A DNA stretch of 64,000 bases from Anaerolineae bacterium (GTDB lineage: Bacteria; Chloroflexota; Anaerolineae; Anaerolineales; Anaerolineaceae): contig JABLWW010000011.1 in assembly GCA_013178295.1 (NCBI GenBank), forward strand, positions 1 to 64,000, given 5' to 3'. Below the pieces are notes generated by a model. It was given only the letters and a program-made list of their open reading frames with translations, was not told where the DNA came from and ran no database searches. Shown piece by piece: positions 1 to 64,000 of this stretch. Positions within the stretch are counted from its first letter, which is position 1. The number at the start of each line of letters is the position of its first letter. A program made the position numbers and the translations under genes.

Positions 1-483
1 CCAGGTAATATTCCTGCCACAATGCCATGATCAAGAAAATCATTTGTGATCCGACGTATGGCAGCCAGCGCAGGTAATATACCGGTAAGCGAACTACCCG
101 GCTTGGCTCAATTAGGTAATTCCGGATGGAGCTGTAATGGATATCCAACTCAATGGGATTGTCCTGAGAATCTTCCAGGTCTGGATCAACTTCCTGAGTG
201 AGATCATCCCCATCATCAATTTCCTGGTCACAAACAACGAAACGAACCTTAACTTCTCTGTTCATCACCCCCATTAGGAATCGCTGCAGGGTGGTCGTTA
301 ATCGGTTTTCTAACCACTCACGGCCATATGAATTCATGCAGCCGATCACAAATGTGTCATCTGAAAAATCCACCAAATGGGTTGGCTTCACCCAGGTACT
401 AAAAGCCGCCCGGGACATATCCATTTCGAGGTTAGCAATGGCCGCTTGCCAGGCTTTCTGCGGTGAAAATTCAACGACTGCAT
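1..483 (-). CDS. Replication-initiator-like protein with DnaA domain I (partial, C-terminus off left edge)
   Basis: The minus strand from an ATG at 483 is open for 161 codons and runs past the left edge, so the C-terminus is missing. Residues ~12-80 follow the DnaA domain I pattern: AWQAAIANLE, AAFSTWV and REWLENRL occur in the usual order and spacing. In DnaA this domain contacts helicase or helicase-loading proteins. A D/E-rich linker follows (~90-115). The last visible part, with VRLPVYYLRWLPYVG, could begin a winged-helix region. The AAA+ part of DnaA would not yet be reached, so full DnaA is not excluded, but the partition genes next door favour an element-encoded initiator. A purine-rich AGGGA lies about 9 nt before the ATG. 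The domain call is fairly secure; the role is inferred. Confidence 0.7.
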
Positions 484-622
484 TCATAAAAGAAATCCCT
501 ATTGATAAAAAATCAATCTCGAATAAAGCGAAATAAAGGCACATTTACAGCCTTTGTTGGAAGAACGGTAGTTATCCCATTCCTTCCGGAAAAGTCCCCT
601 TTACGGGCTTCCTGTGGTTTCA

Positions 623-701
623 ACGTCAGCAACTCCGTCTGCGTCAACGTCTGCGGCATGTCAGCAGCACGTCTGCGGCACGTCAGCATGGACGCAGACG
701 T
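623..701. repeat. Iteron-like repeat cluster (candidate origin or partition site)
   Basis: Two 20-bp direct repeats at 647-666 and 669-688 differ at one base and share the core ACGTCTGCGGCA. A third, partial copy of the core (CCGTCTGCGTCA) is at 635-646, and an inverted copy (GACGCAGACGT) is at 691-701. CGTCAGCA also recurs at 624-631 and 681-688. The cluster sits between the end of the ParA partner gene and the start of the initiator-like gene. That is where plasmid iterons or a parS-type centromere are expected. Confidence 0.6.
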
Positions 702-760
702 GATTCTTGGAGTGAAAATGAAATAGTTGATTTTCCAGGAAAGGTTAGAGACCATTAGCA

Positions 761-1456
761 TCACTCCAGAAATAAAGTCTTCCCTTTTGTCTTAGGTGAC
801 GGTTGCAGGATTAAGCTTCCATTGTGAAAAGCCTGTGAACCTTCTATAACGAAGAAATAGACAACTTCTCCGACCGGTAAAGTATGCTCCCGCGCAATCG
901 ACCGAACTTCTTCCTTTAATGAAGCTGGAATTCGGAATGTCGCTCTTACTTCCCATTGGGGGATGGCTTCTTGGTCTTTCCCGATTTTTTTCTTTTTGGT
1001 TCCACCAGCTTTCTTTTCTGGAACTGGGAATGCATCAGCCAGCCATTTATGGTTTCCCGGTTTTTGAGCAGGAAAGATGGTGCTTCCTTTATTGCCCTCA
1101 GAGTACAAGGTCATTCTCTGCGCCTTGGGGTACGCTAAAAGTTTGATCTCTCCATTGCGGTAAAGTCTTGCGCCATATTCCAGAAACGCCCTAACGACTT
1201 CATCTCTAGGAACCAAAAGAGACTGAGCATCTTTGATAATCAAATCCACAACATGCTGAGGTATTCCCCGGTACGTTACAGTTTCAAGCCGATGAACTTG
1301 TTCCCACTTACGGGATCTTTTCTTCCTGAGATCTGCCGTGGGAATTAAATCCAAGGGCTGTTGTTGGACCATCTTGGATCCTTGCTTTTGATCCTCCTCA
1401 ACCTTGGTTATTGAATTAGGGTCACGTAAACCTGTAAATGCGTCTCGCCTTGCCAT
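761..1456 (-). CDS. ParA-partner protein with two ribbon-helix-helix-like segments
   Basis: This 231-residue basic protein starts 8 nt after the parA stop, so the two genes are almost certainly co-transcribed. Two stretches resemble each other: ~62-108 (RGIPQHVVDLI, LVPRDEVVRAFLEYGARLYRNGEI) and ~168-215 (FRIPASLKEEV, LPVGEVVYFFVIEGSQAFHNGS). Each has a short beta-like segment with a basic residue followed by two helices, the layout of ribbon-helix-helix DNA-binding proteins. A Lys-rich linker separates them. In type Ib and related plasmid partition systems the ParA partner is such a small DNA-binding protein that recognises repeats near the operon, and the repeats at 623-701 fit. No canonical ParB domain is seen. 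Function is inferred from position and fold pattern. Confidence 0.55.
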   Translation of the reverse strand: MARRDAFTGLRDPNSITKVEEDQKQGSKMVQQQPLDLIPTADLRKKRSRKWEQVHRLETVTYRGIPQHVVDLIIKDAQSLLVPRDEVVRAFLEYGARLYRNGEIKLLAYPKAQRMTLYSEGNKGSTIFPAQKPGNHKWLADAFPVPEKKAGGTKKKKIGKDQEAIPQWEVRATFRIPASLKEEVRSIAREHTLPVGEVVYFFVIEGSQAFHNGSLILQPSPKTKGKTLFLE

Positions 1457-1464
1457 CGTGCCCT

Positions 1465-2235
1465 CTAATATTTCAATACGAGAGTTGCCAAAGCTTTATA
1501 TTCCTCGGCAGCCCGCGTTTCTGGCGCATACTCAAAAATGGTCTTTGCCTCAGACCAACATTCACGCAAGACAGTCGCCCGATGAATGGGATATAGCACC
1601 TTGTCGCTGAATGTTGCCTGCAGATCCTGAAGTGAGTCGCGTGACTCGTTGGTACCATCAAAAAAGGTAGGTAATATCCCCAGCAATCCCCCTTGCCAAC
1701 TCTTTTTGTCCCTCAAGGTCTGGATAGTTGTGACTGTCTTCGCTAAAGAATCTAATGATGCGAATTCAGTTGCCGTAGGAACAATCACCAGGTCAGCCGC
1801 CCAGATTGCACGTTCCTGTAAGCCACCCACTGATGGGGAGGTATCGAAAATGATGTAATCAAACCGATCTTTAGTGAATGTTTTTAGTAGACCTTTTATG
1901 TAGGAGATCGGTTGATCCTGGACGCCTAACATCATTTGCGCAGCGGAGGTCATTGAGTTCCCTGGAATCAACTGTAAGAAATCACGACCAGTATCACGGA
2001 CCCATTGGCGAATAAATGTTATTTCACTTGGAGAGCCTGGTTGGGTTGTTAGAAAATAATACGTTCCCATTTGGCTATCCATACCCAACTTGGTTGCGCA
2101 CTGTCCTTGAGGGTCAAGGTCAATCAACAACACTTGTTTAGTTTTCAGAGTGATAGCATGTGCCAGATTTACGGCGGTGGTTGTCTTTCCTACCCCGCCT
2201 TTTTGGTTCGAAATGGTGATGATTTTTGTGGTCAT
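1465..2235 (-). CDS. parA: ParA-family partition ATPase
   Basis: A 256-residue P-loop ATPase of the ParA/Soj (MinD-like) family. The deviant Walker A motif KGGVGKTTT is at residues 11-19, followed by the family segment VLLIDLDPQGQ (~35-45) and the Walker B-type stretch YIIFDTSPSVGG (~126-137). Members bind DNA non-specifically in the ATP state and move plasmids or chromosomal origins apart with a DNA-binding partner. The start is supported by AAGGAG 8 nt upstream. The protein lacks the long N-terminal HTH of type Ia ParA, which fits a small RHH-type partner such as the next gene. It lies in a same-strand block with an initiator-like gene, pointing to a plasmid-derived module. Confidence 0.93.
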   Translation of the reverse strand: MTTKIITISNQKGGVGKTTTAVNLAHAITLKTKQVLLIDLDPQGQCATKLGMDSQMGTYYFLTTQPGSPSEITFIRQWVRDTGRDFLQLIPGNSMTSAAQMMLGVQDQPISYIKGLLKTFTKDRFDYIIFDTSPSVGGLQERAIWAADLVIVPTATEFASLDSLAKTVTTIQTLRDKKSWQGGLLGILPTFFDGTNESRDSLQDLQATFSDKVLYPIHRATVLRECWSEAKTIFEYAPETRAAEEYKALATLVLKY

Positions 2236-2246
2236 TTAATTTCTCC

Positions 2247-2837
2247 TTAATCGATAAATTGCAGTTGTGTTCGGCCTTCATGCCCATGGACAGAAATGAC
2301 ATCTTCGAGAGTTTGATAAACACCCATGGCAAAAGGTTCCCTGAGCCAGTGAATGACTGCCAAGCCACTGCTAAATACAGTTCCTTCTGCTACTTCACCA
2401 GTCCCTGAAACTCCGGTGAGATCCTCCACTCGAATCAACACAAATCGACGCATCTGGCTGGTTGATGAAATATGAATTTGTTTTCGCGCCATGCTTTCAC
2501 CTTTTGTTTGGTTTCGGCAACCTGACCGCCGGCTGCGATCACGGATTCTTGGTTTTTTCTGAATGACTTTGGAATTTGTCAGATCCATCAACAAGCCATC
2601 TTTATAAGTAAGGCGGCATCCTGAGGTAATGTGTTCAAACACGATTCCTTCCGGCCAGGTTGATTTCTCGTCCCGGTTGAGGCGTATATCGATCATTCGA
2701 AACAACCTCCCAAAGAACATTCCCGGATCATCATCGACCCTGGTTGGATCCATAATGACCTTCCAAACGTAGCCTCGAAGTTCAACGGGGTTCTTTTTAT
2801 CTTGAGCAATAAAATAATCTAATTCTTTACCTGGCAT
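2247..2837 (-). CDS. Uncharacterised element protein, possibly two genes in one frame
   Basis: I do not recognise the N-terminal part. The ATG at 2837 is chosen because GGAGAG lies 9 nt upstream, giving 196 residues; the frame is open to an upstream TTG at 2888. The last ~81 residues (from Met at 2492) look like a separate small protein: they begin MARKQIHI after a good Shine-Dalgarno-like AAAGGTG and contain FVLIRVEDLTGVSGTG and a C-terminal EDVISVHGHEG. From memory this resembles short proteins common on actinobacterial and other accessory DNA that have no known function. The internal start may therefore give a second product. The gene ends 11 nt before parA and is probably first in the partition operon. 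Confidence 0.55.
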   Translation of the reverse strand: MPGKELDYFIAQDKKNPVELRGYVWKVIMDPTRVDDDPGMFFGRLFRMIDIRLNRDEKSTWPEGIVFEHITSGCRLTYKDGLLMDLTNSKVIQKKPRIRDRSRRSGCRNQTKGESMARKQIHISSTSQMRRFVLIRVEDLTGVSGTGEVAEGTVFSSGLAVIHWLREPFAMGVYQTLEDVISVHGHEGRTQLQFID

Positions 2838-3223
2838 CTTGAATGGCTCTCCGAACCTTATGAAATTAGCCGGCAAACAGGTGCGCAAATAGACGGGCAG
2901 GGGGAAAGGATTAGCCCTTACCTTATGCAGGCTTATTGAGATTGTGGAACACCCATGACTGGGGAATCAAAAACTAATAGTGTGTTGCACCATTATTGAA
3001 TCAGGGAGGACGCATCCCCCATGAGAAAATAGATTTGAATAAATTGAATTGGAAAGAGGAATGAAGAAAAGCAAGAAAAAGTACTTGACGAACCCACGTA
3101 AAACAGATACTATACGAATATCGATTAGCTACCGCAGCGTGCCCAGCAAGCGTGGACCAGAGTTCGTCAGGTTGCCTGATTTGCAGAGCCCGCCGCACAA
3201 ATGGCACGGATTCAGGATTTTGA
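2838..3223. other. Non-coding stretch at the element boundary
   Basis: No convincing gene is seen on either strand. The open frames here, including one of about 100 codons on the minus strand that crosses the tRNA fragment, have no ribosome binding site. Their apparent similarity to deposited proteins comes from translating tRNA sequence. Base composition shifts from AT-richer to GC-richer near 3135. Confidence 0.5.
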
Positions 3224-3265
3224 CTCATAACCCGGAGGTCCCAGGTTCGAATCCTGGCCCCGCTA
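3224..3265 (+). other. 3' fragment of tRNA-Met(CAT): probable attachment site
   Basis: From the anticodon loop CTCATAA onward the sequence is a clean tRNA 3' half: anticodon-stem strand CCCGG, variable loop, T arm CCAGG-TTCGAAT-CCTGG, acceptor strand CCCCGCT and discriminator A, with no encoded CCA. The matching 5' half is absent. The five bases before the anticodon loop (TTTGA) do not pair with CCCGG, and no D arm or AGCGGGG acceptor strand is found at the right distance. Integrases often use tRNA 3' halves as attachment cores and leave such fragments at the far end of the element. I therefore read this as the att site bounding the element that extends left. Confidence 0.75.
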
Positions 3266-3270
3266 CTGAG

Positions 3271-3305
3271 AAAAAACCAGAGCCTGTAAGGCTCTGGTTT
3301 TTTTA
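3271..3305. terminator. Rho-independent terminator (works on either strand)
   Basis: An A-run and 8-bp stem CCAGAGCC / GGCTCTGG with loop TGTAA is followed by a T-run of seven. It lies directly behind the tRNA fragment, where the terminator of an intact tRNA gene would be, suggesting that the fragment carried its terminator along. Confidence 0.8.
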
Positions 3306-3740
3306 TTCCCAAAAGCTCTATAGCGACATGCCTGGCGAGCGATAGGCATCCCTATTTACTCTTACCCAATGATCTCTATTGACATACTATCCTTAGATGA
3401 CGCGCACATCTTCGAGTTGATCAAATCTACAAAGCAAGTCTTCTGGCGCGCCGATTGAAGTGCTCGATTTCATAAGCTGCTGACTGCGCATGTGTGCGCC
3501 GATCGTTTTACGGAGCGTTACCTGGCCGCTATGTTTGAATCCGGACACATTGTGATGGCCTTGAAGCGGATGACACAATTTCATTGAAAACACATTCCTA
3601 ACCTTCTCTCCGTGCACTTATTTCACCAGTTGCTTGGGGTAAAGCGCCGCGTTTGCCAGGTTTGTAAAAAAACCATGCAGCTTCTCAACCTGTGTTAGAA
3701 TGTGAGCGGTTTTTGATCACATTTCCGAAAGCGGGTAACT
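3306..3740. other. Intergenic stretch between the att site and tatC
   Basis: No intact gene is seen. The only coding-like signal is the interrupted plus-strand frame described separately at 3369-3587. An AT-rich segment with TGTTAGAAT at about 3692-3700 may supply a -10 region for tatC. Confidence 0.4.
3369..3587 (+). pseudogene. Possible degraded small gene with one in-frame stop
   Basis: From the ATG at 3369 a frame of 72 codons runs to TGA at 3585, broken by a single TGA at 3456. The part after the stop reads like coding sequence (DRFTERYLAAMFESGH), and the part before also has a plausible composition. No family is recognised. Its position next to the attachment site suggests a relic of an integrase-linked or displaced gene, but chance is a real alternative. 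Confidence 0.2.
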
Positions 3741-4523
3741 GTGGCTGAGAAGGAAACTGCTGCTTCGGGCAGCATCTGGTATCACATTACTGAGTTGCGC
3801 AGCCGTTTGCTCAAGGCGGTCATTGCCCTGGCAATTACGTCCGCAGTCAGTTTTTATCTGGGTGAAAGACTGATATACCTTCTGGTGCAGCCGCTTGGGG
3901 GGATTGACAAGGTGCAGTCAATCGAGGTGACCGAAAACATCGGCGTTTTTATGCGTGTGTCGTTGTTGAGCGGGTTTATTTTGGGGTTTCCATTTATCCT
4001 CTACCAGCTTTTGGCTTTTGTGCTGCCCGGGTTGACCAGCCGCGAGAGAAAATGGCTGCTCTGGTCAATCCCATTTGCCACCATCTTGTTTGTTTGCGGG
4101 GTGGCTTTTTCCTACTTCTTTATGCTTCCGACAGCAGTAACCTTTCTGGTAAGTTTTATGGGGATTCCTAACACACCGCGCCTTTCCAATTACATTAACT
4201 TCGTGACAAGTCTGTTGTTCTGGAGCGGCGTCAGTTTTGAGATGCCGCTGCTGGTGTTTATTCTGGCAAAGCTGCGCTTTGTTACCGGCAGGATACTGTT
4301 ACGCTACTGGCGTGTGGCGATTGTGTTGATCGCTATCCTGGCGGCTTTTATCAGCCCGACAGTTGACCCGATCAATATGGTCATTCTGATGGCACCGCTT
4401 ATTTTTCTCTATTTTCTGAGCGTGCTGATGGCTTTTATTGCCGTTCCGAAGAAGGATAACACTACGGCGTTATCGGCAAAGAAAACAACCAGAAAAAGAT
4501 GGTTTGCACGCAGAAAGGCGTGA
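3741..4523 (+). CDS. tatC: Sec-independent protein translocase TatC
   Basis: A 260-residue membrane protein with six predicted hydrophobic segments, the normal TatC size and topology. The N-terminal cytoplasmic ITELRSRLLK matches the conserved TatC start that contacts twin-arginine signals. SFEMPLLVF (~170-178) and the late ISPTVDPINM loop correspond to conserved TatC motifs. TatC is the receptor of the Tat pathway, which exports folded and often cofactor-bearing proteins. The start is GTG, and 71 nt separate it from tatA downstream, so the two probably form one operon. A basic C-terminal tail (RKRWFARRKA) lies in the cytoplasm. Confidence 0.95.
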   Translation: MAEKETAASGSIWYHITELRSRLLKAVIALAITSAVSFYLGERLIYLLVQPLGGIDKVQSIEVTENIGVFMRVSLLSGFILGFPFILYQLLAFVLPGLTSRERKWLLWSIPFATILFVCGVAFSYFFMLPTAVTFLVSFMGIPNTPRLSNYINFVTSLLFWSGVSFEMPLLVFILAKLRFVTGRILLRYWRVAIVLIAILAAFISPTVDPINMVILMAPLIFLYFLSVLMAFIAVPKKDNTTALSAKKTTRKRWFARRKA

Positions 4524-4594
4524 AAGCGTCAACCGGTCTGTCGAAAAAAGCCGGTTTACGGTATGATAGGAAAAACGATAAAGGAGAAAGAGTC

Positions 4595-4774
4595 ATGTTT
4601 CGTTTGGGACCATTGGAACTTGTCATTATTTTGGTGATTGTGGTCTTGTTGTTCGGCATAGGGCGGATCAGCAAGGTGGGCGGCGAGCTGGGCAAGGGCA
4701 TCCGCGCCTTCAAGGAAGGGTTGAGCGGCAACAAAGACCAGGAGTCTGAGCAGAAGAAAGCTGATGAGGAATAA
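4595..4774 (+). CDS. tatA: Sec-independent protein translocase TatA/TatE
   Basis: A 59-residue protein with the standard TatA plan: short N-terminus, one membrane helix (~8-22, ending FGIGRI), an amphipathic helix after it (GGELGKGIRAFKEGL) and a charged tail. TatA oligomerises around TatBC or TatC to form the passage for folded proteins. The ATG at 4595 is chosen over upstream in-frame codons because AAGGAG lies 8 nt before it. The usual FG hinge is present. No separate TatB is found, so a minimal TatAC system is likely. Confidence 0.92.
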   Translation: MFRLGPLELVIILVIVVLLFGIGRISKVGGELGKGIRAFKEGLSGNKDQESEQKKADEE

Positions 4775-4848
4775 GACAGGGGCTGCCCCTGTTTACCGAC
4801 GGCGCTAGAAGCTGAGAGGGTTCTTACTTAAGGGGGGCGTTTGGTGTT

Positions 4849-4869
4849 GGCGGTGATTGTATCACCGCC
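4849..4869 (+). terminator. Hairpin after tatA, possible weak terminator
   Basis: A perfect 9-bp stem GGCGGTGAT / ATCACCGCC with a 3-nt loop lies about 75 nt after tatA and before the regulator gene. The T-run that follows is very short, so termination is uncertain. Confidence 0.35.
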
Positions 4870-4962
4870 TTCGCAGAGGTTTAAATGGCAATTTCAGAAA
4901 AAGCAGGGGGAAGGGCTTGAAGATTGTTGCAAAACGTGTTACAATTGAACATAGGTGAACAA

Positions 4963-5958
4963 ATGAACAAAAACGTTTTTGTGGATCAGTTTACCCGACG
5001 TTTGTTGTACAAAATTGCCCAGGCATACTATGAGGATGGGTTGACCCAGGAGCAGGTTGCCAGAAGGCTTGGTATCTCGCGCATCAAGGTCTCGCGCTAT
5101 TTACGCCAGGCGCGGGAACTTAAAATTGTCCAGATTACCTTGCTGCCTTTTGATAAGCGCCATGCAGACCTCGAGCGTCAGATTGAGCAACTCTATGACC
5201 TGGATGAGGTAATTGTGGTGAGCGCGCCCGACACCAGCCGCAGTGGTATTGCCCAGGCGCTTGGCCCGGCGGCTGCGGATTGTCTTCTGCGGGGGTTAGG
5301 GGGCGAAGAAACCGTTGCCCTGACCTGGGGTGGAACTCTGCTGGCGCTGGTGAATGCTTTATCTCCAGCAAACTACCCAAAGCTGCGTGTTGTTCAGTGC
5401 ATTGGCGGTCTGAGCCGCCCCGATGCGGAAATTAACGGTGCAGACCTGGTGCGTCGCATGGCGCAGATTTTGGGAGGCAAACCGCTGTTGCTGCCTGCAC
5501 CGGGGATGGTGGAGAGCGCCGCTGTCTGTGGGGCGTTGCTGGCTGATGCGCAGATTGCAGATACACTGCGACAGGCTTTAGACGCGGATGTGGCAGTGGT
5601 TGGTATTGGCACCCCGTTTGAACATGGAACGGCAGGCCAACATGGCATTCTTACTCCACAGGAGTTGGAGCGTTTGCGCCGCAAGGGTGCGGTAGGTGAA
5701 ATTGGTCTGCGTTTTTTTGGCGAATCAGGCGACCCAATCGAGGACGAAATCAACGGCCGAGTGGTGGGACTGGGTTTGAAAGAGTATGCTTCTATACGAC
5801 GTGTGATTTGCGTTGCTGGTGGTGAGGAAAAGTTCTCGGCTATTCAAGCAGCCCTACATGCCCGCCTTGTGCATGTGCTGGTGACGGATGAACACACTGC
5901 GGCGAAGCTTTTGGAGACACATTTTTTGTATCAGCAACCCTCTCACGAGGGGAAGTAA
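4963..5958 (+). CDS. SorC/DeoR-like sugar-binding transcriptional regulator
   Basis: This 331-residue protein has an N-terminal HTH (LTQEQVARRLGISRIKVSRY, ~27-46) and a large effector domain of the SorC type, which is related to sugar-phosphate isomerases (TWGGTLLALV ~124-133, VVGIGTPF ~219-226, VICVAGGEEK near the end). SorC members bind phosphorylated sugars and control catabolic operons. The ATG at 4963 is preferred to TTG at 4924 because AGGTG lies a few nt upstream and the HTH then sits at the normal place. TGAAC occurs three times just before the start (4946, 4956, 4964), possibly an autoregulatory site. The E1-E2 genes follow after 41 nt, so it probably regulates them. Confidence 0.85.
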   Translation: MNKNVFVDQFTRRLLYKIAQAYYEDGLTQEQVARRLGISRIKVSRYLRQARELKIVQITLLPFDKRHADLERQIEQLYDLDEVIVVSAPDTSRSGIAQALGPAAADCLLRGLGGEETVALTWGGTLLALVNALSPANYPKLRVVQCIGGLSRPDAEINGADLVRRMAQILGGKPLLLPAPGMVESAAVCGALLADAQIADTLRQALDADVAVVGIGTPFEHGTAGQHGILTPQELERLRRKGAVGEIGLRFFGESGDPIEDEINGRVVGLGLKEYASIRRVICVAGGEEKFSAIQAALHARLVHVLVTDEHTAAKLLETHFLYQQPSHEGK

Positions 5959-5999
5959 AGTTTTGACAGGTGCATGTAACAATCAAGGAGATTTCTACA

Positions 6000-8099
6000 A
6001 TGGCTATCATGGATAAAGAAGCAGCAAGGACAATCGAAAACGTTTCGGCGCTCATTGAGGAACAAGGACTGACCAAAGAAGAGCTGGTTACCATGCTGCG
6101 ACAGATCATGGAAATTCGGGTTTTTGAGAATAATATTGCCAATTTGCTCAGCAAAGCGGTTCTTAAGGGTGCCTCGCATCTATATGCAGGGGAAGAAGCT
6201 GTTGCAGTTGGCGCAGTGGCTGCGTTGCGTGATGATGACTTAATCACCTCAACACACCGTGGGCATGGCCATGCCCACGCTCATGGTGATCGGGCAGCCA
6301 AGACTCCCGAGGGGAAACAGCAGCATTACAACCGTATGATGGCGGAGGTGTTGGGCAAAGCTGGCGGCTACTGCAAGGGCAAAGGCGGCTCAATGCACAT
6401 TGCTGACGTGGAGCATGGCAACCTGGGGGCGACCGGTATTGTCGGCGGTAATATTCCTGTGGCGGTGGGCGCTGCGCTGGCGCAGAAGTTGATGAAGAAT
6501 GACCGGGTGGTGCTGTGCTTTTTTGGCGATGGTGCATCCAACACGGGCAACTTTCACGAGTCGCTCAACATGGCAGCGCTGTGGGATTTGCCAGTGGTGT
6601 TTGTTGTAGAGAATAATCAATATGCCATGTCGGTACCCTGGAAGAAAGCCAGCAAACTGCAAAGCATCTCGGCGCGCGCTGTTGCGTATGGCATTCCCGG
6701 TGAGACGGTGGATGGGATGAACCCGCTTACTGTTCGGGGGGCTGTTCTAAAGGCGGTGGAGCGTGCCCGTCGTGGAGAGGGACCCTCCTTGATTGAGTGT
6801 CAGACCTACCGCTGGTTTGGGCATTCGCATTCTGACCCGCGAGCCTACCGTACCCGTGAGGAGGAAAACGAGTGGAAACAGCGCGACCCGTTCAAGAAGT
6901 TTCGCGAAGATCTGAAGATTGCTGGCATCCTGACCGAAGCTGAGGCAGAGGCGCTGGAACAGGAGGTCAACCGCAAACTCGAGACCGCCATGCAGTTCAG
7001 CGAGGCTTCTCCTGAACCCGGTCCCGCCGATCTGGAAACGGATGTCTTTGCCCCTTCAGTCTGGACAAAGCAGGATGTGGAACGTGAGGCTGTACTGCGT
7101 CAGCGCGTGCGTACCGATCCCAACATGCGTCAGATTTCTTACTCGCAGGCGCTGGTAGAAGCCATGCGCGAGGAGATGCTCCGCGATGAGCGTGTCTTTA
7201 TCTTTGGAGAAGATGTCGGGCTGTATGGCGGCGCGTATGGTGCCACGCGCGGTTTGTTTGAAGAGTTTGGCGAATGGCGGGTGATTGATACCCCCATTTC
7301 TGAAGCCACGATTGGCGGTGCGGCGGTCGGCGCGGCAATGGCTGGTATGCGACCGGTGGCTGAGATTATGTATGTAGATTTTACTCCGCTGGCAATGGAT
7401 CAGATTGCCAATCAGGGCGCCAAAAACCGCTATATGTTTGGCGGTAAGACTACGGTGCCCATGGTCATTCGTACTGAGGGGGGCGCTGGGCGCGCTATCG
7501 CTGCGCATCACTCGCAGAGCCTGGAATCGCTGTGGACACATTTCCCCGGGATTTATGTTGTGATGCCCGCCACGCCTTATGATGCCAAAGGGCTGCTTAA
7601 GGCCGCTATACGCGATGATAACCCGGTCATGTTCATTGAGCACAAGATGCTTTACAAGGAAAAGGGTCCTGTCCCTGAAGAGGACTATGTGATTCCTCTG
7701 GGCGTCGCCGATATCAAACGCCCGGGGCGCGATGTGACCCTGGTCAGCTACTCGCGCATGGTGTTGCGCAGTCTCGAGGCAGCTGAAATCCTGGCAAAAG
7801 AAGGCATTGATGTTGAAGTGATTGACCTGCGCACACTTAAACCGCTGGATATTGATACTGTAATTGCTTCGGTCAAGAAAACCGGACGGTTTGTCGGGGT
7901 GACAGAAGCTTATGAGAATACCAGCTTTATCAATGAGGTCATGGCGCAGGTGAATGAGCTGGCATTTGACTGGCTGGATGCGCCGATGGTGCGGGTTGCT
8001 TCGGCGAACGTTCCCGTGCCGCGGGCAGAAGTTCTGGAAGACCTGGCAATACCCAACGTTGGGCGGATTGTGGAAGCCTGCAGAAAGGTGATGAGCTGA
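6000..8099 (+). CDS. Fused 2-oxoacid/acetoin dehydrogenase E1 (alpha-beta), TPP-dependent
   Basis: A 699-residue fusion of the two E1 chains that are usually separate genes. Residues ~25-345 are the alpha chain: the TPP/Mg motif runs from GDGASN (~176) to VVENN, with the later YRWFGHSHSD segment. Residues ~375-699 are the beta chain (VFIFGEDVGLYGG, RTEGGAGRAIAAHH, and a C-terminal transketolase domain with DLRTLKPLD). E1 decarboxylates pyruvate, another 2-oxoacid or acetoin and passes the acyl group to the lipoyl arm of E2. The ATG at 6000 has AAGGAG 9 nt upstream. The stop overlaps the E2 start (TGATG). Substrate cannot be settled; fused E1 occurs in both acetoin- and pyruvate-type complexes. 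Confidence 0.9.
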   Translation: MAIMDKEAARTIENVSALIEEQGLTKEELVTMLRQIMEIRVFENNIANLLSKAVLKGASHLYAGEEAVAVGAVAALRDDDLITSTHRGHGHAHAHGDRAAKTPEGKQQHYNRMMAEVLGKAGGYCKGKGGSMHIADVEHGNLGATGIVGGNIPVAVGAALAQKLMKNDRVVLCFFGDGASNTGNFHESLNMAALWDLPVVFVVENNQYAMSVPWKKASKLQSISARAVAYGIPGETVDGMNPLTVRGAVLKAVERARRGEGPSLIECQTYRWFGHSHSDPRAYRTREEENEWKQRDPFKKFREDLKIAGILTEAEAEALEQEVNRKLETAMQFSEASPEPGPADLETDVFAPSVWTKQDVEREAVLRQRVRTDPNMRQISYSQALVEAMREEMLRDERVFIFGEDVGLYGGAYGATRGLFEEFGEWRVIDTPISEATIGGAAVGAAMAGMRPVAEIMYVDFTPLAMDQIANQGAKNRYMFGGKTTVPMVIRTEGGAGRAIAAHHSQSLESLWTHFPGIYVVMPATPYDAKGLLKAAIRDDNPVMFIEHKMLYKEKGPVPEEDYVIPLGVADIKRPGRDVTLVSYSRMVLRSLEAAEILAKEGIDVEVIDLRTLKPLDIDTVIASVKKTGRFVGVTEAYENTSFINEVMAQVNELAFDWLDAPMVRVASANVPVPRAEVLEDLAIPNVGRIVEACRKVMS

Positions 8100-9472
8100 T
8101 GGCAGAGGAGTTATTTATCCCAAAGCTTGGTCAGACGGTAGAGACCGTTACTCTGATAGCCTGGAAAGTTGAAGATGGTGCAAAGGTTGAATTTGGCCAG
8201 GAAGTTCTTGAGGTGGAGACGGATAAAGCGGTGTTTCCGGTAGAAGCCAATGCCAATGGGTATATTCATCTTGGCCCCTATAAAGCCGGGGATGTGTTGC
8301 CGGTGTTAACGGTGGTGGCAATCATTGGCAAGCAGGATGAGAAGTTTGCCGTTTCTGCCGCTCCGGCAGTGGGCGCGGAGGAGCTTGAGAAGGCGGCTAC
8401 AGAGGAAAGCGCCCCGTCAAGGGCGGTGGGCGCTGTGCAGCCTTCTTCATTGCCCCAGGCTGTTCAGGAGGGCGGAAGGGAGGTGCCTTTTGCCTCACCG
8501 CGGGCGCGCAGACTGGCTGTTGAAAAGGGGGTTGATGTGCGACAAGTTTCGCCCACTGGCGGGGGCGGGGTGCGGGTTGTTGAGAAGGATGTGGTCGCTT
8601 ATCTGAGCCGCCAGCCTAAAGCCACCCCCTTAGCGCGGCGTATTGCTGAGGCGGAAGGACTTGACTTAAGTGCTCTGAATGCTGGCGAGGGCGTCATCAC
8701 CAAAACGGATGTGTTGGGCGCGGTGAAAGCAGGCGGCGCCGTGCAGTCTGCTCCGCTTCCTATCTCTGCTGAAGGGGATGTACGCGAGCGTATCCCCCTC
8801 AAAGGCGTGCGTGGCATTATCGCTGAGCGGATGGCTGTCAGCGTGCATACCACTGCGCGCGTGACAATGTTTATGGATGCTGACGCGACCGAGTTAGTGC
8901 GCTTTCGCAAGCGGCTTAAAGAGCGCTATGAGAAGGAGTGGGACTTTTCTCCCGGTTATAACGAACTGCTGGCGAAGATTTGCGCTTCTGCTCTACGACG
9001 TTATCCTTATATGAACGCCCGCCTTGTGGAAGATGCTATCGAACATCTGGCGCATGTCAATATTGGTATCGCTGTGGATACCGATCGCGGGCTGCTGGTG
9101 CCGGTGGTGCGCGATGTGGATGCCAAAGGGCTGCGGCAAATTGGCGAAGAGTTCCGCCAGTTAGCCGAACGGGCACGCAGCGGACGCTCGCAGTTGGATG
9201 ACATCAGCGGTGGGACGTTCACCATCACCAATCTTGGAATGTATGACATTGATTACTTCACGCCGGTGATTAACCTGCCGGAGGCAGCTATCCTTGGAGT
9301 GGGACGTATTGTGCCCCGTCCGGTATACATAGGGGATGAACTGATGCGCCGCGAGATGATGACCCTTAGCCTGGTTTTTGACCATCGTCTGGTGGATGGC
9401 GCTCCTGCGGCGCGCTTTCTGCAATATATACGTGATCTGATTGAGGAACCAGCTTTGCTTGGCGTTCTTTGA
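8099..9472 (+). CDS. Dihydrolipoamide acyltransferase (E2) with tandem subunit-binding domains
   Basis: A 457-residue E2. An N-terminal lipoyl domain (1-80) carries the lipoyl lysine in EVETDKAVF (Lys43). Two peripheral subunit-binding domains follow: ~132-172 (ASPRARRLAVEKGVDV ... GGGGVRVVEKDV) and ~177-210 (TPLARRIAEAEGLDL ... GVITKTDVLGAV). The catalytic domain (~225-457) has the DHRLVDG active-site motif (His ~429) and NLGMYDIDYF. E2 forms the core and transfers the acyl group to CoA. Most E2s have one subunit-binding domain. It overlaps the E1 stop by one base. No E3 gene (lipoamide dehydrogenase) follows; a terminator does. Confidence 0.93.
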   Translation: MAEELFIPKLGQTVETVTLIAWKVEDGAKVEFGQEVLEVETDKAVFPVEANANGYIHLGPYKAGDVLPVLTVVAIIGKQDEKFAVSAAPAVGAEELEKAATEESAPSRAVGAVQPSSLPQAVQEGGREVPFASPRARRLAVEKGVDVRQVSPTGGGGVRVVEKDVVAYLSRQPKATPLARRIAEAEGLDLSALNAGEGVITKTDVLGAVKAGGAVQSAPLPISAEGDVRERIPLKGVRGIIAERMAVSVHTTARVTMFMDADATELVRFRKRLKERYEKEWDFSPGYNELLAKICASALRRYPYMNARLVEDAIEHLAHVNIGIAVDTDRGLLVPVVRDVDAKGLRQIGEEFRQLAERARSGRSQLDDISGGTFTITNLGMYDIDYFTPVINLPEAAILGVGRIVPRPVYIGDELMRREMMTLSLVFDHRLVDGAPAARFLQYIRDLIEEPALLGVL

Positions 9473-9496
9473 TCTTTCTCCTTCCCTCCTTGACGT

Positions 9497-9532
9497 GACC
9501 CTGGCGGCAGAAAAGCCGCCAGGGTCTTTTTT
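9497..9532 (+). terminator. Strong rho-independent terminator of the E1-E2 operon
   Basis: A perfect 12-bp stem (GACCCTGGCGGC / GCCGCCAGGGTC) with loop AGAAAA is followed by TTTTTT. It closes the regulator-E1-E2 transcript. Confidence 0.95.
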
Positions 9533-9612
9533 GCAACGTTTCTGCTCTGCGGGCGTATACCGTTTCAGATTATATAAGTAGTGTAGTAATGATAACTGCA
9601 AGGAGTAAAGAC

Positions 9613-9972
9613 ATGATCACAGAACAAGTTAAATCCGGCAATCTGGCTTCCAATGATATTCGCAGAACGGCCGAGTTTTTGCAAAAAGTGTTTGGCTGGA
9701 GAATCAACGTATCTGGAGATAACATTCTGTTGGACGAAAGTATCAATGGGTTTAATGGCGGCATTTACACGGTAAAGGATGGGCAGCCTTACTTTGTCAC
9801 CATTTATATTATTGTTGAGAATATTCACGATGCTGCTAAAATGGTGGAGCGCATGGGGGGCGTGATTGTTGAGCCGCCTTTTCGGCATAAGGATGGTTCA
9901 CAGATTTGCTACTTCACTGAGCCATCGGGGATTACCCATTCGTTGATACAGCCAAAGGATCGTCTGTCATAG
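9613..9972 (+). CDS. VOC-family (glyoxalase/bleomycin-resistance fold) protein
   Basis: A 119-residue single-domain protein with the paired beta-alpha-beta-beta-beta pattern of the vicinal oxygen chelate fold: RRTAEFLQKVFGWRI near the start and the typical closing segment CYFTEPSGITHSLIQP. These proteins are metal-dependent lyases, dioxygenases or binding proteins, and the exact reaction cannot be told from sequence. The ATG at 9613 has CAAGGAG at good spacing; an earlier in-frame ATG at 9589 has none. It stands alone between two transcription units. Confidence 0.75.
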   Translation: MITEQVKSGNLASNDIRRTAEFLQKVFGWRINVSGDNILLDESINGFNGGIYTVKDGQPYFVTIYIIVENIHDAAKMVERMGGVIVEPPFRHKDGSQICYFTEPSGITHSLIQPKDRLS

Positions 9973-10119
9973 AAAAGCAGCAGGCGGGGTTTTTGCAACA
10001 GTCAGGCGTGCGGCATAAAGCATGGCAGTTGCCTGTCGTTTGATGCCAGGCAAGATGGGGCGCTTCTCAAGTAGTTATTGTGTCAGGACTGCAACCTAAC
10101 CTCACGGCGGGGGTTAATA

Positions 10120-10136
10120 TTGGTGTATTTCACCAA
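10120..10136. promoter_or_regulatory. Short inverted repeat before the pfaD start
   Basis: TTGGTG-TATTT-CACCAA, a 6-bp inverted repeat with a 5-nt spacer, ends 21 nt before the pfaD start. It could be an operator half-site pair or a leader hairpin. Confidence 0.3.
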
Positions 10137-10157
10137 AGATGACTCGAGGATGTTGAG

Positions 10158-11786
10158 ATGAACAATCACCCCCCGCTTTTGAGTATCTCTCCGACTGATT
10201 TTGGATGTGAAATTTACTGGACGGGCGCTGCCAGCAGTGTGGCTTTTGACCTGGAAAGTGTACGAAGATACCTGCTTCAGCTGGAGCAGCCTTTGTGGGT
10301 GGTCAGACAGAATGGTCATTTGGGAGTGAGCGGTGAGGGCAGACTGGCGATTGCATCTGCGCCGGATACTCTCCCGTTGGAGGCGTTCACCCCGGCTTTA
10401 CCTCCGGAGCGGCTTGGCAATCCGTCTTTTTGTCAGGCGTACGGTACGCGCTATGCCATGTATGCGGGCGCAATGGCAAACGGAATTGCCTCTGAAGAGA
10501 TGGTCATCGCTTTGGGCAAAGCCGGGTTGATGGGGTCGTTTGGGGCGGGGGGGTTATCCCCGGCTCGCATAGAGGATGCTATCGTGAAGGTAAAGGAAGC
10601 GCTTCCTGATGGCCCCTATGCGTTTAATTTGCTAAACAGCCCAAATGAACCTGCTCTGGAACGGCGGACGGTTGAGCTTTACCTGAAACATGGCGTCCGT
10701 GTGGTGGAGGCTTCTGCTTATCTGGCGCTGACCACCAATCTGGTACATTACCGCGCTGCTGGGCTTTCTCTGAGCGACGACGGGCAGGTAGTCATTCGAA
10801 ACCGTGTCATTGCCAAGCTTTCGCGCAAAGAGGTGGCGCGCAGATTCTTTGAGCCTCCCGCGGCGGACATTCTCAACCAGCTGGTTGCCGATGGTCGTAT
10901 CTCTGCCCAGCAGGCTGAACTGGCGCAGCGCGTTCCGATGGCGGATGATATCACGGCGGAAGCCGATTCGGGTGGTCATACCGATAACCGCCCGCTGGTA
11001 TGTCTTTTACCGGCGCTACGGGCACAGCGGGATGAGTTCCAGCGCAAGCACCAGTTTGCGCAGATGGTGCGGGTTGGGGCTGCGGGCGGGATTGGTACAC
11101 CAGCGGCTGCCCTGGCGGCTTTTTCTCTGGGAGCAGATTATGTTGTGACCGGATCGGTCAATCAGGGGTGTGTGGAGGCGGGCGCGTCGCAGCATACCCG
11201 TACCCTTCTGGCGCAGGCGGAGATGACTGATGTGGCAATGGCGCCCGCTGGAGATATGTTTGAGATGGGCGTTAAGGTGCAGGTACTCAAACGCGGGACG
11301 ATGTTTGCCATGCGGGCGCAGAAGCTCTATGAACTGTACAACCGCTATGAAAGTCTGGAAGAGATACCGGATAAAGAGCGCGAAAAACTTGAGACACAGG
11401 TTTTCAAGATGAGCTTTGAGAAAGTTTGGCAGGAGTGTGAGCGTTTCTTCAGTGAGCGTGATCCTGCGCAGATTGCCCGTGCCACCCAGAACCCCAAGGA
11501 TAAAATGGCGCTGGTCTTTCGCTGGTATCTGGGGCTTTCTTCGCGCTGGTCAAACTGCGGCGAAAAGGGGCGCGAGATGGACTACCAAATCTGGTGTGGG
11601 CCGGCCATGGGGGCGTTTAATGACTGGGTGCGCGGCACAGCACTGGCAGATCCGACAAACCGCCGTGTCGTGGATATTTCGCGGCATATCTTAACCGGGT
11701 GTGCGTATCTTCAACGACTCCGTTCGTTGGAAATGCAGGGGATACGCTTCGAGCCTTCCCTTTTGCACTATATCCCTGAGGAATAA
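10158..11786 (+). CDS. pfaD: PfaD-family trans-acting enoyl reductase
   Basis: A 542-residue protein matching the PfaD family (2-nitropropane-dioxygenase-like FMN TIM barrel) in length and landmarks: an N-terminal extension, GLMGSFGAGGLSPARIEDAI (~127-146), RVGAAGGIGTPAA (~303-315), DYVVTGSVNQG (~327-337) and a helical C-terminal part. PfaD proteins work in trans as the enoyl reductase of polyunsaturated-fatty-acid and related iterative polyketide synthases. The synthase ~850 nt away has no ER domain of its own, so this gene likely supplies it. GAGGA lies 7 nt before the ATG. The gene points toward the synthase operon (convergent), so the two units are transcribed separately. Confidence 0.9.
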   Translation: MNNHPPLLSISPTDFGCEIYWTGAASSVAFDLESVRRYLLQLEQPLWVVRQNGHLGVSGEGRLAIASAPDTLPLEAFTPALPPERLGNPSFCQAYGTRYAMYAGAMANGIASEEMVIALGKAGLMGSFGAGGLSPARIEDAIVKVKEALPDGPYAFNLLNSPNEPALERRTVELYLKHGVRVVEASAYLALTTNLVHYRAAGLSLSDDGQVVIRNRVIAKLSRKEVARRFFEPPAADILNQLVADGRISAQQAELAQRVPMADDITAEADSGGHTDNRPLVCLLPALRAQRDEFQRKHQFAQMVRVGAAGGIGTPAAALAAFSLGADYVVTGSVNQGCVEAGASQHTRTLLAQAEMTDVAMAPAGDMFEMGVKVQVLKRGTMFAMRAQKLYELYNRYESLEEIPDKEREKLETQVFKMSFEKVWQECERFFSERDPAQIARATQNPKDKMALVFRWYLGLSSRWSNCGEKGREMDYQIWCGPAMGAFNDWVRGTALADPTNRRVVDISRHILTGCAYLQRLRSLEMQGIRFEPSLLHYIPEE

Positions 11787-11887
11787 CCATCAAAAGTTAT
11801 CCCTTCGTTAAGCCGATAAGATACTGGCGCTTTTTTGTCCTGAGGCACACAGCTTCTTCTGTGCACGAGGCGTGAGGAACTGTTGGT

Positions 11888-12610
11888 TTAAATCCGAACA
11901 GGGATCAGTTCGCAGGTGGCTGCTTCGTGCGTTTGAACTGCCATGGTGAGGACGAAGTCTTCGATTTTCTGCCACCACACACGGCAGCCAGGCAGGGAAG
12001 GACAATGCACTTCCATCAGGTGCCAGGCTCCATCCCGGCTATTTTTGCTGTCGGTGGTATCCAGATGGATGACCTCCACCTGACGCGTGTCCATCCGCAA
12101 TCCAATTCCTAATGCTTTCAGAACGGATTCTTTGGCGCTCCATATCAGATTTGCCAACACCTCTTGCTGACTGGCGGAGACGCTTTGGATTTTTTTTGCC
12201 TCGCTGGAGGTAAAGAAGTCCTGGATAAAGCCTGGTGAGCGGGGTTCGATATGTTCAAGGTCAATACCGAGAGAGACGTGTGGTGAAGGGCAATATGCTG
12301 AAACAGCCAGATGTTCCCGATGGCTGATGGAAATGCTGGCAGGGTGGTGTCTGCTCTGTATCAGAAGGCACGGCGCCCCGCCGGGTTTTGCCGCGATCAC
12401 AATGTCGCGCAGATGCAGACCTTGCGCTTCGCGACGACAGTGCTGCACCAGCCTTTTGGCGGTTAGCCGCCCGTGCAGCCACTCCTCGCGGCGCTTGGGA
12501 ACCCGCATACATGAAAGAATATCCATTTCTTCCGGGGAAAGGAAGTCAGTGGGCGGCTGACTTCCTTTCCCGTTTTTTGTTAAGAGCCAGTGTATGAGGT
12601 ATTTACCCAT
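11888..12610 (-). CDS. Sfp-type 4'-phosphopantetheinyl transferase
   Basis: A 240-residue transferase of the Sfp/AcpT group. The CoA/Mg motifs are clear: LGIDLEHIEP (~119-128) and WSAKESVLKALG (~159-170), with an earlier RREEWLHGRLTAKRL. Such enzymes move phosphopantetheine from CoA to a hydroxyl of carrier proteins. It follows the synthase gene by only 29 nt on the same strand and is probably co-transcribed with it, so it should be the dedicated activator of the three carrier domains. No clear Shine-Dalgarno precedes the ATG, suggesting translational coupling. Its natural target appears to carry Thr rather than Ser. Confidence 0.92.
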   Translation of the reverse strand: MGKYLIHWLLTKNGKGSQPPTDFLSPEEMDILSCMRVPKRREEWLHGRLTAKRLVQHCRREAQGLHLRDIVIAAKPGGAPCLLIQSRHHPASISISHREHLAVSAYCPSPHVSLGIDLEHIEPRSPGFIQDFFTSSEAKKIQSVSASQQEVLANLIWSAKESVLKALGIGLRMDTRQVEVIHLDTTDSKNSRDGAWHLMEVHCPSLPGCRVWWQKIEDFVLTMAVQTHEAATCELIPVRI

Positions 12611-12639
12611 CGTTTTATAAAGGCAGTCGAAGGGCTGCC

Positions 12640-15600
12640 TTAGTTACTCCCTCCCATCCAGGTTTGAAAAGGCTTTAGCAGCTCCTGCTCAATTGGATAA
12701 GGCAGGGGAGAAGTGCGGTACTCTTTGATCTCCAGGTAGAGATTGCCGGTGGCGTCCAGCACGCGGGCGTCGAAGATCAGACTGCCTTCAGCGCTTGGGT
12801 GCGGTGTTACCTCAGCATAGATGGGAGTATCGTTGCTGGGGCGGCAGTTATAGAGGGTGAGGTCGCCAATTGAACTGGGCAGCCCAAGGATGCCGGTTTT
12901 GCCTGCTTCCCAGATACCCGCGGTCTGAAAACAAAGTTCAACCAGGATGGGGATCAGCAAGTCGGGGCGCTGCTGTGCAATCATTGCTGGCAGCTCGGTG
13001 CGCATTTTCCCGACAACGTGTTCACCGGATTTTTGTACTCCTTCCAATATCTGGAACGAAGGTCCGTGGAAGTACAGGCGATAGATGTCTTCGGTTTTGA
13101 CCATCTCACCACCGTTCCAATCGGGTGGGTTGCTGTGTGCCTTTTGCAATTGGTTGGCTGGTTGCATATATACCCTGCCGCTGAAATGACAGAGATGCTC
13201 AATTTTGCCGGTGCGGCGCGCCAGGTCGGATTCGAGGGTAGCGTAAGCTACAAGTCCATCCGCCTGGCGGAACATCTGCGCTTTCCAGGTAATACGGCGC
13301 GGCTCATTGCGATAAAACTTGAAGGGCACCAGAAAGCGGACATCTTCCAGACGGGTCACTTCAAAATTCTTCTTTGGAGAAGCAAGAACGGAGGCAATAT
13401 GTCTGGCAGCAATTGAAAAACCTTCGATTCCCATCACACCTGGCAGAACAGGGATACCGTTCAGAGCATGGTCTTTGAGCAAGGGGTCACTTTGCGGGTC
13501 GAGTTCGGCTTCCAGCAGAATTCCTTCTTTGAGGTTAAAGCCAGTCAGCTGGCTGAGCATTTTGTGGGCGGGTTTTCCTGCGCGCAGGGCGGTGTTGGCG
13601 CGCATGATGTTAAGCCCTGCATCCGGGCAACGTTCTGCCTCCAACATCCCCAGTGAACCAGCCAGAATGACTTCGCTGTCTGTTCCGTGCAGCAGTTCCT
13701 GCCGTACCAGCGGTGCAGCCTGTGATGGGGCAAGCATGTCAATGCCTGCCCGTTTCATGATTTCGGGGATATAACCGCGGCTTGCCATGCCCACTTCAGC
13801 CCACGCGCCCCAGTCAAGCGAGAGCCATTTGATGGTGGGATATTGGTGTTTGAGCGCTGAAGCAAGTTTGTTGAGCAAGTCATTGGCAGCGCTATAATCA
13901 CTTTGTCCGCTGTTGCCAAATCTCCCGGCTACGGAGGAGAAAAACACCACTGCGCGTGGCAGAGCACAAGCGGATTCCAGCCATTTGAACAGATTGAAGA
14001 ACCCATCTGCTTTGACACTGAAGATCTGGCGGAATTCCTCTTCGGGTTTGCTTTCCAGCTTGCGGCTGCGTTCCATGCCAGCCGCGTGAATCAGCACATC
14101 AATGTGCCCTTCCTCATAGACCACCTGTTGGACGGCTTTCTGTACTGACGCCGGGTCGGTTACGTCGCAGACGAGATAACGCACTTTTGCACCAGCGCTT
14201 TGAATACGCTCCATTGCATCCAGGGTGGCAGCGCCGCGCTCAAGGTATGCCAGTTGTTGTTCGATCTGTGCCGGTGTGGGGCGTTTGCCTTCGCTTGAGA
14301 GGCGCTGCATCAATTCTGCGCGCAACTGATTGCGATCTTTGCGCAGCAGCGCCAGGTTGGGGTCATTGGAAGAGGGGAGCTTCGAGCGTCCCAACAGGTA
14401 GAATATGCCGCCGCTTGACTGGGCTAAATCTGCCACAATGGGAGCAATAATACCGCCTGTTCCGCCGCTGATGAGGTACACAGTGTTCTCGTCCAGTGAC
14501 AGACTGATCTCTGTGGGCAATTCTTTTTCTTGCAGCACAGGGGTAAAGCGCAGTTCGTCTTCCCAGCCCACTTCGACAACGCCGGGGTCATGCAGCGTTT
14601 CCTCGATCAAGCGCGAGGCGATGGTTTTAACAGGGGTGTTAGCGGCAAAGTCTACCACTTTCACCAGCGTGTCAGGGCGTTCCCACGCAATTGCTTTGGC
14701 AAAGCCGCTAACCGCGCCACCAAGGGGAGCAGTTGTTTCAAACAGCGGACAACCCAGAAACCCCCCCATGCGCGTGGCGCATACCAGGAAGGGATTGCCA
14801 CGTATTGATTTCATGACCTGGAACAGCTTATAGATGCGTTCTTCAAGCGCCTTGTGCCACTCCTGTGAACGCATGTCTTGCAAATTGGGTTCGGCGTCCA
14901 GTGCTGGCAGGAAATACACGCCGTGAATATCGCCTTCGGTTTGCCACGCTTCAATTTGCTCTGCCAGATTGTGTTGATCAGGTGTGAGTTCTAAAATCTG
15001 CGCTTTCTTTGCTTTGAGCTGGCGCGAAAGAGTATCTCCTGTCTTTCCGTAATCCTTGATAATCAAGATACGGCTGTTGGCATCCAGGGTGATACCGGTT
15101 TCAACGCACAAATCCAGCTTGGGACGCAGCACGGGAACAGCTACACGCCGCTTGACTGCTGCTCCAGCAGGTGTAGCTTGCTCTTCAGCAGGTTGGAGGG
15201 CTGGCGTGGGTTGCATTTCGGTAGAAATTTCCTTGGTTGCAGGTGTTGCTTCTGTTTGTTTTGGCTGGGTAGCTTCTTCGACAAAGCGGATGACCTTTGC
15301 CAGGGTATTATAATCTGCCAGGCGCAAATCTTCACGGCGCGGGATGTTGTAGAGACCGCGCACGGAGGCGAATAGTTCTGCCTGTTTGACGGTGTCAATC
15401 CCCAAATCGCCTTCCAGATCAAGCTCAAGGTCAAGCATTTCGACGGGGTAGCCAGTCTTCTCGCTGACCAGTGCCAACACTTTGTTTTTGACATCCTCAC
15501 TGGCAGGGGATTGGACAACTGCTGTTTGCTCTTGCGTCGTGGGGGGCTGCTCGGGCACTTGTGTAGTACCAACCGGTTGACTGACTGGGGTTTGTCCGGC

Positions 15601-18600
15601 TGATTGAGTAGCCTTTTCAACGAAACGGATGACCTTTGCCAGGGTATTATAATCTGCCAGGCGCAAATCTTCACGGCGCGGGATGTTGTAGAGACCGCGC
15701 ACGGAGGCGAATAGTTCTGCCTGTTTGACGGTGTCAATCCCCAAATCACCTTCCAGATCAAGCTCAAGGTCAAGCATTTCGATGGGATAACCAGTTTTCT
15801 CGCTGACCAGTGCCAATACTTTGTTTTTGACATCCTCACTGGCGGGCGGCTGAGAAGGCACAGCGGGTTGCACTACGGGGTTGTGCGGGGCGCTAGGGTG
15901 CGCTGCCGGGGTTGGTGTTGCCGCTTCGATGACTGTTTGCGATGCGGGTTTATCCTGAACAACGCCGACAGGGGTTGTGTGGGGCGGAGCCTCCATTGCC
16001 CATAAAGTGGGGATCTGCCCATATTGCCAAGTGGGTTGCGCTGGAGTTTTGATGGGAGGACCATTGTGGCGGATGCGCAGGGTGCGCTGAACAACCTCAA
16101 GCTCAGCTTTCTCGTATCCTGCTACTGCTGCAAGCCAATGTTGATATTGCTCTTGCTGAACACGTTCACCTGCACACTCGATTTTGCGCGTCAATGTCAT
16201 GGCAATTTGTGAACCGAAACCTGCTCCAAGCCGCAGGGCGTACCGCACAGGATACTTTCCACCCCGCGAAAGATTCAAGTTGCCCAAGTCCGGATCAGGT
16301 TCAAATCCATCTTGAATATTGGCGATTGGCGGCACAATGCCGAACTCCAACGCCTTTACGGCGACGACATCTTCCACGCCTACACCCATTGTGTGTCCGG
16401 TGAAACCTTTGGTATTGGCGATCACAACTTGATCGGCGCGTTCGCCGAAGGTGTGGCGCAATGCCTGAATTTCTGCTGATGCGCTGCCGCCTCTTGCCGG
16501 TGTGTATGTCTCGTGTGAGACGAAAACAGTGGCGGGTGCGATTTCGTCGCGGCGGATGCCAAAGCGCTGCTCGGCGGTGGCAATCAGCCGGTTCATTACC
16601 TCGCTGACATGACAGATATCCAGGCGCGTGCCGTGAAACGCGCTGTTGGCGATGTGGGTAGAGAGGATTTCACAGATACCCTTCATTCCGCGTTCGCGCA
16701 CGGCGTCTTCTGACTCGACGACCAGCGCCGCAGCGCCCATTCCCATAATCATCCCATTGCGACGGCGGTCAAAGGGCAAGATAGCCTTACGCGGATCTCC
16801 TTCTATCGTTGCGGCGCCGCTTGCCATCATGCCGGTGCCCACCCAGGAGGTCAGGCTGCCATCTGTAATGTCGTCGCCGCCCACAATCACAACCCTGCGA
16901 CAGCGGCCGTTGCGGATCCAGTCCTCGGCGATGGCAACCGCGTGTGTGGTGGAGGCGCAGGCAGCGTTGACATGCGTGTTTGGACCACGCGCGCCAATGT
17001 GCTCAGCAAATTGCGAATGTCCCATTGCCAAAACGCGAAAGACAAATTTGCGGTCAAACTGATAATTTAGCTTGGAGAGTTGCTCCTCCAATTCAGCAAT
17101 GCGGGCGTTGAAGATATTTTGCAGATCGCTCTGCCCGGCAGGCAGGAGCGCCTGAATATGGCGTAACTCGTCAATCTTCTGTTGCAAGCCGCGGTAGGCA
17201 TAGAAGCGCTCGGCTTCCAGTGCCATCTCATCCAGCCCCGGGAAAGCCGAAGCAAAGATGACACCCGTCTCATCTGCCAGCGCTTCGGGCAACCGCCAGC
17301 GGTCGGGGAGCAGGGTGCCCTTGCTGGTTTGGCGATACGCCATCACTAGCGGAATACCAGCATCGCGCAGCGCTTCAATACCGGCGGCTATTGCCAGGCG
17401 GGTGGAGATATCGGTTGCCTCAAGGCGCTCTCTGGGGATGCCGAACTCTTCTTCAGGATTAAACTTTCCGCCTTGTCCTGCCAGCTTGACGGTTTGCTGA
17501 ATGTCATTAATCCACTCCATTGTGGCGCCGTTGTCGCTTTTTACCAGACGGGTCACGCGCTTTTCCAGCATGGCATTGCGTTTTTCCTCACTGAAAGGCT
17601 CAATCAGTATCTCTCCCTGTAGAATGCGCATGATGTTGTTATCATCGAACACGTTTCGGTTGCGTCCAGGCAGTCCCAGTCCGGCGCCGCTGATGACGAC
17701 CGATCCGGTGAGTGGTGCATAGCCCTTTGGCGAAGATAATACTGTAACGGTTGATGCAGTTGTGTTGGCGGCAGCGACTACCGGCTGTGATATCTGGATA
17801 GGTGCCGACGTTTGCTGGCTCTCGTTGCTGCCCAACCCGGCGGCGTATAGCCCACACAGCGCTTCATTCAAGCTGGTTAAGGCGCCTTTACGTGGATGAT
17901 TGCTTCCCAAAATGACGACATCATCGTAGTTTTTGAGATTATCAGTTGCCAGTGCATTCAATACCCGCTTCGGGCCGCATTCAACGTAGATGCGCACGCC
18001 AGCGTTGTAAAGGGTTTGCATACTTTTTACCATCTGCACTGGCGCGGCAATCTGCTGTGCAAGCAAGTCAATGATTTGCTCGCGGTTTGTTGGATACAGT
18101 TCACCAGTAACGTTGGCGACAATCGGAATACGGGGGGGATTAATCTTCATGCGCGAGATGACCTGCCGCAGCGGTTCACTGGCTGGCGCAACGATTTTGG
18201 TGTGGAAGGCGTGGGAAACGGGTATTTTGGTTGCCTGAAAACCGGCTTTTGTGAAAATTTCCAGGGCAGCGTCAATGGCAGCTGTTGTGCCACCCACGAC
18301 GGACTGCATTGGGCTGTTGATATTGGCAATAACCGCATAACCGTCAATTTTCGTGAGAACTTCTTCCACCTCATTGAGCGGCGCGGATACCGCCAGCATG
18401 GCGCCATTGTCTTCTACTGAGACACGACTCATCTCACGCCCGCGGGCGCTGACTACTTGCAGAGCTTCGGGGAAGCTCAACACCTCTGCAGCCACCAACG
18501 CGGCATACTCGCCCAGACTATGCCCAATGACGTAGTCGGGCTTAAACCCATATTTTTGCAACACGCGCAGCAAAGCCACGTTTGCTGTAAGCATTGCTGG

Positions 18601-20973
18601 CTGGGTAATGGTTGTGTTACGCAGTTCTTTTTCTGCCTGCGCCAGTGTGTTTTCATCGCCATCTACAAAGATATAGCTGGTCAGCGGTTTGCCAAGAATG
18701 GGCAGCATGACCTCGTCTGCTTCGTTGAAGGTTTGTTTTACGAGCGGCTCAGCATCTGCCAGCTCGCGCAGCATGTTGACATACTGTGAACCCTGCCCGG
18801 GGAAGAGAAAAGCGGTTTTGGCGGGTTTTCCGCTGCCGCGAAAGACCCCCTGTGCGGTCAGGGCAGACCAGATACCCGCAGTGGGGTTTTCCAACGCTTT
18901 GAGGGCTTTTTCACCGCGCTTGATCAGTTCCTCGGCGTCGGCAAAATCAATCGCCAGACGCTCCTCGTGCCTCACTTCTTCCGCGTTTGGCACGCGGGAG
19001 GGTGGCAACGTCCCCTGGCGCGCCTGCTGCAAAACCGTGTTTAGCTTGGCTTGTAGCTCTGCGTTGCTGTTGCCGCTGAGAAACAAGAGACCATTAAAAG
19101 GCTTCAGCTCTCCGGTTGCGCTTTCGAGTTTTGCAGGAGGAGTGGGGGATATGTCAGTGGCGGCAGGTGAGGGATTTGCTGCCTGGCTGGGAGCGGACTG
19201 CCGCGCCTCAAGCGCCTGTGCCACAAAGCCAATGACTTTGGATAGTGTGTTATAGTCTGAAAGACGCAAATCTTCGCGGCGCGGGATGTTGTATAAACCA
19301 CGCACCGCCGCGAAAAGCTCGGCTTGCTTGACGGTGTCAATGCCCAAATCACCCTCCAGATCAAGTTCTAAATCCAGCATGTCCACCGGGTAGCCGGTCT
19401 TTTCGGAAACCAGGGCAAGGATTTTCGCTTTGATTTCTTCGCTGGCGGGGGGTGCGGAGGGCTGAACGACAGCAGGAGATTCAGTTGTGAGGGGCACAGC
19501 AGCATTGGCGGCTGCTGGTATGGCAACTGAGGGATAGACCTTGTTGTCGGTTAACATTCCCGGCAGGTACTCTTCGACAACAACATGGAAGTTTGTCCCA
19601 CCAAAACCAAACGAGCTTACGCCAGCGCGGCGAACCTCTCCTGGTGGCACCTCCCAGGGACGCAGCTCGGTATTGGGATAGAACGGCAAATGAGCAAAAT
19701 CAATGTTGGGATTGGGGCGCTCAAAGTTTGCTGTTGGCGGCAAGACATGATTATGTAGTGCCAGCACTACCTTGAGCAGCCCGGCGGCACCAGCGGCGCT
19801 TTTAAGATGTCCGATATTTGATTTGACTGAACCCAATGCGATTTTGCCGACGGGCAGCCCGAATGGAGATAAGACGGCATTGAGGCTGTTGACCTCAGTT
19901 ACGTCCCCTACGCGTGTGGAGGTGCCGTGCCCTTCGATTAACCCGGCGCTGGCTGGCGACAAACCGGCGTCTTTCCAGGCACGTTCGATAGCGCGCTGCT
20001 GACCAAGCGGGTTGGGAGCAGTGATGCCTTTGCCTTTGCCGTCACTGCTTCCGCCGACACCGCGGATGACAGCGTAAACCTTATCGCCATTTTTCTCGGC
20101 ATCTGTCAGACGTTTGAGCAGATAGACGATCGCTCCTTCACCCATGACAAAGCCGTTTGCCCCATCGGCATACGGGCGAGAGCCGTCTGGGCTGAGCGCT
20201 CCAATTTTGCTAAACTTGACGTACGCTTCGGGCCCCATGCCGCGGTCAATGCCGCCGGTCAGGACGGCATCAAATTGGTGTGCCAGCAAACCTTCGATAG
20301 CATTTTGCAACGCTGCGATTGATGAGGCGCAGGCGGCATCGGTAACGTAATTGGGGCCTGAGAAATTGAACACATTTGCCACACGTCCGGCAATGATGTT
20401 AGAAAGTTCGCCTGGCATGGTGTCCTCGGTGATATCCGAAATTTTTGAGCGGATGCCGGTCTGCATCCCCTCTATCAGTGAGCGGCGCACCGCCTCTGGA
20501 AGAGCTTGGAATTCCGGCACCTGGGCAAGAATATCCAGATACTCGGGCAGGTAGATGCGCATGGTGGTACGATAGTGCATTTCCCCGCCCAGCGCGTTGC
20601 CAAAGATCACCGCCACGCGCTCCGGGTCGAGCGGTCGCTGAGGGTAACCGTAATCATCCAGCGCCTGCCGCGTGGCGGCAATTGCCCACTGTTGGGCTTC
20701 GTCCATCACCTTCAAGACCTTTGGTGGGATGGCGATGCCATATTTAAATGGGTCAAAGCGATAGCCCTTCACCCAAGCGCCAATTTTACTGTAGGTTTTG
20801 TCAGGCACAGATGGGTCGGGATCGTAGTAATGCTCAACTTTCCAGCGCTCGGGCGGCACTTCGCTGATGGAATAGCGCCGGGTCTTGATATTCTGCCAGA
20901 AAGTAGGCACGTCCAGTGCATCGGGGAGGATGGCTCCCAGCCCTACAACTGCAATAGCTTTATTTTCTATCAT
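12640..20973 (-). CDS. Multidomain PUFA/polyketide-type synthase, KS-ACP-AT-KS-ACP-ACP-KR-DH
   Basis: A 2777-residue megasynthase. Domains: PfaA-like ketosynthase 1-470 (Cys215 in DAACASS, His349 in EGHGTST, His389 in SNIGH); carrier ~510-590; acyltransferase ~720-1040 (Ser819 in GHSLGEY, HAFH motif suggesting malonyl-CoA); a second, divergent ketosynthase ~1095-1620 (Cys1339 in NAACAST, His1487 in SHETYTP, His1527 in FTGHTMG) with a coiled-coil-like insert; carriers ~1700-1785 and ~1815-1900; ketoreductase ~1930-2440 (ISGGTGGI, Tyr2360 in SDYSAAND); dehydratase ~2460-2777 (His2502 in DHALNGIPVLPG, with Glu for Asp in ELCFQ). All three carriers read DLGIDTVKQAE, with Thr547, Thr1748 and Thr1861 where Ser normally holds phosphopantetheine. 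No ER or thioesterase is present. GGAGATA precedes the ATG. The general class is secure; the product is unknown. Confidence 0.93.
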   Translation of the reverse strand: MIENKAIAVVGLGAILPDALDVPTFWQNIKTRRYSISEVPPERWKVEHYYDPDPSVPDKTYSKIGAWVKGYRFDPFKYGIAIPPKVLKVMDEAQQWAIAATRQALDDYGYPQRPLDPERVAVIFGNALGGEMHYRTTMRIYLPEYLDILAQVPEFQALPEAVRRSLIEGMQTGIRSKISDITEDTMPGELSNIIAGRVANVFNFSGPNYVTDAACASSIAALQNAIEGLLAHQFDAVLTGGIDRGMGPEAYVKFSKIGALSPDGSRPYADGANGFVMGEGAIVYLLKRLTDAEKNGDKVYAVIRGVGGSSDGKGKGITAPNPLGQQRAIERAWKDAGLSPASAGLIEGHGTSTRVGDVTEVNSLNAVLSPFGLPVGKIALGSVKSNIGHLKSAAGAAGLLKVVLALHNHVLPPTANFERPNPNIDFAHLPFYPNTELRPWEVPPGEVRRAGVSSFGFGGTNFHVVVEEYLPGMLTDNKVYPSVAIPAAANAAVPLTTESPAVVQPSAPPASEEIKAKILALVSEKTGYPVDMLDLELDLEGDLGIDTVKQAELFAAVRGLYNIPRREDLRLSDYNTLSKVIGFVAQALEARQSAPSQAANPSPAATDISPTPPAKLESATGELKPFNGLLFLSGNSNAELQAKLNTVLQQARQGTLPPSRVPNAEEVRHEERLAIDFADAEELIKRGEKALKALENPTAGIWSALTAQGVFRGSGKPAKTAFLFPGQGSQYVNMLRELADAEPLVKQTFNEADEVMLPILGKPLTSYIFVDGDENTLAQAEKELRNTTITQPAMLTANVALLRVLQKYGFKPDYVIGHSLGEYAALVAAEVLSFPEALQVVSARGREMSRVSVEDNGAMLAVSAPLNEVEEVLTKIDGYAVIANINSPMQSVVGGTTAAIDAALEIFTKAGFQATKIPVSHAFHTKIVAPASEPLRQVISRMKINPPRIPIVANVTGELYPTNREQIIDLLAQQIAAPVQMVKSMQTLYNAGVRIYVECGPKRVLNALATDNLKNYDDVVILGSNHPRKGALTSLNEALCGLYAAGLGSNESQQTSAPIQISQPVVAAANTTASTVTVLSSPKGYAPLTGSVVISGAGLGLPGRNRNVFDDNNIMRILQGEILIEPFSEEKRNAMLEKRVTRLVKSDNGATMEWINDIQQTVKLAGQGGKFNPEEEFGIPRERLEATDISTRLAIAAGIEALRDAGIPLVMAYRQTSKGTLLPDRWRLPEALADETGVIFASAFPGLDEMALEAERFYAYRGLQQKIDELRHIQALLPAGQSDLQNIFNARIAELEEQLSKLNYQFDRKFVFRVLAMGHSQFAEHIGARGPNTHVNAACASTTHAVAIAEDWIRNGRCRRVVIVGGDDITDGSLTSWVGTGMMASGAATIEGDPRKAILPFDRRRNGMIMGMGAAALVVESEDAVRERGMKGICEILSTHIANSAFHGTRLDICHVSEVMNRLIATAEQRFGIRRDEIAPATVFVSHETYTPARGGSASAEIQALRHTFGERADQVVIANTKGFTGHTMGVGVEDVVAVKALEFGIVPPIANIQDGFEPDPDLGNLNLSRGGKYPVRYALRLGAGFGSQIAMTLTRKIECAGERVQQEQYQHWLAAVAGYEKAELEVVQRTLRIRHNGPPIKTPAQPTWQYGQIPTLWAMEAPPHTTPVGVVQDKPASQTVIEAATPTPAAHPSAPHNPVVQPAVPSQPPASEDVKNKVLALVSEKTGYPIEMLDLELDLEGDLGIDTVKQAELFASVRGLYNIPRREDLRLADYNTLAKVIRFVEKATQSAGQTPVSQPVGTTQVPEQPPTTQEQTAVVQSPASEDVKNKVLALVSEKTGYPVEMLDLELDLEGDLGIDTVKQAELFASVRGLYNIPRREDLRLADYNTLAKVIRFVEEATQPKQTEATPATKEISTEMQPTPALQPAEEQATPAGAAVKRRVAVPVLRPKLDLCVETGITLDANSRILIIKDYGKTGDTLSRQLKAKKAQILELTPDQHNLAEQIEAWQTEGDIHGVYFLPALDAEPNLQDMRSQEWHKALEERIYKLFQVMKSIRGNPFLVCATRMGGFLGCPLFETTAPLGGAVSGFAKAIAWERPDTLVKVVDFAANTPVKTIASRLIEETLHDPGVVEVGWEDELRFTPVLQEKELPTEISLSLDENTVYLISGGTGGIIAPIVADLAQSSGGIFYLLGRSKLPSSNDPNLALLRKDRNQLRAELMQRLSSEGKRPTPAQIEQQLAYLERGAATLDAMERIQSAGAKVRYLVCDVTDPASVQKAVQQVVYEEGHIDVLIHAAGMERSRKLESKPEEEFRQIFSVKADGFFNLFKWLESACALPRAVVFFSSVAGRFGNSGQSDYSAANDLLNKLASALKHQYPTIKWLSLDWGAWAEVGMASRGYIPEIMKRAGIDMLAPSQAAPLVRQELLHGTDSEVILAGSLGMLEAERCPDAGLNIMRANTALRAGKPAHKMLSQLTGFNLKEGILLEAELDPQSDPLLKDHALNGIPVLPGVMGIEGFSIAARHIASVLASPKKNFEVTRLEDVRFLVPFKFYRNEPRRITWKAQMFRQADGLVAYATLESDLARRTGKIEHLCHFSGRVYMQPANQLQKAHSNPPDWNGGEMVKTEDIYRLYFHGPSFQILEGVQKSGEHVVGKMRTELPAMIAQQRPDLLIPILVELCFQTAGIWEAGKTGILGLPSSIGDLTLYNCRPSNDTPIYAEVTPHPSAEGSLIFDARVLDATGNLYLEIKEYRTSPLPYPIEQELLKPFQTWMGGSN
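15287..15504. repeat. Direct repeat copy 1 (third carrier domain)
   Basis: This 218-bp segment encodes the third carrier domain and is about 97% identical at DNA level to 15626-15843, offset by exactly 339 bp (113 codons). Only about six differences are seen, most of them at third codon positions. This indicates recent duplication or gene conversion. Confidence 0.85.
15626..15843. repeat. Direct repeat copy 2 (second carrier domain)
   Basis: Partner of 15287-15504. The first carrier domain near 19335 is clearly related at protein level but has diverged in DNA, so the duplication of carriers two and three is younger. Confidence 0.85.
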
Positions 20974-21006
20974 AGAGTATCTCCTGTTTTTGGCAACATG
21001 AAAGCT

Positions 21007-21026
21007 ACACCTGCGTTGTCAGGTGT
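21007..21026. promoter_or_regulatory. Hairpin or operator in the synthase leader
   Basis: ACACCTG-CGTTGT-CAGGTGT is a 7-bp inverted repeat about 35 nt upstream of the synthase start. The rest of the 252-nt gap (20974-21225) is moderately AT-rich. It contains a TATAAA on the minus strand near 21047, but no convincing -35 partner. Confidence 0.35.
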
Positions 21027-21225
21027 TCAATGTTGGGCAAATCTGCTTTTTATACAGGGATGCCCATCAGCGTATTGTGCGCAAATCCGTCTGTCGTACC
21101 GTTTTTACGAAAGACAAATGTGCATAGGCTGTTACCTGCTGAATTGATAAATGCGAAATTATTTCTTCACGCGCTAAAACCCCGCTGGTTTGCAAAAGTT
21201 GCTATTGGGAATCAAAATTTAACAT

Positions 21226-22644
21226 TTACCACGCGCCGGTCAGGATGCGCCCCATGCACACACCGTTCATGCTGGCTTGCATCAGCCCGCGTGTCAGCCC
21301 GGCGCCGTCCCCCAAGGCGTAAAGATTGTTGATATTGGTCTGAAAATTCTTATCTACCACCAGTTGGTTGGAGTAGAATTTGACCTCTACCCCATATAAC
21401 AGTGTGCCGTCACCAGCTAGACCAGGCATGATGTGGTTGAGCGCCTCAAGCATTTCCATCACATCCAGCAGCAGACGATAAGGAAGCACTAGACTCAAAT
21501 CACCAGCGACGGCATCTTTGAGCGTGGGTTGAATGTTGTTTTTGCGCAGCCTGTCAGTGGTGGTGCGCCGCCCGCGTTTCAGGTCGCCGTAGCGCTGCAC
21601 CAGCACTTTGTACCCGGAGAGCATGTTGCCCAGTTCAGCGATGTATCTGCCATATTCAATGGGTGTGTTGAAAGGCTCGGTAAAATGTTTTGAGACCAGC
21701 AGGGCAAAGTTGGTGTTGGCTGTTTTCAGCGATTCACTTTTGTAGCTGTGTCCATTGACCACCGCCAGCTTACCCTCGTATTTCTCTTCGGTGACTTCCC
21801 CGCGTGGGTTCCAGCAAAAAGTGCGCACTTTATCCTCAAAAGTTTTGGTGTAATACACCAGTTTAGCTTCGTAGAGCAGGGAATCAATGTGGGCAGTGAT
21901 GGCGGCGTCAGTCTCCACCCGGCAGCCAATGTCAATTTGCCCTACGCGGGTGGCAATGCCATATTTCTTGCACATGAGATTAAGCCAGTCGCTGCCCTCG
22001 CGCCCGATTCCGGCGACAATTTTTTTACCTTTCACCCGTTGCCCATCCTGCAGAATCACACCAGTTGCCACCTTGTTGTTCTGCGTGTCGTTTTCGATGA
22101 TCAAATCGGAAACCACCGTGTTGAACCACATTTCGACTCCCATGCGTTCCAGCTCCTTTTGGAAGTGTAGATAGATTTCAGGGGCTTTATCAGTGCCCAT
22201 GTGGCGCACACGCGAATCGATCAGCTTGAGATTTGCCTGAAAAGCTTTGCGACGGATATCCTCAAGCGCTTCCTCGTCTTCTGTGCCATAGAGATGTTGA
22301 TCGGTTCCAAACTTGACATACAGGTCATCGGTATAACGCAGTATCTTGCGGTATTGATCCAGCCCGATGTACTGCGCCAGTTCGCCGCCCACCTCACCAT
22401 GATCGTTGATGGTCAGTTTGCCATCACTGAAACTGCCACTGCCTGAGAAGCCGGTGGTGATGTTGCACGGGTTGCAGTTGGCGCATTTGCCGGTCAGCCG
22501 TTTGGGGCAGCGACGATTTTCGATGGCATAACCTTTTTCGATCATCAGCACGCGGGTATTTGGGGCATTCAACTTGGTTTCGTAAGCGGTGAAAATGCCG
22601 CTTGGACCTGCGCCAATGATGATTAAATCATATTCAGCGTTCAT
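21226..22644 (-). CDS. NAD(P)/FAD-dependent oxidoreductase (COG2509-like)
   Basis: A 472-residue flavoprotein. The N-terminal dinucleotide fold is clear (IIIGAGPSGIFTAYE, ~8-22) and the C-terminal FAD motif is YALGDGAGLTRGL. A Cys-rich stretch (CPKRLTGKCANCNPC, ~44-58) followed by GFSGSGSFSDGKL marks the group of uncharacterised FAD-dependent dehydrogenases (COG2509). No substrate is known for this group. The ATG at 22644 is chosen because the FAD motif then starts at residue ~8 and GGAG lies upstream; the frame continues to 22743 without coding-like sequence. It lies 52 nt after a DedA-like gene on the same strand, probably last in that operon. Confidence 0.8.
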   Translation of the reverse strand: MNAEYDLIIIGAGPSGIFTAYETKLNAPNTRVLMIEKGYAIENRRCPKRLTGKCANCNPCNITTGFSGSGSFSDGKLTINDHGEVGGELAQYIGLDQYRKILRYTDDLYVKFGTDQHLYGTEDEEALEDIRRKAFQANLKLIDSRVRHMGTDKAPEIYLHFQKELERMGVEMWFNTVVSDLIIENDTQNNKVATGVILQDGQRVKGKKIVAGIGREGSDWLNLMCKKYGIATRVGQIDIGCRVETDAAITAHIDSLLYEAKLVYYTKTFEDKVRTFCWNPRGEVTEEKYEGKLAVVNGHSYKSESLKTANTNFALLVSKHFTEPFNTPIEYGRYIAELGNMLSGYKVLVQRYGDLKRGRRTTTDRLRKNNIQPTLKDAVAGDLSLVLPYRLLLDVMEMLEALNHIMPGLAGDGTLLYGVEVKFYSNQLVVDKNFQTNINNLYALGDGAGLTRGLMQASMNGVCMGRILTGAW

Positions 22645-22696
22645 GGTAAGACTTACTCCATAGTAGAGATTTTTGTTGCTGCTGCACTTGGCGGTC

Positions 22697-23284
22697 TTAT
22701 ATGGGTGTGAGTGGCATGACCCACCTGAGCAGCGCGCTGGCACCCAGAACGATCACCAGACGATTGATGATTTTTCCAAGCCAACACCAGAAGAAGAAGG
22801 TGGGGGCAGGCACGCGCAGAATACCAGCCGCAAGACCGGCGGTGTCAAACAGCGGGTTGGGTATGGCTGCCATCAGCGTGATTACGACTTTGCCGTATTT
22901 TTTCATCCAACTTTCAATCCGTTCCAGCCAGACCGAATTTTCGATCAGCGTGTTCCCACCGCGTCCGGCAGCGTAGGCGAACAGCTCGCCCAGAGAAGCT
23001 GCTGTACTGGCGACCAGCGCAAGCAGAATGGGGTGAAAGAGGGGTGCCACTGCCATCGTTACTGCCGAGCCAGGGATGGGTACCATGACTGAGGCGTTGG
23101 CAATAAATTCGATGAGGAAGATCCCCAAATAGCCAAAGCGCTGGAGCATTAATATCTGCTCGCGCATTCGGTAGGCATAGAGGGTCATGGCAACGATCGC
23201 CGCGATCGCCAGGATTGCGATCAGGCGCGCTGCCAACAGAGTGGGGGCTTTGCGGTTTTGAAGGCTTTTCTCTTGTGGCTGCAT
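22697..23284 (-). CDS. DedA/VTT-domain membrane protein 1
   Basis: A 195-residue membrane protein of the DedA/VTT ('SNARE-associated Golgi') family. It has an N-terminal anchor helix (~20-40), a re-entrant region with GYLGIFLIEFIANASV and VPIPGSAVTMAVAP, the family segment AASLGELFAYAAGRGG (~94-109), and two more helices. Known relatives move or scramble lipids or affect membrane potential. It is a clear paralogue of the next gene upstream (190 residues). It sits between that paralogue (78 nt away) and the FAD oxidoreductase on the same strand. The substrate is not predictable. Confidence 0.85.
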   Translation of the reverse strand: MQPQEKSLQNRKAPTLLAARLIAILAIAAIVAMTLYAYRMREQILMLQRFGYLGIFLIEFIANASVMVPIPGSAVTMAVAPLFHPILLALVASTAASLGELFAYAAGRGGNTLIENSVWLERIESWMKKYGKVVITLMAAIPNPLFDTAGLAAGILRVPAPTFFFWCWLGKIINRLVIVLGASALLRWVMPLTPI

Positions 23285-23362
23285 AACATTAATATACCCT
23301 GAAGCGGGGCAGGCTGGAAGGTTTGGGAAACATCGGGGGCGGTTTCTCTTGGCGCGCGGCGG

Positions 23363-23935
23363 CTAGATGGGCAGTAACCACCTCAACGTGCTACTGGCGA
23401 TCAAAATCAATGCCAACCGGTTGATAGCTTTTCCGAGAAGGCAGAAAACAAAAAATTTCCACAGGGGGATTTTCAACATCCCTGCGGCAATACCAACGGC
23501 ATCGAAAAACGGGTTGGGGATGGCAGCAGCGAGTGTAATGATGGTGTTGCCGTAGTGCTGCATCCAACGTGCGGCGCGTTCAACCCATGGGCGGTTTTCA
23601 ACAAGACTTGCTCCCCCTTGCCCAAGGGCATAGCCGGTCATTTCGCCTAGCGACGCGGCGGTGCTGGCAGTGATCATCAAGAGGAACGGGTGAAAGAGCG
23701 GTGCAACCGCAGCAGTGATCACCGAAGCGGGGATGGGGGTCCAGGCGAAGATGGTGGCATTACCGATAATTTCAATCAGAAAGATGCCCGGGTAGCCGTA
23801 TTGTTGCAGAAGCTCAATCTGTTCACGCATCTGGTAGGCATATATGGTCAGCGAAACCACCAAAAGGGTAGAAAGGACGCCAATGACAATGGAAGTCCAG
23901 GCGCGCCTGGTGGAAGGGGTTGCAGAAATGTTCAT
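23363..23935 (-). CDS. DedA/VTT-domain membrane protein 2
   Basis: A 190-residue paralogue of the neighbour, with the same plan: an N-terminal anchor, YGYPGIFLIEIIGNATIF, TPIPASVITAAVAPLFHPF, AASLGEMTGYALGQGG and PNPFFDAVGIAAG. The IPNP(F/L)FD motif is shared by both copies. The two genes arose by tandem duplication but have diverged substantially in sequence. It follows the DtxR-type regulator by 62 nt on the same strand and may be under its control. Confidence 0.85.
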   Translation of the reverse strand: MNISATPSTRRAWTSIVIGVLSTLLVVSLTIYAYQMREQIELLQQYGYPGIFLIEIIGNATIFAWTPIPASVITAAVAPLFHPFLLMITASTAASLGEMTGYALGQGGASLVENRPWVERAARWMQHYGNTIITLAAAIPNPFFDAVGIAAGMLKIPLWKFFVFCLLGKAINRLALILIASSTLRWLLPI

Positions 23936-23997
23936 CGGTATTCCTCGGTATGTGTTCTAACTACAGTGCAGATATACATGACGTGTGGCAATTTGCC

Positions 23998-24690
23998 TCA
24001 CCCTGATGTATCAGACTCAACGAAGATATTTTCAGCCAAAGCCCAGCCCAGAGAGAGAATACCTTTCTCGGTGCGCAGAGAAATCGTTTGATTGAACGCC
24101 AGGCTTTCAAGGATTTCTATCTTTGCGCCTGGCAATAAGCCGTTTTGTTCCAGGTATTTGAGAGTCTCGCGGCTGTCCTCGATGGTTTCGTGGATACGGC
24201 GGATGGTTACGGTTGTGCTATGGGGCGCTTTTGTCAGCGGAAGCCAATGTGAGGTCAGTTCTTCGTGGTCGGGCAGCGGGTTGCCATGCGGACAGGTAGA
24301 GGGGCGGTTCAGGTTATCGTTTAATCGCTTCTCAACGTTATCCGAGAGCGTGTGTTCAATCTGGTGTGCCTCGCTATGTGCCTCTGACCAGGGCACGTTC
24401 AGTGTTTGTACTAGCAGCCACTCGGTCAGCATGTGTCTGCGGATGACCGAGTGAGCGGCTGTTTCTCCTGCGGGGGTCAAAAGAATTTGTTTGTGTCGAT
24501 CAAAAATGATCCACCCGTCGCGCGCCATGCGCTTGAGGGTCAGCGTTGCGGTTGGAAGGGAGACGTTGAGCAACTCTGCCAGGCGTGTGGCAATGACTTT
24601 TTTTCCATCTCTTTGCAGACGGTGAATGGTTTCCAGGTAATCTTCAACGGTGGCGGTTGGTCGGACTTGGGTTGTTTTCACCGTTTTCAT
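23998..24690 (-). CDS. DtxR/MntR-family metal-dependent repressor
   Basis: A 230-residue regulator. A winged HTH (~14-70: VEDYLETIHRLQ, TRLAELLNVSLPTATLTLKRM) is followed by the metal-binding dimerisation domain with HMLTEWLLVQTL, EAHSEAHQIEH and the CPHGNP segment. A C-terminal FeoA/SH3-like domain follows (~150-230: LPGAKIEILESL). The family senses Fe(II) or Mn(II) and represses uptake or homeostasis genes; which metal applies here cannot be decided. A DtxR-like inverted repeat lies 39 nt upstream. It is probably the first gene of an operon with the two DedA proteins and the FAD oxidoreductase. Confidence 0.92.
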   Translation of the reverse strand: MKTVKTTQVRPTATVEDYLETIHRLQRDGKKVIATRLAELLNVSLPTATLTLKRMARDGWIIFDRHKQILLTPAGETAAHSVIRRHMLTEWLLVQTLNVPWSEAHSEAHQIEHTLSDNVEKRLNDNLNRPSTCPHGNPLPDHEELTSHWLPLTKAPHSTTVTIRRIHETIEDSRETLKYLEQNGLLPGAKIEILESLAFNQTISLRTEKGILSLGWALAENIFVESDTSG

Positions 24691-24728
24691 GTCATTGATT
24701 GCACTCCTGATTTTGATTATACCCGATG

Positions 24729-24746
24729 TGTTAGTGTGTGCTAACA
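24729..24746. promoter_or_regulatory. Candidate DtxR-family operator
   Basis: TGTTAG-TGTGTG-CTAACA, a perfect 6-bp inverted repeat with a 6-bp spacer, lies 39-56 nt upstream of the dtxR-like start. The TTAG...CTAA half-sites resemble known DtxR/IdeR operators. Autoregulation is inferred. Confidence 0.5.
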
Positions 24747-24756
24747 GTATGGCTTG

Positions 24757-24800
24757 TTAAAAATATTGCATCTTCCTGCTGCGAAGCAGGAAGATGCAAT
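24757..24800 (-). terminator. Terminator of the thioredoxin gene
   Basis: A perfect 16-bp stem (24765-24780 with 24785-24800, loop GCGA) is followed on the minus strand by TATTTTTAA. It lies just past the thioredoxin stop and isolates that gene from the dtxR operon. Confidence 0.85.
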
Positions 24801-24821
24801 TTAGAAAGGAAGGATATTGCT

Positions 24822-25169
24822 TTAAACTCCGACAGGTGTCTTTTCAAGCAGCGTTTTTACTTTTTCGCGCAGCATTGTTTCTGGCAGGGCGCCCACTTGT
24901 TGTTGAACAACCTTGCCATTGCGGATGAAAAGCATTGTGGGAATCCCCTGCACACCATAATGCATTGCCCATTCCACATTCTCATCGGTATTGACCTTGG
25001 CAATCAGAAGTTTTCCGGCATATTCTTTGGCAAGTTTGTCCAGCACGGGAGCCACCATGCGGCAGGGGCCGCACCAGGGTGCCCAGAAATCCACAATGAC
25101 AGGGATAGGTGATTGCAGCACTGTCTTTTCAAATGCAGCATCGGTTACATGAACAGGTTCGTTGATCAT
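24822..25169 (-). CDS. trxA: Thioredoxin
   Basis: A 115-residue classical thioredoxin. The active site WCGPC sits in VIVDFWAPWCGPCRM (~24-38). The cis-proline is in GIPTMLFIRNGK, and the length is normal. It reduces protein disulfides in the cytoplasm using thioredoxin reductase. The ATG at 25169 is preferred because GGAGAAACGCT precedes it and the mature fold begins there. A perfect 28-bp palindrome 31 nt upstream suggests regulated expression, and a strong terminator follows, so it is probably monocistronic. Confidence 0.97.
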   Translation of the reverse strand: MINEPVHVTDAAFEKTVLQSPIPVIVDFWAPWCGPCRMVAPVLDKLAKEYAGKLLIAKVNTDENVEWAMHYGVQGIPTMLFIRNGKVVQQQVGALPETMLREKVKTLLEKTPVGV

Positions 25170-25199
25170 AGCGTTTCTCCTTGACAACAGGTTAAATTC

Positions 25200-25227
25200 A
25201 TAATACTATACTATAGTATAGTATTAT
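25200..25227. promoter_or_regulatory. Perfect 28-bp AT-rich palindrome upstream of trxA
   Basis: All 14 base pairs of the inverted repeat match, centred between 25213 and 25214, built around CTATAGTATAG. It ends 31 nt from the trxA start and probably overlaps the promoter. This is the classic place for a dimeric repressor operator. No T-run follows, so it is not a terminator. The matching regulator is not identified. Confidence 0.7.
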
Positions 25228-25273
25228 AGCGCGGTTTTGTCAAGGGTTTTGCCTCGATGTTTCAGGCGGTTTG

Positions 25274-28200
25274 TTAGATAGTATCTTTGCGTTTCATCAA
25301 GCCCAGAATGATCAGGAATTCTCCAAAGGAGATCAGCAGGGTGTACAGCCAGCGCTGGGCTGCTGTGCCGCGAAAGGCGTGCCCATAATCATCATAGACC
25401 AGGGATAAAATCGTTTCTGCTGAACCGATGGCTTCCAGGCGGTTTTTCTCCCAGTCTTCTATCGTTTCGGCATAGGCTTCCATTTGGTCTTCGTAATCGC
25501 GGAATTGCTGTTCAACAGCGTTGCCATAGGACTCGTATGCGTCGGTCTGTGCTTCGATGTGCTCGGCAATTTGTGTTTTGACAATGTACTGGTACTCGTC
25601 AAACTGCTGCATGGTGTCTTCTTTGTAAGTGTTAAATTGGGCTTCGCGCGTCTGACGATATTCTTCCATCTGCTTTTCGGTGTTAATCTTGTATTGATTG
25701 GCGCGGTAGTGGGCTTCGCGGGCGGTTTCCTCCTCGATGGAGCGACCGGAGTTGGCTGCATCGGTGGCGACCACAGCCGGATTTGGAACAGGGTAGGGCA
25801 GGCGCGTGGGGGTGTTAATGGGGGTTGGCGTTGGCAAGGGGGTGGGTGTAGCCCACTGCGTGGGTGTGTTGAGCGGCGTGGGTGAAGGCAGCCGTGTTGG
25901 CTCAGAGGGTCTGGGAGGCTCTCCCTGGGCAAGTGCGATGCGTGCGTTCTCGTCATAGAAGTCCTCGGAGCGAATGCCCGGAAAGTTTGCGCAATTGATG
26001 AAAATATTAGGCCCCATGCAGAAGCATTTTTCTTTTTGTTTCGAGGTAAGCTTATTGCGCATTTCTGGCGGCAGATTCCAGCATGGGTCTTTGGTGAGTG
26101 CATCCCCCATACCAGTCGAAACAATGAATGCTTCAAATGTCCAGCGTGTCGAGATGAAGGGGCTGATAACCTTGCCCAACGGGATTTTCTCAAGCGGCAT
26201 CAGCATCCCGGCAAAGAGGAACTGCGGTACCAGAAAAGCGATCAACACAATCTGTGCCGAATTCTGGTTGGGTACCAGTGCAGAGATGACCAGCCCCAGC
26301 ATATATCCGCAGGCAACGCCAAGAATCATGGTGATTAACAATGCCAGGTACGCACCTGGGCCACTGACTGCTGGTCTGACCAGCAGAACCGCAAAGAGCA
26401 ATACAAAAAAGCCATTGTAGATTGATAACGTGAGTCCAATCCAGACTTTTGAGAGCACATAAGGAAGTATCTTCAACCCTACAGCACGCTCGCGTTTATA
26501 AATATCCGATTCTTTGACAATCTCGCGCATACTGCCCATGGCACCAACCAGGATTGCAATGACCGCTGTAATAAACCACATGCTCATGACCTTCATGCTG
26601 TCGCCGTGCACGGGGTCGAACAGGTTGCGTCCCCAGATGAAGTTCATCAGACCCAGCACAGGCGCCAGGGCAAGCGTCAGTCCCAGCGAGGCTTTGTCCT
26701 GCATCATGCATCTGATGGTGCGTGCAGAAAGGATGAGGAATTGCCGTATGGCGCCGATTCTGCGCCCGCGTTGTTGACGTCCTGCGCCAGCCATCTGTGT
26801 TTGACTGGGTGGCTGTTGATAGCGTGGCTGGATATATTTTGCGTAAGGGCTTTTCAAAAAGCGTTCGCGCCATTCTTCGGGCTTGCCACGTTTTTCGTCC
26901 TGAAGGATGCGGTAGATGTCGTCAAACTCCATATCTTTTTCTTTGCGTTCGCGGTCAGTGCGAAAACCGTCAAAGTAAATTAACGCCTCTTCGGGAGGGC
27001 CAAACCATGCCAGGTTTCCGCCTTTGGCAAGGATGATGGCGCGGTCGCAAAACATAACATTTTTTGTAGCGTGTGTGATGAGGATGATGGTACGTCCCTG
27101 ATCTGCCAGACGGCGCATTAGTTTCATCATTTCATACTCAGTCCCGGGGTCAAGGCCACTGGTTGGCTCATCCAGGAAGAAGAGGCGCGGTTTGGTCAGC
27201 AGTTCGACGCCGATAGAGACGCGCTTGAGCTGTCCTCCTGAGAGCTTTGAGATGGGCACGTCCTTGCGAAAGGTAAGTCCTAAATCCTCAAGTGTGTCTT
27301 CAACAGCTTTTTTTCTTTCGCTGGCTGTGGTATCTTTGGGCATGCGCAGCCGGGCGGAATAATCCAGCGCTTGGGTAGGGGTCAGCTCCATGTGAACGAT
27401 GTCGCGCTGGGGCACGTTGCCAATATCGTCGCGAAACATGCCATAGTTTTGGTAGAGATCAATCCCGTTGATCAGCACCTTGCCGTGCGTAGCGGGGCGG
27501 AAGCCGTTGATAGCGTCCATCAGTGTGCTTTTACCGGCGCCACTCATGCCGACCAGGGCAACGAATTCGTTGGGACCAATGCTGAGACTGATGTCTTTGA
27601 GCAAGTTGGTGTTTTTGGAAACCCATTTATTGACCCCTATGACATCAATGGCATAGCCCTCTTCAACAGCGGAGTGCTGCAACTCGTTGCCGGTGAAGTT
27701 CATCTGGTAAGGGCCAATTTTGATCACGTCACCGGGTTTGAGCCATACAGGGTCTTTGATAGGTGCCCCATTTACATAGACACCGTTGGCGCTATGTAAG
27801 TCGGTCAGGCGGGTGCGGGTGCCCATACGTTCAAATAGGGCATGGTAGCGGCTGACCATAGGATGATTAAGGACCAGTTGGTTATCGGCAGCACGCCCGA
27901 CGCTGAATCTTTCCTGTCCGGCAAGATTGATGCCCCCCAGCACCTGAAGCGGTGCCATCTGGCTGATGGCAATTTCTTCCACTGTTGAATCGGTTGGGGC
28001 AACGGGCGCCGAAAGCTCTTGTGTCTGTTTTGTTGGTGGATACGGCAATGCTGATGGCAAAGGCGCAGCGGAGACGATGGTCGCTGGTTGAGGCAGCACC
28101 AGCTCGAATGTCAAATCGCACACCTGAAAGGTATCGCCGGGTTTGATGGGATATGCCTGGTAGGGGGTGAGCTGCTGTCCATTTTGAAGAATGCCATTGC

Positions 28201-28792
28201 GTGAGCCGAGATCGGTAACCCAGACTTGACCTTCGCGTACGGTGAGGCTGGCATGACGCCGCGAGATCATCTTTGAATCAATCGTAATCTGACAGCCTGC
28301 TTCGCGCCCAATGACCGTTTCACCTTCGGAAAGGGCGGTCTCTTGCCAGGGTGCGTTCCCTTGACGGTATCTCAGACGGAATTGCTGAACAGGTTTTGCA
28401 GGTGCTGCTGGTGGCATGGGGGCAATTGCCTCGATGGGCGCGTCGGCAACTGTGGCGGTTACATCAGCTTTTGTGACTTGGGGTAACGATCCCGCAGGGT
28501 GCAGTCTCAATTGATAGTCAAAAATGGAAAAGGTTTGTCCGGGTAATAGGGACACTTTCCTGCGGGGAAAGAGCGGTTCGCCTTCCAGTAAAGTGCCGTT
28601 CGCAGATCCCATATCCATCAGGCAGCATTCTGTGGGACTCAGCTCAAGCTGAGCGTGGCGGCGTGATACGCCATCTTCAGGAAGGTGGATGTCGCAGTCA
28701 GCAGCTCTGCCGATGATATAGGTGCCATAGTTGAGAGGTTTTTGTTGCCAGCCTCCGCCGCGATATGAGTAGGTCAAAATGTAATCTGTCAT
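25274..28792 (-). CDS. Triple-FHA ABC exporter with extracytoplasmic coiled-coil insert
   Basis: A 1172-residue fusion. Three FHA domains bind phospho-Thr peptides: ~1-95 (GRAADCDIHL, SRRHAQLEL), ~135-230 (GREAGCQITI, SRRHASLTV) and ~290-380 (GRAADNQLVL, SRYHALFER). An ABC ATPase follows (~395-630): Walker A GMSGAGKST, signature LSGGQLKRVS, Walker B LFFLDEPTSG. An ABC2-type membrane region spans ~700-950. A Pro/Thr-rich stretch (~965-1000), ~110 residues of coiled-coil-like sequence with many Gln, Glu and Tyr, and a final helix (~1149-1169) complete it. FHA-ABC half-transporters of the ABCG-like group are known; the late insert is unusual. The ATG at 28792 puts FHA1 at the N-terminus. It lies 40 nt downstream of a lipoprotein gene. 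Confidence 0.9.
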   Translation of the reverse strand: MTDYILTYSYRGGGWQQKPLNYGTYIIGRAADCDIHLPEDGVSRRHAQLELSPTECCLMDMGSANGTLLEGEPLFPRRKVSLLPGQTFSIFDYQLRLHPAGSLPQVTKADVTATVADAPIEAIAPMPPAAPAKPVQQFRLRYRQGNAPWQETALSEGETVIGREAGCQITIDSKMISRRHASLTVREGQVWVTDLGSRNGILQNGQQLTPYQAYPIKPGDTFQVCDLTFELVLPQPATIVSAAPLPSALPYPPTKQTQELSAPVAPTDSTVEEIAISQMAPLQVLGGINLAGQERFSVGRAADNQLVLNHPMVSRYHALFERMGTRTRLTDLHSANGVYVNGAPIKDPVWLKPGDVIKIGPYQMNFTGNELQHSAVEEGYAIDVIGVNKWVSKNTNLLKDISLSIGPNEFVALVGMSGAGKSTLMDAINGFRPATHGKVLINGIDLYQNYGMFRDDIGNVPQRDIVHMELTPTQALDYSARLRMPKDTTASERKKAVEDTLEDLGLTFRKDVPISKLSGGQLKRVSIGVELLTKPRLFFLDEPTSGLDPGTEYEMMKLMRRLADQGRTIILITHATKNVMFCDRAIILAKGGNLAWFGPPEEALIYFDGFRTDRERKEKDMEFDDIYRILQDEKRGKPEEWRERFLKSPYAKYIQPRYQQPPSQTQMAGAGRQQRGRRIGAIRQFLILSARTIRCMMQDKASLGLTLALAPVLGLMNFIWGRNLFDPVHGDSMKVMSMWFITAVIAILVGAMGSMREIVKESDIYKRERAVGLKILPYVLSKVWIGLTLSIYNGFFVLLFAVLLVRPAVSGPGAYLALLITMILGVACGYMLGLVISALVPNQNSAQIVLIAFLVPQFLFAGMLMPLEKIPLGKVISPFISTRWTFEAFIVSTGMGDALTKDPCWNLPPEMRNKLTSKQKEKCFCMGPNIFINCANFPGIRSEDFYDENARIALAQGEPPRPSEPTRLPSPTPLNTPTQWATPTPLPTPTPINTPTRLPYPVPNPAVVATDAANSGRSIEEETAREAHYRANQYKINTEKQMEEYRQTREAQFNTYKEDTMQQFDEYQYIVKTQIAEHIEAQTDAYESYGNAVEQQFRDYEDQMEAYAETIEDWEKNRLEAIGSAETILSLVYDDYGHAFRGTAAQRWLYTLLISFGEFLIILGLMKRKDTI

Positions 28793-28832
28793 CCTTACAA
28801 CCTCAAAAAAGTGTGACTGTATTCGGTCTGTT

Positions 28833-30008
28833 TTATGGAAGAGACGGAATTTGTGGGGTAATGCTGTACACATCGGTTGGTACGACAACAGTCTTGGCTG
28901 CGTTTTGTGCATCTGTACACAGACCAGGCTCTGTGCCGGTTAATGCACGCCCAAACCCTTTGCGACAGGTGTTGTCCACTGCTGCCAGCTTTTTGAGGGG
29001 ATATTCCTTGTTCTTTTCGAGCGGAGAGCCTGCAGCAGTCAGGGTGAAGATGTCATTGTAATCAAACAGTGTTACGTCTTTGGCGCCCTCGTCAGCCCAT
29101 ACGCCCCAAATAAATGATTTGACGTTGCCAATCAGGCTGGATTTGAAAGCAAATTGCACGGCGGTTGTGTTGGGCAAGATGCGCGACCAGCACTGGTCTG
29201 GGTCTTGGGTGGTGGCGGGTGAAAACACCAGGGTATTATAGCCATCCCCACTGGATGGCGCATCGGATTTCATCGGTGTTTTATTGCCCACGTCCTCGTT
29301 GGTATCCTGAAACACATTTACGTTCTCAATTGACCAATTGGTGGACTTGGGTGCGCTTGCCCAGATAAGAAAGTCGCCGCGCCCGTCGAAGTCATTGTCA
29401 ATTTCGACGCCGTAGTATCCCGTGGCGGTATCTGGAAGGTAATCACGGAGATAAATGGTTATGTAGATAAATTTTTCATCACTCACAATCTCGGCTTTCT
29501 GGATATCGAGATGGGGAAGATAGAGCATGTCGTTTGCGGTAAACGGACGTTCTAGCAGTCCGATTTCTAAACTGTCGCCAGCGTTGATGGCTTTCTTATC
29601 TGCACCTTTGGAAGAATCGGCATCGAAGATAGTGGCTACCGCTTTACTGGCATCTCCCGGGGTGTCTTTGTGCGCAATGGGGGTTTGTGTGGAGGCAGGG
29701 GCGGCAGGAGTTTCACCGGCTTGCGGTGGAGGCATAGTGCCTGCTGACATTTCTGCAATCTTTGTGGCAGCTTCAGCAAGCTGTTGCGCCATGGCAGTTT
29801 GTGTGATTTCAGCGGGCTGCAACGCGCCTGAAACAGCCGTAGCCATCTGGGCTGGTTCGGCTGGCAAACCAAGTGCGGTTGCCGTCAAGGCAAAATTTTC
29901 CTCTGTATTTTCAGCCGCTTTTAGAAAGGGCGCATTACATGCTAATGTGATTGCCAGAAGAACAACAGTGATAAGATAAAAGTTTGGCGCGTGGTTTGTT
30001 TGCTTCAT
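28833..30008 (-). CDS. Lipoprotein co-transcribed with the FHA-ABC exporter
   Basis: A 391-residue secreted protein with a lipoprotein signal (hydrophobic core then ITLAC; Cys about residue 24). An Ala/Thr/Pro-rich low-complexity stretch (~30-120) follows, then a globular beta-rich domain (~125-391) containing VEIDNDFDGRGDFL, which resembles a calcium-loop or dockerin-like D-rich motif. No named family is recognised. AGGAG lies 7 nt before the ATG at 30008. Its position 40 nt before the FHA-ABC start suggests a shared transcript and perhaps a role as an extracytoplasmic partner or substrate of that exporter. Confidence 0.7.
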   Translation of the reverse strand: MKQTNHAPNFYLITVVLLAITLACNAPFLKAAENTEENFALTATALGLPAEPAQMATAVSGALQPAEITQTAMAQQLAEAATKIAEMSAGTMPPPQAGETPAAPASTQTPIAHKDTPGDASKAVATIFDADSSKGADKKAINAGDSLEIGLLERPFTANDMLYLPHLDIQKAEIVSDEKFIYITIYLRDYLPDTATGYYGVEIDNDFDGRGDFLIWASAPKSTNWSIENVNVFQDTNEDVGNKTPMKSDAPSSGDGYNTLVFSPATTQDPDQCWSRILPNTTAVQFAFKSSLIGNVKSFIWGVWADEGAKDVTLFDYNDIFTLTAAGSPLEKNKEYPLKKLAAVDNTCRKGFGRALTGTEPGLCTDAQNAAKTVVVPTDVYSITPQIPSLP

Positions 30009-30172
30009 GAGCACACTCCTTGTCGTTTTCTTAACAGCCCCTCATTTCTTAATCATACATATTTAATCACTGTGAGTCAAATAGCCGTGGGCTTTTTTTG
30101 CAATATAATCTGTTCAAGGATGACTGGCTGTCGTGCCAGGTTGAGTATTTTCACGAACAAGGAGTATAGGCA

Positions 30173-31165
30173 ATGAAACTATCTGTGTTTACCGTTTTGT
30201 ATAAAGATCGTGCTCTCTCTGAGGTGTTAGATATTTTGAAGGCGAAGAGTATCCATCATGTGGAAGTTGGCTGCGGAGGATTTATAGGGAAGGATCACTG
30301 TGATCCGTCAAAGTTGTTGAAGGATAGGCGGGCGCGCGAGCAATTTCTTGAATTGTTCCTTGCGCGCGAGATGGAGATTGCGTGTCTGAGTTGTCATGGC
30401 AACCCGCTTCACCCCCAAAAGAATCTTGCGCTTGCATATCATCAGGATATCAAAGACGCGATTGACTTAGCCAGCGAACTGGGTGTTAAACGGATTGTAA
30501 CTTTTTCGGGTTGCCCAGGGGATAGCGAGAACGCGCTTTATCCAAATTGGCCTGTTTCACCTTTCCCGGAGGAATTTCAAACCATCGTTGAATGGCAGTG
30601 GGAGAAAAAACTGATCCCTTACTGGAAGGAGTTGGGGAAGTACGCGGAGGACAAAGGTGTAAGGATTGCTCTGGAAATGCATGGTGGTTATTCTGTCCAC
30701 TCACCGGCTACTGCGATCCGGATGCGCAAAGAAACCGGCTGTGTTGCTCTGGGTGCTAACCTTGATCCAAGCCACATGTGGTGGCAGGGAATAGACCCTG
30801 CTCAGGCGGCGCGCTATCTGGCAAACGAAAATTGCCTGTACTACTTCCATGCCAAAGATGCTGCCATTGATCCCAATGCTGTCTCTTATTATGGTGTAAC
30901 TGATATGCAGAGTTTTTCCACTGCCTTCGGCCGTGCCTGGCAGTTCCGCACGGTTGGTTTTGGGCATGATTTGAAGGTTTGGGCAGACTTGTTTAGTGTA
31001 ATGCGTTCGGTTGGCTATGATGATGTGGTCAGTATCGAGCATGAAGATTCCTACATGTCTGTGGAGGAGGGGCTTGACAAGGCAATTGCCAATTTGCGGC
31101 AGGTGCTTATGTTTCAGCCGCCGTCAAAACCAAAGGCTTTTGATCTGGACGATCGCTTTAAGTGA
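30173..31165 (+). CDS. Sugar phosphate isomerase/epimerase (xylose-isomerase-like TIM barrel)
   Basis: A 330-residue single TIM barrel. Family landmarks are HVEVGCGGF near strand 2, CLSCHGNPLHP (~73-83), RIVTFSGCPG, the metal-ligand strands ALEMHGGYSVHSP (~163-175) and LGANLDPSHMWW, YYFHAKDA (~222-229) and the closing VVSIEHEDSYM with Glu. Such enzymes isomerise or epimerise sugars, inositols or related polyols using a divalent metal. Substrate cannot be assigned. AAGGAG precedes the ATG. It stands alone on the plus strand and no sugar transporter adjoins it. Confidence 0.85.
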   Translation: MKLSVFTVLYKDRALSEVLDILKAKSIHHVEVGCGGFIGKDHCDPSKLLKDRRAREQFLELFLAREMEIACLSCHGNPLHPQKNLALAYHQDIKDAIDLASELGVKRIVTFSGCPGDSENALYPNWPVSPFPEEFQTIVEWQWEKKLIPYWKELGKYAEDKGVRIALEMHGGYSVHSPATAIRMRKETGCVALGANLDPSHMWWQGIDPAQAARYLANENCLYYFHAKDAAIDPNAVSYYGVTDMQSFSTAFGRAWQFRTVGFGHDLKVWADLFSVMRSVGYDDVVSIEHEDSYMSVEEGLDKAIANLRQVLMFQPPSKPKAFDLDDRFK

Positions 31166-31271
31166 TGCTTATCTCAGAGATGGGGCAAAGCGCAGCTTTT
31201 TTGCATGATAGCGATAACACTTTTGCTGAAAAATATTTGACGCTGTTGGCGTTTTGTATATAATCAGAGTC

Positions 31272-32009
31272 ATGATTAAGATTGGTAGTGCCACAAATCG
31301 AGGCATCAAACGCAAGGATTCTCCGAATCAGGATTCCGTAGAGGTGGTGATGCCCAGTCTGTTCAACCGCCACCCGCCATTGTTGATTGTAGCCGATGGG
31401 ATGGGTGGGTATGAAGGGGGAGCAATTGCCAGCAAGCTGGTCATTGAATCTTTGAAAGAATGGTATCTCAAGGCAAAGCTGCAGGTAGATTACTGTGATG
31501 TCCTGCGTCAGGGTGTGCTTGCAGCCCACCACGCCATTTTAGAAAAATCGCAACAATCGGAGGAACTGGCGAAAATGGGCAGTACAGTGGTTGCAGCTGT
31601 TTTGCAGCCCCGCAGCCTTTGTCTGTGTAATGTTGGAGACAGCCGGGCATATATTATCAATGCGCGCGAAATTCGTCAGGTCAGTTATGATCACAGTTTT
31701 GTCGGCGAGCAGCTGCGTCTGGGTCTGATCACTGCTGAGGAGGCTCAAAATCATCCGCGGCGCAACATTCTGACACAATCGCTCAGCGCACAACGTGGGG
31801 AGATTAATCCCTATTTGACGCGCATCGATTTAGAGCAGGAGGATATTGTTCTGCTGTGTTCGGATGGTTTGTGGGGACCTGTCCCAGAATCCCAGATTCA
31901 GAGCATTGCGCTGGAGCTTGATCCTCAGTCTGCCGCAGACAGACTGGTGGAGATGGCAAATGATAACGAGGGGCCTGATAATATCTCAGTGATTGTTGCC
32001 CGGCAGTAA
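31272..32009 (+). CDS. PP2C-family Ser/Thr protein phosphatase
   Basis: A 245-residue single-domain PP2C. The metal-binding Asp motifs are all present: NQDSV (~22-26), VADGMGGYEGG (~42-52), CNVGDSRAYI (~120-129), LCSDGLWG (~196-203) and GPDNISVIV near the C-terminus. It removes phosphate from Ser/Thr residues and normally balances Hanks-type kinases. No kinase is in the window, but three phospho-Thr-binding FHA domains lie 2.5 kb away. The ATG at 31272 is chosen because the conserved core starts right after it; the ribosome binding site is weak. Confidence 0.93.
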   Translation: MIKIGSATNRGIKRKDSPNQDSVEVVMPSLFNRHPPLLIVADGMGGYEGGAIASKLVIESLKEWYLKAKLQVDYCDVLRQGVLAAHHAILEKSQQSEELAKMGSTVVAAVLQPRSLCLCNVGDSRAYIINAREIRQVSYDHSFVGEQLRLGLITAEEAQNHPRRNILTQSLSAQRGEINPYLTRIDLEQEDIVLLCSDGLWGPVPESQIQSIALELDPQSAADRLVEMANDNEGPDNISVIVARQ

Positions 32010-32031
32010 GATGCTTATTGCACTGGTAGCG

Positions 32032-32592
32032 CTATCTTTTGTACGTGCCCATCCATTCGCCAGAAGCCAGAATGTGTCCCTGTATTTTGGCAGATAACTG
32101 ATCGGCGCTGAGAGAGGCGGGGAGGGGTGGTGGCAGGTCTAGCGCATACAATTTGAAGAAGTAGCGATGGGGTTTGCCGGGGGGAGGGCATGGGCCCCCA
32201 TAGTTGTTGCGCTTCCAGCTGTTGATTCCATGAGTGCCTTGAAGCTGTGTACTTGCGCTGGCATTTTCTGGCAGCCCATTCAGCGTTGGGGGGAGGTTAT
32301 AGAGCACCCAATGTACCCAGGTGCCAACCGGCGCATCTGGATCGTCCATGATAAGCGCCAGACTCTGGCTTCCATCAGGAATTTGTGACCACGTCAGCGG
32401 TGGGGAAATATCTTTACCCTGACAGGTGTACTGCTGAGGAATAGGTTGCCCTTGCGCAAATGCTGGACTGAATATGGTGAGAGATGCAGATGGTGTCATC
32501 ACAAGCTCCTTACTCTGGCAGCCTGCCAGTATCAAAAGCGGCCATATAAGCACAAGGATATTACATAGCGCTTTTGCCCTTACATGTCTCAT
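32032..32592 (-). CDS. YbhB/YbcL (PEBP/Raf-kinase-inhibitor-like) lipoprotein
   Basis: A 186-residue protein with a lipoprotein signal (LLILAGC, Cys ~24) and one PEBP domain (~36-186). Conserved phosphatidylethanolamine-binding motifs are present: DPDAPVGTWVHWVLYN (~86-101), GTHGINSW, YGGPCPPPGKPHRYFF (~135-150). Bacterial members are often exported and their ligands are unknown. The ATG at 32592 starts only 6 nt after a TATAAT box on the same strand, so the mRNA may be leaderless. It is divergent from the next lipoprotein gene. Confidence 0.87.
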   Translation of the reverse strand: MRHVRAKALCNILVLIWPLLILAGCQSKELVMTPSASLTIFSPAFAQGQPIPQQYTCQGKDISPPLTWSQIPDGSQSLALIMDDPDAPVGTWVHWVLYNLPPTLNGLPENASASTQLQGTHGINSWKRNNYGGPCPPPGKPHRYFFKLYALDLPPPLPASLSADQLSAKIQGHILASGEWMGTYKR

Positions 32593-32598
32593 GATTTG

Positions 32599-32629
32599 AT
32601 TATAGCATTTTCGGACAGGCTGTTGGCAA
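32599..32629 (-). promoter_or_regulatory. Promoter giving a probable leaderless mRNA
   Basis: On the minus strand, TTGCCA (32624-32629), 19 nt, then TATAAT (32599-32604). The expected start site falls at or next to the A of the ATG at 32592, and no Shine-Dalgarno is possible. Confidence 0.5.
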
Positions 32630-32680
32630 GCTTTTTTTGTTACTGTCCTGATCTGTTTAAAAATTTGCACTCTGCAGCAA

Positions 32681-32710
32681 TTGCCAAAATATGGCGTTAT
32701 GTGCTATCAT
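32681..32710 (+). promoter_or_regulatory. Promoter of the repeat-bearing lipoprotein
   Basis: TTGCCA (32681-32686), 18 nt, then TATCAT (32705-32710). The predicted start site near 32717 leaves only a few nt before the ATG at 32722. Confidence 0.45.
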
Positions 32711-32721
32711 TAACACCAGAT

Positions 32722-34194
32722 ATGTGCATAGGAAGGAGTGAAAAAGTAACTGCAAGAGCCAACCAGGCATTTCACAGACTGGTTCTCTTGATTACACTCC
32801 TCCTTTCGGGTTGCGGGGGATTCCAGGTCGAACAACCGGCAGCCTCCCCTGTAAGTGAATTTGAGGTTGATCCGGTTTTCCGTGAATACTATCAGGATTT
32901 GGGTGGTGCGGACACGCTTGGCGCTCCAATCTCACCGCTTTTTGATAGAGGGCAGTTGCAGTGCCAGTACACCCTGAATGCCCTGATGTGTTGGGATGCA
33001 TACGAGACGGGAGCCAGGCGTTTTCAGCTTTACCCGCTGGGGAAGGAGATTGGCGTTTACGATACGCCCGAAATTTTTGAACAAGCTTCCGGTCAGCAGG
33101 TGGTTGGCGGTTATATCATCTACCCCGATTTTGTTGCCCTGTATGAAAGACTGGGCGGAGAGAAGAATCTTGGGCGCCCGCTTACGGTTGTTCGCTATAA
33201 CTATGAAAAGCGGCGGGTGGAGCAATATTTTGAGGGGGTGGGTTTTTATCAATCTTTCGACGATACGGATGCAAAGGTGGGGCTTCTCCCTTATGGCGCA
33301 GCCTTGTGTCAGCAGGAATGCCGTTATGTCAGGGATGTTTCTGCACAGTTAACCCCCGATAAACACATCCGCACTCCTTTTGCTGCGGTTTTGCAGCAGT
33401 GGGGGGGATTGTCTTTTTCCGGTCAGCCGTTGACCAATCCTTATCCTGCTTTGGATGGTTGTATTGAGCAAGTGTATGAAAATGCTGTCTTTTACGTGCT
33501 TCCCGATCAGCCGCAGCAAGTGCGCTTACGCCCTTTGCCTGTGTGGTTGGGAATGGCTACCACGCCGCCCGGACCCAGGCTATATGGTCGCGAGCGCAAT
33601 GTTGTTTTTTACACGGTATCGGGCGATCTTGGTTATCATGTTCCTGTTCTGTTTGATGATTTTATTGCAATGCATGGGGGGGTACAGGTCTCTGGCAACC
33701 CGATAGCCGAAACGATCGCTTACGAGAACGATACACCTCGTCAGTGTTTTGAAAACTACTGTCTTGATCTGTATCCTAACGCTGCGCAGAATTTCCGGGT
33801 GCGTCCTGCGTCGTTGGGGATTCGCTATTTGCAGATGTTCAGCCCGCTTCAACAGGCAGAGACACAGGCACCAGAGGGTGGTGTGGTGCTCAACATCCGC
33901 GAATCCGCACCGCAGATTCCTGGTAATCAGCCGCAGAAAATCGAATTACAAGTGCTGGCAAGAGCGACTCAGCTGCCAGCATCTAACCTGCCAGCGGAAC
34001 TAAAACTCATCACCCCGGATGGGACGGAGTATCTTTACGATTTCCCGGTAACCTCTTTGGATGGCAAAACCTGGCTGGAAATTCCACCCATACCGGGGCT
34101 GCCCAATGGCAGCTTGATGGCGTATCAGGTCTGTGTGATTTTGCCGCAAGAGACTCCCGTTTGTCAGAATGATGCCTATCTTATCTGGCAGTAG
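32722..34194 (+). CDS. Lipoprotein with four LGFP-like repeats
   Basis: A 490-residue secreted lipoprotein (signal LITLLLSGC; Cys ~30). Four ~70-110-residue units share F...(Y/L)..LGG....LG.P(I/L): FREYYQDLGGADTLGAPIS, FVALYERLGGEKNLGRPLT, FAAVLQQWGGLSFSGQPLT and FDDFIAMHGGVQVSGNPIA. This recalls LGFP repeats found in envelope proteins that touch peptidoglycan or glycans. A C-terminal Ig-like beta region follows (~400-490). The start is uncertain: the ATG at 32722 lacks a Shine-Dalgarno, while GGAAGGAG at 32731 has no in-frame standard start at good spacing. It ends 6 nt from a convergent gene. Confidence 0.7.
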   Translation: MCIGRSEKVTARANQAFHRLVLLITLLLSGCGGFQVEQPAASPVSEFEVDPVFREYYQDLGGADTLGAPISPLFDRGQLQCQYTLNALMCWDAYETGARRFQLYPLGKEIGVYDTPEIFEQASGQQVVGGYIIYPDFVALYERLGGEKNLGRPLTVVRYNYEKRRVEQYFEGVGFYQSFDDTDAKVGLLPYGAALCQQECRYVRDVSAQLTPDKHIRTPFAAVLQQWGGLSFSGQPLTNPYPALDGCIEQVYENAVFYVLPDQPQQVRLRPLPVWLGMATTPPGPRLYGRERNVVFYTVSGDLGYHVPVLFDDFIAMHGGVQVSGNPIAETIAYENDTPRQCFENYCLDLYPNAAQNFRVRPASLGIRYLQMFSPLQQAETQAPEGGVVLNIRESAPQIPGNQPQKIELQVLARATQLPASNLPAELKLITPDGTEYLYDFPVTSLDGKTWLEIPPIPGLPNGSLMAYQVCVILPQETPVCQNDAYLIWQ

Positions 34195-34200
34195 ATGTCT

Positions 34201-35214
34201 TTAGCGGGGCGAGTGCCCTTCGGCGAACAGCACCGCCCGATTTATTTTTTGCCCGCTGCCATATACATGGAAGGCAAAGGGCATTCTCTGACCAGCAGCC
34301 AGCGGGGAACGACTTACCCAGTTGCGCACCCCTGTCAAATTGCCATATTGGTCAAGGGCGGCAGCGGTAATGTTTGCCTGGGCGATGTCGGTGTCGCATA
34401 CAGCTTCTCCGCTAACGAAGGCACTCAGCCCATTTTGAGCAATTTCATATTGGAAATTTTCGATCTGCACGTTTGGATAGCGCATGCTGCTATCTGACGC
34501 AGCCAGGGCGGTGAGGAGGGAAGCATTTGCCTGATAGGGTAGCGGTGGCAGGGGGGGAGGAAAATATACCAGCATGGGCAGCCAGCTGCCAGCTTTCAGC
34601 ACATTGAGCGGTGTTATGGCTGTTCGATGGCTGGTTTCACCGCTTTCGGAAGTGATTTGCACTTTGGCGGAAACGCTTTCTACCTCCATGCTGGTGAGGT
34701 TCTCAACGCGCAAAAAGCACCACAAACCGCCTTCCTGGCTTGGGTAACATTGCGGTGCGCTGAGAGAGACCGGTACCGGCGTTGGGCCAGGTGGAGAATT
34801 CTCGGTTGTGTCAGGGTTGCTTGAGGCTGGGATAATCAGCACGGTGCCGATGCTCATCAAATTGGGGTTAACCTCGGGGTTAGCCGCCATCAGCGCCGCA
34901 ATGCTGATGCCATAGCGGTACGCTATCCCGCCCATATCCTCGCCAGCCTTGACGGTGTGTGTTACTGGTGTTGGAGAGGCGGGGGGCAGCGGCGTCATTG
35001 TTGCTGCCGGCGCGGGGAGGAATGTGCTGGTTGCTGTTGCTGTGTGGTACGGAATAAGTTGCCGTTCGGGAGTTTGTGATAGCAAAACGGTGTCTGTGTT
35101 CTGCTTACAGGCGGGCAGAAATCCTAACAGCAGAATCAGCCATACGCCAATTTTTGAGCGGGTTGGTAGCATGTCTTTTTGGAGGACACGATTAAACGTG
35201 GTATTTTTTCTCAT
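34201..35214 (-). CDS. LysM-domain lipoprotein
   Basis: A 337-residue lipoprotein (hydrophobic LILLLGFLPAC, Cys ~36). A Thr/Pro-rich linker follows (~45-80), then a LysM domain (~85-130: HTVKAGEDMGGIAYRYGIS, NPNLMSIGTVLIIP), which binds N-acetylglucosamine-containing glycans such as peptidoglycan. A second linker and a beta-rich C-terminal domain (~150-337) with no recognised family complete it. It is divergent from 35265 across 50 nt that hold a symmetric TATAAT. The first ATG is only ~16 nt after the -10 box and lacks a Shine-Dalgarno. Confidence 0.8.
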   Translation of the reverse strand: MRKNTTFNRVLQKDMLPTRSKIGVWLILLLGFLPACKQNTDTVLLSQTPERQLIPYHTATATSTFLPAPAATMTPLPPASPTPVTHTVKAGEDMGGIAYRYGISIAALMAANPEVNPNLMSIGTVLIIPASSNPDTTENSPPGPTPVPVSLSAPQCYPSQEGGLWCFLRVENLTSMEVESVSAKVQITSESGETSHRTAITPLNVLKAGSWLPMLVYFPPPLPPLPYQANASLLTALAASDSSMRYPNVQIENFQYEIAQNGLSAFVSGEAVCDTDIAQANITAAALDQYGNLTGVRNWVSRSPLAAGQRMPFAFHVYGSGQKINRAVLFAEGHSPR

Positions 35215-35229
35215 CGTGCGTAGATTGAA

Positions 35230-35237
35230 ATTATAAT
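35230..35237. promoter_or_regulatory. Shared, symmetric -10 box of two divergent genes
   Basis: ATTATAAT is its own reverse complement and contains TATAAT on both strands (plus 35232-35237, minus 35230-35235). It lies between the divergent starts at 35214 and 35265 at distances suitable for both. The -35 regions are poor. Confidence 0.4.
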
Positions 35238-35264
35238 GCAGATAAGAGAAGAGCGTTTGTACCC

Positions 35265-36668
35265 GTGAAGAGACAACCTGTTGTGAAGTTGGAATGTGAA
35301 CACAAGAACTTGCTGCCCTTGATTCTGGTGGTTGCGAGTATCTTGCTTTCGTGCCGCGTTTCTGTTCGGGCGAATGTTTCTCCTGTGAAAACCGCTATTG
35401 CCCGATTTATGCCTGTTCAGCAGACACCTGTGCCTGATGCTTCGCTCGCGGCACCCGGAGAGGCATGTTTTGGTAGTGCTTTTGGTCTTACCTGTCTGGG
35501 TCAAAGTGGCTGGCGGATGCAGACCAGTCAGGATTCTGCTCTGAGAAGTGACAGGATATTCGATCTGGCATTTTGCCCGGACCAGCGGCTGGTTGTTTCA
35601 CACGCGCTGGGTGTGGATGTGTCAGGTGTCGAAGGCTGGCAGCCAGCTGATGACGAGTCGATGGGGATACCAGTTGGGGTGCTCTGTGACTTTCAGAACC
35701 GTCTATGGCTTGCCTACGAAGACAGGATTGAACTGTTGCAGGCAAAGGACAGGGTGGTGTTTGATAGAGAAGAGGTTGCTGCGGATCAACCTTTGTTTGT
35801 CGATCTGACTGCAACCTCCGCTGGGGATATTTGGGTCTTAACTCCGCAATGTGTCGCGCGTTACGATGGGAAGAAGTGGCAGGAAAACTGCATTGACCGT
35901 CAGCAGGGGACGCCCGTTTTTCTAAAAGCCTTTGCTGCTGGTAAAGGTCATCAGATATGGGTGGCGCATGATGCGGGCATCCTGCGTTTTGAGAACGGCA
36001 AATGGCAGGCGTTTCGCGCCCCGCTTTCGGGCACGTTGCGTGATATCGCTGTAGATATCTCCGGGCACGTCTGGTTGAGCATGGCAGGGAGATTGTTGAT
36101 GTTTGATCCAGACACTGCGGATTGGATAGATTTTTCAGCGGGAGAGCGTAGCCCAGGGGTGGGTGTGGTGAACGCGCTTGCGGCGGATGGTCAAGGGCGT
36201 GTGTGGGTGGGCGGTGAGTGGGGACTAGCCATTTTAGATGGAGAGAGATGGACATCCTATCGTATGGATACAGCCGCGCTGGCGGATAATGCGCTCTCTT
36301 CAATTGCTGTGATGGGCGGCGGTCCTGCGCTGCCTGCGGCGCTTTCAATGCCGATGGGCGCAATCAGTGGGAGGATTATAGAGGCGGACTTGCCATTGGG
36401 CGGTGTTGCAGTGGAACTGTGCGCCGGTTATCTAGATTCGGTCTTTTATGGTGAAACGCCCTGCGCTGACAAGCCACTGCGCAAACGTGTGGTAACTGCC
36501 CGCGATGGACGTTTTGTCTTTACTGATTTACCGGCGGGACGATATTATATTCTGGTGCAGGATAACCAGGGTGTATGGGCATGGCTTGAGATGACCGATG
36601 GGGCAGCCCGCCCTGTTCTGGTACGCGCTGGAGAGGAAACAGCGCTGGGAGATTTGCTGATACGTTAA
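35265..36668 (+). CDS. Lipoprotein with beta-propeller and carboxypeptidase-regulatory-like domain
   Basis: A 467-residue exported protein (signal with ILLSC, Cys ~30; GTG start). The central part (~70-365) has repeated blades of the two-component-regulator-propeller kind: GDIWVLTPQCVARYDGKKW, HQIWVAHDAGILRFENGKW, GHVWLSMAGRLLMFDPDT and GRVWVGGEWGLAILDGERW. Residues ~365-467 form a carboxypeptidase-regulatory-like beta sandwich (DGRFVFTDLPAGRYYILVQ). Such propellers usually sit in front of membrane kinases; here the propeller is a free-standing envelope protein. Ligand unknown. It belongs to a run of lipoprotein genes. Confidence 0.75.
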   Translation: MKRQPVVKLECEHKNLLPLILVVASILLSCRVSVRANVSPVKTAIARFMPVQQTPVPDASLAAPGEACFGSAFGLTCLGQSGWRMQTSQDSALRSDRIFDLAFCPDQRLVVSHALGVDVSGVEGWQPADDESMGIPVGVLCDFQNRLWLAYEDRIELLQAKDRVVFDREEVAADQPLFVDLTATSAGDIWVLTPQCVARYDGKKWQENCIDRQQGTPVFLKAFAAGKGHQIWVAHDAGILRFENGKWQAFRAPLSGTLRDIAVDISGHVWLSMAGRLLMFDPDTADWIDFSAGERSPGVGVVNALAADGQGRVWVGGEWGLAILDGERWTSYRMDTAALADNALSSIAVMGGGPALPAALSMPMGAISGRIIEADLPLGGVAVELCAGYLDSVFYGETPCADKPLRKRVVTARDGRFVFTDLPAGRYYILVQDNQGVWAWLEMTDGAARPVLVRAGEETALGDLLIR

Positions 36669-36731
36669 TGGGGGGCACTGGAAATCAGCGTTTGGCGTTT
36701 AAGCGCTGAGAATACCGCTGATCCCAGAGTG

Positions 36732-37553
36732 TCAGCGGCGGATGCCGCTGCGCATCAGCAGCAGGTAAAGCCCAAAGATCAGCAGACCAATAGAGCCTGT
36801 ATTTCCCAGAAAACGGATGGCGCTGCCGCCAGGATTGCCGCCCAGATATAGACCCAGACCAACCATGAGAAGGATACCAGCTGGAATCAATGGCCACCAG
36901 GTAAAGTGGTTGAAGGAGATGCGAAAAAACAGGGTGATGAAAGCCCAGCCTAATGCGAACCAGATGAGCATCATCCCGGTGCGTGAAAGAGTGTTTAACT
37001 CATGGTCTGCTCCCCAGGCGACGTAAATTCCCACCCCGGCGCTTAACAGAATACAGCCGGGTATGATCAAACCTGCCAGGTGTCTGTTCCCCCCCCAGAT
37101 GAGAAAAGAGAGCGACAACCCGGTTGGGATGTAGAGGACAAAATCTACCAGCCGCAGCTGGGAAAACAGCAAACAGGCGCCCACTGAGGCGATGATAGAG
37201 CCCGGTACCAGCGCCCACCATGCTACCCAGGGCAGACGTAGAAGTGAAAACAGGGTGATCAAGAACCAGCCGCTGCCAAAACAAAACAGCAGCACCCCGA
37301 TGCCTTTGAGCAGGGGCGCCTGTTTCAATATCTCAATCATACTCAGTAGCCCGCCGCCTGTTCCTGCAAGCAGGCTCCCGGCGATCACAAACCCTATTTC
37401 CCTGCGGTAGATGCCCCTGACCAAAAATAAACACGCGATCAGAATAAGAGCGATTGAGCTTGGGACGCCTGTTTTAATATGTTGATCAATTAACGTGGCG
37501 ACGCCAATGATAACCAGAGATGCCCCTGCCAGGGCGCCGGTTTGCCTGTTCAT
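36732..37553 (-). CDS. Integral membrane protein of unknown function, linked to a two-component system
   Basis: A 273-residue protein with about eight hydrophobic helices in paired repeats. Glycine-rich segments recur (SLLAGTGGGLLSM, SIIASVGACLLF, CILLSAGVGIYVAWG, GILLMVGLGLYLGG), suggesting internal duplication. I recognise no named family. The ATG overlaps the stop of the response-regulator gene by 4 nt, so histidine kinase, regulator and this protein form one operon. It could be an accessory sensor or the regulated membrane function. Confidence 0.65.
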   Translation of the reverse strand: MNRQTGALAGASLVIIGVATLIDQHIKTGVPSSIALILIACLFLVRGIYRREIGFVIAGSLLAGTGGGLLSMIEILKQAPLLKGIGVLLFCFGSGWFLITLFSLLRLPWVAWWALVPGSIIASVGACLLFSQLRLVDFVLYIPTGLSLSFLIWGGNRHLAGLIIPGCILLSAGVGIYVAWGADHELNTLSRTGMMLIWFALGWAFITLFFRISFNHFTWWPLIPAGILLMVGLGLYLGGNPGGSAIRFLGNTGSIGLLIFGLYLLLMRSGIRR

Positions 37554-38206
37554 AACAGCCCGTACTCCTTCGCTTTGATGACTGCCTGCATCCGATCGCG
37601 CGCTCCCAGTTTTGCCAGAATGTTAGTTACGTGATTTTTGACAGTGCCCTCGGCAATGAACAGGGCTTCGGCGATGTCTTTGTTGCTGGCGCCGGTAGCA
37701 ACCATCTGTAGAATTTCCAGCTCGCGGCTAGAAAGGGGGTCAATCAGCGGCTCTGGGCTTTGCGCCGTGGGTCTGTGCAGGCGTGAAAATTCTGTTACCA
37801 CTTTGGCGGTAATAGAAGGCTGGAGAAAATATTCGCCTCTGGCAGCGGCGCGCACGGCTTCGCATAGTTTCTGAGAGGAGACATCCTTGAGGAGATACCC
37901 AATGGCGCCAGCCCGCAGACCTTCAAAAACATATTCATCATCATCAAAAGTGGTCAGCACAATCACACGGCACTCTGGCATCTGCGCCGTCAAACGCCGG
38001 ATGGCGCTAACGCCATCCAGAACTGGCATGCGCAAATCCATCAGGATCACATCTGGCTGGAGGCTGGCTGCCATTCGCAGGGCTTCTTCGCCATTAGAAG
38101 CCTCGCCGACCACTTCAAAATCGGGCTGCACCGACAGGAGGGTGTACAACCCTTCGCGGAACAATGCCTGGTCATCTACCAGCAGAATTTTGATGCTATT
38201 GGTCAT
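37550..38206 (-). CDS. NarL/LuxR-family response regulator
   Basis: A 218-residue regulator. The receiver domain (1-120) has LLVDDQALF, phosphoacceptor Asp in VILMDLRMPVLDG (~54), Thr in VIVLTTFDDDEY and Lys in GYLLKDVSS. The LuxR-type HTH (~150-212) reads LSSRELEILQMVATGASNKD and AEGTVKNHVTNILAKL. It is paired with the kinase that ends 4 nt into its start. Targets are unknown, but the downstream membrane protein is in the same operon. Confidence 0.95.
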   Translation of the reverse strand: MTNSIKILLVDDQALFREGLYTLLSVQPDFEVVGEASNGEEALRMAASLQPDVILMDLRMPVLDGVSAIRRLTAQMPECRVIVLTTFDDDEYVFEGLRAGAIGYLLKDVSSQKLCEAVRAAARGEYFLQPSITAKVVTEFSRLHRPTAQSPEPLIDPLSSRELEILQMVATGASNKDIAEALFIAEGTVKNHVTNILAKLGARDRMQAVIKAKEYGLL

Positions 38207-39387
38207 TCGGGCACCTCAATCTCGATTGAAAACCCCTGTCCTTTTTGAGTGGATATGTTGAAATTTCCCTTCAGAAGGCTAACCCGTTCGCGCAGCCCCA
38301 TTAAACCAAATCCTTTGTCCATCTGCTCGGCGCCAACCCCGTTATCACGAATGGTGAGCTGCACAGCATGTTCAGGCGTGTAGTCCAAGGTAACCCATAC
38401 GGATGTAGCCTGAGCGTGCTTTACCGCATTGCTCAACCCCTCCTGCACAGCGCGAAAGATGGTGAGCTGTGCCTGGGGGGAGAGGTCGCGCGGCGTTCCC
38501 ATGATGGTCAGCTTAGGGGAGATACCGGCAAGCTCACTGCCTTTTAATAGATTGCCGAGGCGTTCGGGCAGGGGTAGATGCTCGTCGGGCAGGCTGCGCA
38601 GCGAGGCGACCGAATCGCGCACATCGACCAGTGCTGCCTGTGTCTGATTTTGGGCTTTGATGAGGATTGCCCGTGTGCGTTGGGGGTTTGTATCCATCAC
38701 GGCAATGGCTGCCTGTATCTGCATGTAGATGGTGGTCAGGTGATGTCCCAGTCCATCATGGATTTCGCGTGCCAGGCGGTTACGTTCTTTGGTGATTGCC
38801 AGTTCTTCGATCTGCAGGGCATATTGCCGCAGGCGTTGGTTGGCGTCTTCTAATTCGCTGATCAGCCGTTCCACCTCTGTGCGGGCGGACTGCTCGCTGA
38901 CTGCCAGATGGGTGAAGAAGACGATAAAAACCTGTCCTGCCAGGAAAGTGGGCATCCCGCTCCAGATGGTTGCTGGGTCGTTGGCAAACAGCAACATAGA
39001 AAATACATAAGCCAGAATGATGGCGGTATTGACAACAACCATCCAGATCCCTGCCAGCAGAACGACGCTATGGGCAGCCAGCGGTAGCAGAATCAGAGCG
39101 TTGAACCCCGCCCCCTTGCCAAGATAGACAATCAACCCACCTAACGGGATTTGAACGGCAAAGTATGCCAGCAGAAGGGATAATCTGCCCGATTGCGCGC
39201 AAAAACGGTAACCATATGTGCCAATGGCAATGTACCCGCACCCCAGAATGATCATGAGGAAGATATCCGCCACAGTTACCTGCGGGATAGCGCTGAAGGT
39301 TGCAAAGTACGAAGCCAGCACCACAACGGCAAAGGCAACATCAACGCCGCCGCCGGTTTTGACAATGTTGCGCGAGGCAGGTTTCAT
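38203..39387 (-). CDS. Membrane histidine kinase (HisKA_3, NarX/DesK-like)
   Basis: A 394-residue kinase with about five to six N-terminal helices (~12-165) and hardly any extracytoplasmic domain. A dimerisation helix has the HisKA_3 box EIHDGLGHHLTTIYMQIQ (His ~209), and the HATPase domain (~300-394) has the N-box LSNAVKHAQA and DNGVGAEQMDKGFGLMGLRER. Such kinases sense membrane state or hydrophobic signals through their helices. The stop overlaps the regulator start (ATGA). The pair likely phosphorylates only within itself. Confidence 0.94.
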   Translation of the reverse strand: MKPASRNIVKTGGGVDVAFAVVVLASYFATFSAIPQVTVADIFLMIILGCGYIAIGTYGYRFCAQSGRLSLLLAYFAVQIPLGGLIVYLGKGAGFNALILLPLAAHSVVLLAGIWMVVVNTAIILAYVFSMLLFANDPATIWSGMPTFLAGQVFIVFFTHLAVSEQSARTEVERLISELEDANQRLRQYALQIEELAITKERNRLAREIHDGLGHHLTTIYMQIQAAIAVMDTNPQRTRAILIKAQNQTQAALVDVRDSVASLRSLPDEHLPLPERLGNLLKGSELAGISPKLTIMGTPRDLSPQAQLTIFRAVQEGLSNAVKHAQATSVWVTLDYTPEHAVQLTIRDNGVGAEQMDKGFGLMGLRERVSLLKGNFNISTQKGQGFSIEIEVPE

Positions 39388-39498
39388 GGTTTGGATTATA
39401 CAACCAATTGGATGACTCGCTTGGGTGAGACCGGGCGGTTTTGTTAATGAATAATTAAGATAATTGTGTTATAAATATCTATAATTGGAGCGATGCAA

Positions 39499-39909
39499 AT
39501 GGAAAAGATACACAAGACTGACGAAGAATGGAAAAAACTGCTGACCCCACAGCAGTATGAGGTAACACGGCGCAGGGGCACAGAGCCGCCTTTCTGTGGA
39601 GCTTTTTATGATCATAAGGTGGCAGGAATATATGCGTGTGTGTGTTGTGGGTTACCGTTGTTTTCCTCACAGGCAAAGTTTGATTCAGGTACTGGCTGGC
39701 CGTCTTTCTTCCAGCCCATTGCGGAGGAACGCATTGCCCGTCGTCTCGACCTGAGCCATGGCATGGTCCGCACGGAGGTGCTGTGTGCCCGCTGTGATGC
39801 ACATCTGGGGCATGTGTTTGACGATGGGCCTGCCCCAACGGGGTTGCGCTACTGTCTGAATTCTGTGTCGTTGACGTTTTCCCCATCCGATTCACAGACA
39901 GAGGATTAA
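39499..39909 (+). CDS. msrB: Peptide-methionine (R)-S-oxide reductase
   Basis: A 136-residue MsrB. Zinc CxxC pairs are CVCCGLPLF and [10 protein letters not shown]. The substrate motif SGTGWPSF and the catalytic Cys in RYCLNSVSL are present. It repairs the R-epimer of methionine sulfoxide using thioredoxin. The ATG at 39499 is preferred over 39493 because GGAG then sits at normal spacing. It is a single gene with its own terminator. Confidence 0.97.
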
Positions 39910-39931
39910 TGTGCTATACAGCTGGGTGGAT

Positions 39932-39966
39932 GCCTCCAGACACCGGGTGGTCTGGAGGCTTTTTTA
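39932..39966 (+). terminator. Terminator of msrB
   Basis: A perfect 10-bp stem GCCTCCAGAC / GTCTGGAGGC is followed by TTTTTT(A)TT. Confidence 0.93.
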
Positions 39967-40159
39967 TTGCGGTGTTGTGGTTGGCGGGCAATATTTGAAA
40001 AATGATTCCACTGCGATAATTTTTTTGTTACAATAAGGTTTGACGTAAGAGTTAGAAAGCGACGGTGATCGTTTTTTGTTGGTTGATATGTTGTTAAGCT
40101 TTTGGGCGGCTGGATGGGAAAAGGTTTCTCTTTAGGATGTTGGGCTTAGTAGCAAAAGT

Positions 40160-40813
40160 ATGAATGATTGGCGAGGGAATCTTGTGGAAGAGAGATGGCG
40201 GATAGAAGCCCGTCGTATTGCGGATGAACTGCATCGTTCGGTGGCACAGACGTTGTTTTCTATCGGAATGGAAGCCGAAGCGGCGTTGGAGCAGACGATG
40301 ACAGAGCCTCTGAAACAACATTTGGAGACTATTCGCCGCCGGGCAGCGGAGGGTAATCGCGAAGTGCGCTCTCTGATCGCTTCGCTGCGGCAGGATTCTC
40401 CTGCAGAGGCACACAATCCCATTGCGCACCTGCTGGAGGAAAAGTTAAAGGCGTTTGAAACCCGCTCAGGGATGGAAGCTGTGCTTAACATTTCTCCCGC
40501 GCTTGGCACTCTGCCTGCGCCAGTGGTGGCTGCCGTTTACCGTCTGGTTTCAGAGTATCTCCTGCAGGTTGCCGAACTTGAACACAGTCACGCGGTTTTG
40601 ATCAGTCTTGACCGCAGTCAAGACGGGGTTCTGCTGACTGTTCAGGGCGGCTGCCGGGCTGCGAGCGCAGATGCAGCCCAAGAGGGACTGTTCTCCAGCG
40701 AGATACAAAAAGCGGTGGATGAAGCTGGTGGGGAACTTTGTATAGGTCGGAATGATGATGGTGGGTTGCTGATCCGCGCGGTCTTTTCTCTGTCCGGCGA
40801 GGTGGCGAGGTGA
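40160..40813 (+). CDS. Soluble, degenerate HisKA_3-type histidine kinase
   Basis: A 217-residue cytoplasmic protein without membrane or sensor domains. Residues ~12-75 form a HisKA_3 helix with the phosphoacceptor box ADELHRSVAQTLFSIGME (His ~25). The second half should be the ATP-binding domain but lacks its key motifs. Where the N-box Asn belongs it reads SEYLLQVAELEHS, and no DxGxG is found before SSEIQKAVDEAGGEL. The gene overlaps a LuxR-type regulator by 4 nt (GTGA), so it is its partner. It may be phosphorylated by another kinase or act as a phosphatase. No clear ribosome binding site precedes the ATG. Confidence 0.8.
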   Translation: MNDWRGNLVEERWRIEARRIADELHRSVAQTLFSIGMEAEAALEQTMTEPLKQHLETIRRRAAEGNREVRSLIASLRQDSPAEAHNPIAHLLEEKLKAFETRSGMEAVLNISPALGTLPAPVVAAVYRLVSEYLLQVAELEHSHAVLISLDRSQDGVLLTVQGGCRAASADAAQEGLFSSEIQKAVDEAGGELCIGRNDDGGLLIRAVFSLSGEVAR

Positions 40814-41439
40814 GCCCGTTGCGTGTGTTGCTGGTTGACGATCATCAAATTGTGCGGCAGGGGCTGCTTTCGCTGATCAGCAGCGACCCGCAGTTTGAGG
40901 TAGTTGGTCAGGTATCGACCGGAGCCGAAGCCTTGCACCTGGCGAAAAAGCTTAGTCCTGATATTGCCCTGATGGATCTCAGGCTTCCGGATATTGATGG
41001 AATTGAACTGTGCCGCCGTATTCGGCAGGTTTCGCCACACACGGCAGTGTTGATTCTGACTGCGTACATTGATCCCAGTCTGGTGAATGCCTGCTTGCAA
41101 GCTGGGGCGTGCGGTTATTTGCTCAAGGATGCCGAGAATCTGCATCTCAAGGAGCATTTGCTGGCAGTGGGGCAGGGTTACCATGCCTATGACCCCCGTG
41201 CAGCCAGTATGCTGGCTGATTTTGCCCGCCGCCGCGGCACGCAGCGCGATGTGCTCAAGCCGCGCGAGATTGAGATATTGCGGCTGGTTGCGCGCGGGCT
41301 TTCCAATCGCGAAATCAGCGAGCAGCTCGCGCTCAGCGAGCATACCGTTAAGGGATATATAAAGGATATTCTGGACAAGCTGGAAGTTGACAGCCGCGTT
41401 GAAGCGGTGATGACAGCCAGAGAGCGCGGCATTCTTTGA
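40810..41439 (+). CDS. NarL/LuxR-family response regulator
   Basis: A 209-residue regulator with GTG start. Receiver (1-120): LLVDDHQIV, Asp in IALMDLRLPDIDG (~54), LILTAYIDPS and GYLLKDAEN. HTH (~145-205): LKPREIEILRLVARGLSNRE and SEHTVKGYIKDILDKL. It is translationally coupled to the degenerate kinase. The chemoreceptor and hybrid-kinase genes follow downstream but are separated by 200 nt. Confidence 0.95.
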   Translation: MSPLRVLLVDDHQIVRQGLLSLISSDPQFEVVGQVSTGAEALHLAKKLSPDIALMDLRLPDIDGIELCRRIRQVSPHTAVLILTAYIDPSLVNACLQAGACGYLLKDAENLHLKEHLLAVGQGYHAYDPRAASMLADFARRRGTQRDVLKPREIEILRLVARGLSNREISEQLALSEHTVKGYIKDILDKLEVDSRVEAVMTARERGIL

Positions 41440-41519
41440 GCTTTTTTGGCGAAAAGTTTTAAGGGGGGTGATGCTCCCCTCGTTTGGGGGGCAGAATACC
41501 CTCTACCGGCTATGATGAA

Positions 41520-41542
41520 CTCCCTCCAATGGGAGCTTTTTT
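41520..41542 (+). terminator. Short hairpin with T-run before the chemoreceptor gene
   Basis: CTCCC-TCCAAT-GGGAG followed by CTTTTTT, a weak terminator-like structure in the 200-nt gap 41440-41639. The same gap holds a G-rich segment (41462-41492) with GGGG/CCCC pairing potential. No known riboswitch pattern was recognised. Confidence 0.45.
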
Positions 41543-41639
41543 CTCTTTAAGCGCTGTTGGATAATTGGGGTGGTTAAGAAAGCCGTTAAAGCCGTTTTGT
41601 TGGGAAAAGGGCTTGTTTGAAAGAAAAGGAGTATAAGCA

Positions 41640-43988
41640 ATGATTAAGTTCAATTTACGTGCCAAAATTCTGGGAGGGTTTTTGCTGATTGTTGCCATGA
41701 TGCTGGTGATCACAGCTGTCAGTTATTTCAATATGAAAGCAATTGATGATGGCATGGTTGAGATGTACCATGATCGCACGTTGCCCATTGCACAGATAGG
41801 CGCTGCTGATACGGAGCTATATCGTATTCGTGGCAGTGTTTTCAAGTATGTGCTGATACCAGATCAGCGCCAAGAGATAATGAATGAGATTCGCACCAGC
41901 ATTGAGGAAGTGAACCGCCAGATGGATTTGTACCGTGCCACGAATCTGGTGGAAGAAGAAAAACAGGCATTGCAGGCATTTGATCTTGCCTGGTCGCGCT
42001 ATCAAGGGGCGGTCGAAGAAACGCTGGCAAACGTCAACGCGGGCAACCAGGAAGCGGCAATGCGTAGCCTGCTGGATGGAGGCGAAACCTCTGATGCTCG
42101 TAAGGAGGTGGGCGCCGCAATGGACGAACTGATCGCGATCAACGCACGTATTGCCAGCGAACTCAACCAGAGGGCAAAAGAGACATTTGAACGTTCAACC
42201 GTGCTGCTGGTGGCTGTCTCGCTGTTGGGATTGCTGACAGCGTTAGGATTGGGTATTTTTATCTCGCGCCGCATTTCCAGAGCGGCAAAGGAAATGGTGG
42301 CAACCGCAGAGCAGATTGCTCAGGTAGATTTGGCGAATTTGTCGGCGTTGGTTGCGAATTTATCGGAAGGCGATTTTACTATCAGCCAAGTTGGCTTTGA
42401 GACAAAGCCGGTGGCTGTGCGCTCGCAGGATGAGATGGGCGAACTGGCGAGCGCGTTCAATCTGATGATCGGCTATTTGGCAGAGGTAGCGCGTTCCTTC
42501 GAGAGTATGGTAGATAAGCTGCGCGAGGCAATCCTCCAGGTGGCAGAGAGTGCTAACAGCCTGGATGCTGCCTCAGGCGACTTAGCAGCTGCGGCAGAAC
42601 AATCTGCCCAAGCGGCAAGCCAGATGGCAGTGACTTTGCAGGAGATGGCGCGGGGGATTACCCAGCAGACTGACTCAATTTCCATCACCGCTGGCTCTGT
42701 AGAGCAGATGAAGCGTGCGATTGAGGGCGTTGCCAAGGGCGCTCAGGAACAGGCAATGGCGGTCAGCAGGGCGGCAGAAGTTACCACGCAGCTGACTGTG
42801 ACTATCCAAGAGGTGGCTGCTGTGGCGCAGGAACAGGCAGCAGGCGCTGGTGTTGCAGCTGAAGCGACTCGCCAAAGTGCAGCGATTGTCGAGGACACTG
42901 TTCAGGGAATGCAAACCATCCGCGAGAGGGTCAGCAGTGCTATGGAAAAGGTCAAAGACATGGGGGCTCGTTCAGAACAGATCGGCAGCATTGTGGAAGC
43001 CATTGAGGATATTGCTTCACAGACCAATCTGCTGGCGCTCAATGCAGCGATTGAAGCTGCCCGCGCTGGAGAGCATGGCAAGGGGTTCGCGGTGGTTGCC
43101 GATGAGGTGCGCAAGCTGGCGGAGAAGTCCGCTTCGGCAGCCAAGGAAATAGGCTCTCTGATCAAACTGGTGCAGGACTCTGTTGCGGAAGTGGTGGCGG
43201 CAATGGATGCAAGCAGCAGCGAAGTGGAAAGAGGCGTAGCGCTTTCGCTGCAATCCGGGCAAGCACTGCGCAGTGTGATGGAAACAGCCCAGAAAGCCGT
43301 GGCGCTGGCAGAGAAGGTCTCAGCCGCCGCGGGACACATGACATCCCTTTCCAATGAGCTGGTGGATGTGATGGACAACGTCTCGGCGGTGGTAGAAGAG
43401 AATAATGCCTCTACCGAAGAGATGGCGGCTGGTTCGAGCGAGGTGGCAGAAGCCATCGAGGTCATTGCCAGTGTCAGCGAGCAAAATAGCGCTTCCGTTG
43501 AAGAGATTTCTGCCTCTGCAGAGGAAATGAATGCCCAATCAGAAGAGGTTACTTCTTCCGCCCTTTCGCTGGCGGATATGGCAAGTCAGTTAACCCTGAT
43601 GGTCTCGCGCTTCAAAGTAGGCGCAAACGAGGACCTGCGGGCGCAACTGCGTTCATTTGGGCGGGCGCATATAGCGTGGATTACCCGCCTGAACGAAATG
43701 CTGGAAGGCAGAGCAAAGCTCAATGGCAATGCCAATGTCTCGCATACCGAGTGTCTTTTAGGGCGCTGGTATTACAGTGCGGGCAAGCGCGATTTTGGCA
43801 GCCTGCGTGAGTTTAGTGAAATTGAGCAGCCTCATAAGCGGTTTCACGAGGCAGTGCATGAGGTGGTGGAAGCTTACAACCGTGGTGCTCGTCTGGATGC
43901 CAAACAACGTATGACAGAGGTGGTCGGTCTTTCCAAAGTGATCATAGAGAAACTGCATTTGCTGGAGCAAAAACTGAGCAGTAACTGA
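41640..43988 (+). CDS. Methyl-accepting chemotaxis protein with C-terminal zinc-binding (CZB) domain
   Basis: A 782-residue chemoreceptor. TM1 ~10-32, a four-helix-bundle sensor ~33-182, TM2 ~184-207, HAMP ~208-285, then a long signalling coiled coil with the conserved tip [20 protein letters not shown] (~467-486). The C-terminal ~115 residues are a CZB domain: [12 protein letters not shown], then CLLGRWYYS, then [10 protein letters not shown], the 3His-1Cys zinc ligands. CZB domains sense zinc and, through the Cys-zinc group, hypochlorous acid. AAAGGAG precedes the ATG. No cheA/cheW or flagellar gene is nearby. Confidence 0.95.
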
Positions 43989-44128
43989 TGGGCACTGCTT
44001 TAGCAAAGAAAAGAGCCGGTGGGAGGCTGCAACTTTCACCGGCGCTGGTTTCCTGACAGAATGTTACAATAATATGGTGAAGCGTGAGAGAAGAGGTTTT
44101 GAGCCCCTGTTTGGCTGAAGGATTTGAG

Positions 44129-47100
44129 ATGCAGACAACTGAAGCGCTGTACCGTTCTACATTCGAGCATCTGCCGCTGGGTGTCTGTCATGTGGATTGT
44201 GAGGGACGCTATCTCAAAGCCAACCCTGCCTTTTGTGGACTTTTGGGTTATTCTGAAGAAGAACTGCTCAACATGTATTGCTGGGATGTTCATTCTGCAG
44301 GGGAAACCGAAAGGATTCGAGAAGCACTTTTCCAGATAAGCGCAGGCAAGGGCGAAAAAGCTTCATTGGAGCTGGAGTTTGTCCGCAAGGATGGGACGTC
44401 TTTTTGGGGCGATGTGGGTATCTCGCTGGTGCGGGATGATGATGGGCAGCCGCTATTTTGTGTGATGCTGATTCAAGATATGACCGAGCGCATCCGCGCC
44501 CGACAGGCGTATCGCGTCTTTGTAGAACATTCTTTGCAGGGGCTGATGATTGTGCAGGATGAGAAGATAGATTTTGTCAATCCTACGCTGACTGAGATAC
44601 TTGGTCTGCAATCCGAGAACCTGAAGGGGTGTGCTCTGAACGACTTTGTGCTGCAGGTGGTATGCGCTGAAGATCAGCAAAAGGTGCTTTTTGCATACCG
44701 CCAATGCGTGATGGGCGAAGCGGCCGAAATGCGTCAGGAGATTCGGGCTTTGTGCGCGGGTGGCCAAATGCGCTGGCTGGAAAACCTGATGGTAGGTGTC
44801 AGCTATCAGGGGAAACCTGCTGTTCAGGTGGTTGTTCTGGATATTACGCAACGCAAACAGACTGAAGAAGAACTGCGCAAACTGACGCGTGCGGTAGAAG
44901 AAAGCCCGGCGTCAATTGTCATCACCGATGCGGCGGCAAATATCGAATATGTCAATCCCAGATTTACGGAGATCACCGGCTACACGCGCGAGGAGGTTTT
45001 GGGCAAGAACCCACGCATTCTCAAGACAGGGATAGTACCGGCAGAAGTCTATCGACAGATGTGGGCAACGCTGACTTCTGGTAAAGTGTGGCGCGGCGAG
45101 TTTGCCAACCGCAAGAAAGATGGCGGCATGTTCTGGGAAAGCGTTTCCATCTCTCCGCTGATCAGCAATGGCGTCATCACCCACTATGTGGCGGTCAAAG
45201 AGGATATTACCGAAAAGAAAGCCGCGCTTCTCCAGGTGCAGGAATTGAACCGCGAGCTTGAACGCCGTGTCTGGGAAAGAACGATGGCGCTGGAAGATCG
45301 AGTGCTGCGCTTGATGCAGGTGGAGAAGGCGCTGCACGAAAGTGACAACCGCTTTCGTGGTTTGTTTGAAAATGTGGATATTGGTGTAGCGATCTACAAA
45401 CCCTGCGAGGATGGTGAGGATTTTCTCATCGTTGCCATCAATGATGCCGGGATGTCCATCAGCCGTTTGGAAAGCCGTGCGCAGGTGATTGGCAAACGTC
45501 TTATGACTGTATTCCCCGGCGCGGCAGAGATGGGGTTGCTGCAAAGTCTGCAAAGGGTTTGGGAAACAGGCGAGACAGTTCGTCTGGGAGAGGTGCACTA
45601 TCTGGATGATCGTTTGGATGTGTGGGTGGATAACAACTTTTATAAACTCCCCTCGGGCGAGGTTGCCTCTGTTTTTAAAGACATTACTGAGAAAAAGCTT
45701 GCCGAGGAGGCGTTGCGGCGCAGCGAGGAGAAATACCGCACGGTTGCCGATTTTACCTATGATTGGGAGTATTGGGTCACTCCGGATGGCAACTATGTGT
45801 ATGTTTCCCCATCCTGTGAACGCATTACGGGCTATACGAGGGAACAGTTCCAGTCCAACCCCAATTTGTTTATTCAAATCACCCACCCGGATGATCGTGC
45901 AATGGTAAGTCAACACCTTGCAATGGATAGTATAGCAGAAGCCCACCCTGCGGGGATCATGGATTTTCGCATCATTACCCGCAGCGGCGAGGAGCGTTGG
46001 GTGGGCCATACCTGCCAGCCAGTTTTTGATGCGCAAGGGAATTATCTTGGCAGGCGTGGCAGCAACCGCGATATCACCGATCGTAAGCTGGCAGCCCAGG
46101 CGTTGCAGCGCGAACGCGAGAGTCTGGCGCGCAAAGTGGAAGAGCGCACGGCGGAGTTAAGCGCCTCGAATGCGGATCTGTCGCGTGCACTGCGCGCCCG
46201 CGATGAATTTCTGGCGACCATGAGTCATGAGCTGCGCTCGCCGCTCAATTCTATCCTCAGCTTGACTGAAATCCTGGAAGAAGGGATATATGGTGATCTT
46301 ACCCCACAGCAGCGCAAGTCCTTACAAAGCATTGGTGAGAGTGGCAGACATCTTCTTGAGCTTATCAACGATATCCTTGATCTTTCGAAAATTGAGGCTG
46401 GCAAGTTATCTCTTGATGTTCAGACGGTATGGGTATCGGACATCAGCCATTCCAGCATCCGAATGGTGCGCGAACAGGCATACAAGAAAGGGCTGACGAT
46501 TGACATACGTCTCGACCCCGAGGCGATTACGCTGCAGGTGGATGCCAGGCGGCTCAAGCAGATCCTGGTCAACCTGCTTTCCAACGCGGTCAAGTTTACA
46601 CCGCGCGGCGGGAAGATATGGCTGGAAGTTGAGGGAGATCTGGATGCGCAAGAGATCCGTTTCACCGTTCGCGATACAGGGATAGGCATCTCGCCTGAGG
46701 ATATGCCGCGTCTGTTTAAGCCGTTTGTTCAGCTGGATAGTAAGCTGGCGCGTGCACATACCGGCACGGGGCTGGGGCTGGCTTTGGTGCAGCGCATGGT
46801 GGAGATGCACGGCGGGAGCGTGCGTGTGGAGAGCGAGGAAGGCAAAGGCAGCGCTTTTACAGTTTCGTTGCCGTGGTCTGGCAATCAAGACGTTGTTGCC
46901 GGGATGGAAGAGACACCAGCCAAGCCCGTATATGTTTCGCCAATGACGGAGAGCGCCAGCGCAGATGAAGCACTGCCACACATTCTGCTGGTTGAAGACA
47001 GTGAACTGGTCATCACGACGATTTCAGATTATTTGCGCAGCAAGGGTTGCCCGGTGAGTGTTGCCCGTGATGGCTATGAAGCCATTGAACGCGCCCGCGA

Positions 47101-47377
47101 GCTGCGCCCAGCCTTGATTTTAATGGATGTGCAGATGCCGCGAATGGATGGTTTGGAAGCTACCCGCCGTTTGCGGGCGGATGCCGAGCTGGGCAACAGT
47201 GTGATTGTTACGCTGTCTGCCCTGGCGATGCCAGGTGACCGTGAGCGTTGCCTGGAAGCGGGCGCCAATGACTATTTGAGCAAACCTGTCAGTCTCAAGA
47301 AGATTTTAATGACCGTTGAGAAATACACTGGTCACAATTTTGACAATACAACAATGCATGAAGAGAGTGTCAGATGA
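44129..47377 (+). CDS. Hybrid histidine kinase with five PAS domains and a receiver
   Basis: A 1082-residue cytoplasmic hybrid kinase. Five PAS units span ~1-650, each pair linked by helices (for example FRGLFENVDIGVAIYKP and YVSPSCERITGYTREQF). A coiled coil leads to HisKA (~690-755) with FLATMSHELRSPLNSIL, HATPase (~800-915) with LLSNAVKFTP, DTGIGI and GTGLGLALV, and a C-terminal receiver (~965-1080; Asp in LILMDVQMPRMDG). It lacks membrane helices, so the PAS domains should sense internal signals. The ATG at 44129 is chosen because GAAGGA precedes it; GTG at 44084 does not fit. The stop overlaps the HD-GYP gene by 4 nt. Confidence 0.93.
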   Translation: MQTTEALYRSTFEHLPLGVCHVDCEGRYLKANPAFCGLLGYSEEELLNMYCWDVHSAGETERIREALFQISAGKGEKASLELEFVRKDGTSFWGDVGISLVRDDDGQPLFCVMLIQDMTERIRARQAYRVFVEHSLQGLMIVQDEKIDFVNPTLTEILGLQSENLKGCALNDFVLQVVCAEDQQKVLFAYRQCVMGEAAEMRQEIRALCAGGQMRWLENLMVGVSYQGKPAVQVVVLDITQRKQTEEELRKLTRAVEESPASIVITDAAANIEYVNPRFTEITGYTREEVLGKNPRILKTGIVPAEVYRQMWATLTSGKVWRGEFANRKKDGGMFWESVSISPLISNGVITHYVAVKEDITEKKAALLQVQELNRELERRVWERTMALEDRVLRLMQVEKALHESDNRFRGLFENVDIGVAIYKPCEDGEDFLIVAINDAGMSISRLESRAQVIGKRLMTVFPGAAEMGLLQSLQRVWETGETVRLGEVHYLDDRLDVWVDNNFYKLPSGEVASVFKDITEKKLAEEALRRSEEKYRTVADFTYDWEYWVTPDGNYVYVSPSCERITGYTREQFQSNPNLFIQITHPDDRAMVSQHLAMDSIAEAHPAGIMDFRIITRSGEERWVGHTCQPVFDAQGNYLGRRGSNRDITDRKLAAQALQRERESLARKVEERTAELSASNADLSRALRARDEFLATMSHELRSPLNSILSLTEILEEGIYGDLTPQQRKSLQSIGESGRHLLELINDILDLSKIEAGKLSLDVQTVWVSDISHSSIRMVREQAYKKGLTIDIRLDPEAITLQVDARRLKQILVNLLSNAVKFTPRGGKIWLEVEGDLDAQEIRFTVRDTGIGISPEDMPRLFKPFVQLDSKLARAHTGTGLGLALVQRMVEMHGGSVRVESEEGKGSAFTVSLPWSGNQDVVAGMEETPAKPVYVSPMTESASADEALPHILLVEDSELVITTISDYLRSKGCPVSVARDGYEAIERARELRPALILMDVQMPRMDGLEATRRLRADAELGNSVIVTLSALAMPGDRERCLEAGANDYLSKPVSLKKILMTVEKYTGHNFDNTTMHEESVR

Positions 47378-48477
47378 ACGTGAACATGAACAATGCACCC
47401 AAGGTGTTAATTATTGATGATGAAAAACGGCAACGCGATGTGCTGGAGTCGGTGTTGTTCAATCAAGGATATGAACTGTACTTTGCGGAAAATGGCCCGC
47501 AGGGCTTGCAGATGGCAAGAGAGTACCTGCCGGATGTGATTTTGCTTGATATCATGATGCCGGATATGGATGGGTTTCAGGTCTGTGAGGTTATTCGCGC
47601 AGACGATATGCTGAAAGAGGCGCCAGTGTTATTTCTTACTGCACTGGAGGACAAAGAGGCGCGCATTCGCGGTTTGGAGGTTGGGGCGGATGATTTTATC
47701 ACCAAGCCATTCGATATTACTGAACTACGCACTCGTCTGCGTACCATTACCCGTCTGAACCGCTATCGTAGTTTGATGAAGCATCGCTCTGACCTTGAAG
47801 AGGCGAACCGGCAGCTTTTGGAAGCGTACGATGCTACCATTCAGGGCTGGGCATCGGCGCTCGAGCTGCGCGATCATGAAACGCGCGGGCATTCGCTACG
47901 GGTGGTGGAAATGACGCTGGAGCTGGCGCGGCGGCTGGGCGTTCCACAGAGCGAGATGGAACACTACCGGCGCGGCGCTCTGTTGCACGATATTGGAAAA
48001 ATAGGCATTCCTGACGCTATTTTGCATAAAACTGGACCGCTCAATGAAGCCGAATGGGAAATTACCCGCCAACATCCGGTTTGGGCGTATGAGTTCTTGT
48101 CTTCGGTGGAGTTTCTCAAGCCTGCTTTGGATATCCCGTATGCACATCATGAAAAGTGGGATGGCAGCGGGTATCCTCGCGGGTTACGCGGTGAAGAAAT
48201 CCCTCTAGCAGCTCGCATCTTTGCTATTGTGGATGTGTGGGATGCTCTCATCAGCGACCGTCCTTACCGCAGAGCACTTAACGAAGAGACAGCGCTGGCG
48301 TTCATTCGTCAGCAGTCGGGGAAGCATTTTGACCCCGAGGTGGTCAGAGCCTTCCTGGAAATGCAGCAGGAAAGAAAAAGGGAGTCGTTTCGGTTGGCAC
48401 GTGCCGGTATTTCGTCAGTAGCAAATGGGGATGTAGCGGAAAACTATGCGCAGGGAGTTGGCACGCTTGTAAGGTGA
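47374..48477 (+). CDS. Response regulator with HD-GYP c-di-GMP phosphodiesterase domain
   Basis: A 367-residue RpfG-like protein. Receiver ~8-125 (VLIIDDEKRQ, Asp in VILLDIMMPDMDG ~60, Lys in FITKPFD). HD-GYP ~165-335: HETRGHSLRV, ALLHDIGKIGIPD, the GYP signature in DGSGYPRGLRGEEIP and ARIFAIVDVWDALISDRPYR. The metal ligands and GYP are complete, so it should hydrolyse cyclic di-GMP. The overlap with the hybrid kinase (ATGA) makes it the likely phosphorylation target, linking PAS-sensed signals to c-di-GMP level. The tail after ~335 is unstructured. Confidence 0.95.
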   Translation: MNVNMNNAPKVLIIDDEKRQRDVLESVLFNQGYELYFAENGPQGLQMAREYLPDVILLDIMMPDMDGFQVCEVIRADDMLKEAPVLFLTALEDKEARIRGLEVGADDFITKPFDITELRTRLRTITRLNRYRSLMKHRSDLEEANRQLLEAYDATIQGWASALELRDHETRGHSLRVVEMTLELARRLGVPQSEMEHYRRGALLHDIGKIGIPDAILHKTGPLNEAEWEITRQHPVWAYEFLSSVEFLKPALDIPYAHHEKWDGSGYPRGLRGEEIPLAARIFAIVDVWDALISDRPYRRALNEETALAFIRQQSGKHFDPEVVRAFLEMQQERKRESFRLARAGISSVANGDVAENYAQGVGTLVR

Positions 48478-48539
48478 TGGGAGAGCCCCCTTGTCCATCG
48501 GTTAGGGTTGCTTTTTGGGGTACTGGATAGAGATGGAAG

Positions 48540-49028
48540 TTATGCTTTGGGTTTTGCCAGGGTTGTGTACCAAAAGGATGCCAGTACCCCCAACGAGAAC
48601 ATACTTGCCTGGAGAGCAGGGGAGACCAAGATCATCAACACCATCCATCCAATGTAGCTCACTCTTGGTTGGTAAAGCCATAATGGGATGCCGAATCCCT
48701 CTACGTCAAAGGTTGGGTCAAAGAACTTAAGCGTGGGCGGCAGCCAGATGATCAGCATTTGTATGAAGGTAAAGAGAGCAAGCATACTGGCTGCCAGAAG
48801 GGCTTTTCCAGCGTGATTGCTTAAGGATTGATTTTGACGAATTACCCGCTGTCCAATAACCCATCCGGCGGGTAATCCGAACGCTATTGAAAAAACGGGG
48901 ACGCCCATACCCATGCCAACACTGATAATATCCAGGAGTGCAAGCGCCAGATAAAAGCGTACTCTTGACCAGGACAATCGTCTGTGCCACCGATTTGGGT
49001 TCGTATCCGTGCTAGATGAAATTTCCAT
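48540..49028 (-). CDS. Small membrane protein of unknown function
   Basis: A 162-residue protein with an N-terminal basic stretch and about four hydrophobic helices: ~25-45, ~75-95, ~122-142 and ~145-158 (LVSPALQASMFSLGVLA). I recognise no family. It is divergent from ccmE and convergent with the HD-GYP gene, so it has its own transcript. No evidence ties it to cytochrome maturation beyond position. Confidence 0.6.
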   Translation of the reverse strand: MEISSSTDTNPNRWHRRLSWSRVRFYLALALLDIISVGMGMGVPVFSIAFGLPAGWVIGQRVIRQNQSLSNHAGKALLAASMLALFTFIQMLIIWLPPTLKFFDPTFDVEGFGIPLWLYQPRVSYIGWMVLMILVSPALQASMFSLGVLASFWYTTLAKPKA

Positions 49029-49157
49029 GATGCAATCCTATTCTATGTGGGCTGTCAAAAGCTATCGAAAAAGCAAGAACAACAACTCCCCACCTCGAAA
49101 ATCTCTCATCCTTAATTTAATCAAATTACGGTAAGATTAGGTTAAAATAAATGCTCA

Positions 49158-49691
49158 ATGCAGAAAACATCTTCTTTTGCTGGACAGATAGCTGATGCGC
49201 GTAAGCCTGCCAGTGGCAAAGCAAAGTTTATGATAGCTGCGCTGGTAGTCCTGGCTGCGGTGGTCTATTTGATTGTGTCTTCGACGCGTGCCACCGCGCA
49301 GTATTTTCTCACTGTGGAGGAGTTGCAAGCGCGGAAGAGTGATCTTGTTGGGCGGTCGGTGCGTATCTCGGGGGCGGTTTTGGGTGAGAGTATCCGCTAT
49401 GACTCGCAAGATATGCTGCTTCGCTTCACGGTGGTTCACATCCCGGGGCGGCAGAAGGAGATTGATGCCCAAGGAGGGCTGGCGGCGGTTTTACATGCGG
49501 CTGTCGGTGATGCCGGGCTGCCGCGCTTGAGCGTGGTTTACCGCGGGGTCAAACCAGACCTTTTGAAGAATGAGGCACAGGCGATTATCAGTGGAAGGTT
49601 GGAAGAGGATGGCGTTTTTTACGCCGATGAACTGCTGTTGAAATGCCCCAGCCGCTATGAAGAGGCGCTCCCAGAGCAGCCGGGCGGGTGA
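49158..49691 (+). CDS. ccmE: Cytochrome c maturation protein CcmE, Cys-type (CxxxY)
   Basis: A 177-residue periplasmic heme chaperone anchored by one N-terminal helix (~22-42). The OB-fold core matches CcmE: VGRSVRISGAV, VVYRGVKPDLLKNEAQAIISG (split by short variation) and YADELLLKC. The heme-binding His of proteobacterial CcmE (HxxxY) is replaced by Cys in CPSRY (~163-167). This CxxxY form is known from archaea, some Gram-positives and sulfate reducers. The first of a same-strand ccm block; ccmF starts 22 nt later. No Shine-Dalgarno is visible before the ATG. Confidence 0.88.
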   Translation: MQKTSSFAGQIADARKPASGKAKFMIAALVVLAAVVYLIVSSTRATAQYFLTVEELQARKSDLVGRSVRISGAVLGESIRYDSQDMLLRFTVVHIPGRQKEIDAQGGLAAVLHAAVGDAGLPRLSVVYRGVKPDLLKNEAQAIISGRLEEDGVFYADELLLKCPSRYEEALPEQPGG

Positions 49692-49713
49692 TGCCGGGAG
49701 ACAGGTGTAATAA

Positions 49714-51732
49714 ATGTTGATCTATTTGGGCTTTGGTGCGCTGGTGATTGCCTTGCTGACGGCGTTGTTTGGCGTTGTTGCTGCTGTATATGCCACGCGC
49801 TCTGGCGGGAAGGCGGCTAACTGGCTGGAAAGTGCGCGGCGTTCGATGGTGATCAGCTTTCCACTGCTGACGGTGGCGCTTTTGTGCCTGGCGGCGCTGT
49901 TGGCGCTTGGCGATTTTCAGGTGCAGTTTGTCTATTCGGTTACCAGCCGCGCCATGCCGTTACACCTCAAAGTGAGTGCCTTGTGGGGGGGACAGGCAGG
50001 CTCTTTGCTCTTCTGGTGCTGGTTGCTGGCGGCTTTTCTGCTGGCGGCGGCACAGCGCACATGGGCACAGGAGCAGGACATGCTGCCATATATGGTCATT
50101 GTGGGTCAGATCACGCTGGCTTTCTTTCTGGGGCTGATTATTCTCATTGAGAACCCATTTGCGCGCTTCTGGCTTCTGCCCAATGGTGAGCAGGTGGCGG
50201 CGGTCTTTCAGCCGCGGGTGGCTTTGCCGCTGCTCCCGCCGGATGGGCGTGGGCTGAACCCGTTGTTGAGACACCCCGGCATGATTCTCCACCCGCCGAT
50301 GCTGTATTTGGGTTTTGTGGCTTATGTCATTCCATTTGCTTTGGCTGTGGCTGCGTTAATCACTGGGCGCAGTGATGACGCCTGGATACGGGCTGCCCGC
50401 CGCTGGGTATTGATTGCGTGGCTTTTCCTTTCCTTAGGCTTGATACTGGGGGCGCGTTGGGCGTATGACGTGCTGGGCTGGGGTGGTTATTGGGGTTGGG
50501 ATCCGGTGGAGATCGCGGCGCTTATGCCCTGGTTGAGCAGCACGGCGTTTTTACATTCGATGGTGATTCAAGAGCGCCGCGGGCTTTTTAAGCGCTGGAA
50601 TGTGGTGTTGATTATCATCACGTATGCCCTGGTCATCCTGGGCACGTTCCTAACACGCTCCGGTGTGCTTTCATCAGTACATGCTTTTGCCCAGAGCGCC
50701 ATTGGGCCTCTGTTTTTTGCCTTTATTGCTGCCGTGCTTATGATCTCGCTGGGGCTGCTTCTGTGGCGTTGGAACGCTCTGCGCGCTGAAGGAGAGGTAC
50801 ATTCACTGCTTTCGCGCGAGGCGTTTTTTCTCTTCAACAACTTTTTGTTTATGGGCGTGTTGGCTGTGTGCTTGTGGGGGGTTCTGTTCCCATTGGTTTC
50901 GGAATTGATTGGCGGGCAGAGAATCACGGTTGGGCCGCCGTTCTATGAGCGCGCGATTGCTCCGCTCTTTGGCGCGCTGATGTTTTTGATGGCAGCCGCG
51001 CCGCTCTCTGCCTGGAAACGTTCTACGTTCAGGAGTCTGGCAGGGACAGGCTGGAAACCGGCAGTCGCGTCGCTTTTCGTCCCTGCCGTGTCGTTGGTTT
51101 TCGGCGTTCGCAACCCTGTGGCACTTATCGGCTTATGGCTGGCTGGTATGGTGGTGATATTCTCGCTCTATGAGTATGGGCGCGCGGTTGTATTGCGCCG
51201 ACGCAGGACGGGGCAGCGCTGGATCACAGCTTTGTGGACTCTAGCAGGCAGCAATCGCAGGCGGTACGGGGGATATATTATTCATCTGGGGATGGCGCTC
51301 ATGGCGTTGGGGATCATTGGTATCGAGTTGTTCCAGGCTGAGACGCAGGGCACACTTGCGCAGGGTGAAAGCCTGCGCCTGCGTGATTACAACATTACCT
51401 ACCGCTCGCTGGCGGTCTTTGATACTTCAGACTTGCGTTATGTGGTGCGTGCGGCAATTGGTGTGGAAAAGGATGGGGTGCTGCTGGGCGAATTACACCC
51501 GCGCGTGGACTACTATTATGACTCTGAGCAGCAGGTAACCGTTCCTGCAGTGCGCGCTACCTTGTTGGATGATTTATACGTTGTCCTGGTGGATTGGGAG
51601 CCAATCAGCTTGCAGGCGGCGACGTTCAAGGTTTACGATAACCCTCTGGTCAGCTGGTTGTGGATTGGCGCGCTGGTATTTGTGGTGGGGGTCATGGTGG
51701 CGCTTTGGCCGCAGAAAGACGAGGAGGGCTGA
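49714..51732 (+). CDS. ccmF: Heme lyase subunit CcmF
   Basis: A 672-residue protein with about 14-15 membrane helices, the usual CcmF size. The tryptophan-rich WWD heme-handling segment is WGGYWGWDPVEIAALMPWL (~257-275). A long periplasmic loop near the C-terminus (~555-640) precedes the last helix. CcmF joins heme delivered by CcmE to apocytochrome thiols together with CcmH. It is preceded by GGGAG and follows ccmE directly. Confidence 0.95.
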   Translation: MLIYLGFGALVIALLTALFGVVAAVYATRSGGKAANWLESARRSMVISFPLLTVALLCLAALLALGDFQVQFVYSVTSRAMPLHLKVSALWGGQAGSLLFWCWLLAAFLLAAAQRTWAQEQDMLPYMVIVGQITLAFFLGLIILIENPFARFWLLPNGEQVAAVFQPRVALPLLPPDGRGLNPLLRHPGMILHPPMLYLGFVAYVIPFALAVAALITGRSDDAWIRAARRWVLIAWLFLSLGLILGARWAYDVLGWGGYWGWDPVEIAALMPWLSSTAFLHSMVIQERRGLFKRWNVVLIIITYALVILGTFLTRSGVLSSVHAFAQSAIGPLFFAFIAAVLMISLGLLLWRWNALRAEGEVHSLLSREAFFLFNNFLFMGVLAVCLWGVLFPLVSELIGGQRITVGPPFYERAIAPLFGALMFLMAAAPLSAWKRSTFRSLAGTGWKPAVASLFVPAVSLVFGVRNPVALIGLWLAGMVVIFSLYEYGRAVVLRRRRTGQRWITALWTLAGSNRRRYGGYIIHLGMALMALGIIGIELFQAETQGTLAQGESLRLRDYNITYRSLAVFDTSDLRYVVRAAIGVEKDGVLLGELHPRVDYYYDSEQQVTVPAVRATLLDDLYVVLVDWEPISLQAATFKVYDNPLVSWLWIGALVFVVGVMVALWPQKDEEG

Positions 51733-51776
51733 ACGTGCAGATGATTAAATGGCGATCAGTGATGGATAGAGGTTGA

Positions 51777-52280
51777 ATGTTGGACGGGCAAAGCAATCGT
51801 TTGGGTGTTTTGTTTTTAGCATGGGTGTTTGGTTTGGGGCTGATATTCCTTGTGAGCGAACGGGCTGCGGCGCAGGAACGCACCCCCTACCCATCGGATG
51901 ATGCTGTCAATGCCGTTGCCAAGCAGCTTTACTGTCCGGTGTGTGAGAATGTTTCACTGGATGTCTGTCCGACGCGCGCCTGCGCTGAGTGGCGTGAGCT
52001 GATACGGCAGAAGCTGGCTGAGGGCTGGGATGTTGAGCAAATCAGGGCATATTTTGCGGCACAGTATGGCGACCGTGTCCTGGCTGAACCACCGCGTCGG
52101 GGCATCAACTGGCTAATATATCTGTTTCCCCCTTTGTTCCTGCTTGGGGGGATACTTGTTGTGTATCGGGTGCTGCGAAGGGCGCCCAGCATCTCCCCTG
52201 AGGTAGAACCGCATGTCCCTGATGAAACAGATCAGCGCTATCTGACACTTGTGGAAGAAGAATTGAAGCGGAGGAAGTAG
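51777..52280 (+). CDS. ccmH: Cytochrome c maturation protein CcmH (CycL-type)
   Basis: A 167-residue protein with an N-terminal signal/anchor (~10-30), the redox motif LYCPVCENVS (CxxC ~52-55) and a CcmH three-helix segment (AEWRELIRQKLAEGWDVEQIRAYFAAQYGDRVL). A C-terminal helix (INWLIYLFPPLFLLGGILVV) follows. It reduces apocytochrome heme-site thiols. Two extra cysteines (CPTRAC) follow the normal pair. ccmG starts 1 nt after the stop. The gene order E-F-H-G follows ordinary System I clusters. Confidence 0.9.
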   Translation: MLDGQSNRLGVLFLAWVFGLGLIFLVSERAAAQERTPYPSDDAVNAVAKQLYCPVCENVSLDVCPTRACAEWRELIRQKLAEGWDVEQIRAYFAAQYGDRVLAEPPRRGINWLIYLFPPLFLLGGILVVYRVLRRAPSISPEVEPHVPDETDQRYLTLVEEELKRRK

Positions 52281-52281
52281 T

Positions 52282-52845
52282 ATGGAGAGCAATCAGCCGT
52301 TGATGGATCATGATGCCAGGAAGCCGCCCCGTCAAGTCATCGTACTTTCTTTTTTGCTTCTGGTTGTCTTTCTGGTGATATTGGGCTGGGGGATGAGGAA
52401 CAGGTATCAGGGTGGAGTGCGGGTTGGGCAGCCAGCGCCGCAATTTGTGCTGACCACCTTCGATGGACAACAAGTCAGCAGCGCGGATTTACAGGGCAAG
52501 GTGATATTGGTGCATTTTTGGGCTTCGTGGTGTGATATATGTCAGGATGAGCAGCCGATTTTGGAACAGGTCTGGCGGCAATATCAGCGCGATGGGGAAA
52601 TAACTTTTGTGGGTGTGGCGTACGCTGATACGGAATCAAAAGCCCGCGAGTATGCACAGAAATTTGAGCTAACATACCCCAATGGGCTTGATACCCAGTC
52701 CACAATATCGGATTCGTATCGCATCCGTGGTGTGCCACAAACCTTTGTGGTTGGTAGGGATGGCAGGCTGGTTTTTGCCAAAGTTGGACCTTTTGCTTCG
52801 CAAGATGAGGTCACCCGTCTGGTGGAACGGGCGTTGGAGAAATGA
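52282..52845 (+). CDS. ccmG: Membrane-anchored thioredoxin-like protein (CcmG/TlpA type)
   Basis: A 187-residue protein with one N-terminal helix (~18-36) and a TlpA/CcmG thioredoxin domain (~50-185). The active site is CDIC in HFWASWCDICQDEQP (~82-85). The cis-Pro is in RGVPQTFVV, and EVTRLVERAL ends the fold. It keeps CcmH or apocytochrome cysteines reduced outside the membrane. The Shine-Dalgarno GGAGG lies inside the end of ccmH, so the two are translationally coupled. Confidence 0.9.
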   Translation: MESNQPLMDHDARKPPRQVIVLSFLLLVVFLVILGWGMRNRYQGGVRVGQPAPQFVLTTFDGQQVSSADLQGKVILVHFWASWCDICQDEQPILEQVWRQYQRDGEITFVGVAYADTESKAREYAQKFELTYPNGLDTQSTISDSYRIRGVPQTFVVGRDGRLVFAKVGPFASQDEVTRLVERALEK

Positions 52846-52870
52846 GATCACCTGGAAAGCGAAGATGTAA

Positions 52871-53344
52871 ATGGATATTGGCTCGCTGTTGCTGGTCTTG
52901 TCTCTGGCGCTGTTAACGACCGCTTTTTTGCTCAAACCGCTTTTTTCTCCATCGGAAGACCTGGAATTTTACAAGGATCGCGCAGAAGGGGAAGAGCAGC
53001 GCCGCCAGGCGTTGCTTGTTGAGCGGGAGCGTTTGCTATCTGCCATTCAAGAACTGGATTTTGACCAAGCATTGGGCAAAGTGCCCGCGCAAGAGTATAC
53101 TGCTCAGCGTGAAGTGCTACGTTTGCAGGCAGCTGGTGTGCTGCGCATGCTGGATACCCTGCCAGACTCGGGGAAATCTGGTTCTTCTTCCGTGGAGGCT
53201 GATGTCAGCGATGATGCGTTGGAAAACCTGATTGCAGCGCGCCGTCGGGCACGCGCCGAAAAAGCGACTGGTTTTTGCCCGAGATGTGGCACGCCGATGC
53301 AAAAGTCGGACAGGTATTGCGCGCGCTGTGGCAATCCGCTTTGA
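52871..53344 (+). CDS. Membrane-anchored zinc-ribbon protein of the ccm operon
   Basis: A 157-residue protein: one N-terminal helix (~5-23), a coiled-coil stretch (~34-100) and a C-terminal zinc ribbon with two CxxC pairs (CPRCGTPM, YCARCGNPL). The N-terminal half resembles the short CcmI-like proteins found with ccm genes in some phyla, in which the helix-plus-coil module is kept. The zinc ribbon at the end is not part of proteobacterial CcmI. It follows ccmG by 25 nt. A role in holding apocytochrome or organising the lyase is inferred from position. Confidence 0.7.
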   Translation: MDIGSLLLVLSLALLTTAFLLKPLFSPSEDLEFYKDRAEGEEQRRQALLVERERLLSAIQELDFDQALGKVPAQEYTAQREVLRLQAAGVLRMLDTLPDSGKSGSSSVEADVSDDALENLIAARRRARAEKATGFCPRCGTPMQKSDRYCARCGNPL

Positions 53345-53364
53345 TAAATGTGTGGGGAGGCGAG

Positions 53365-54054
53365 GTGAAAAAAGAAGATATCCTGGCAATCATTCCTGCA
53401 TACAATGAGGCTTCCCGTATCCGTTCTGTCATTGATGCGGCGCGGCTGCATTTGCCGGTTTTGGTGGTGGACGATGGCTCGGCAGACAACACGGTCGAAA
53501 TTGCTCGCTTGGCGGGCGCTGAGGTGCTGTGTCAGTTTCCCAATCAGGGGAAGGGAATGGCGCTCAAAGCTGGATTCGGTTATGCGCTCTCTCAGGGTTA
53601 TGATGCAGCAATCACGCTGGACGCCGATGGTCAGCACGACCCGGCGGAGATACCGCTTTTTGTACAGGTTTTTTTTGAGCGGTCTTCTGATTTGTTGATC
53701 GGTGCGCGCGATTTCAGCCGCATGCCATTTTCGCGGCGGTTTGCCAATAGCAGCGGAAGGGTGTTATTCTCATGGGCGGTTGAGCAGCCCGTACGCGACA
53801 ATCAGTCGGGCTACCGTCTGGTCAGCCGCCGCATGATGGAAGCGGCTTTAGCCAGTGACGAAAAAGGATTTGAATTTGAGGTGGAGATGATCGTCACCTG
53901 CGTTCAGCGTGGTTATTGCCTGGATTGGGTGCCCATCCGCACCATCTATGCCGGCCAGGGCAGCCATATCCATCCGCTTCGGCATACCCTGGGTTTTCTG
54001 CGTCTGGTATGGCGCACGCGCCGAAGGATGCGCCGCAGCCAGGAAACCCTCTGA
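53365..54054 (+). CDS. Family 2 glycosyltransferase (dolichyl-phosphate-mannose-synthase-like)
   Basis: A 229-residue GT2 enzyme. The nucleotide-sugar fold is clear: AIIPAYNEASRI (~7-18), VLVVDDGSADNT (~32-43), the GKGMALKAGFGYAL segment, and the metal motif DADGQHDP (~89-96). Acceptor-side segments DNQSGYRLVSR and EFEVEMIV are typical of DPM1/DolP-type enzymes that load a lipid phosphate with a sugar. No C-terminal membrane helices. The GTG at 53365 is chosen because GGGGAGGCGAG precedes it and it follows the zinc-ribbon stop; the frame also opens further upstream inside that gene. Confidence 0.88.
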   Translation: MKKEDILAIIPAYNEASRIRSVIDAARLHLPVLVVDDGSADNTVEIARLAGAEVLCQFPNQGKGMALKAGFGYALSQGYDAAITLDADGQHDPAEIPLFVQVFFERSSDLLIGARDFSRMPFSRRFANSSGRVLFSWAVEQPVRDNQSGYRLVSRRMMEAALASDEKGFEFEVEMIVTCVQRGYCLDWVPIRTIYAGQGSHIHPLRHTLGFLRLVWRTRRRMRRSQETL

Positions 54055-54065
54055 GCGAATGTCGA

Positions 54066-54797
54066 TCAGCCGCCAGTGATGCCCAGATAGCTGCTACGCA
54101 CGCGCTCGTCTTCCAACAACTCCCTGCCGTTGCCTTCCATAGTGATGTGCCCGGTCTTCAAAACGTAGGCGCGATGACACAGCTCAAGCGCGAGCGAGGC
54201 ATTCTGCTCAACCAGCAGGATGGTCAGCCCCATTTGCTGATTAAGACGGGTGATTGCTTCAAACATGGTGTCGATGATGATGGGCGCCAGCCCTAGTGAA
54301 GGCTCATCCAGCATGAGCAGTTTGGGACGTGACATGAGGGCGCGTCCAACCGCCAGCATTTGTTGTTCGCCGCCGGAAAGGGTGCCGCCGCGCTGGTGCA
54401 GCCGCTCTCTGAGGCGGGGAAAGAGTTCCAGCACCTCTTCCATTGTCTGGGCAACTTCCTGACGGTCAGAACGTGTATAAGCTCCCAATAGGAGGTTTTC
54501 ACGCACTGACAGGGGCGCAAAGATACGCCGTCCCTCTGGCACCAGGGTGATACCATCCATCACTACCTTGTAAGGGTCTTTTTTGAGCGGCATACCCATG
54601 AACTGGATGGAGCCTGAGGTGAAATCCTTCACCGCCGCAATGGTTTTCATCAGGGTGGACTTGCCTGCCCCGTTGGCGCCGATCACGGCGATGATTTCGC
54701 TGGGGTCAACATGCAGGCTGACCTGGTGGAGAGCGCAGATGCCGCCGTAATGAACGTAAAGATTATTGACTTCCAGCATTGGAGTTGTAGCGGGCAT
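54066..54797 (-). CDS. livF: Branched-chain amino-acid-type ABC transporter ATPase LivF
   Basis: A 243-residue ATPase of the LivF group. Walker A IGANGAGKSTLM, signature LSGGEQQMLAVGRAL, Walker B LLMLDEPSLGLAP, with the LivF-type short Q-loop region and terminal YLGITGG. The ATG at 54797 has GAGAGAG upstream and overlaps the livG 3' end by 35 nt. It is the last gene of the liv operon. Family members also import urea, amides and other polar compounds, so the name does not fix the substrate. Confidence 0.93.
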   Translation of the reverse strand: MPATTPMLEVNNLYVHYGGICALHQVSLHVDPSEIIAVIGANGAGKSTLMKTIAAVKDFTSGSIQFMGMPLKKDPYKVVMDGITLVPEGRRIFAPLSVRENLLLGAYTRSDRQEVAQTMEEVLELFPRLRERLHQRGGTLSGGEQQMLAVGRALMSRPKLLMLDEPSLGLAPIIIDTMFEAITRLNQQMGLTILLVEQNASLALELCHRAYVLKTGHITMEGNGRELLEDERVRSSYLGITGG

Positions 54798-55602
54798 GTT
54801 TTCTCTCTCCCAGATAGGCTTTGATGACCTGTGGGTTGGTCTGAATTTCTTTTGGGCTGCCAACGGCCAGAAGCGAGCCAAGATTGAGCACGTAAATGCG
54901 TGAGTTTTTGCACAGCTCCATCACCACATTCATGTGGTGCTCAATCATGATAATGGTATATTTCATGTGCTCGTGAATCTGGCGGATGAGTTTGACCAGC
55001 TCGTTGCACTCGTCCTCATTCATACCGGCTGCGGGTTCATCCAGCAGAAGCAGGGTGGGCGAGGTTGCCATGGCGCGTGCCAGTTCCAGTCTGCGCTGCA
55101 ATCCGTATGGAAGACTGGAAGCGCGCTCACCGGCAAAATCCTTAAGATTGACCATTTCAAGCAGTTCAAGCGCTCTTTTGCGTGTCTCAGCTTCGGCGCG
55201 CCGGGCGCGCGGGGTGCGCACAAATGCCTCCAGAAGGGAATAATGTGGCACATTGTGCAACCCTAGCTCAACGTTTTCGTAGGCAGTCATCTGTGGGAAA
55301 AGACGTATATTCTGAAATGTGCGGCTGATTCCCATCCGGCAAATCTCGTCTGGCGATTTGCCAAGCAGGCTTTTTCCCATGAAGAAAATTTCGCCTGAGG
55401 TGGGCTTAATATAGTTGGTAATCAGGTTAAACACGGTGGTTTTTCCTGCGCCATTTGGGCCAATTAACCCCACCAGTTCACCCGGGTAGAGCGTCATAGA
55501 AAAATTATCCACTGCTCGCACGCCGCCAAACTGCACCGAGAGGTTCTTGAGACTGATCTCTTCGGAGGAGACGTTCTTCATTGCGAAGATAGAATCGCTC
55601 AT
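54763..55602 (-). CDS. livG: Branched-chain amino-acid-type ABC transporter ATPase LivG
   Basis: A 279-residue LivG ATPase: Walker A IGPNGAGKTTVFNLI, RTFQNIRLFPQMTAYENVELGLH (split for reading: RTFQNIRLF then MTAYENVELG), the signature region LPYGLQRRLELARAM and Walker B LLLLDEPAAGMN. The C-terminal VIKAYLGE is typical. The ATG overlaps the livM stop by 4 nt (ATGA) and GGGGGATC precedes it. Confidence 0.94.
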   Translation of the reverse strand: MSDSIFAMKNVSSEEISLKNLSVQFGGVRAVDNFSMTLYPGELVGLIGPNGAGKTTVFNLITNYIKPTSGEIFFMGKSLLGKSPDEICRMGISRTFQNIRLFPQMTAYENVELGLHNVPHYSLLEAFVRTPRARRAEAETRKRALELLEMVNLKDFAGERASSLPYGLQRRLELARAMATSPTLLLLDEPAAGMNEDECNELVKLIRQIHEHMKYTIIMIEHHMNVVMELCKNSRIYVLNLGSLLAVGSPKEIQTNPQVIKAYLGERKHARYNSNAGSQ

Positions 55603-56498
55603 TGATCCCCCTTGATTGTGCCTTGTTTTGCCTGATGCGGTGTAAAGACTGCGTTCCACCATCGGCGCGCAAAAGCAAAATTCATCTCGACGTATCCCAG
55701 CAATCCCTGTGGGCGGAAGAGCATGATGATCACAAACAGCAGACCGTATACAATGAGTCTCCACTCGGAGAACACACGCAAAAGCTCTGGCACTGCAACC
55801 AGCACAAAGGCGGTGATGGTTGGCCCTATCAGGGATTGTATACCGCCAAACACCACTGCCGCCAGAAGATCGGAGGAACGGGTGATGGTGAAAAAGGACG
55901 GGGAGAGGTAAGCCATGTAGAACCCCATCAACCCCCCTGCCACGCCAGCGTAGAAGGCGCTGATGAACAGGGCGATCAGCTTGGTGCGCAACAGATTGAC
56001 CCCCATCATCTGTGCAGCGACCTCATCCTGACTGATGGCGATACAGTTCTTTCCATATTGGGAGGTAACAAACATGTGGGCAAAGAAAAGCGCCAGAATG
56101 ACCGCAATAACAACCACCGGCACGGTGGTCAGGTTCGACATTCCCATGAATCCGAACGCGCCGCCAACCACCTTATAGGTTGTGTTGAGAATCAGACGGA
56201 TGGCTTCTGAAAGCCCCAATGTGGCAATCGCAAAGTAATCGCCGCGTAACTGGCTACGGAAGGCTGGAACACCGATGATAAAACTGCATAGACCGGCAAA
56301 TAGTCCCCCAATAATCAGGGCGATGGCAAAGGGCACGTGAAATGTGGTCACCAGGATGGCACATGCGTAACCGCCTAGAGCCATGAAGCCTGCGTGACCG
56401 ATGGTAAATAATCCGGTATAACCGGTAATGATTGCTACTCCCAGCGCTGCAATAATATTTATTCCGCCGAGAATGATAATTGCATTGAGGTAACCCAT
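55599..56498 (-). CDS. livM: Branched-chain amino-acid-type ABC transporter permease LivM
   Basis: A 299-residue permease with about eight to nine helices. The LivM coupling segment is RGDYFAIATLGLSEAIRLIL (~84-103). It pairs with LivH to form the channel. GAGGTGAG precedes the ATG, and it starts 14 nt after the livH stop. Confidence 0.93.
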   Translation of the reverse strand: MGYLNAIIILGGINIIAALGVAIITGYTGLFTIGHAGFMALGGYACAILVTTFHVPFAIALIIGGLFAGLCSFIIGVPAFRSQLRGDYFAIATLGLSEAIRLILNTTYKVVGGAFGFMGMSNLTTVPVVVIAVILALFFAHMFVTSQYGKNCIAISQDEVAAQMMGVNLLRTKLIALFISAFYAGVAGGLMGFYMAYLSPSFFTITRSSDLLAAVVFGGIQSLIGPTITAFVLVAVPELLRVFSEWRLIVYGLLFVIIMLFRPQGLLGYVEMNFAFARRWWNAVFTPHQAKQGTIKGDQ

Positions 56499-56512
56499 CT
56501 GCTCACCTCAGC

Positions 56513-57388
56513 CTAAAGTTTTTCATCACTGCTCTTGCCCATCAGACCGTTAGGGAAGAAGAGCAGAATAATGACCAAAAACAGGAAAGAGAACAGGTCG
56601 CGGTATGTTGAGGAAATATACCCTGCTACCAGGGTTTCGAGGATGCCCAGCAGCATGCTACCCACAACCGCTGCTGGAAGACTCCCCAAACCGCCTACAA
56701 TACTGGCAATCATGGCTTTGATGGTAACAATCCCCATTGTGGGATAGACAGCGTACTTGATGCCATAGAAGATTCCAGCCACAGAGGAAAGCACCCCGGT
56801 GACGGCAAAGATGATAAAGGCGACGGCATCATTGTTGATGCCCATCAAGGATGCGGTAAGGATATCAATGCTGCTGGCGCGGATGCCTAGACCGGGTTTG
56901 GTGCGATAGAGGAATACCCATAACAAGCCAAGCACGCCAAAAGAGATAATTCCCGCCAGCACATCCATACGCCCAACCGACACCTGCCCCATTGAAAATG
57001 TGCCGATGTTTTCGACCGGGAAGCGGCGGAACTGCCCACCGAAGAACAGATTAAGCAAATTGACAATTGCCAGATTGGCGCCCATAGCTGAGATCATCAT
57101 AAACAGGCGTGGGGCTTTGCGCAACCGCAGAGAGCGGTAAGCCAGCTTTTCGGTGCTCACTGCCATTCCAATGGCAAGCAGAATAGAGATAATCGCAGCA
57201 ACCCAGAACGGCAGGAAGAAGCTCGAAATGGCATAAAATGCCATGAAAGCGCCAAACGCCATGAAAGCATCAAATGCCCAATTGGTAAAGTTATAGACAC
57301 TATACACCAGCGCATATCCTACTGCCAGCAGGGAATAGATGGCGCCGATGGAGATGCCGCTAACTACTTGCTGTAAAAATAAGTCCAT
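56513..57388 (-). CDS. livH: Branched-chain amino-acid-type ABC transporter permease LivH
   Basis: A 291-residue permease with about eight helices; N-terminal QQVVSGISIGAIYSLLAVGY is diagnostic of LivH. The conserved MIASIVGGLGSLPAAVVGS (~224-242) lies near the C-terminus. It follows the binding-protein gene by 152 nt that contain a large hairpin. Confidence 0.93.
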   Translation of the reverse strand: MDLFLQQVVSGISIGAIYSLLAVGYALVYSVYNFTNWAFDAFMAFGAFMAFYAISSFFLPFWVAAIISILLAIGMAVSTEKLAYRSLRLRKAPRLFMMISAMGANLAIVNLLNLFFGGQFRRFPVENIGTFSMGQVSVGRMDVLAGIISFGVLGLLWVFLYRTKPGLGIRASSIDILTASLMGINNDAVAFIIFAVTGVLSSVAGIFYGIKYAVYPTMGIVTIKAMIASIVGGLGSLPAAVVGSMLLGILETLVAGYISSTYRDLFSFLFLVIILLFFPNGLMGKSSDEKL

Positions 57389-57462
57389 TGACGAACAGAC
57401 CTTTCAGAAGATGCGGATGATGTTCCGAAAATTGAAGGCGATGGCTATGATATGTATACAGC

Positions 57463-57511
57463 GGCGAGGCAAAACCAGACCGCAGGGAAAAACGGTCTGA
57501 TTTGCCTCGCC
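57463..57511. other. Large intercistronic hairpin between the binding protein and livH
   Basis: An interrupted ~19-bp stem (GGCGAGGCAAA...CCAGACCG with CGGTCTG...TTTGCCTCGCC) with a 10-nt loop. On the minus strand, where these genes are read, no T-run follows. It is therefore more likely a messenger-stabilising or attenuating element that keeps binding-protein mRNA above permease mRNA. On the plus strand a TTTTTT lies nearby. Confidence 0.65.
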
Positions 57512-57540
57512 TTGAGTTTTTTGTTGGGACAGCCCACGTT

Positions 57541-58728
57541 CTACTGAGGTTGGAACGTTTCCTGTATTTCCCACTTGCTGTTGGTGATCTTAACAATCAG
57601 CAGGGGTTTGTTGTGTGGGTTGTGCGTATCTGGTTCCATGGTTACTTTGCTGGTGAACAGTTGCACGTCTTTCATGTTCTCCAACGCATTTTTGATAGCG
57701 GTCGGGTCTGGTGAGCCGGTGTCTTTGATGGCTTTGTCAATGGCGTATTCGATAGCATATAGCGCATCCAGCCCGTAGTAGGTGTAGATGTTAGCTTTGA
57801 CGCCATGCTTTTTCTCAAAGGCGGCGTTGAAGTCGGCGAACTCGGGCGATTCGGTGGAAACGCCAGTTGTCAGATAGGCGCCCTCGAGCTGCGGCCCAGC
57901 CATGGCGAGCAGGTCATCCACAAACCAGCCATCTGCACCCATGACGGTGATTTTCAGCCCCAACGCTTCCATCTGCTGCCCAATGAGACCGGCGTCTTTG
58001 TAGGTATATGCTGCTGCTACCAGCAAATCCGCACCTGAATCCTTGATCTTGGCAAGCTGGGCGCGGAACTCGGTATCGCCAGTCTGATACCCCTCTTCTG
58101 CTACCACCTCGCCGCCCAGCTCAACAAAGTGATCTTTGAAGAATTTGTGAACGCCGACTGTGTAGGGGGAAGCGATATCTGTCAGAAACGCAACTTTGCG
58201 TTTCCCCAGTTTGTTGTAGGCGAAATCTGCCAGGGCGTATCCCTGGTAAGGGTCAATGAAGCAGACGCGGAACATATACGGGTTGAGCTGTCCTGCCTCG
58301 TTGACCGTTACATTGACGTTGGATGCTGTTGTTGCTACTACTGGTATCTTGTTGGTATTGGCAATTTCGGCAATGGGAATACCGGCAGCCGACCAGGAAG
58401 GGCCAATAACAGCAACGACTTTGTCCTGCTCCATCATGCGCTTTGTGACGGTTACGGCATCTGTAACCTCAGAGCGGGTATCATAGACGATGAGTTTGAG
58501 CTGGTAGCCGCCGATGCCGCCCTTGCTGTTGACTTCGGCGATGCGGTCCTCAAGCGCCGGGATGGTAGCCTGACCAATATACGCCTCGACGCCAGTCTGC
58601 TCGGCAAGGTAACCGATCTTGAGCACTTTTTCTTGCTGGCAGCCTGTTAACAGGCTGGAAGCCAGTAGGATCAGCGCCAAAACCAGCCCCGGCAGCTTGA
58701 TATAGAATGACATACGATACCTTCTCAT
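57541..58728 (-). CDS. ABC transporter substrate-binding lipoprotein (LivK/Leu-Ile-Val type)
   Basis: A 395-residue periplasmic-binding protein of the type I fold. Lipoprotein signal LASSLLTGC (Cys ~30), then KIGYLAEQTG, KVVAVIGPSWSAAG (~103-116), PVVATTASNVNVT and YTYYGLDALYAIEYAI (~335-350). AGGAGG lies 9 nt before the ATG. The promoter is at 58885-58913. Ligands in this family range from amino acids to amides, urea and aromatic acids. The neighbouring DUF917 gene hints at a hydantoin- or nucleobase-like compound, but that is inference. Confidence 0.92.
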   Translation of the reverse strand: MRRYRMSFYIKLPGLVLALILLASSLLTGCQQEKVLKIGYLAEQTGVEAYIGQATIPALEDRIAEVNSKGGIGGYQLKLIVYDTRSEVTDAVTVTKRMMEQDKVVAVIGPSWSAAGIPIAEIANTNKIPVVATTASNVNVTVNEAGQLNPYMFRVCFIDPYQGYALADFAYNKLGKRKVAFLTDIASPYTVGVHKFFKDHFVELGGEVVAEEGYQTGDTEFRAQLAKIKDSGADLLVAAAYTYKDAGLIGQQMEALGLKITVMGADGWFVDDLLAMAGPQLEGAYLTTGVSTESPEFADFNAAFEKKHGVKANIYTYYGLDALYAIEYAIDKAIKDTGSPDPTAIKNALENMKDVQLFTSKVTMEPDTHNPHNKPLLIVKITNSKWEIQETFQPQ

Positions 58729-58884
58729 TGAAAACTTCCTCCTTTAGGTTCTTGTGTTTGACTTGAGCTTACAGACCTGAAAAACGCTTTCAGGGTATCC
58801 TCAATCATGTAAAAAGTTAAAGATATAGAGTGGGTATGAAACGAAAGATTTTAAAGACGCAACATTTCCCTGCCAGACCAGTTT

Positions 58885-58913
58885 ATTCTAATGTTTTTGA
58901 GAACATGTGTCAA
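58885..58913 (-). promoter_or_regulatory. Promoter of the liv operon
   Basis: On the minus strand, TTGACA (58908-58913), exactly 17 nt, then TAGAAT (58885-58890). The predicted start leaves a ~150-nt leader containing a CCTGAAA-AACGC-TTTCAGG hairpin (58776-58794). The DUF917 gene upstream ends at 58976. Confidence 0.75.
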
Positions 58914-58975
58914 TAAAAAATTAAGACTTTTGTCCTCTTATTTTTTGAAGGTTGGCAGACCGGGAAACCGATGGT

Positions 58976-60121
58976 TCACGATGCTACCACCTGCTCGATG
59001 GGAACGTAATTGATATCAAAACCCCAGTATTGCGGTGCAAAATATTTAAGTCCCAGCGGGCTGCGGAAGATGGGGTACGTTCGAGCGCCCAGCATGGAGA
59101 CTAGATCGCCAGCTTTGATCTCTGTGTTAGTGTAGCCTTCGCCGGTGTGTGGGTTGGCAAGGATGATTAAATCCGGACTAAAGATATAAGGTTTGCCATC
59201 CAGCCAGGCAATGTGGTTTTCATTGAGAAACCACACATCCAGCGTGTGCCCGCCGTATTTGCCGCTTCCGCGGATGTGCGTAGTGCCAACCATCACGCCC
59301 TCTTTGTTCTCCCACTCCTTACCGGTAACCTCGCCATTGAATAGCACCCATCCTTCGAGCACCCTGGCGGCTTCAACCAATGGGTCTTGGCCGGCCTCGC
59401 GTGCCATTCGCACCGCTTTCCCCAACTCATAGCTTTTGGTGAGCGTGCCAGGGACAATCGTCTCGCGTGTCTCCTGGGCGGAAAGAAGCATGTTGGCGAA
59501 GTAAACTACCCCGTACGAGGCAACACTGAGCATCTTCCCGATGCGCTCGCCCATCTCGGTGCTTGCGGCTTCTTTGAGGATGATGACGTTGCCCCACCAG
59601 TCCACGATGGCAGCGGGGTGGGTCTTGATCCCCTTGATGAAATAAGTGGTCTGCATATCCTGCGGCACGGCGCGACCGCTATAATCGCCGTCCACCAGTG
59701 GAATGCCCATCTGCGCTGCGGTGATCAGGGGCGCGGGAGTGTTGGATGCACCCAGCTCTACCGGAACGATCGCGCCGATTTTGACATTGGCGTATTGCGC
59801 AAGTTCCCGCACCGCTGCCGCCGGCGCCTGGTAGCCGAATTTGTTGGGAATGCCCAGCTTTTTTGCCAGCGCTTCGATCTCTTCGAGGGAGTCGGGTGTT
59901 TCCTCGGAGATAGAACCTGAGCCAAAGGTTGTGCAGCTAAAAACATCCTCCGGCAAATCTGCCGCGTCCACCCAGCACAACTCCAGCCCCTCTGCCAGCG
60001 CCTGGTTGAGCATTTCCAGCCCGGCGGCTGGCGACCCACCACCACCGGTGCCCATCAGTTTTAGCCCGGTTAAAAAATCTTGGCAATCCTGTTCGGTTTT
60101 TAGAGTTCGTGTCGGCATCAT
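58976..60121 (-). CDS. DUF917-domain protein (S-methyl-thiohydantoin-desulfurase-like)
   Basis: A 381-residue protein matching the DUF917 family: LMGTGGGGSPAAG near the N-terminus, CTTFGSGSISEETP (~63-76), PVELGASNTPAPLI (~120-133), IPLVDGDYSGRAVPQ (~140-154) and the C-terminal domain with DLVSMLGARTYPI. DUF917 genes are commonly found with hydantoinase/oxoprolinase-type hydrolases and nucleobase transporters, and one group has been linked to thiohydantoin metabolism. No hydantoinase gene is visible here. The Met at 60121 or 60118 is the start; the second has better spacing from GGAGG. It is 37 nt after the small-protein gene and probably co-transcribed with it. Confidence 0.82.
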   Translation of the reverse strand: MMPTRTLKTEQDCQDFLTGLKLMGTGGGGSPAAGLEMLNQALAEGLELCWVDAADLPEDVFSCTTFGSGSISEETPDSLEEIEALAKKLGIPNKFGYQAPAAAVRELAQYANVKIGAIVPVELGASNTPAPLITAAQMGIPLVDGDYSGRAVPQDMQTTYFIKGIKTHPAAIVDWWGNVIILKEAASTEMGERIGKMLSVASYGVVYFANMLLSAQETRETIVPGTLTKSYELGKAVRMAREAGQDPLVEAARVLEGWVLFNGEVTGKEWENKEGVMVGTTHIRGSGKYGGHTLDVWFLNENHIAWLDGKPYIFSPDLIILANPHTGEGYTNTEIKAGDLVSMLGARTYPIFRSPLGLKYFAPQYWGFDINYVPIEQVVAS

Positions 60122-60158
60122 TCCTCCAGATAGATGATTTTTTTATTTCTCTTTGTGG

Positions 60159-60458
60159 TTACCCATTGCCCAGTCGCTTTTCCATTTCGCTTGCCATTTC
60201 CAAGACGATGTGATCTAGACGCTGGCGCTGGCGTGCTTCATCCATACTACCCTCGCGCTCTTCATCCACCTGCTGTTTCAGCATGGAGAGATACTCATCT
60301 GTCAGTCCATTGGTTTCCATGATTTCCAGCAGACGCCCGGTTGCGTCGAGCAGGCGGAAAACCGCGTAATCAGCCGGTTCATCATAAAGCCCGCGGGCGC
60401 TGCTCAACATATAGGCAATCAGATAGAACAATTGGTTTTTGAGGCTGTTGGCATCCAT
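60159..60458 (-). CDS. Small helical protein of unknown function
   Basis: A 99-residue protein, mainly alpha-helical and acidic at the end, with SARGLYDEPADYAVFRLLDATGRLLEIME (described in parts: ARGLYDEPADYAVFRLLDA at ~21-39, GRLLEIME after it). I recall similar ~100-residue proteins (DUF6092-like) beside transporter or hydrolase genes, but cannot confirm the family. It lies 2 nt after the nitroreductase stop and before the DUF917 gene, so the three form a unit. Confidence 0.6.
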   Translation of the reverse strand: MDANSLKNQLFYLIAYMLSSARGLYDEPADYAVFRLLDATGRLLEIMETNGLTDEYLSMLKQQVDEEREGSMDEARQRQRLDHIVLEMASEMEKRLGNG

Positions 60459-60460
60459 TT

Positions 60461-60979
60461 TTATTCTCTATACTGCTCCTGATGATAGATTTCCTTCAGC
60501 GCTCGTTTGGGCGGGCATTTAGGAATGTGTTTAGGTTTTCCCAAAACGATGAGCAGACGGATATCCAGATTTTCCGGTAGTTTGAGAAATCTGGCAACAG
60601 CCTGTTTGTGATAAGAACCGATGGCGCAGCCGCCGTATCCCAGGGCATGTGCAGAGAGGAGGATGTTTTGCATGGCAGCGCCCAGGTCTATCAGCACCAT
60701 TTGGGCAAGGTCGCCTTCCTTGGTATCAGTAACTCTGTCTTTATCAATACACAGGACGATTACTGCGGCGGGATTGCCGATAATCCCCGGCGAGAGCGCG
60801 CGCAGTGCCTGGATGCGTTGCGGGTCGCAGATGGAGATGAAACACCAGTTCTGAGCGTTACCCCCGCTGGGGGCAGCGGCGGCGGCCTGAATGATCGTCT
60901 GCATGATTTCATTTGGGATTGGCTCTGGTGTAAATGAGCGGATGCTGCGGCGGGTGAGAATAGCGTCCAATGTGTTCAT
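60461..60979 (-). CDS. Nitroreductase-family FMN oxidoreductase
   Basis: A 172-residue nitroreductase-fold protein: RRSIRSFTPEPIPNE (~10-24), the FMN-binding PSGGNAQNWCF (~37-47), and late ALGYGGCAIGSY (~117-128) and LLIVLGKPKH. These dimeric flavoenzymes reduce nitro groups, quinones, flavins or enones with NAD(P)H. It is the first gene of the nitroreductase / small protein / DUF917 unit, and it is divergent from the peptide-type transporter. Confidence 0.88.
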   Translation of the reverse strand: MNTLDAILTRRSIRSFTPEPIPNEIMQTIIQAAAAAPSGGNAQNWCFISICDPQRIQALRALSPGIIGNPAAVIVLCIDKDRVTDTKEGDLAQMVLIDLGAAMQNILLSAHALGYGGCAIGSYHKQAVARFLKLPENLDIRLLIVLGKPKHIPKCPPKRALKEIYHQEQYRE

Positions 60980-61039
60980 TTTTGCTCTCTTAAAGCCCTT
61001 TATGTAGCGGATGTATCGAATAAATGTCGTAAAATGACA

Positions 61040-61068
61040 TTGACATATATCTATAAGTTTGATTTAAT
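61040..61068 (+). promoter_or_regulatory. Promoter of the peptide/nickel-type ABC transporter
   Basis: TTGACA (61040-61045), exactly 17 nt, then TTTAAT (61063-61068). The predicted leader is about 130 nt long and contains no recognised riboswitch. Confidence 0.65.
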
Positions 61069-61207
61069 CTTGTTATCTACCTGCCCAGGCTGACAGCCTA
61101 ATTTTACAGCACTCGCCGGCTTTTTATGCGAAAATTGCAGAGAGAAAGTGCTTTGATGTGTTTTGGGGGCAGGTTTATGATTCCATAAAGTGTTTTTGGA
61201 GGAAAAG

Positions 61208-62833
61208 ATGAAGAAGTTGATCCATCTGATTGTCGTTTTGCTCTTTGTTGCTGCGCTGATTTCTGCCTGTGGCGGCAAACCGCAGGAGCCTGCCCAACCG
61301 GCAGAGCCGCAAAAGCCCGCCGAACCTGCTCAGCAGGAAAAGCCTGCTGAGGCGGCTAAACCCCAATTTGCTGTGTATGCTTTGAACAGTGAGCCGCTGA
61401 CGAGTTGGGACCCGGCAATTGAGTTTTCCAATGGCATTCACCTGCATAACAATATGTATGAACAGCTGGTGCGCTATGAGCCGCTTGAGAAAAAGGTGAA
61501 GCCCTTGCTCGCCGAGTCCTATACGGTTTCGGAGGATGGGTTGACATGGACGTTCAAAATCCGTCAAGGGGTAAAGTTCCAGAATGGAGACCCTCTGACC
61601 GCTGAAGATGTCAAATACTCGATTGACCGCACCATGCAGATTGGGGCAGGCGCCTCGTATATCTGGTCTGCTGTGGAAAATATCACCGTCAAAGACCCAC
61701 AAACGGTGGAATTTAAGCTTTCCTATCAGACCCCGTTGGATTTAGTGGCTTCCACTGGGTACGCTGCCTTTATTTACTCAAAGAAATGCGTTAACGAAAA
61801 CAACGAGTGGATTGAGGAGGCGAAGGGTTGTGGCACAGGGCCATATATGCTCAAGAGCGCCAAGTGGGGGGATGAGGTGATCGTTGAAAAGTTTGCCGAT
61901 TACTGGGGCGGCTGGGCGGATAAGCACTTCTCCACAGTTGTCTTCAAGAAAGTTGCTGAGCCAGCCACGCGCCGCCAGATGATTGAGACTGGCGAGGCTA
62001 CGGTTGCGGTTGAGTTACCCTACACAGATGTGGATATCCTCAAGAACAACCCCAATGTGGCTGTGAGTGTTGACCCCTCGTTCCAAAATCTGATAGGCAT
62101 GTTCAACACCAAAAAACCGCCGCTGGATAATGTCAAGGTACGCCAGGCGCTGGCGTATGCTTTCCCCTACCAGGAAGTGATTGACACGGTTATCGGCGGA
62201 TATGGGCGCCAGTCGTACGGCATGGTGCCCTATGGGTTGTGGGGTTGGAGCGACAAGCTGCCGCAGTACAAGACCAATATTGATAAAGCGAAGGAACTGC
62301 TGGCTGAGGCAGGTATGGCAGATGGCGGCTTTAAGCTGCTGTTGACCTATACTGCTGGCAACGAGGCCGAAAAGAGCGCTGCGGAGTTGTATAAAGCCGA
62401 ACTGGCGAAACTCAACATTGAACTGGAGATTCGTGGTATGCCCTGGGATAGCCAGTGGGAACTTGCCAAGAGCACCGATCTGGCTGCCCGTCAGGATATC
62501 TTTGTGATGTATTGGTGGCCAGACCTCCCCAGCCCCTACTCGTTTCTGTTCAGTACCTTCCACAGTGAAGAAGAGCCGCTGTTCAATCTGGCTTACTACT
62601 CCAACCCGGAGTTTGATTCTCTGATTGATCAGGCAAATCAATTGACTGCTACTGACTTTGCCAAAGCCGAGTCGATGTTTGTGGAAGCGCAGAAGATATT
62701 GCTGGAAGACGCTGCTTCGCTGTTCATCTACGACCGGCAGGATATCTGGGTTACCGTTGGCAATCTCAGAGGGTTCAAGTTTAATCCTGCTTACCCGACG
62801 GTTGTTTTCTTCCATGACCTGTACCTTGAGTGA
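61208..62833 (+). CDS. Peptide/opine/nickel-type ABC transporter substrate-binding lipoprotein
   Basis: A 541-residue family 5 solute-binding protein. Lipoprotein signal (VAALISACGG, Cys ~21), a Pro/Ala/Glu-rich linker (~24-55), then the large SBP_bac_5 domain: LAESYTVSEDGLTWTFKIR (~101-119), GVKFQNGDPLTAEDVKYS (~121-138), YAFPYQEVIDTV and the closing ILLEDAASLFIYD. Substrates include oligopeptides, dipeptides, opines and metal chelates. TTGGAGG lies 6 nt before the ATG at 61208. The first of the operon; permease genes follow. Confidence 0.93.
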   Translation: MKKLIHLIVVLLFVAALISACGGKPQEPAQPAEPQKPAEPAQQEKPAEAAKPQFAVYALNSEPLTSWDPAIEFSNGIHLHNNMYEQLVRYEPLEKKVKPLLAESYTVSEDGLTWTFKIRQGVKFQNGDPLTAEDVKYSIDRTMQIGAGASYIWSAVENITVKDPQTVEFKLSYQTPLDLVASTGYAAFIYSKKCVNENNEWIEEAKGCGTGPYMLKSAKWGDEVIVEKFADYWGGWADKHFSTVVFKKVAEPATRRQMIETGEATVAVELPYTDVDILKNNPNVAVSVDPSFQNLIGMFNTKKPPLDNVKVRQALAYAFPYQEVIDTVIGGYGRQSYGMVPYGLWGWSDKLPQYKTNIDKAKELLAEAGMADGGFKLLLTYTAGNEAEKSAAELYKAELAKLNIELEIRGMPWDSQWELAKSTDLAARQDIFVMYWWPDLPSPYSFLFSTFHSEEEPLFNLAYYSNPEFDSLIDQANQLTATDFAKAESMFVEAQKILLEDAASLFIYDRQDIWVTVGNLRGFKFNPAYPTVVFFHDLYLE

Positions 62834-62863
62834 TTTGCGAGGATAAGACAGCATATCGTGTTC

Positions 62864-62899
62864 CCGAGAAGTATATCGGCTGCCCGGTATACTTCTCGG
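62864..62899 (+). other. Intercistronic hairpin between the binding protein and first permease
   Basis: A perfect 12-bp stem CCGAGAAGTATA / TATACTTCTCGG with a 12-nt loop that is itself GC-rich, lacking a full T-run. It probably stabilises the binding-protein mRNA or attenuates permease expression, like the hairpin at 57463-57511. Confidence 0.65.
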
Positions 62900-62918
62900 A
62901 TTTCTATCGGGAGACAGG

Positions 62919-63929
62919 GTGAAAAAGTTTATTCTCAGGCGTTTGCTGCTGGGCATCATTGTGTTGTTGGGGGTGGCATTGCTGACGTTTTTCCTGGCGC
63001 GTGTGGTTCCTTCGGACCCGGCGGCAAAGTGGGCTGGTCCCCGAGCCACGCCTGAGCAGATTGCGCGCGCCACTATTGAGCTTGGACTGGACAAACCATT
63101 ATATGTGCAGTTTGGAAAGTATTTGCTGGACTTGTTGCAGGGCAATCTTGGATATTCGCTGCGCACGCGCCGCCCGATCACGTTGGAACTGCAAGAAAGC
63201 TTGCCAGCGACTATTGAGTTGGTGCTCATTTCTACCATTGCGGCTGTGTTTGTCGGTATTCCGCTGGGTGTCATCTCTGCCAAGCGCAAGGATCAGCTGA
63301 TTGATCACTTGAGCCGCCTCTTCTCGATTGGGGTAGTCTCTTTGCCCACGTTTTGGATTGGATTGATCTTGCAGCTGGTGTTTTTCCGCGTTTTGGGGCT
63401 TTTCCCGATGGGCGGGCAGCTGAGTACCGAGATTAAGATCACGATGGATATTCCCAAAGTTACCGGGTTTATCATGTTTGATTCGCTGGTTACGGGCAAC
63501 TTCAGGATATTCCTGGATGCGCTCTGGCACATTGTCTTGCCCGGTATTACCATTGGCATGTACCCGGTGGGGTTGGTGGCAAGGATGACGCGCTCGGCGT
63601 TATTGGAGATTCTCAATGAAGATTACATTACTGCGGCGCGTTCATACGGGTTGAGTGAGCGGATTGTTCTTTGGTCGTATGCGTTGAAGAACTCCATCGG
63701 TCCGACCTCAACGGTGGTGGCGCTTTCGATTGGCTATACACTGGTCAACACTTTTTTGACCGAGTCGATTTTCACCTGGCCTGGCATTGGCAACTACATT
63801 GCCTCGGCAGTGATTGGGCTGGACTACCCGGCAATAATGGGCGTTACCATCTTCTCGGCTTTTTCCTATGTGGTGCTTAATCTGATTGCCGATATCATTA
63901 TTGCGCTCGATCCCAGGGTGAGGGTGTAA
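62919..63929 (+). CDS. Peptide/nickel-type ABC transporter permease (DppB/OppB family)
   Basis: A 336-residue permease with six helices: N-terminal FILRRLLLGIIVLLGVALL, the periplasmic loop LDKPLYVQFGKYLLDLLQG, and the coupling motif (EAA loop) around RSYGLSERIVLWSYALKNS (~241-259). GTG start with GGGAGACAGG upstream. The C-terminal LNLIADIIIALDPRVRV is typical of DppB. A second permease starts 13 nt after the stop. Confidence 0.94.
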   Translation: MKKFILRRLLLGIIVLLGVALLTFFLARVVPSDPAAKWAGPRATPEQIARATIELGLDKPLYVQFGKYLLDLLQGNLGYSLRTRRPITLELQESLPATIELVLISTIAAVFVGIPLGVISAKRKDQLIDHLSRLFSIGVVSLPTFWIGLILQLVFFRVLGLFPMGGQLSTEIKITMDIPKVTGFIMFDSLVTGNFRIFLDALWHIVLPGITIGMYPVGLVARMTRSALLEILNEDYITAARSYGLSERIVLWSYALKNSIGPTSTVVALSIGYTLVNTFLTESIFTWPGIGNYIASAVIGLDYPAIMGVTIFSAFSYVVLNLIADIIIALDPRVRV

Positions 63930-63941
63930 GGGAGGCGAGTG

Positions 63942-64000
63942 GTGAGGTGGTTGTCTGATTTTATCAAGACGTTGCAGCCCACCATACGGGAATGGCGTCT
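63942..64000 (+). CDS. Second permease (DppC/OppC family), N-terminal 19 residues only
   Basis: A GTG at 63942, preceded by GGGAGGCGAG, opens a frame (MRWLSDFIKTLQPTIREWR) that runs off the right edge. Position straight after a DppB-type gene and the basic, amphipathic start fit the DppC partner permease. The sequence is too short for domain evidence, so the call rests on operon order. Confidence 0.6.
   Translation, partial: MRWLSDFIKTLQPTIREWR

What the first reader, a model, noticed from the sequence alone, without database searches (positions are those of the whole stretch)
15391..19335. All three carrier domains have Thr at the phosphopantetheine site
Seen: the attachment motif reads GIDTVKQAE at residues 547, 1748 and 1861; each codon is ACC. 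Known: Sfp- and AcpS-type enzymes attach phosphopantetheine to a Ser in D-S-(L/I), and Pfa carriers read GIDS(I/V)K. One substitution could be drift, but three out of three, two of them in nearly identical copies and one older, implies selection for Thr. An Sfp-type transferase directly follows the gene, so activation is probably still needed. Inference: either a Thr-modifying transferase or carriers that work in an unusual way.
Basis: partly seen in the sequence, partly recalled or inferred. Interest (0 to 1): 0.85.

Follow-up and report, generated by a model that had tools for sequence, protein, structure and literature searches.

The report
Lipid-synthase carriers built on threonine
A widespread family of bacterial and archaeal lipid-making enzymes has threonine where the textbook attachment serine for the swinging arm should be, and usually comes with its own arm-attaching enzyme, so the arm is probably carried on threonine, something I found no report of.

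Summary
It is not a local oddity. Of 367 distinct carrier domains with the KQAE motif in fetched DNA, 365 have Thr and 2 Ser. Thr carriers occur in loci of 14 named phyla including Heimdallarchaeota. A distinct PPTase group travels with them: in 301 genomes of the window's phylum the 16 with a close PPTase are exactly the 16 with Thr carriers, 14 with both on one contig. In eight regions the PPTase shares an open frame with the carriers; in one Heimdallarchaeota genome the only PPTase found is fused to the only two carriers found, both Thr. E. coli ACP S36T is used as a dead control. Best explanation: phosphopantetheine is attached to Thr by a dedicated Sfp-type transferase. No biochemistry was possible. 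Three Ser exceptions were found, two in synthases that also carry Thr domains. The synthase resembles the published 'Type R' lipid synthases, whose main text mentions neither serine nor threonine.

The parts
12640..20973 (-). PfaA-like type I synthase, 2777 aa: KS - ACP1 - AT - KS2 (CLF-like, Cys motif retained) - ACP2 - ACP3 - KR - DH
   Evidence: ORF, translation; Pfam; TIGR02813 PfaA 1042.8 bits over cut-off 1010.1; the active-site motifs I searched for were found (second DH residue and KR Lys not checked)
19192..19443 (-). ACP1, Thr carrier between KS and AT (Thr547, codon ACC at 19333-19335)
15604..15840 (-). ACP2, Thr carrier (Thr1748, codon ACC at 15730-15732)
15265..15501 (-). ACP3, Thr carrier (Thr1861, codon ACC at 15391-15393); AlphaFold2 model places Thr at the first residue of helix II
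11888..12610 (-). Sfp-type phosphopantetheinyl transferase (P0002), 240 aa, of the group found with Thr carriers; proposed Thr-modifying enzyme
   Evidence: PF01648 E=1.8e-17; co-occurrence; R40, P80, H97, G115, D117, E137, W157, E161, K165, G170 invariant in 41 aligned rows; model pLDDT 95, top PDB matches AASDHPPT (2c43) and Sfp-CoA-PCP (4mrt)
10158..11786 (+). PfaD-like enoyl reductase, convergent neighbour, probably the ER of the synthase
   Evidence: TIGR02814 677.5 bits over cut-off 449.25; homologue found in 16 of 33 fetched Chloroflexota Thr-synthase regions

Best explanation
The three carriers are working acyl carrier proteins whose 4'-phosphopantetheine arm is attached through the hydroxyl of threonine instead of serine. 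The Sfp-type PPTase encoded next to the synthase transfers the arm from CoA to that Thr; its group has followed Thr carriers across phyla. The loaded carriers then serve an ordinary iterative KS/AT/KR/DH cycle (with a PfaD-type ER) making an unknown lipid. Shown: near-fixation of Thr, co-occurrence, adjacency and fusion, predicted fold, PPTase catalytic motifs. Inferred: the chemistry on Thr, the enzyme's specificity and the product. A likely benefit, also inferred, is insulation from housekeeping AcpS, since E. coli ACP with Thr is described as unmodified.
For: (1) Near-fixation: 365 Thr and 2 Ser among 367 distinct KQAE-motif domains; all 366 Thr domains are followed by Val; no Ser or Cys is invariant elsewhere in the domain. 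Pattern searches open to Ser or Thr: 230 Thr/0 Ser (Val fixed at +1, capped list); 118 Thr/2 Ser in 47 of 71 genomes of one class, and 51 Thr/0 Ser in 17 of 297 genomes of the phylum of G397 (an Acidobacteriota MAG), both open to Ile or Val at +1. (2) Co-occurrence: 16 of 301 phylum genomes (the window's included) have a PPTase match of >=65 bits (next 54.1) and the same 16 have carrier matches of >=89 bits (next 57.8), all read as Thr; 14 of 16 on one contig. (3) Fusion: carriers and PPTase share an open frame in 8 of 20 chosen regions; 7 of the 8 show only Thr by my carrier profile. (4) Heimdallarchaeota G406: at E<=0.05 two carriers, both Thr; at E<=1 one PPTase, in the same 3574-aa frame. 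(5) Own genome at E<=0.001: three Thr carriers and one Ser AcpP-like; an AcpS-like enzyme and this PPTase, leaving it no other visible client. (6) PPTase tree: one branch (SH-aLRT 100) parts 21 of 22 PPTases not linked to Thr carriers from all 75 Thr-linked ones. (7) Predicted carrier and PPTase folds match solved ones.
Against: No mass or activity data. E. coli ACP S36T is described as not modifiable, so the chemistry is not generic. G398, a MAG given as a Myxococcales chromosome, has one PPTase over the cut-off, resembling this group and not adjacent to the synthase, yet has three Ser and two Thr carriers, so the group may not be Thr-specific. Three Ser carriers exist in the KQAE background. 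The PPTase tree is not clean: L172 (no Thr carriers) and L258 and L272, second PPTases of the genomes with mixed synthases, fall on long branches on the Thr side. Residues that mark the group (e.g. SISH for NxSH) also occur, from recall, in Ser-modifying PPTases; no Thr pocket was identified.
Confidence: 0.83

Rival explanations
1. The Thr domains are degenerate or structural carriers that are never loaded; another Ser carrier in the cell (AcpP or a discrete ACP) does the work.
For: E. coli ACP S36T is described as unmodified and did not support growth. The window's genome does contain a Ser AcpP-like carrier. Mixed synthases with one Ser and two Thr domains exist. A degenerate carrier does occur in one fused Heimdallarchaeota synthase (L378).
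Against: Decayed sites would drift; here Thr and the residues around it hardly vary. Synthases hold up to six Thr copies. Heimdallarchaeota G406 shows no other carrier yet keeps a PPTase in the same chain.
Confidence: 0.08
2. The PPTase modifies the carriers at a residue other than this Thr.
For: Not excluded by experiment.
Against: No other Ser or Cys is invariant; the other well-kept hydroxyl residues (positions -21 Thr, -19 Tyr, +29 Thr) are also common in canonical Ser-type carriers and lie 19 to 29 residues away in sequence; distances in the model were not measured.
Confidence: 0.03
3. The Thr hydroxyl is itself acylated directly, without phosphopantetheine, as an oxyester carrier.
For: Would explain a hydroxyl that must be present but is not Ser.
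Against: The PPTase group would then have no role here, yet it co-occurs and is fused; a long thiol arm is what KS, KR and DH sites normally need (general knowledge of the family).
Confidence: 0.02
4. The PPTase acts mainly on other Ser carriers in the cell and its link to Thr carriers is only hitch-hiking.
For: G398 shows such a PPTase as the only one found beside Ser carriers.
Against: In the own genome an AcpS-like enzyme is there for AcpP and G406 shows no Ser carrier; exact 16/16 co-occurrence.
Confidence: 0.04

Closest known systems
Type R secondary lipid synthase (Shulse and Allen 2011, PMC3098273; passages seen)
   Same: PfaA homologue with KS-MAT-CLF-ACP(3-6)-KR followed by a PPTase gene, in Acidobacteria, Elusimicrobia and Chloroflexi; the genome of a record titled Elusimicrobium minutum (L057, region L301) has four Thr carriers, an adjacent PPTase and sits among the Thr synthases.
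   Different: The main text has no occurrence of threonine or serine. The window adds an ACP between KS and AT, and a DH.
PfaA of omega-3 PUFA synthases (TIGR02813)
   Same: Whole-protein score over the curated cut-off; tandem carriers, KS, AT, KR.
   Different: The canonical-type Pfa carriers found in relatives read GIDSIKRV(E/D), with Ser; the window's carriers are Thr and a CLF-like KS2 lies in the same chain.
Sfp / AASDHPPT-type PPTases (PF01648)
   Same: Predicted fold and catalytic motifs; top PDB matches 2c43, 4mrt, 2byd, 2cg5, profile match to Sfp.
   Different: Parted by a strongly supported branch from most other Sfp-type enzymes sampled in the phylum, with group motifs such as KRRxxWLxGRxxAK.
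E. coli ACP S36T mutant (PMC3340395, passages seen)
   Same: Thr at the attachment site.
   Different: Laboratory mutant, stated to be unmodified and non-functional, whereas here Thr is the natural, nearly fixed state.

Membership tests
PP-binding carrier domain (PF00550) | Profile match over curated cut-off and carrier fold | tested here: met
   24.5-25.6 bits vs 20.8; ACP3 model pLDDT 91, listed matches are mostly ACPs with TM 0.66-0.83 on the query
PP-binding carrier domain (PF00550) | Attachment serine at the start of helix II | tested here: not met
   Thr in 3 of 3 domains; Thr aligned to the Ser of solved ACPs in the 3 printed alignments
PP-binding carrier domain (PF00550) | Carries 4'-phosphopantetheine | not testable with these tools
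   needs mass spectrometry
Type R secondary lipid synthase (Shulse and Allen) | KS-MAT-CLF-ACP(3-6)-KR order | tested here: inconclusive
   KS, AT, KS2/CLF, ACPs and KR present in that order, but one of the three ACPs lies between KS and AT and a DH follows
Type R secondary lipid synthase (Shulse and Allen) | PPTase gene downstream | tested here: met
   11888-12610 on the same strand
PfaA (TIGR02813) | Score over curated cut-off | tested here: met
   1042.8 vs 1010.1
PfaA (TIGR02813) | Carriers with a GIDS-type attachment serine | tested here: not met
   GIDTVKQAE in all three
Sfp-type PPTase (PF01648) | Metal and CoA site motifs GxD.E, W..KE...K, and His | tested here: met
   H97, G115, D117, W157, E161, K165 invariant, E119 and K160 in 90% or more of 41 rows
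Sfp-type PPTase (PF01648) | Transfers phosphopantetheine to a carrier | not testable with these tools
   needs an enzyme assay

The most novel reading that the evidence does not exclude
Phosphopantetheinyl-threonine is a second natural carrier code: a deep, phylum-spanning family of lipid megasynthases, in bacteria and Asgard archaea, whose carriers are loaded only by a co-inherited PPTase and are thereby insulated from the housekeeping AcpS/AcpP system.
Probability: 0.5. Interest if true: 0.92.

Novelty: new variant of a known kind. Interest (0 to 1): 0.86.

Why it matters
Serine is taken as the universal attachment residue of carrier proteins (general knowledge), and Ser-to-Thr has been used as an inactive control. 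A natural family fixed on Thr would break that rule, give a candidate orthogonal carrier/transferase pair for engineering, and make a simple question testable: what lets one PPTase accept a secondary hydroxyl when E. coli ACP with Thr is not modified. It would also mean that reading a missing Ser as an inactive carrier is wrong for this family.

Tried and rejected
Drift or pseudogene: rejected; the KS, AT, KS2, KR and DH motifs looked for are present and Thr is nearly fixed across phyla. A second attachment residue: unlikely on conservation. A private quirk of this genome: rejected. I repeated it with Ile or Val allowed in two other groups; these remain conditional on KQAE and on the codon set (a GTG Val at -2 is missed: the L115 Ser domain is not among the matches). 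Counts in 64 and 94 were made by eye from the printed matches and tables. Calling 366 domains 'Thr-type' and then 100% Thr would be circular, so I give 365 of 367 for the KQAE motif; 419 domains includes AcpP-type and canonical Pfa ones. The KS tree (85 of 96 rows; fragments and near-copies left out) does not prove a single origin of Thr: the Thr label needs three changes, the fork joining the Thr rows with the 5 Ser rows is 93/89, and four rows labelled Thr (L137, L139, L148, L287) were labelled by KS score since no Thr carrier was seen in their frame. In the PPTase tree (112 of 140 rows after a coverage cut and removal of duplicates) the Thr label needs 14 changes because 15 unassigned rows are scattered in it; 14 of those lie on the Thr side, several being fused or adjacent to Thr carriers but L258, L272 and L297 not shown to be. 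The 20 regions were chosen by me, favouring long PPTase frames, so 8 of 20 fused is not a rate; L285, L288, L290 and L291 are cut by the end of the stretch held. PPTase specificity residues: group-specific positions but no convincing Thr pocket. The second Heimdallarchaeota genome, G420, is less clean than G406: its fused synthase has three Thr carriers and one degenerate one, and a small Ser carrier lies on another contig. A PfaD search of L283 with the window's PfaD found nothing at 1e-20, although Pfam shows a nitronate-monooxygenase-type region there. Literature: ten searches (one search failed on term format) in open-licence PMC gave no report of phosphopantetheine on Thr that I saw in the listings or passages; subscription papers are not held. 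The Thr of the DST motif is the residue after the Ser or near it, a different matter.

Full report
WHAT IS THERE. The minus-strand ORF at 12640-20973 encodes a 2777-aa type I synthase: KS, ACP1, AT, a second KS (CLF-like, Cys motif retained), ACP2, ACP3, KR and DH. It scores above the PfaA subfamily cut-off. An Sfp-type PPTase follows at 11888-12610 and a PfaD-like reductase lies convergently at 10158-11786. The three carriers read GIDTVKQAE; the Thr codons (ACC) are at 19333-19335, 15730-15732 and 15391-15393.

THE THREONINE IS AT THE ATTACHMENT SITE. A profile of the carriers puts the Thr without a gap on the Ser of solved carriers in the three alignments printed (PigH, 2ehs, 2fq0). The AlphaFold2 model of ACP3 (mean pLDDT 91) starts helix II at residue 42 of 84, the Thr, and matches solved ACPs.

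IT IS NEARLY FIXED IN A LARGE FAMILY. A site-masked profile on those 118 loci gave 273 Thr and 2 Ser, in 14 named phyla including Heimdallarchaeota, plus loci without a phylum name. Over the DNA held there are 419 distinct domains: 366 Thr, 52 Ser, 1 gap. Among 367 with the KQAE motif, 365 have Thr and 2 Ser. The other Ser domains are 28 SIKRV(E/D), 2 SLKQTE and 20 AcpP-like; the one other Thr domain reads KLAD. Every Thr is followed by Val (366), every Ser by Ile, Leu or Met (52). With Ile or Val allowed at +1: 118 Thr and 2 Ser in 47 of 71 genomes of the class of G421, and 51 Thr and 0 Ser in 17 of 297 genomes of the phylum of G397, an Acidobacteriota MAG (counted by eye). A residue-blind protein search in the window's phylum gave close matches in 16 of 301 genomes; in the loci read from those 16 the close carriers are Thr. 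Some of these genomes also hold a second, more distant synthase with canonical Ser carriers.

EXCEPTIONS. L093 and L115 carry a Ser domain (GIDSIKQAE, GVDSIKQAE) between AT and CLF and two Thr domains after CLF in the same frame; G482 has one more Ser-Ile match. The same position holds Thr in L289, in a clearly similar domain by eye. So Ser and Thr have been exchanged there, which suggests that the two do the same job.

A DEDICATED TRANSFERASE. Searching the same 301 genomes with the window's PPTase gave 16 with at least 65 bits (next 54.1), and with the carrier gave 16 with at least 89 bits (next 57.8): the same 16, 14 with both on one contig. The cut-offs were set afterwards, in the gaps. 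In fetched Chloroflexota Thr regions a PPTase matching the group's profile lies in 30 of 33; of the misses, two genomes (G122, G337) have it on another contig and one region was only 6 kb. In 8 of 20 regions chosen from other groups the PPTase is in the same open frame as carriers; 7 of the 8 show only Thr by my profile. The PPTase tree parts 21 of 22 PPTases not linked to Thr carriers from all 75 linked ones at SH-aLRT 100; exceptions on the Thr side are L172 and, among unassigned rows, L258, L272 and L297, most on long branches. Catalytic motifs are kept and the model resembles AASDHPPT and Sfp.

TWO GENOMES THAT LEAVE LITTLE ROOM. In the window's own genome the only carriers found at E<=0.001 are the three Thr domains and one Ser AcpP-like protein, and the only PPTases an AcpS-like one and P0002. 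In Heimdallarchaeota G406 one 3574-aa frame holds a nitronate-monooxygenase-type (reductase-like) region, KS, AT, KS2, two ACPs, KR, DH and PPTase; its two Thr carriers are the only ones found at E<=0.05 and its PPTase the only one at E<=1. Both statements concern draft genomes and what these profiles detect.

HOW IT MOST LIKELY WORKS. P0002 moves phosphopantetheine from CoA to the Thr of each carrier, and the synthase then works as usual. That step is inferred. It stands out because E. coli ACP S36T is described as unmodifiable and non-functional (PMC3340395, passages) and S36T was likewise inactive in another study (PMC9456370, passages). Why Thr: insulation from AcpS is plausible. Against strict specificity, G398 has one such PPTase as its only one over the cut-off, beside three Ser and two Thr carriers, so it may be dual.

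WHAT IS KNOWN. The synthase resembles the Type R secondary lipid synthases of Shulse and Allen (PMC3098273, passages), listed there among types with uncharacterised products; its main text has neither 'serine' nor 'threonine'. Ten literature searches in open-licence PMC showed me no report of Thr-linked phosphopantetheine. I rate it a new variant of a known kind, with the chemistry unproven.

Noticed in passing
L283 1397-12118 (Heimdallarchaeota G406): A single 3574-aa chain in an Asgard archaeon MAG holds a nitronate-monooxygenase-type region, KS, AT, KS2, two ACPs, KR, DH and a C-terminal PPTase; another Heimdallarchaeota MAG (L287) has a related synthase with a fused PPTase.
   Followed up: partly
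L093 4070-4294 and L115 7403-7636: Mixed synthases with one Ser and two Thr carriers in one chain: a natural internal control for Ser versus Thr loading.
   Followed up: partly
carrier motif, domains: Thr is always followed by Val (366 of 366) and Ser by Ile, Leu or Met (52 of 52), a strict coupling that may matter for the arm or the PPTase; the loci were partly chosen by a pattern with Val.
   Followed up: no
G398 (record of L047), L279: The only PPTase over the cut-off in this Myxococcales MAG chromosome resembles the Thr-linked group although the genome also has three Ser carriers; it may modify both.
   Followed up: partly
window 5970-9472 (+): E1 and E2 components of a 2-oxoacid dehydrogenase complex upstream of the PfaD-like gene.
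   Followed up: no
window 22697-24690 (-): Two neighbouring VTT-domain membrane proteins and a DtxR-family regulator with a FeoA domain.
   Followed up: no
window 25274-28912 (-): ABC transporter protein of 1212 aa with three FHA stretches.
   Followed up: no
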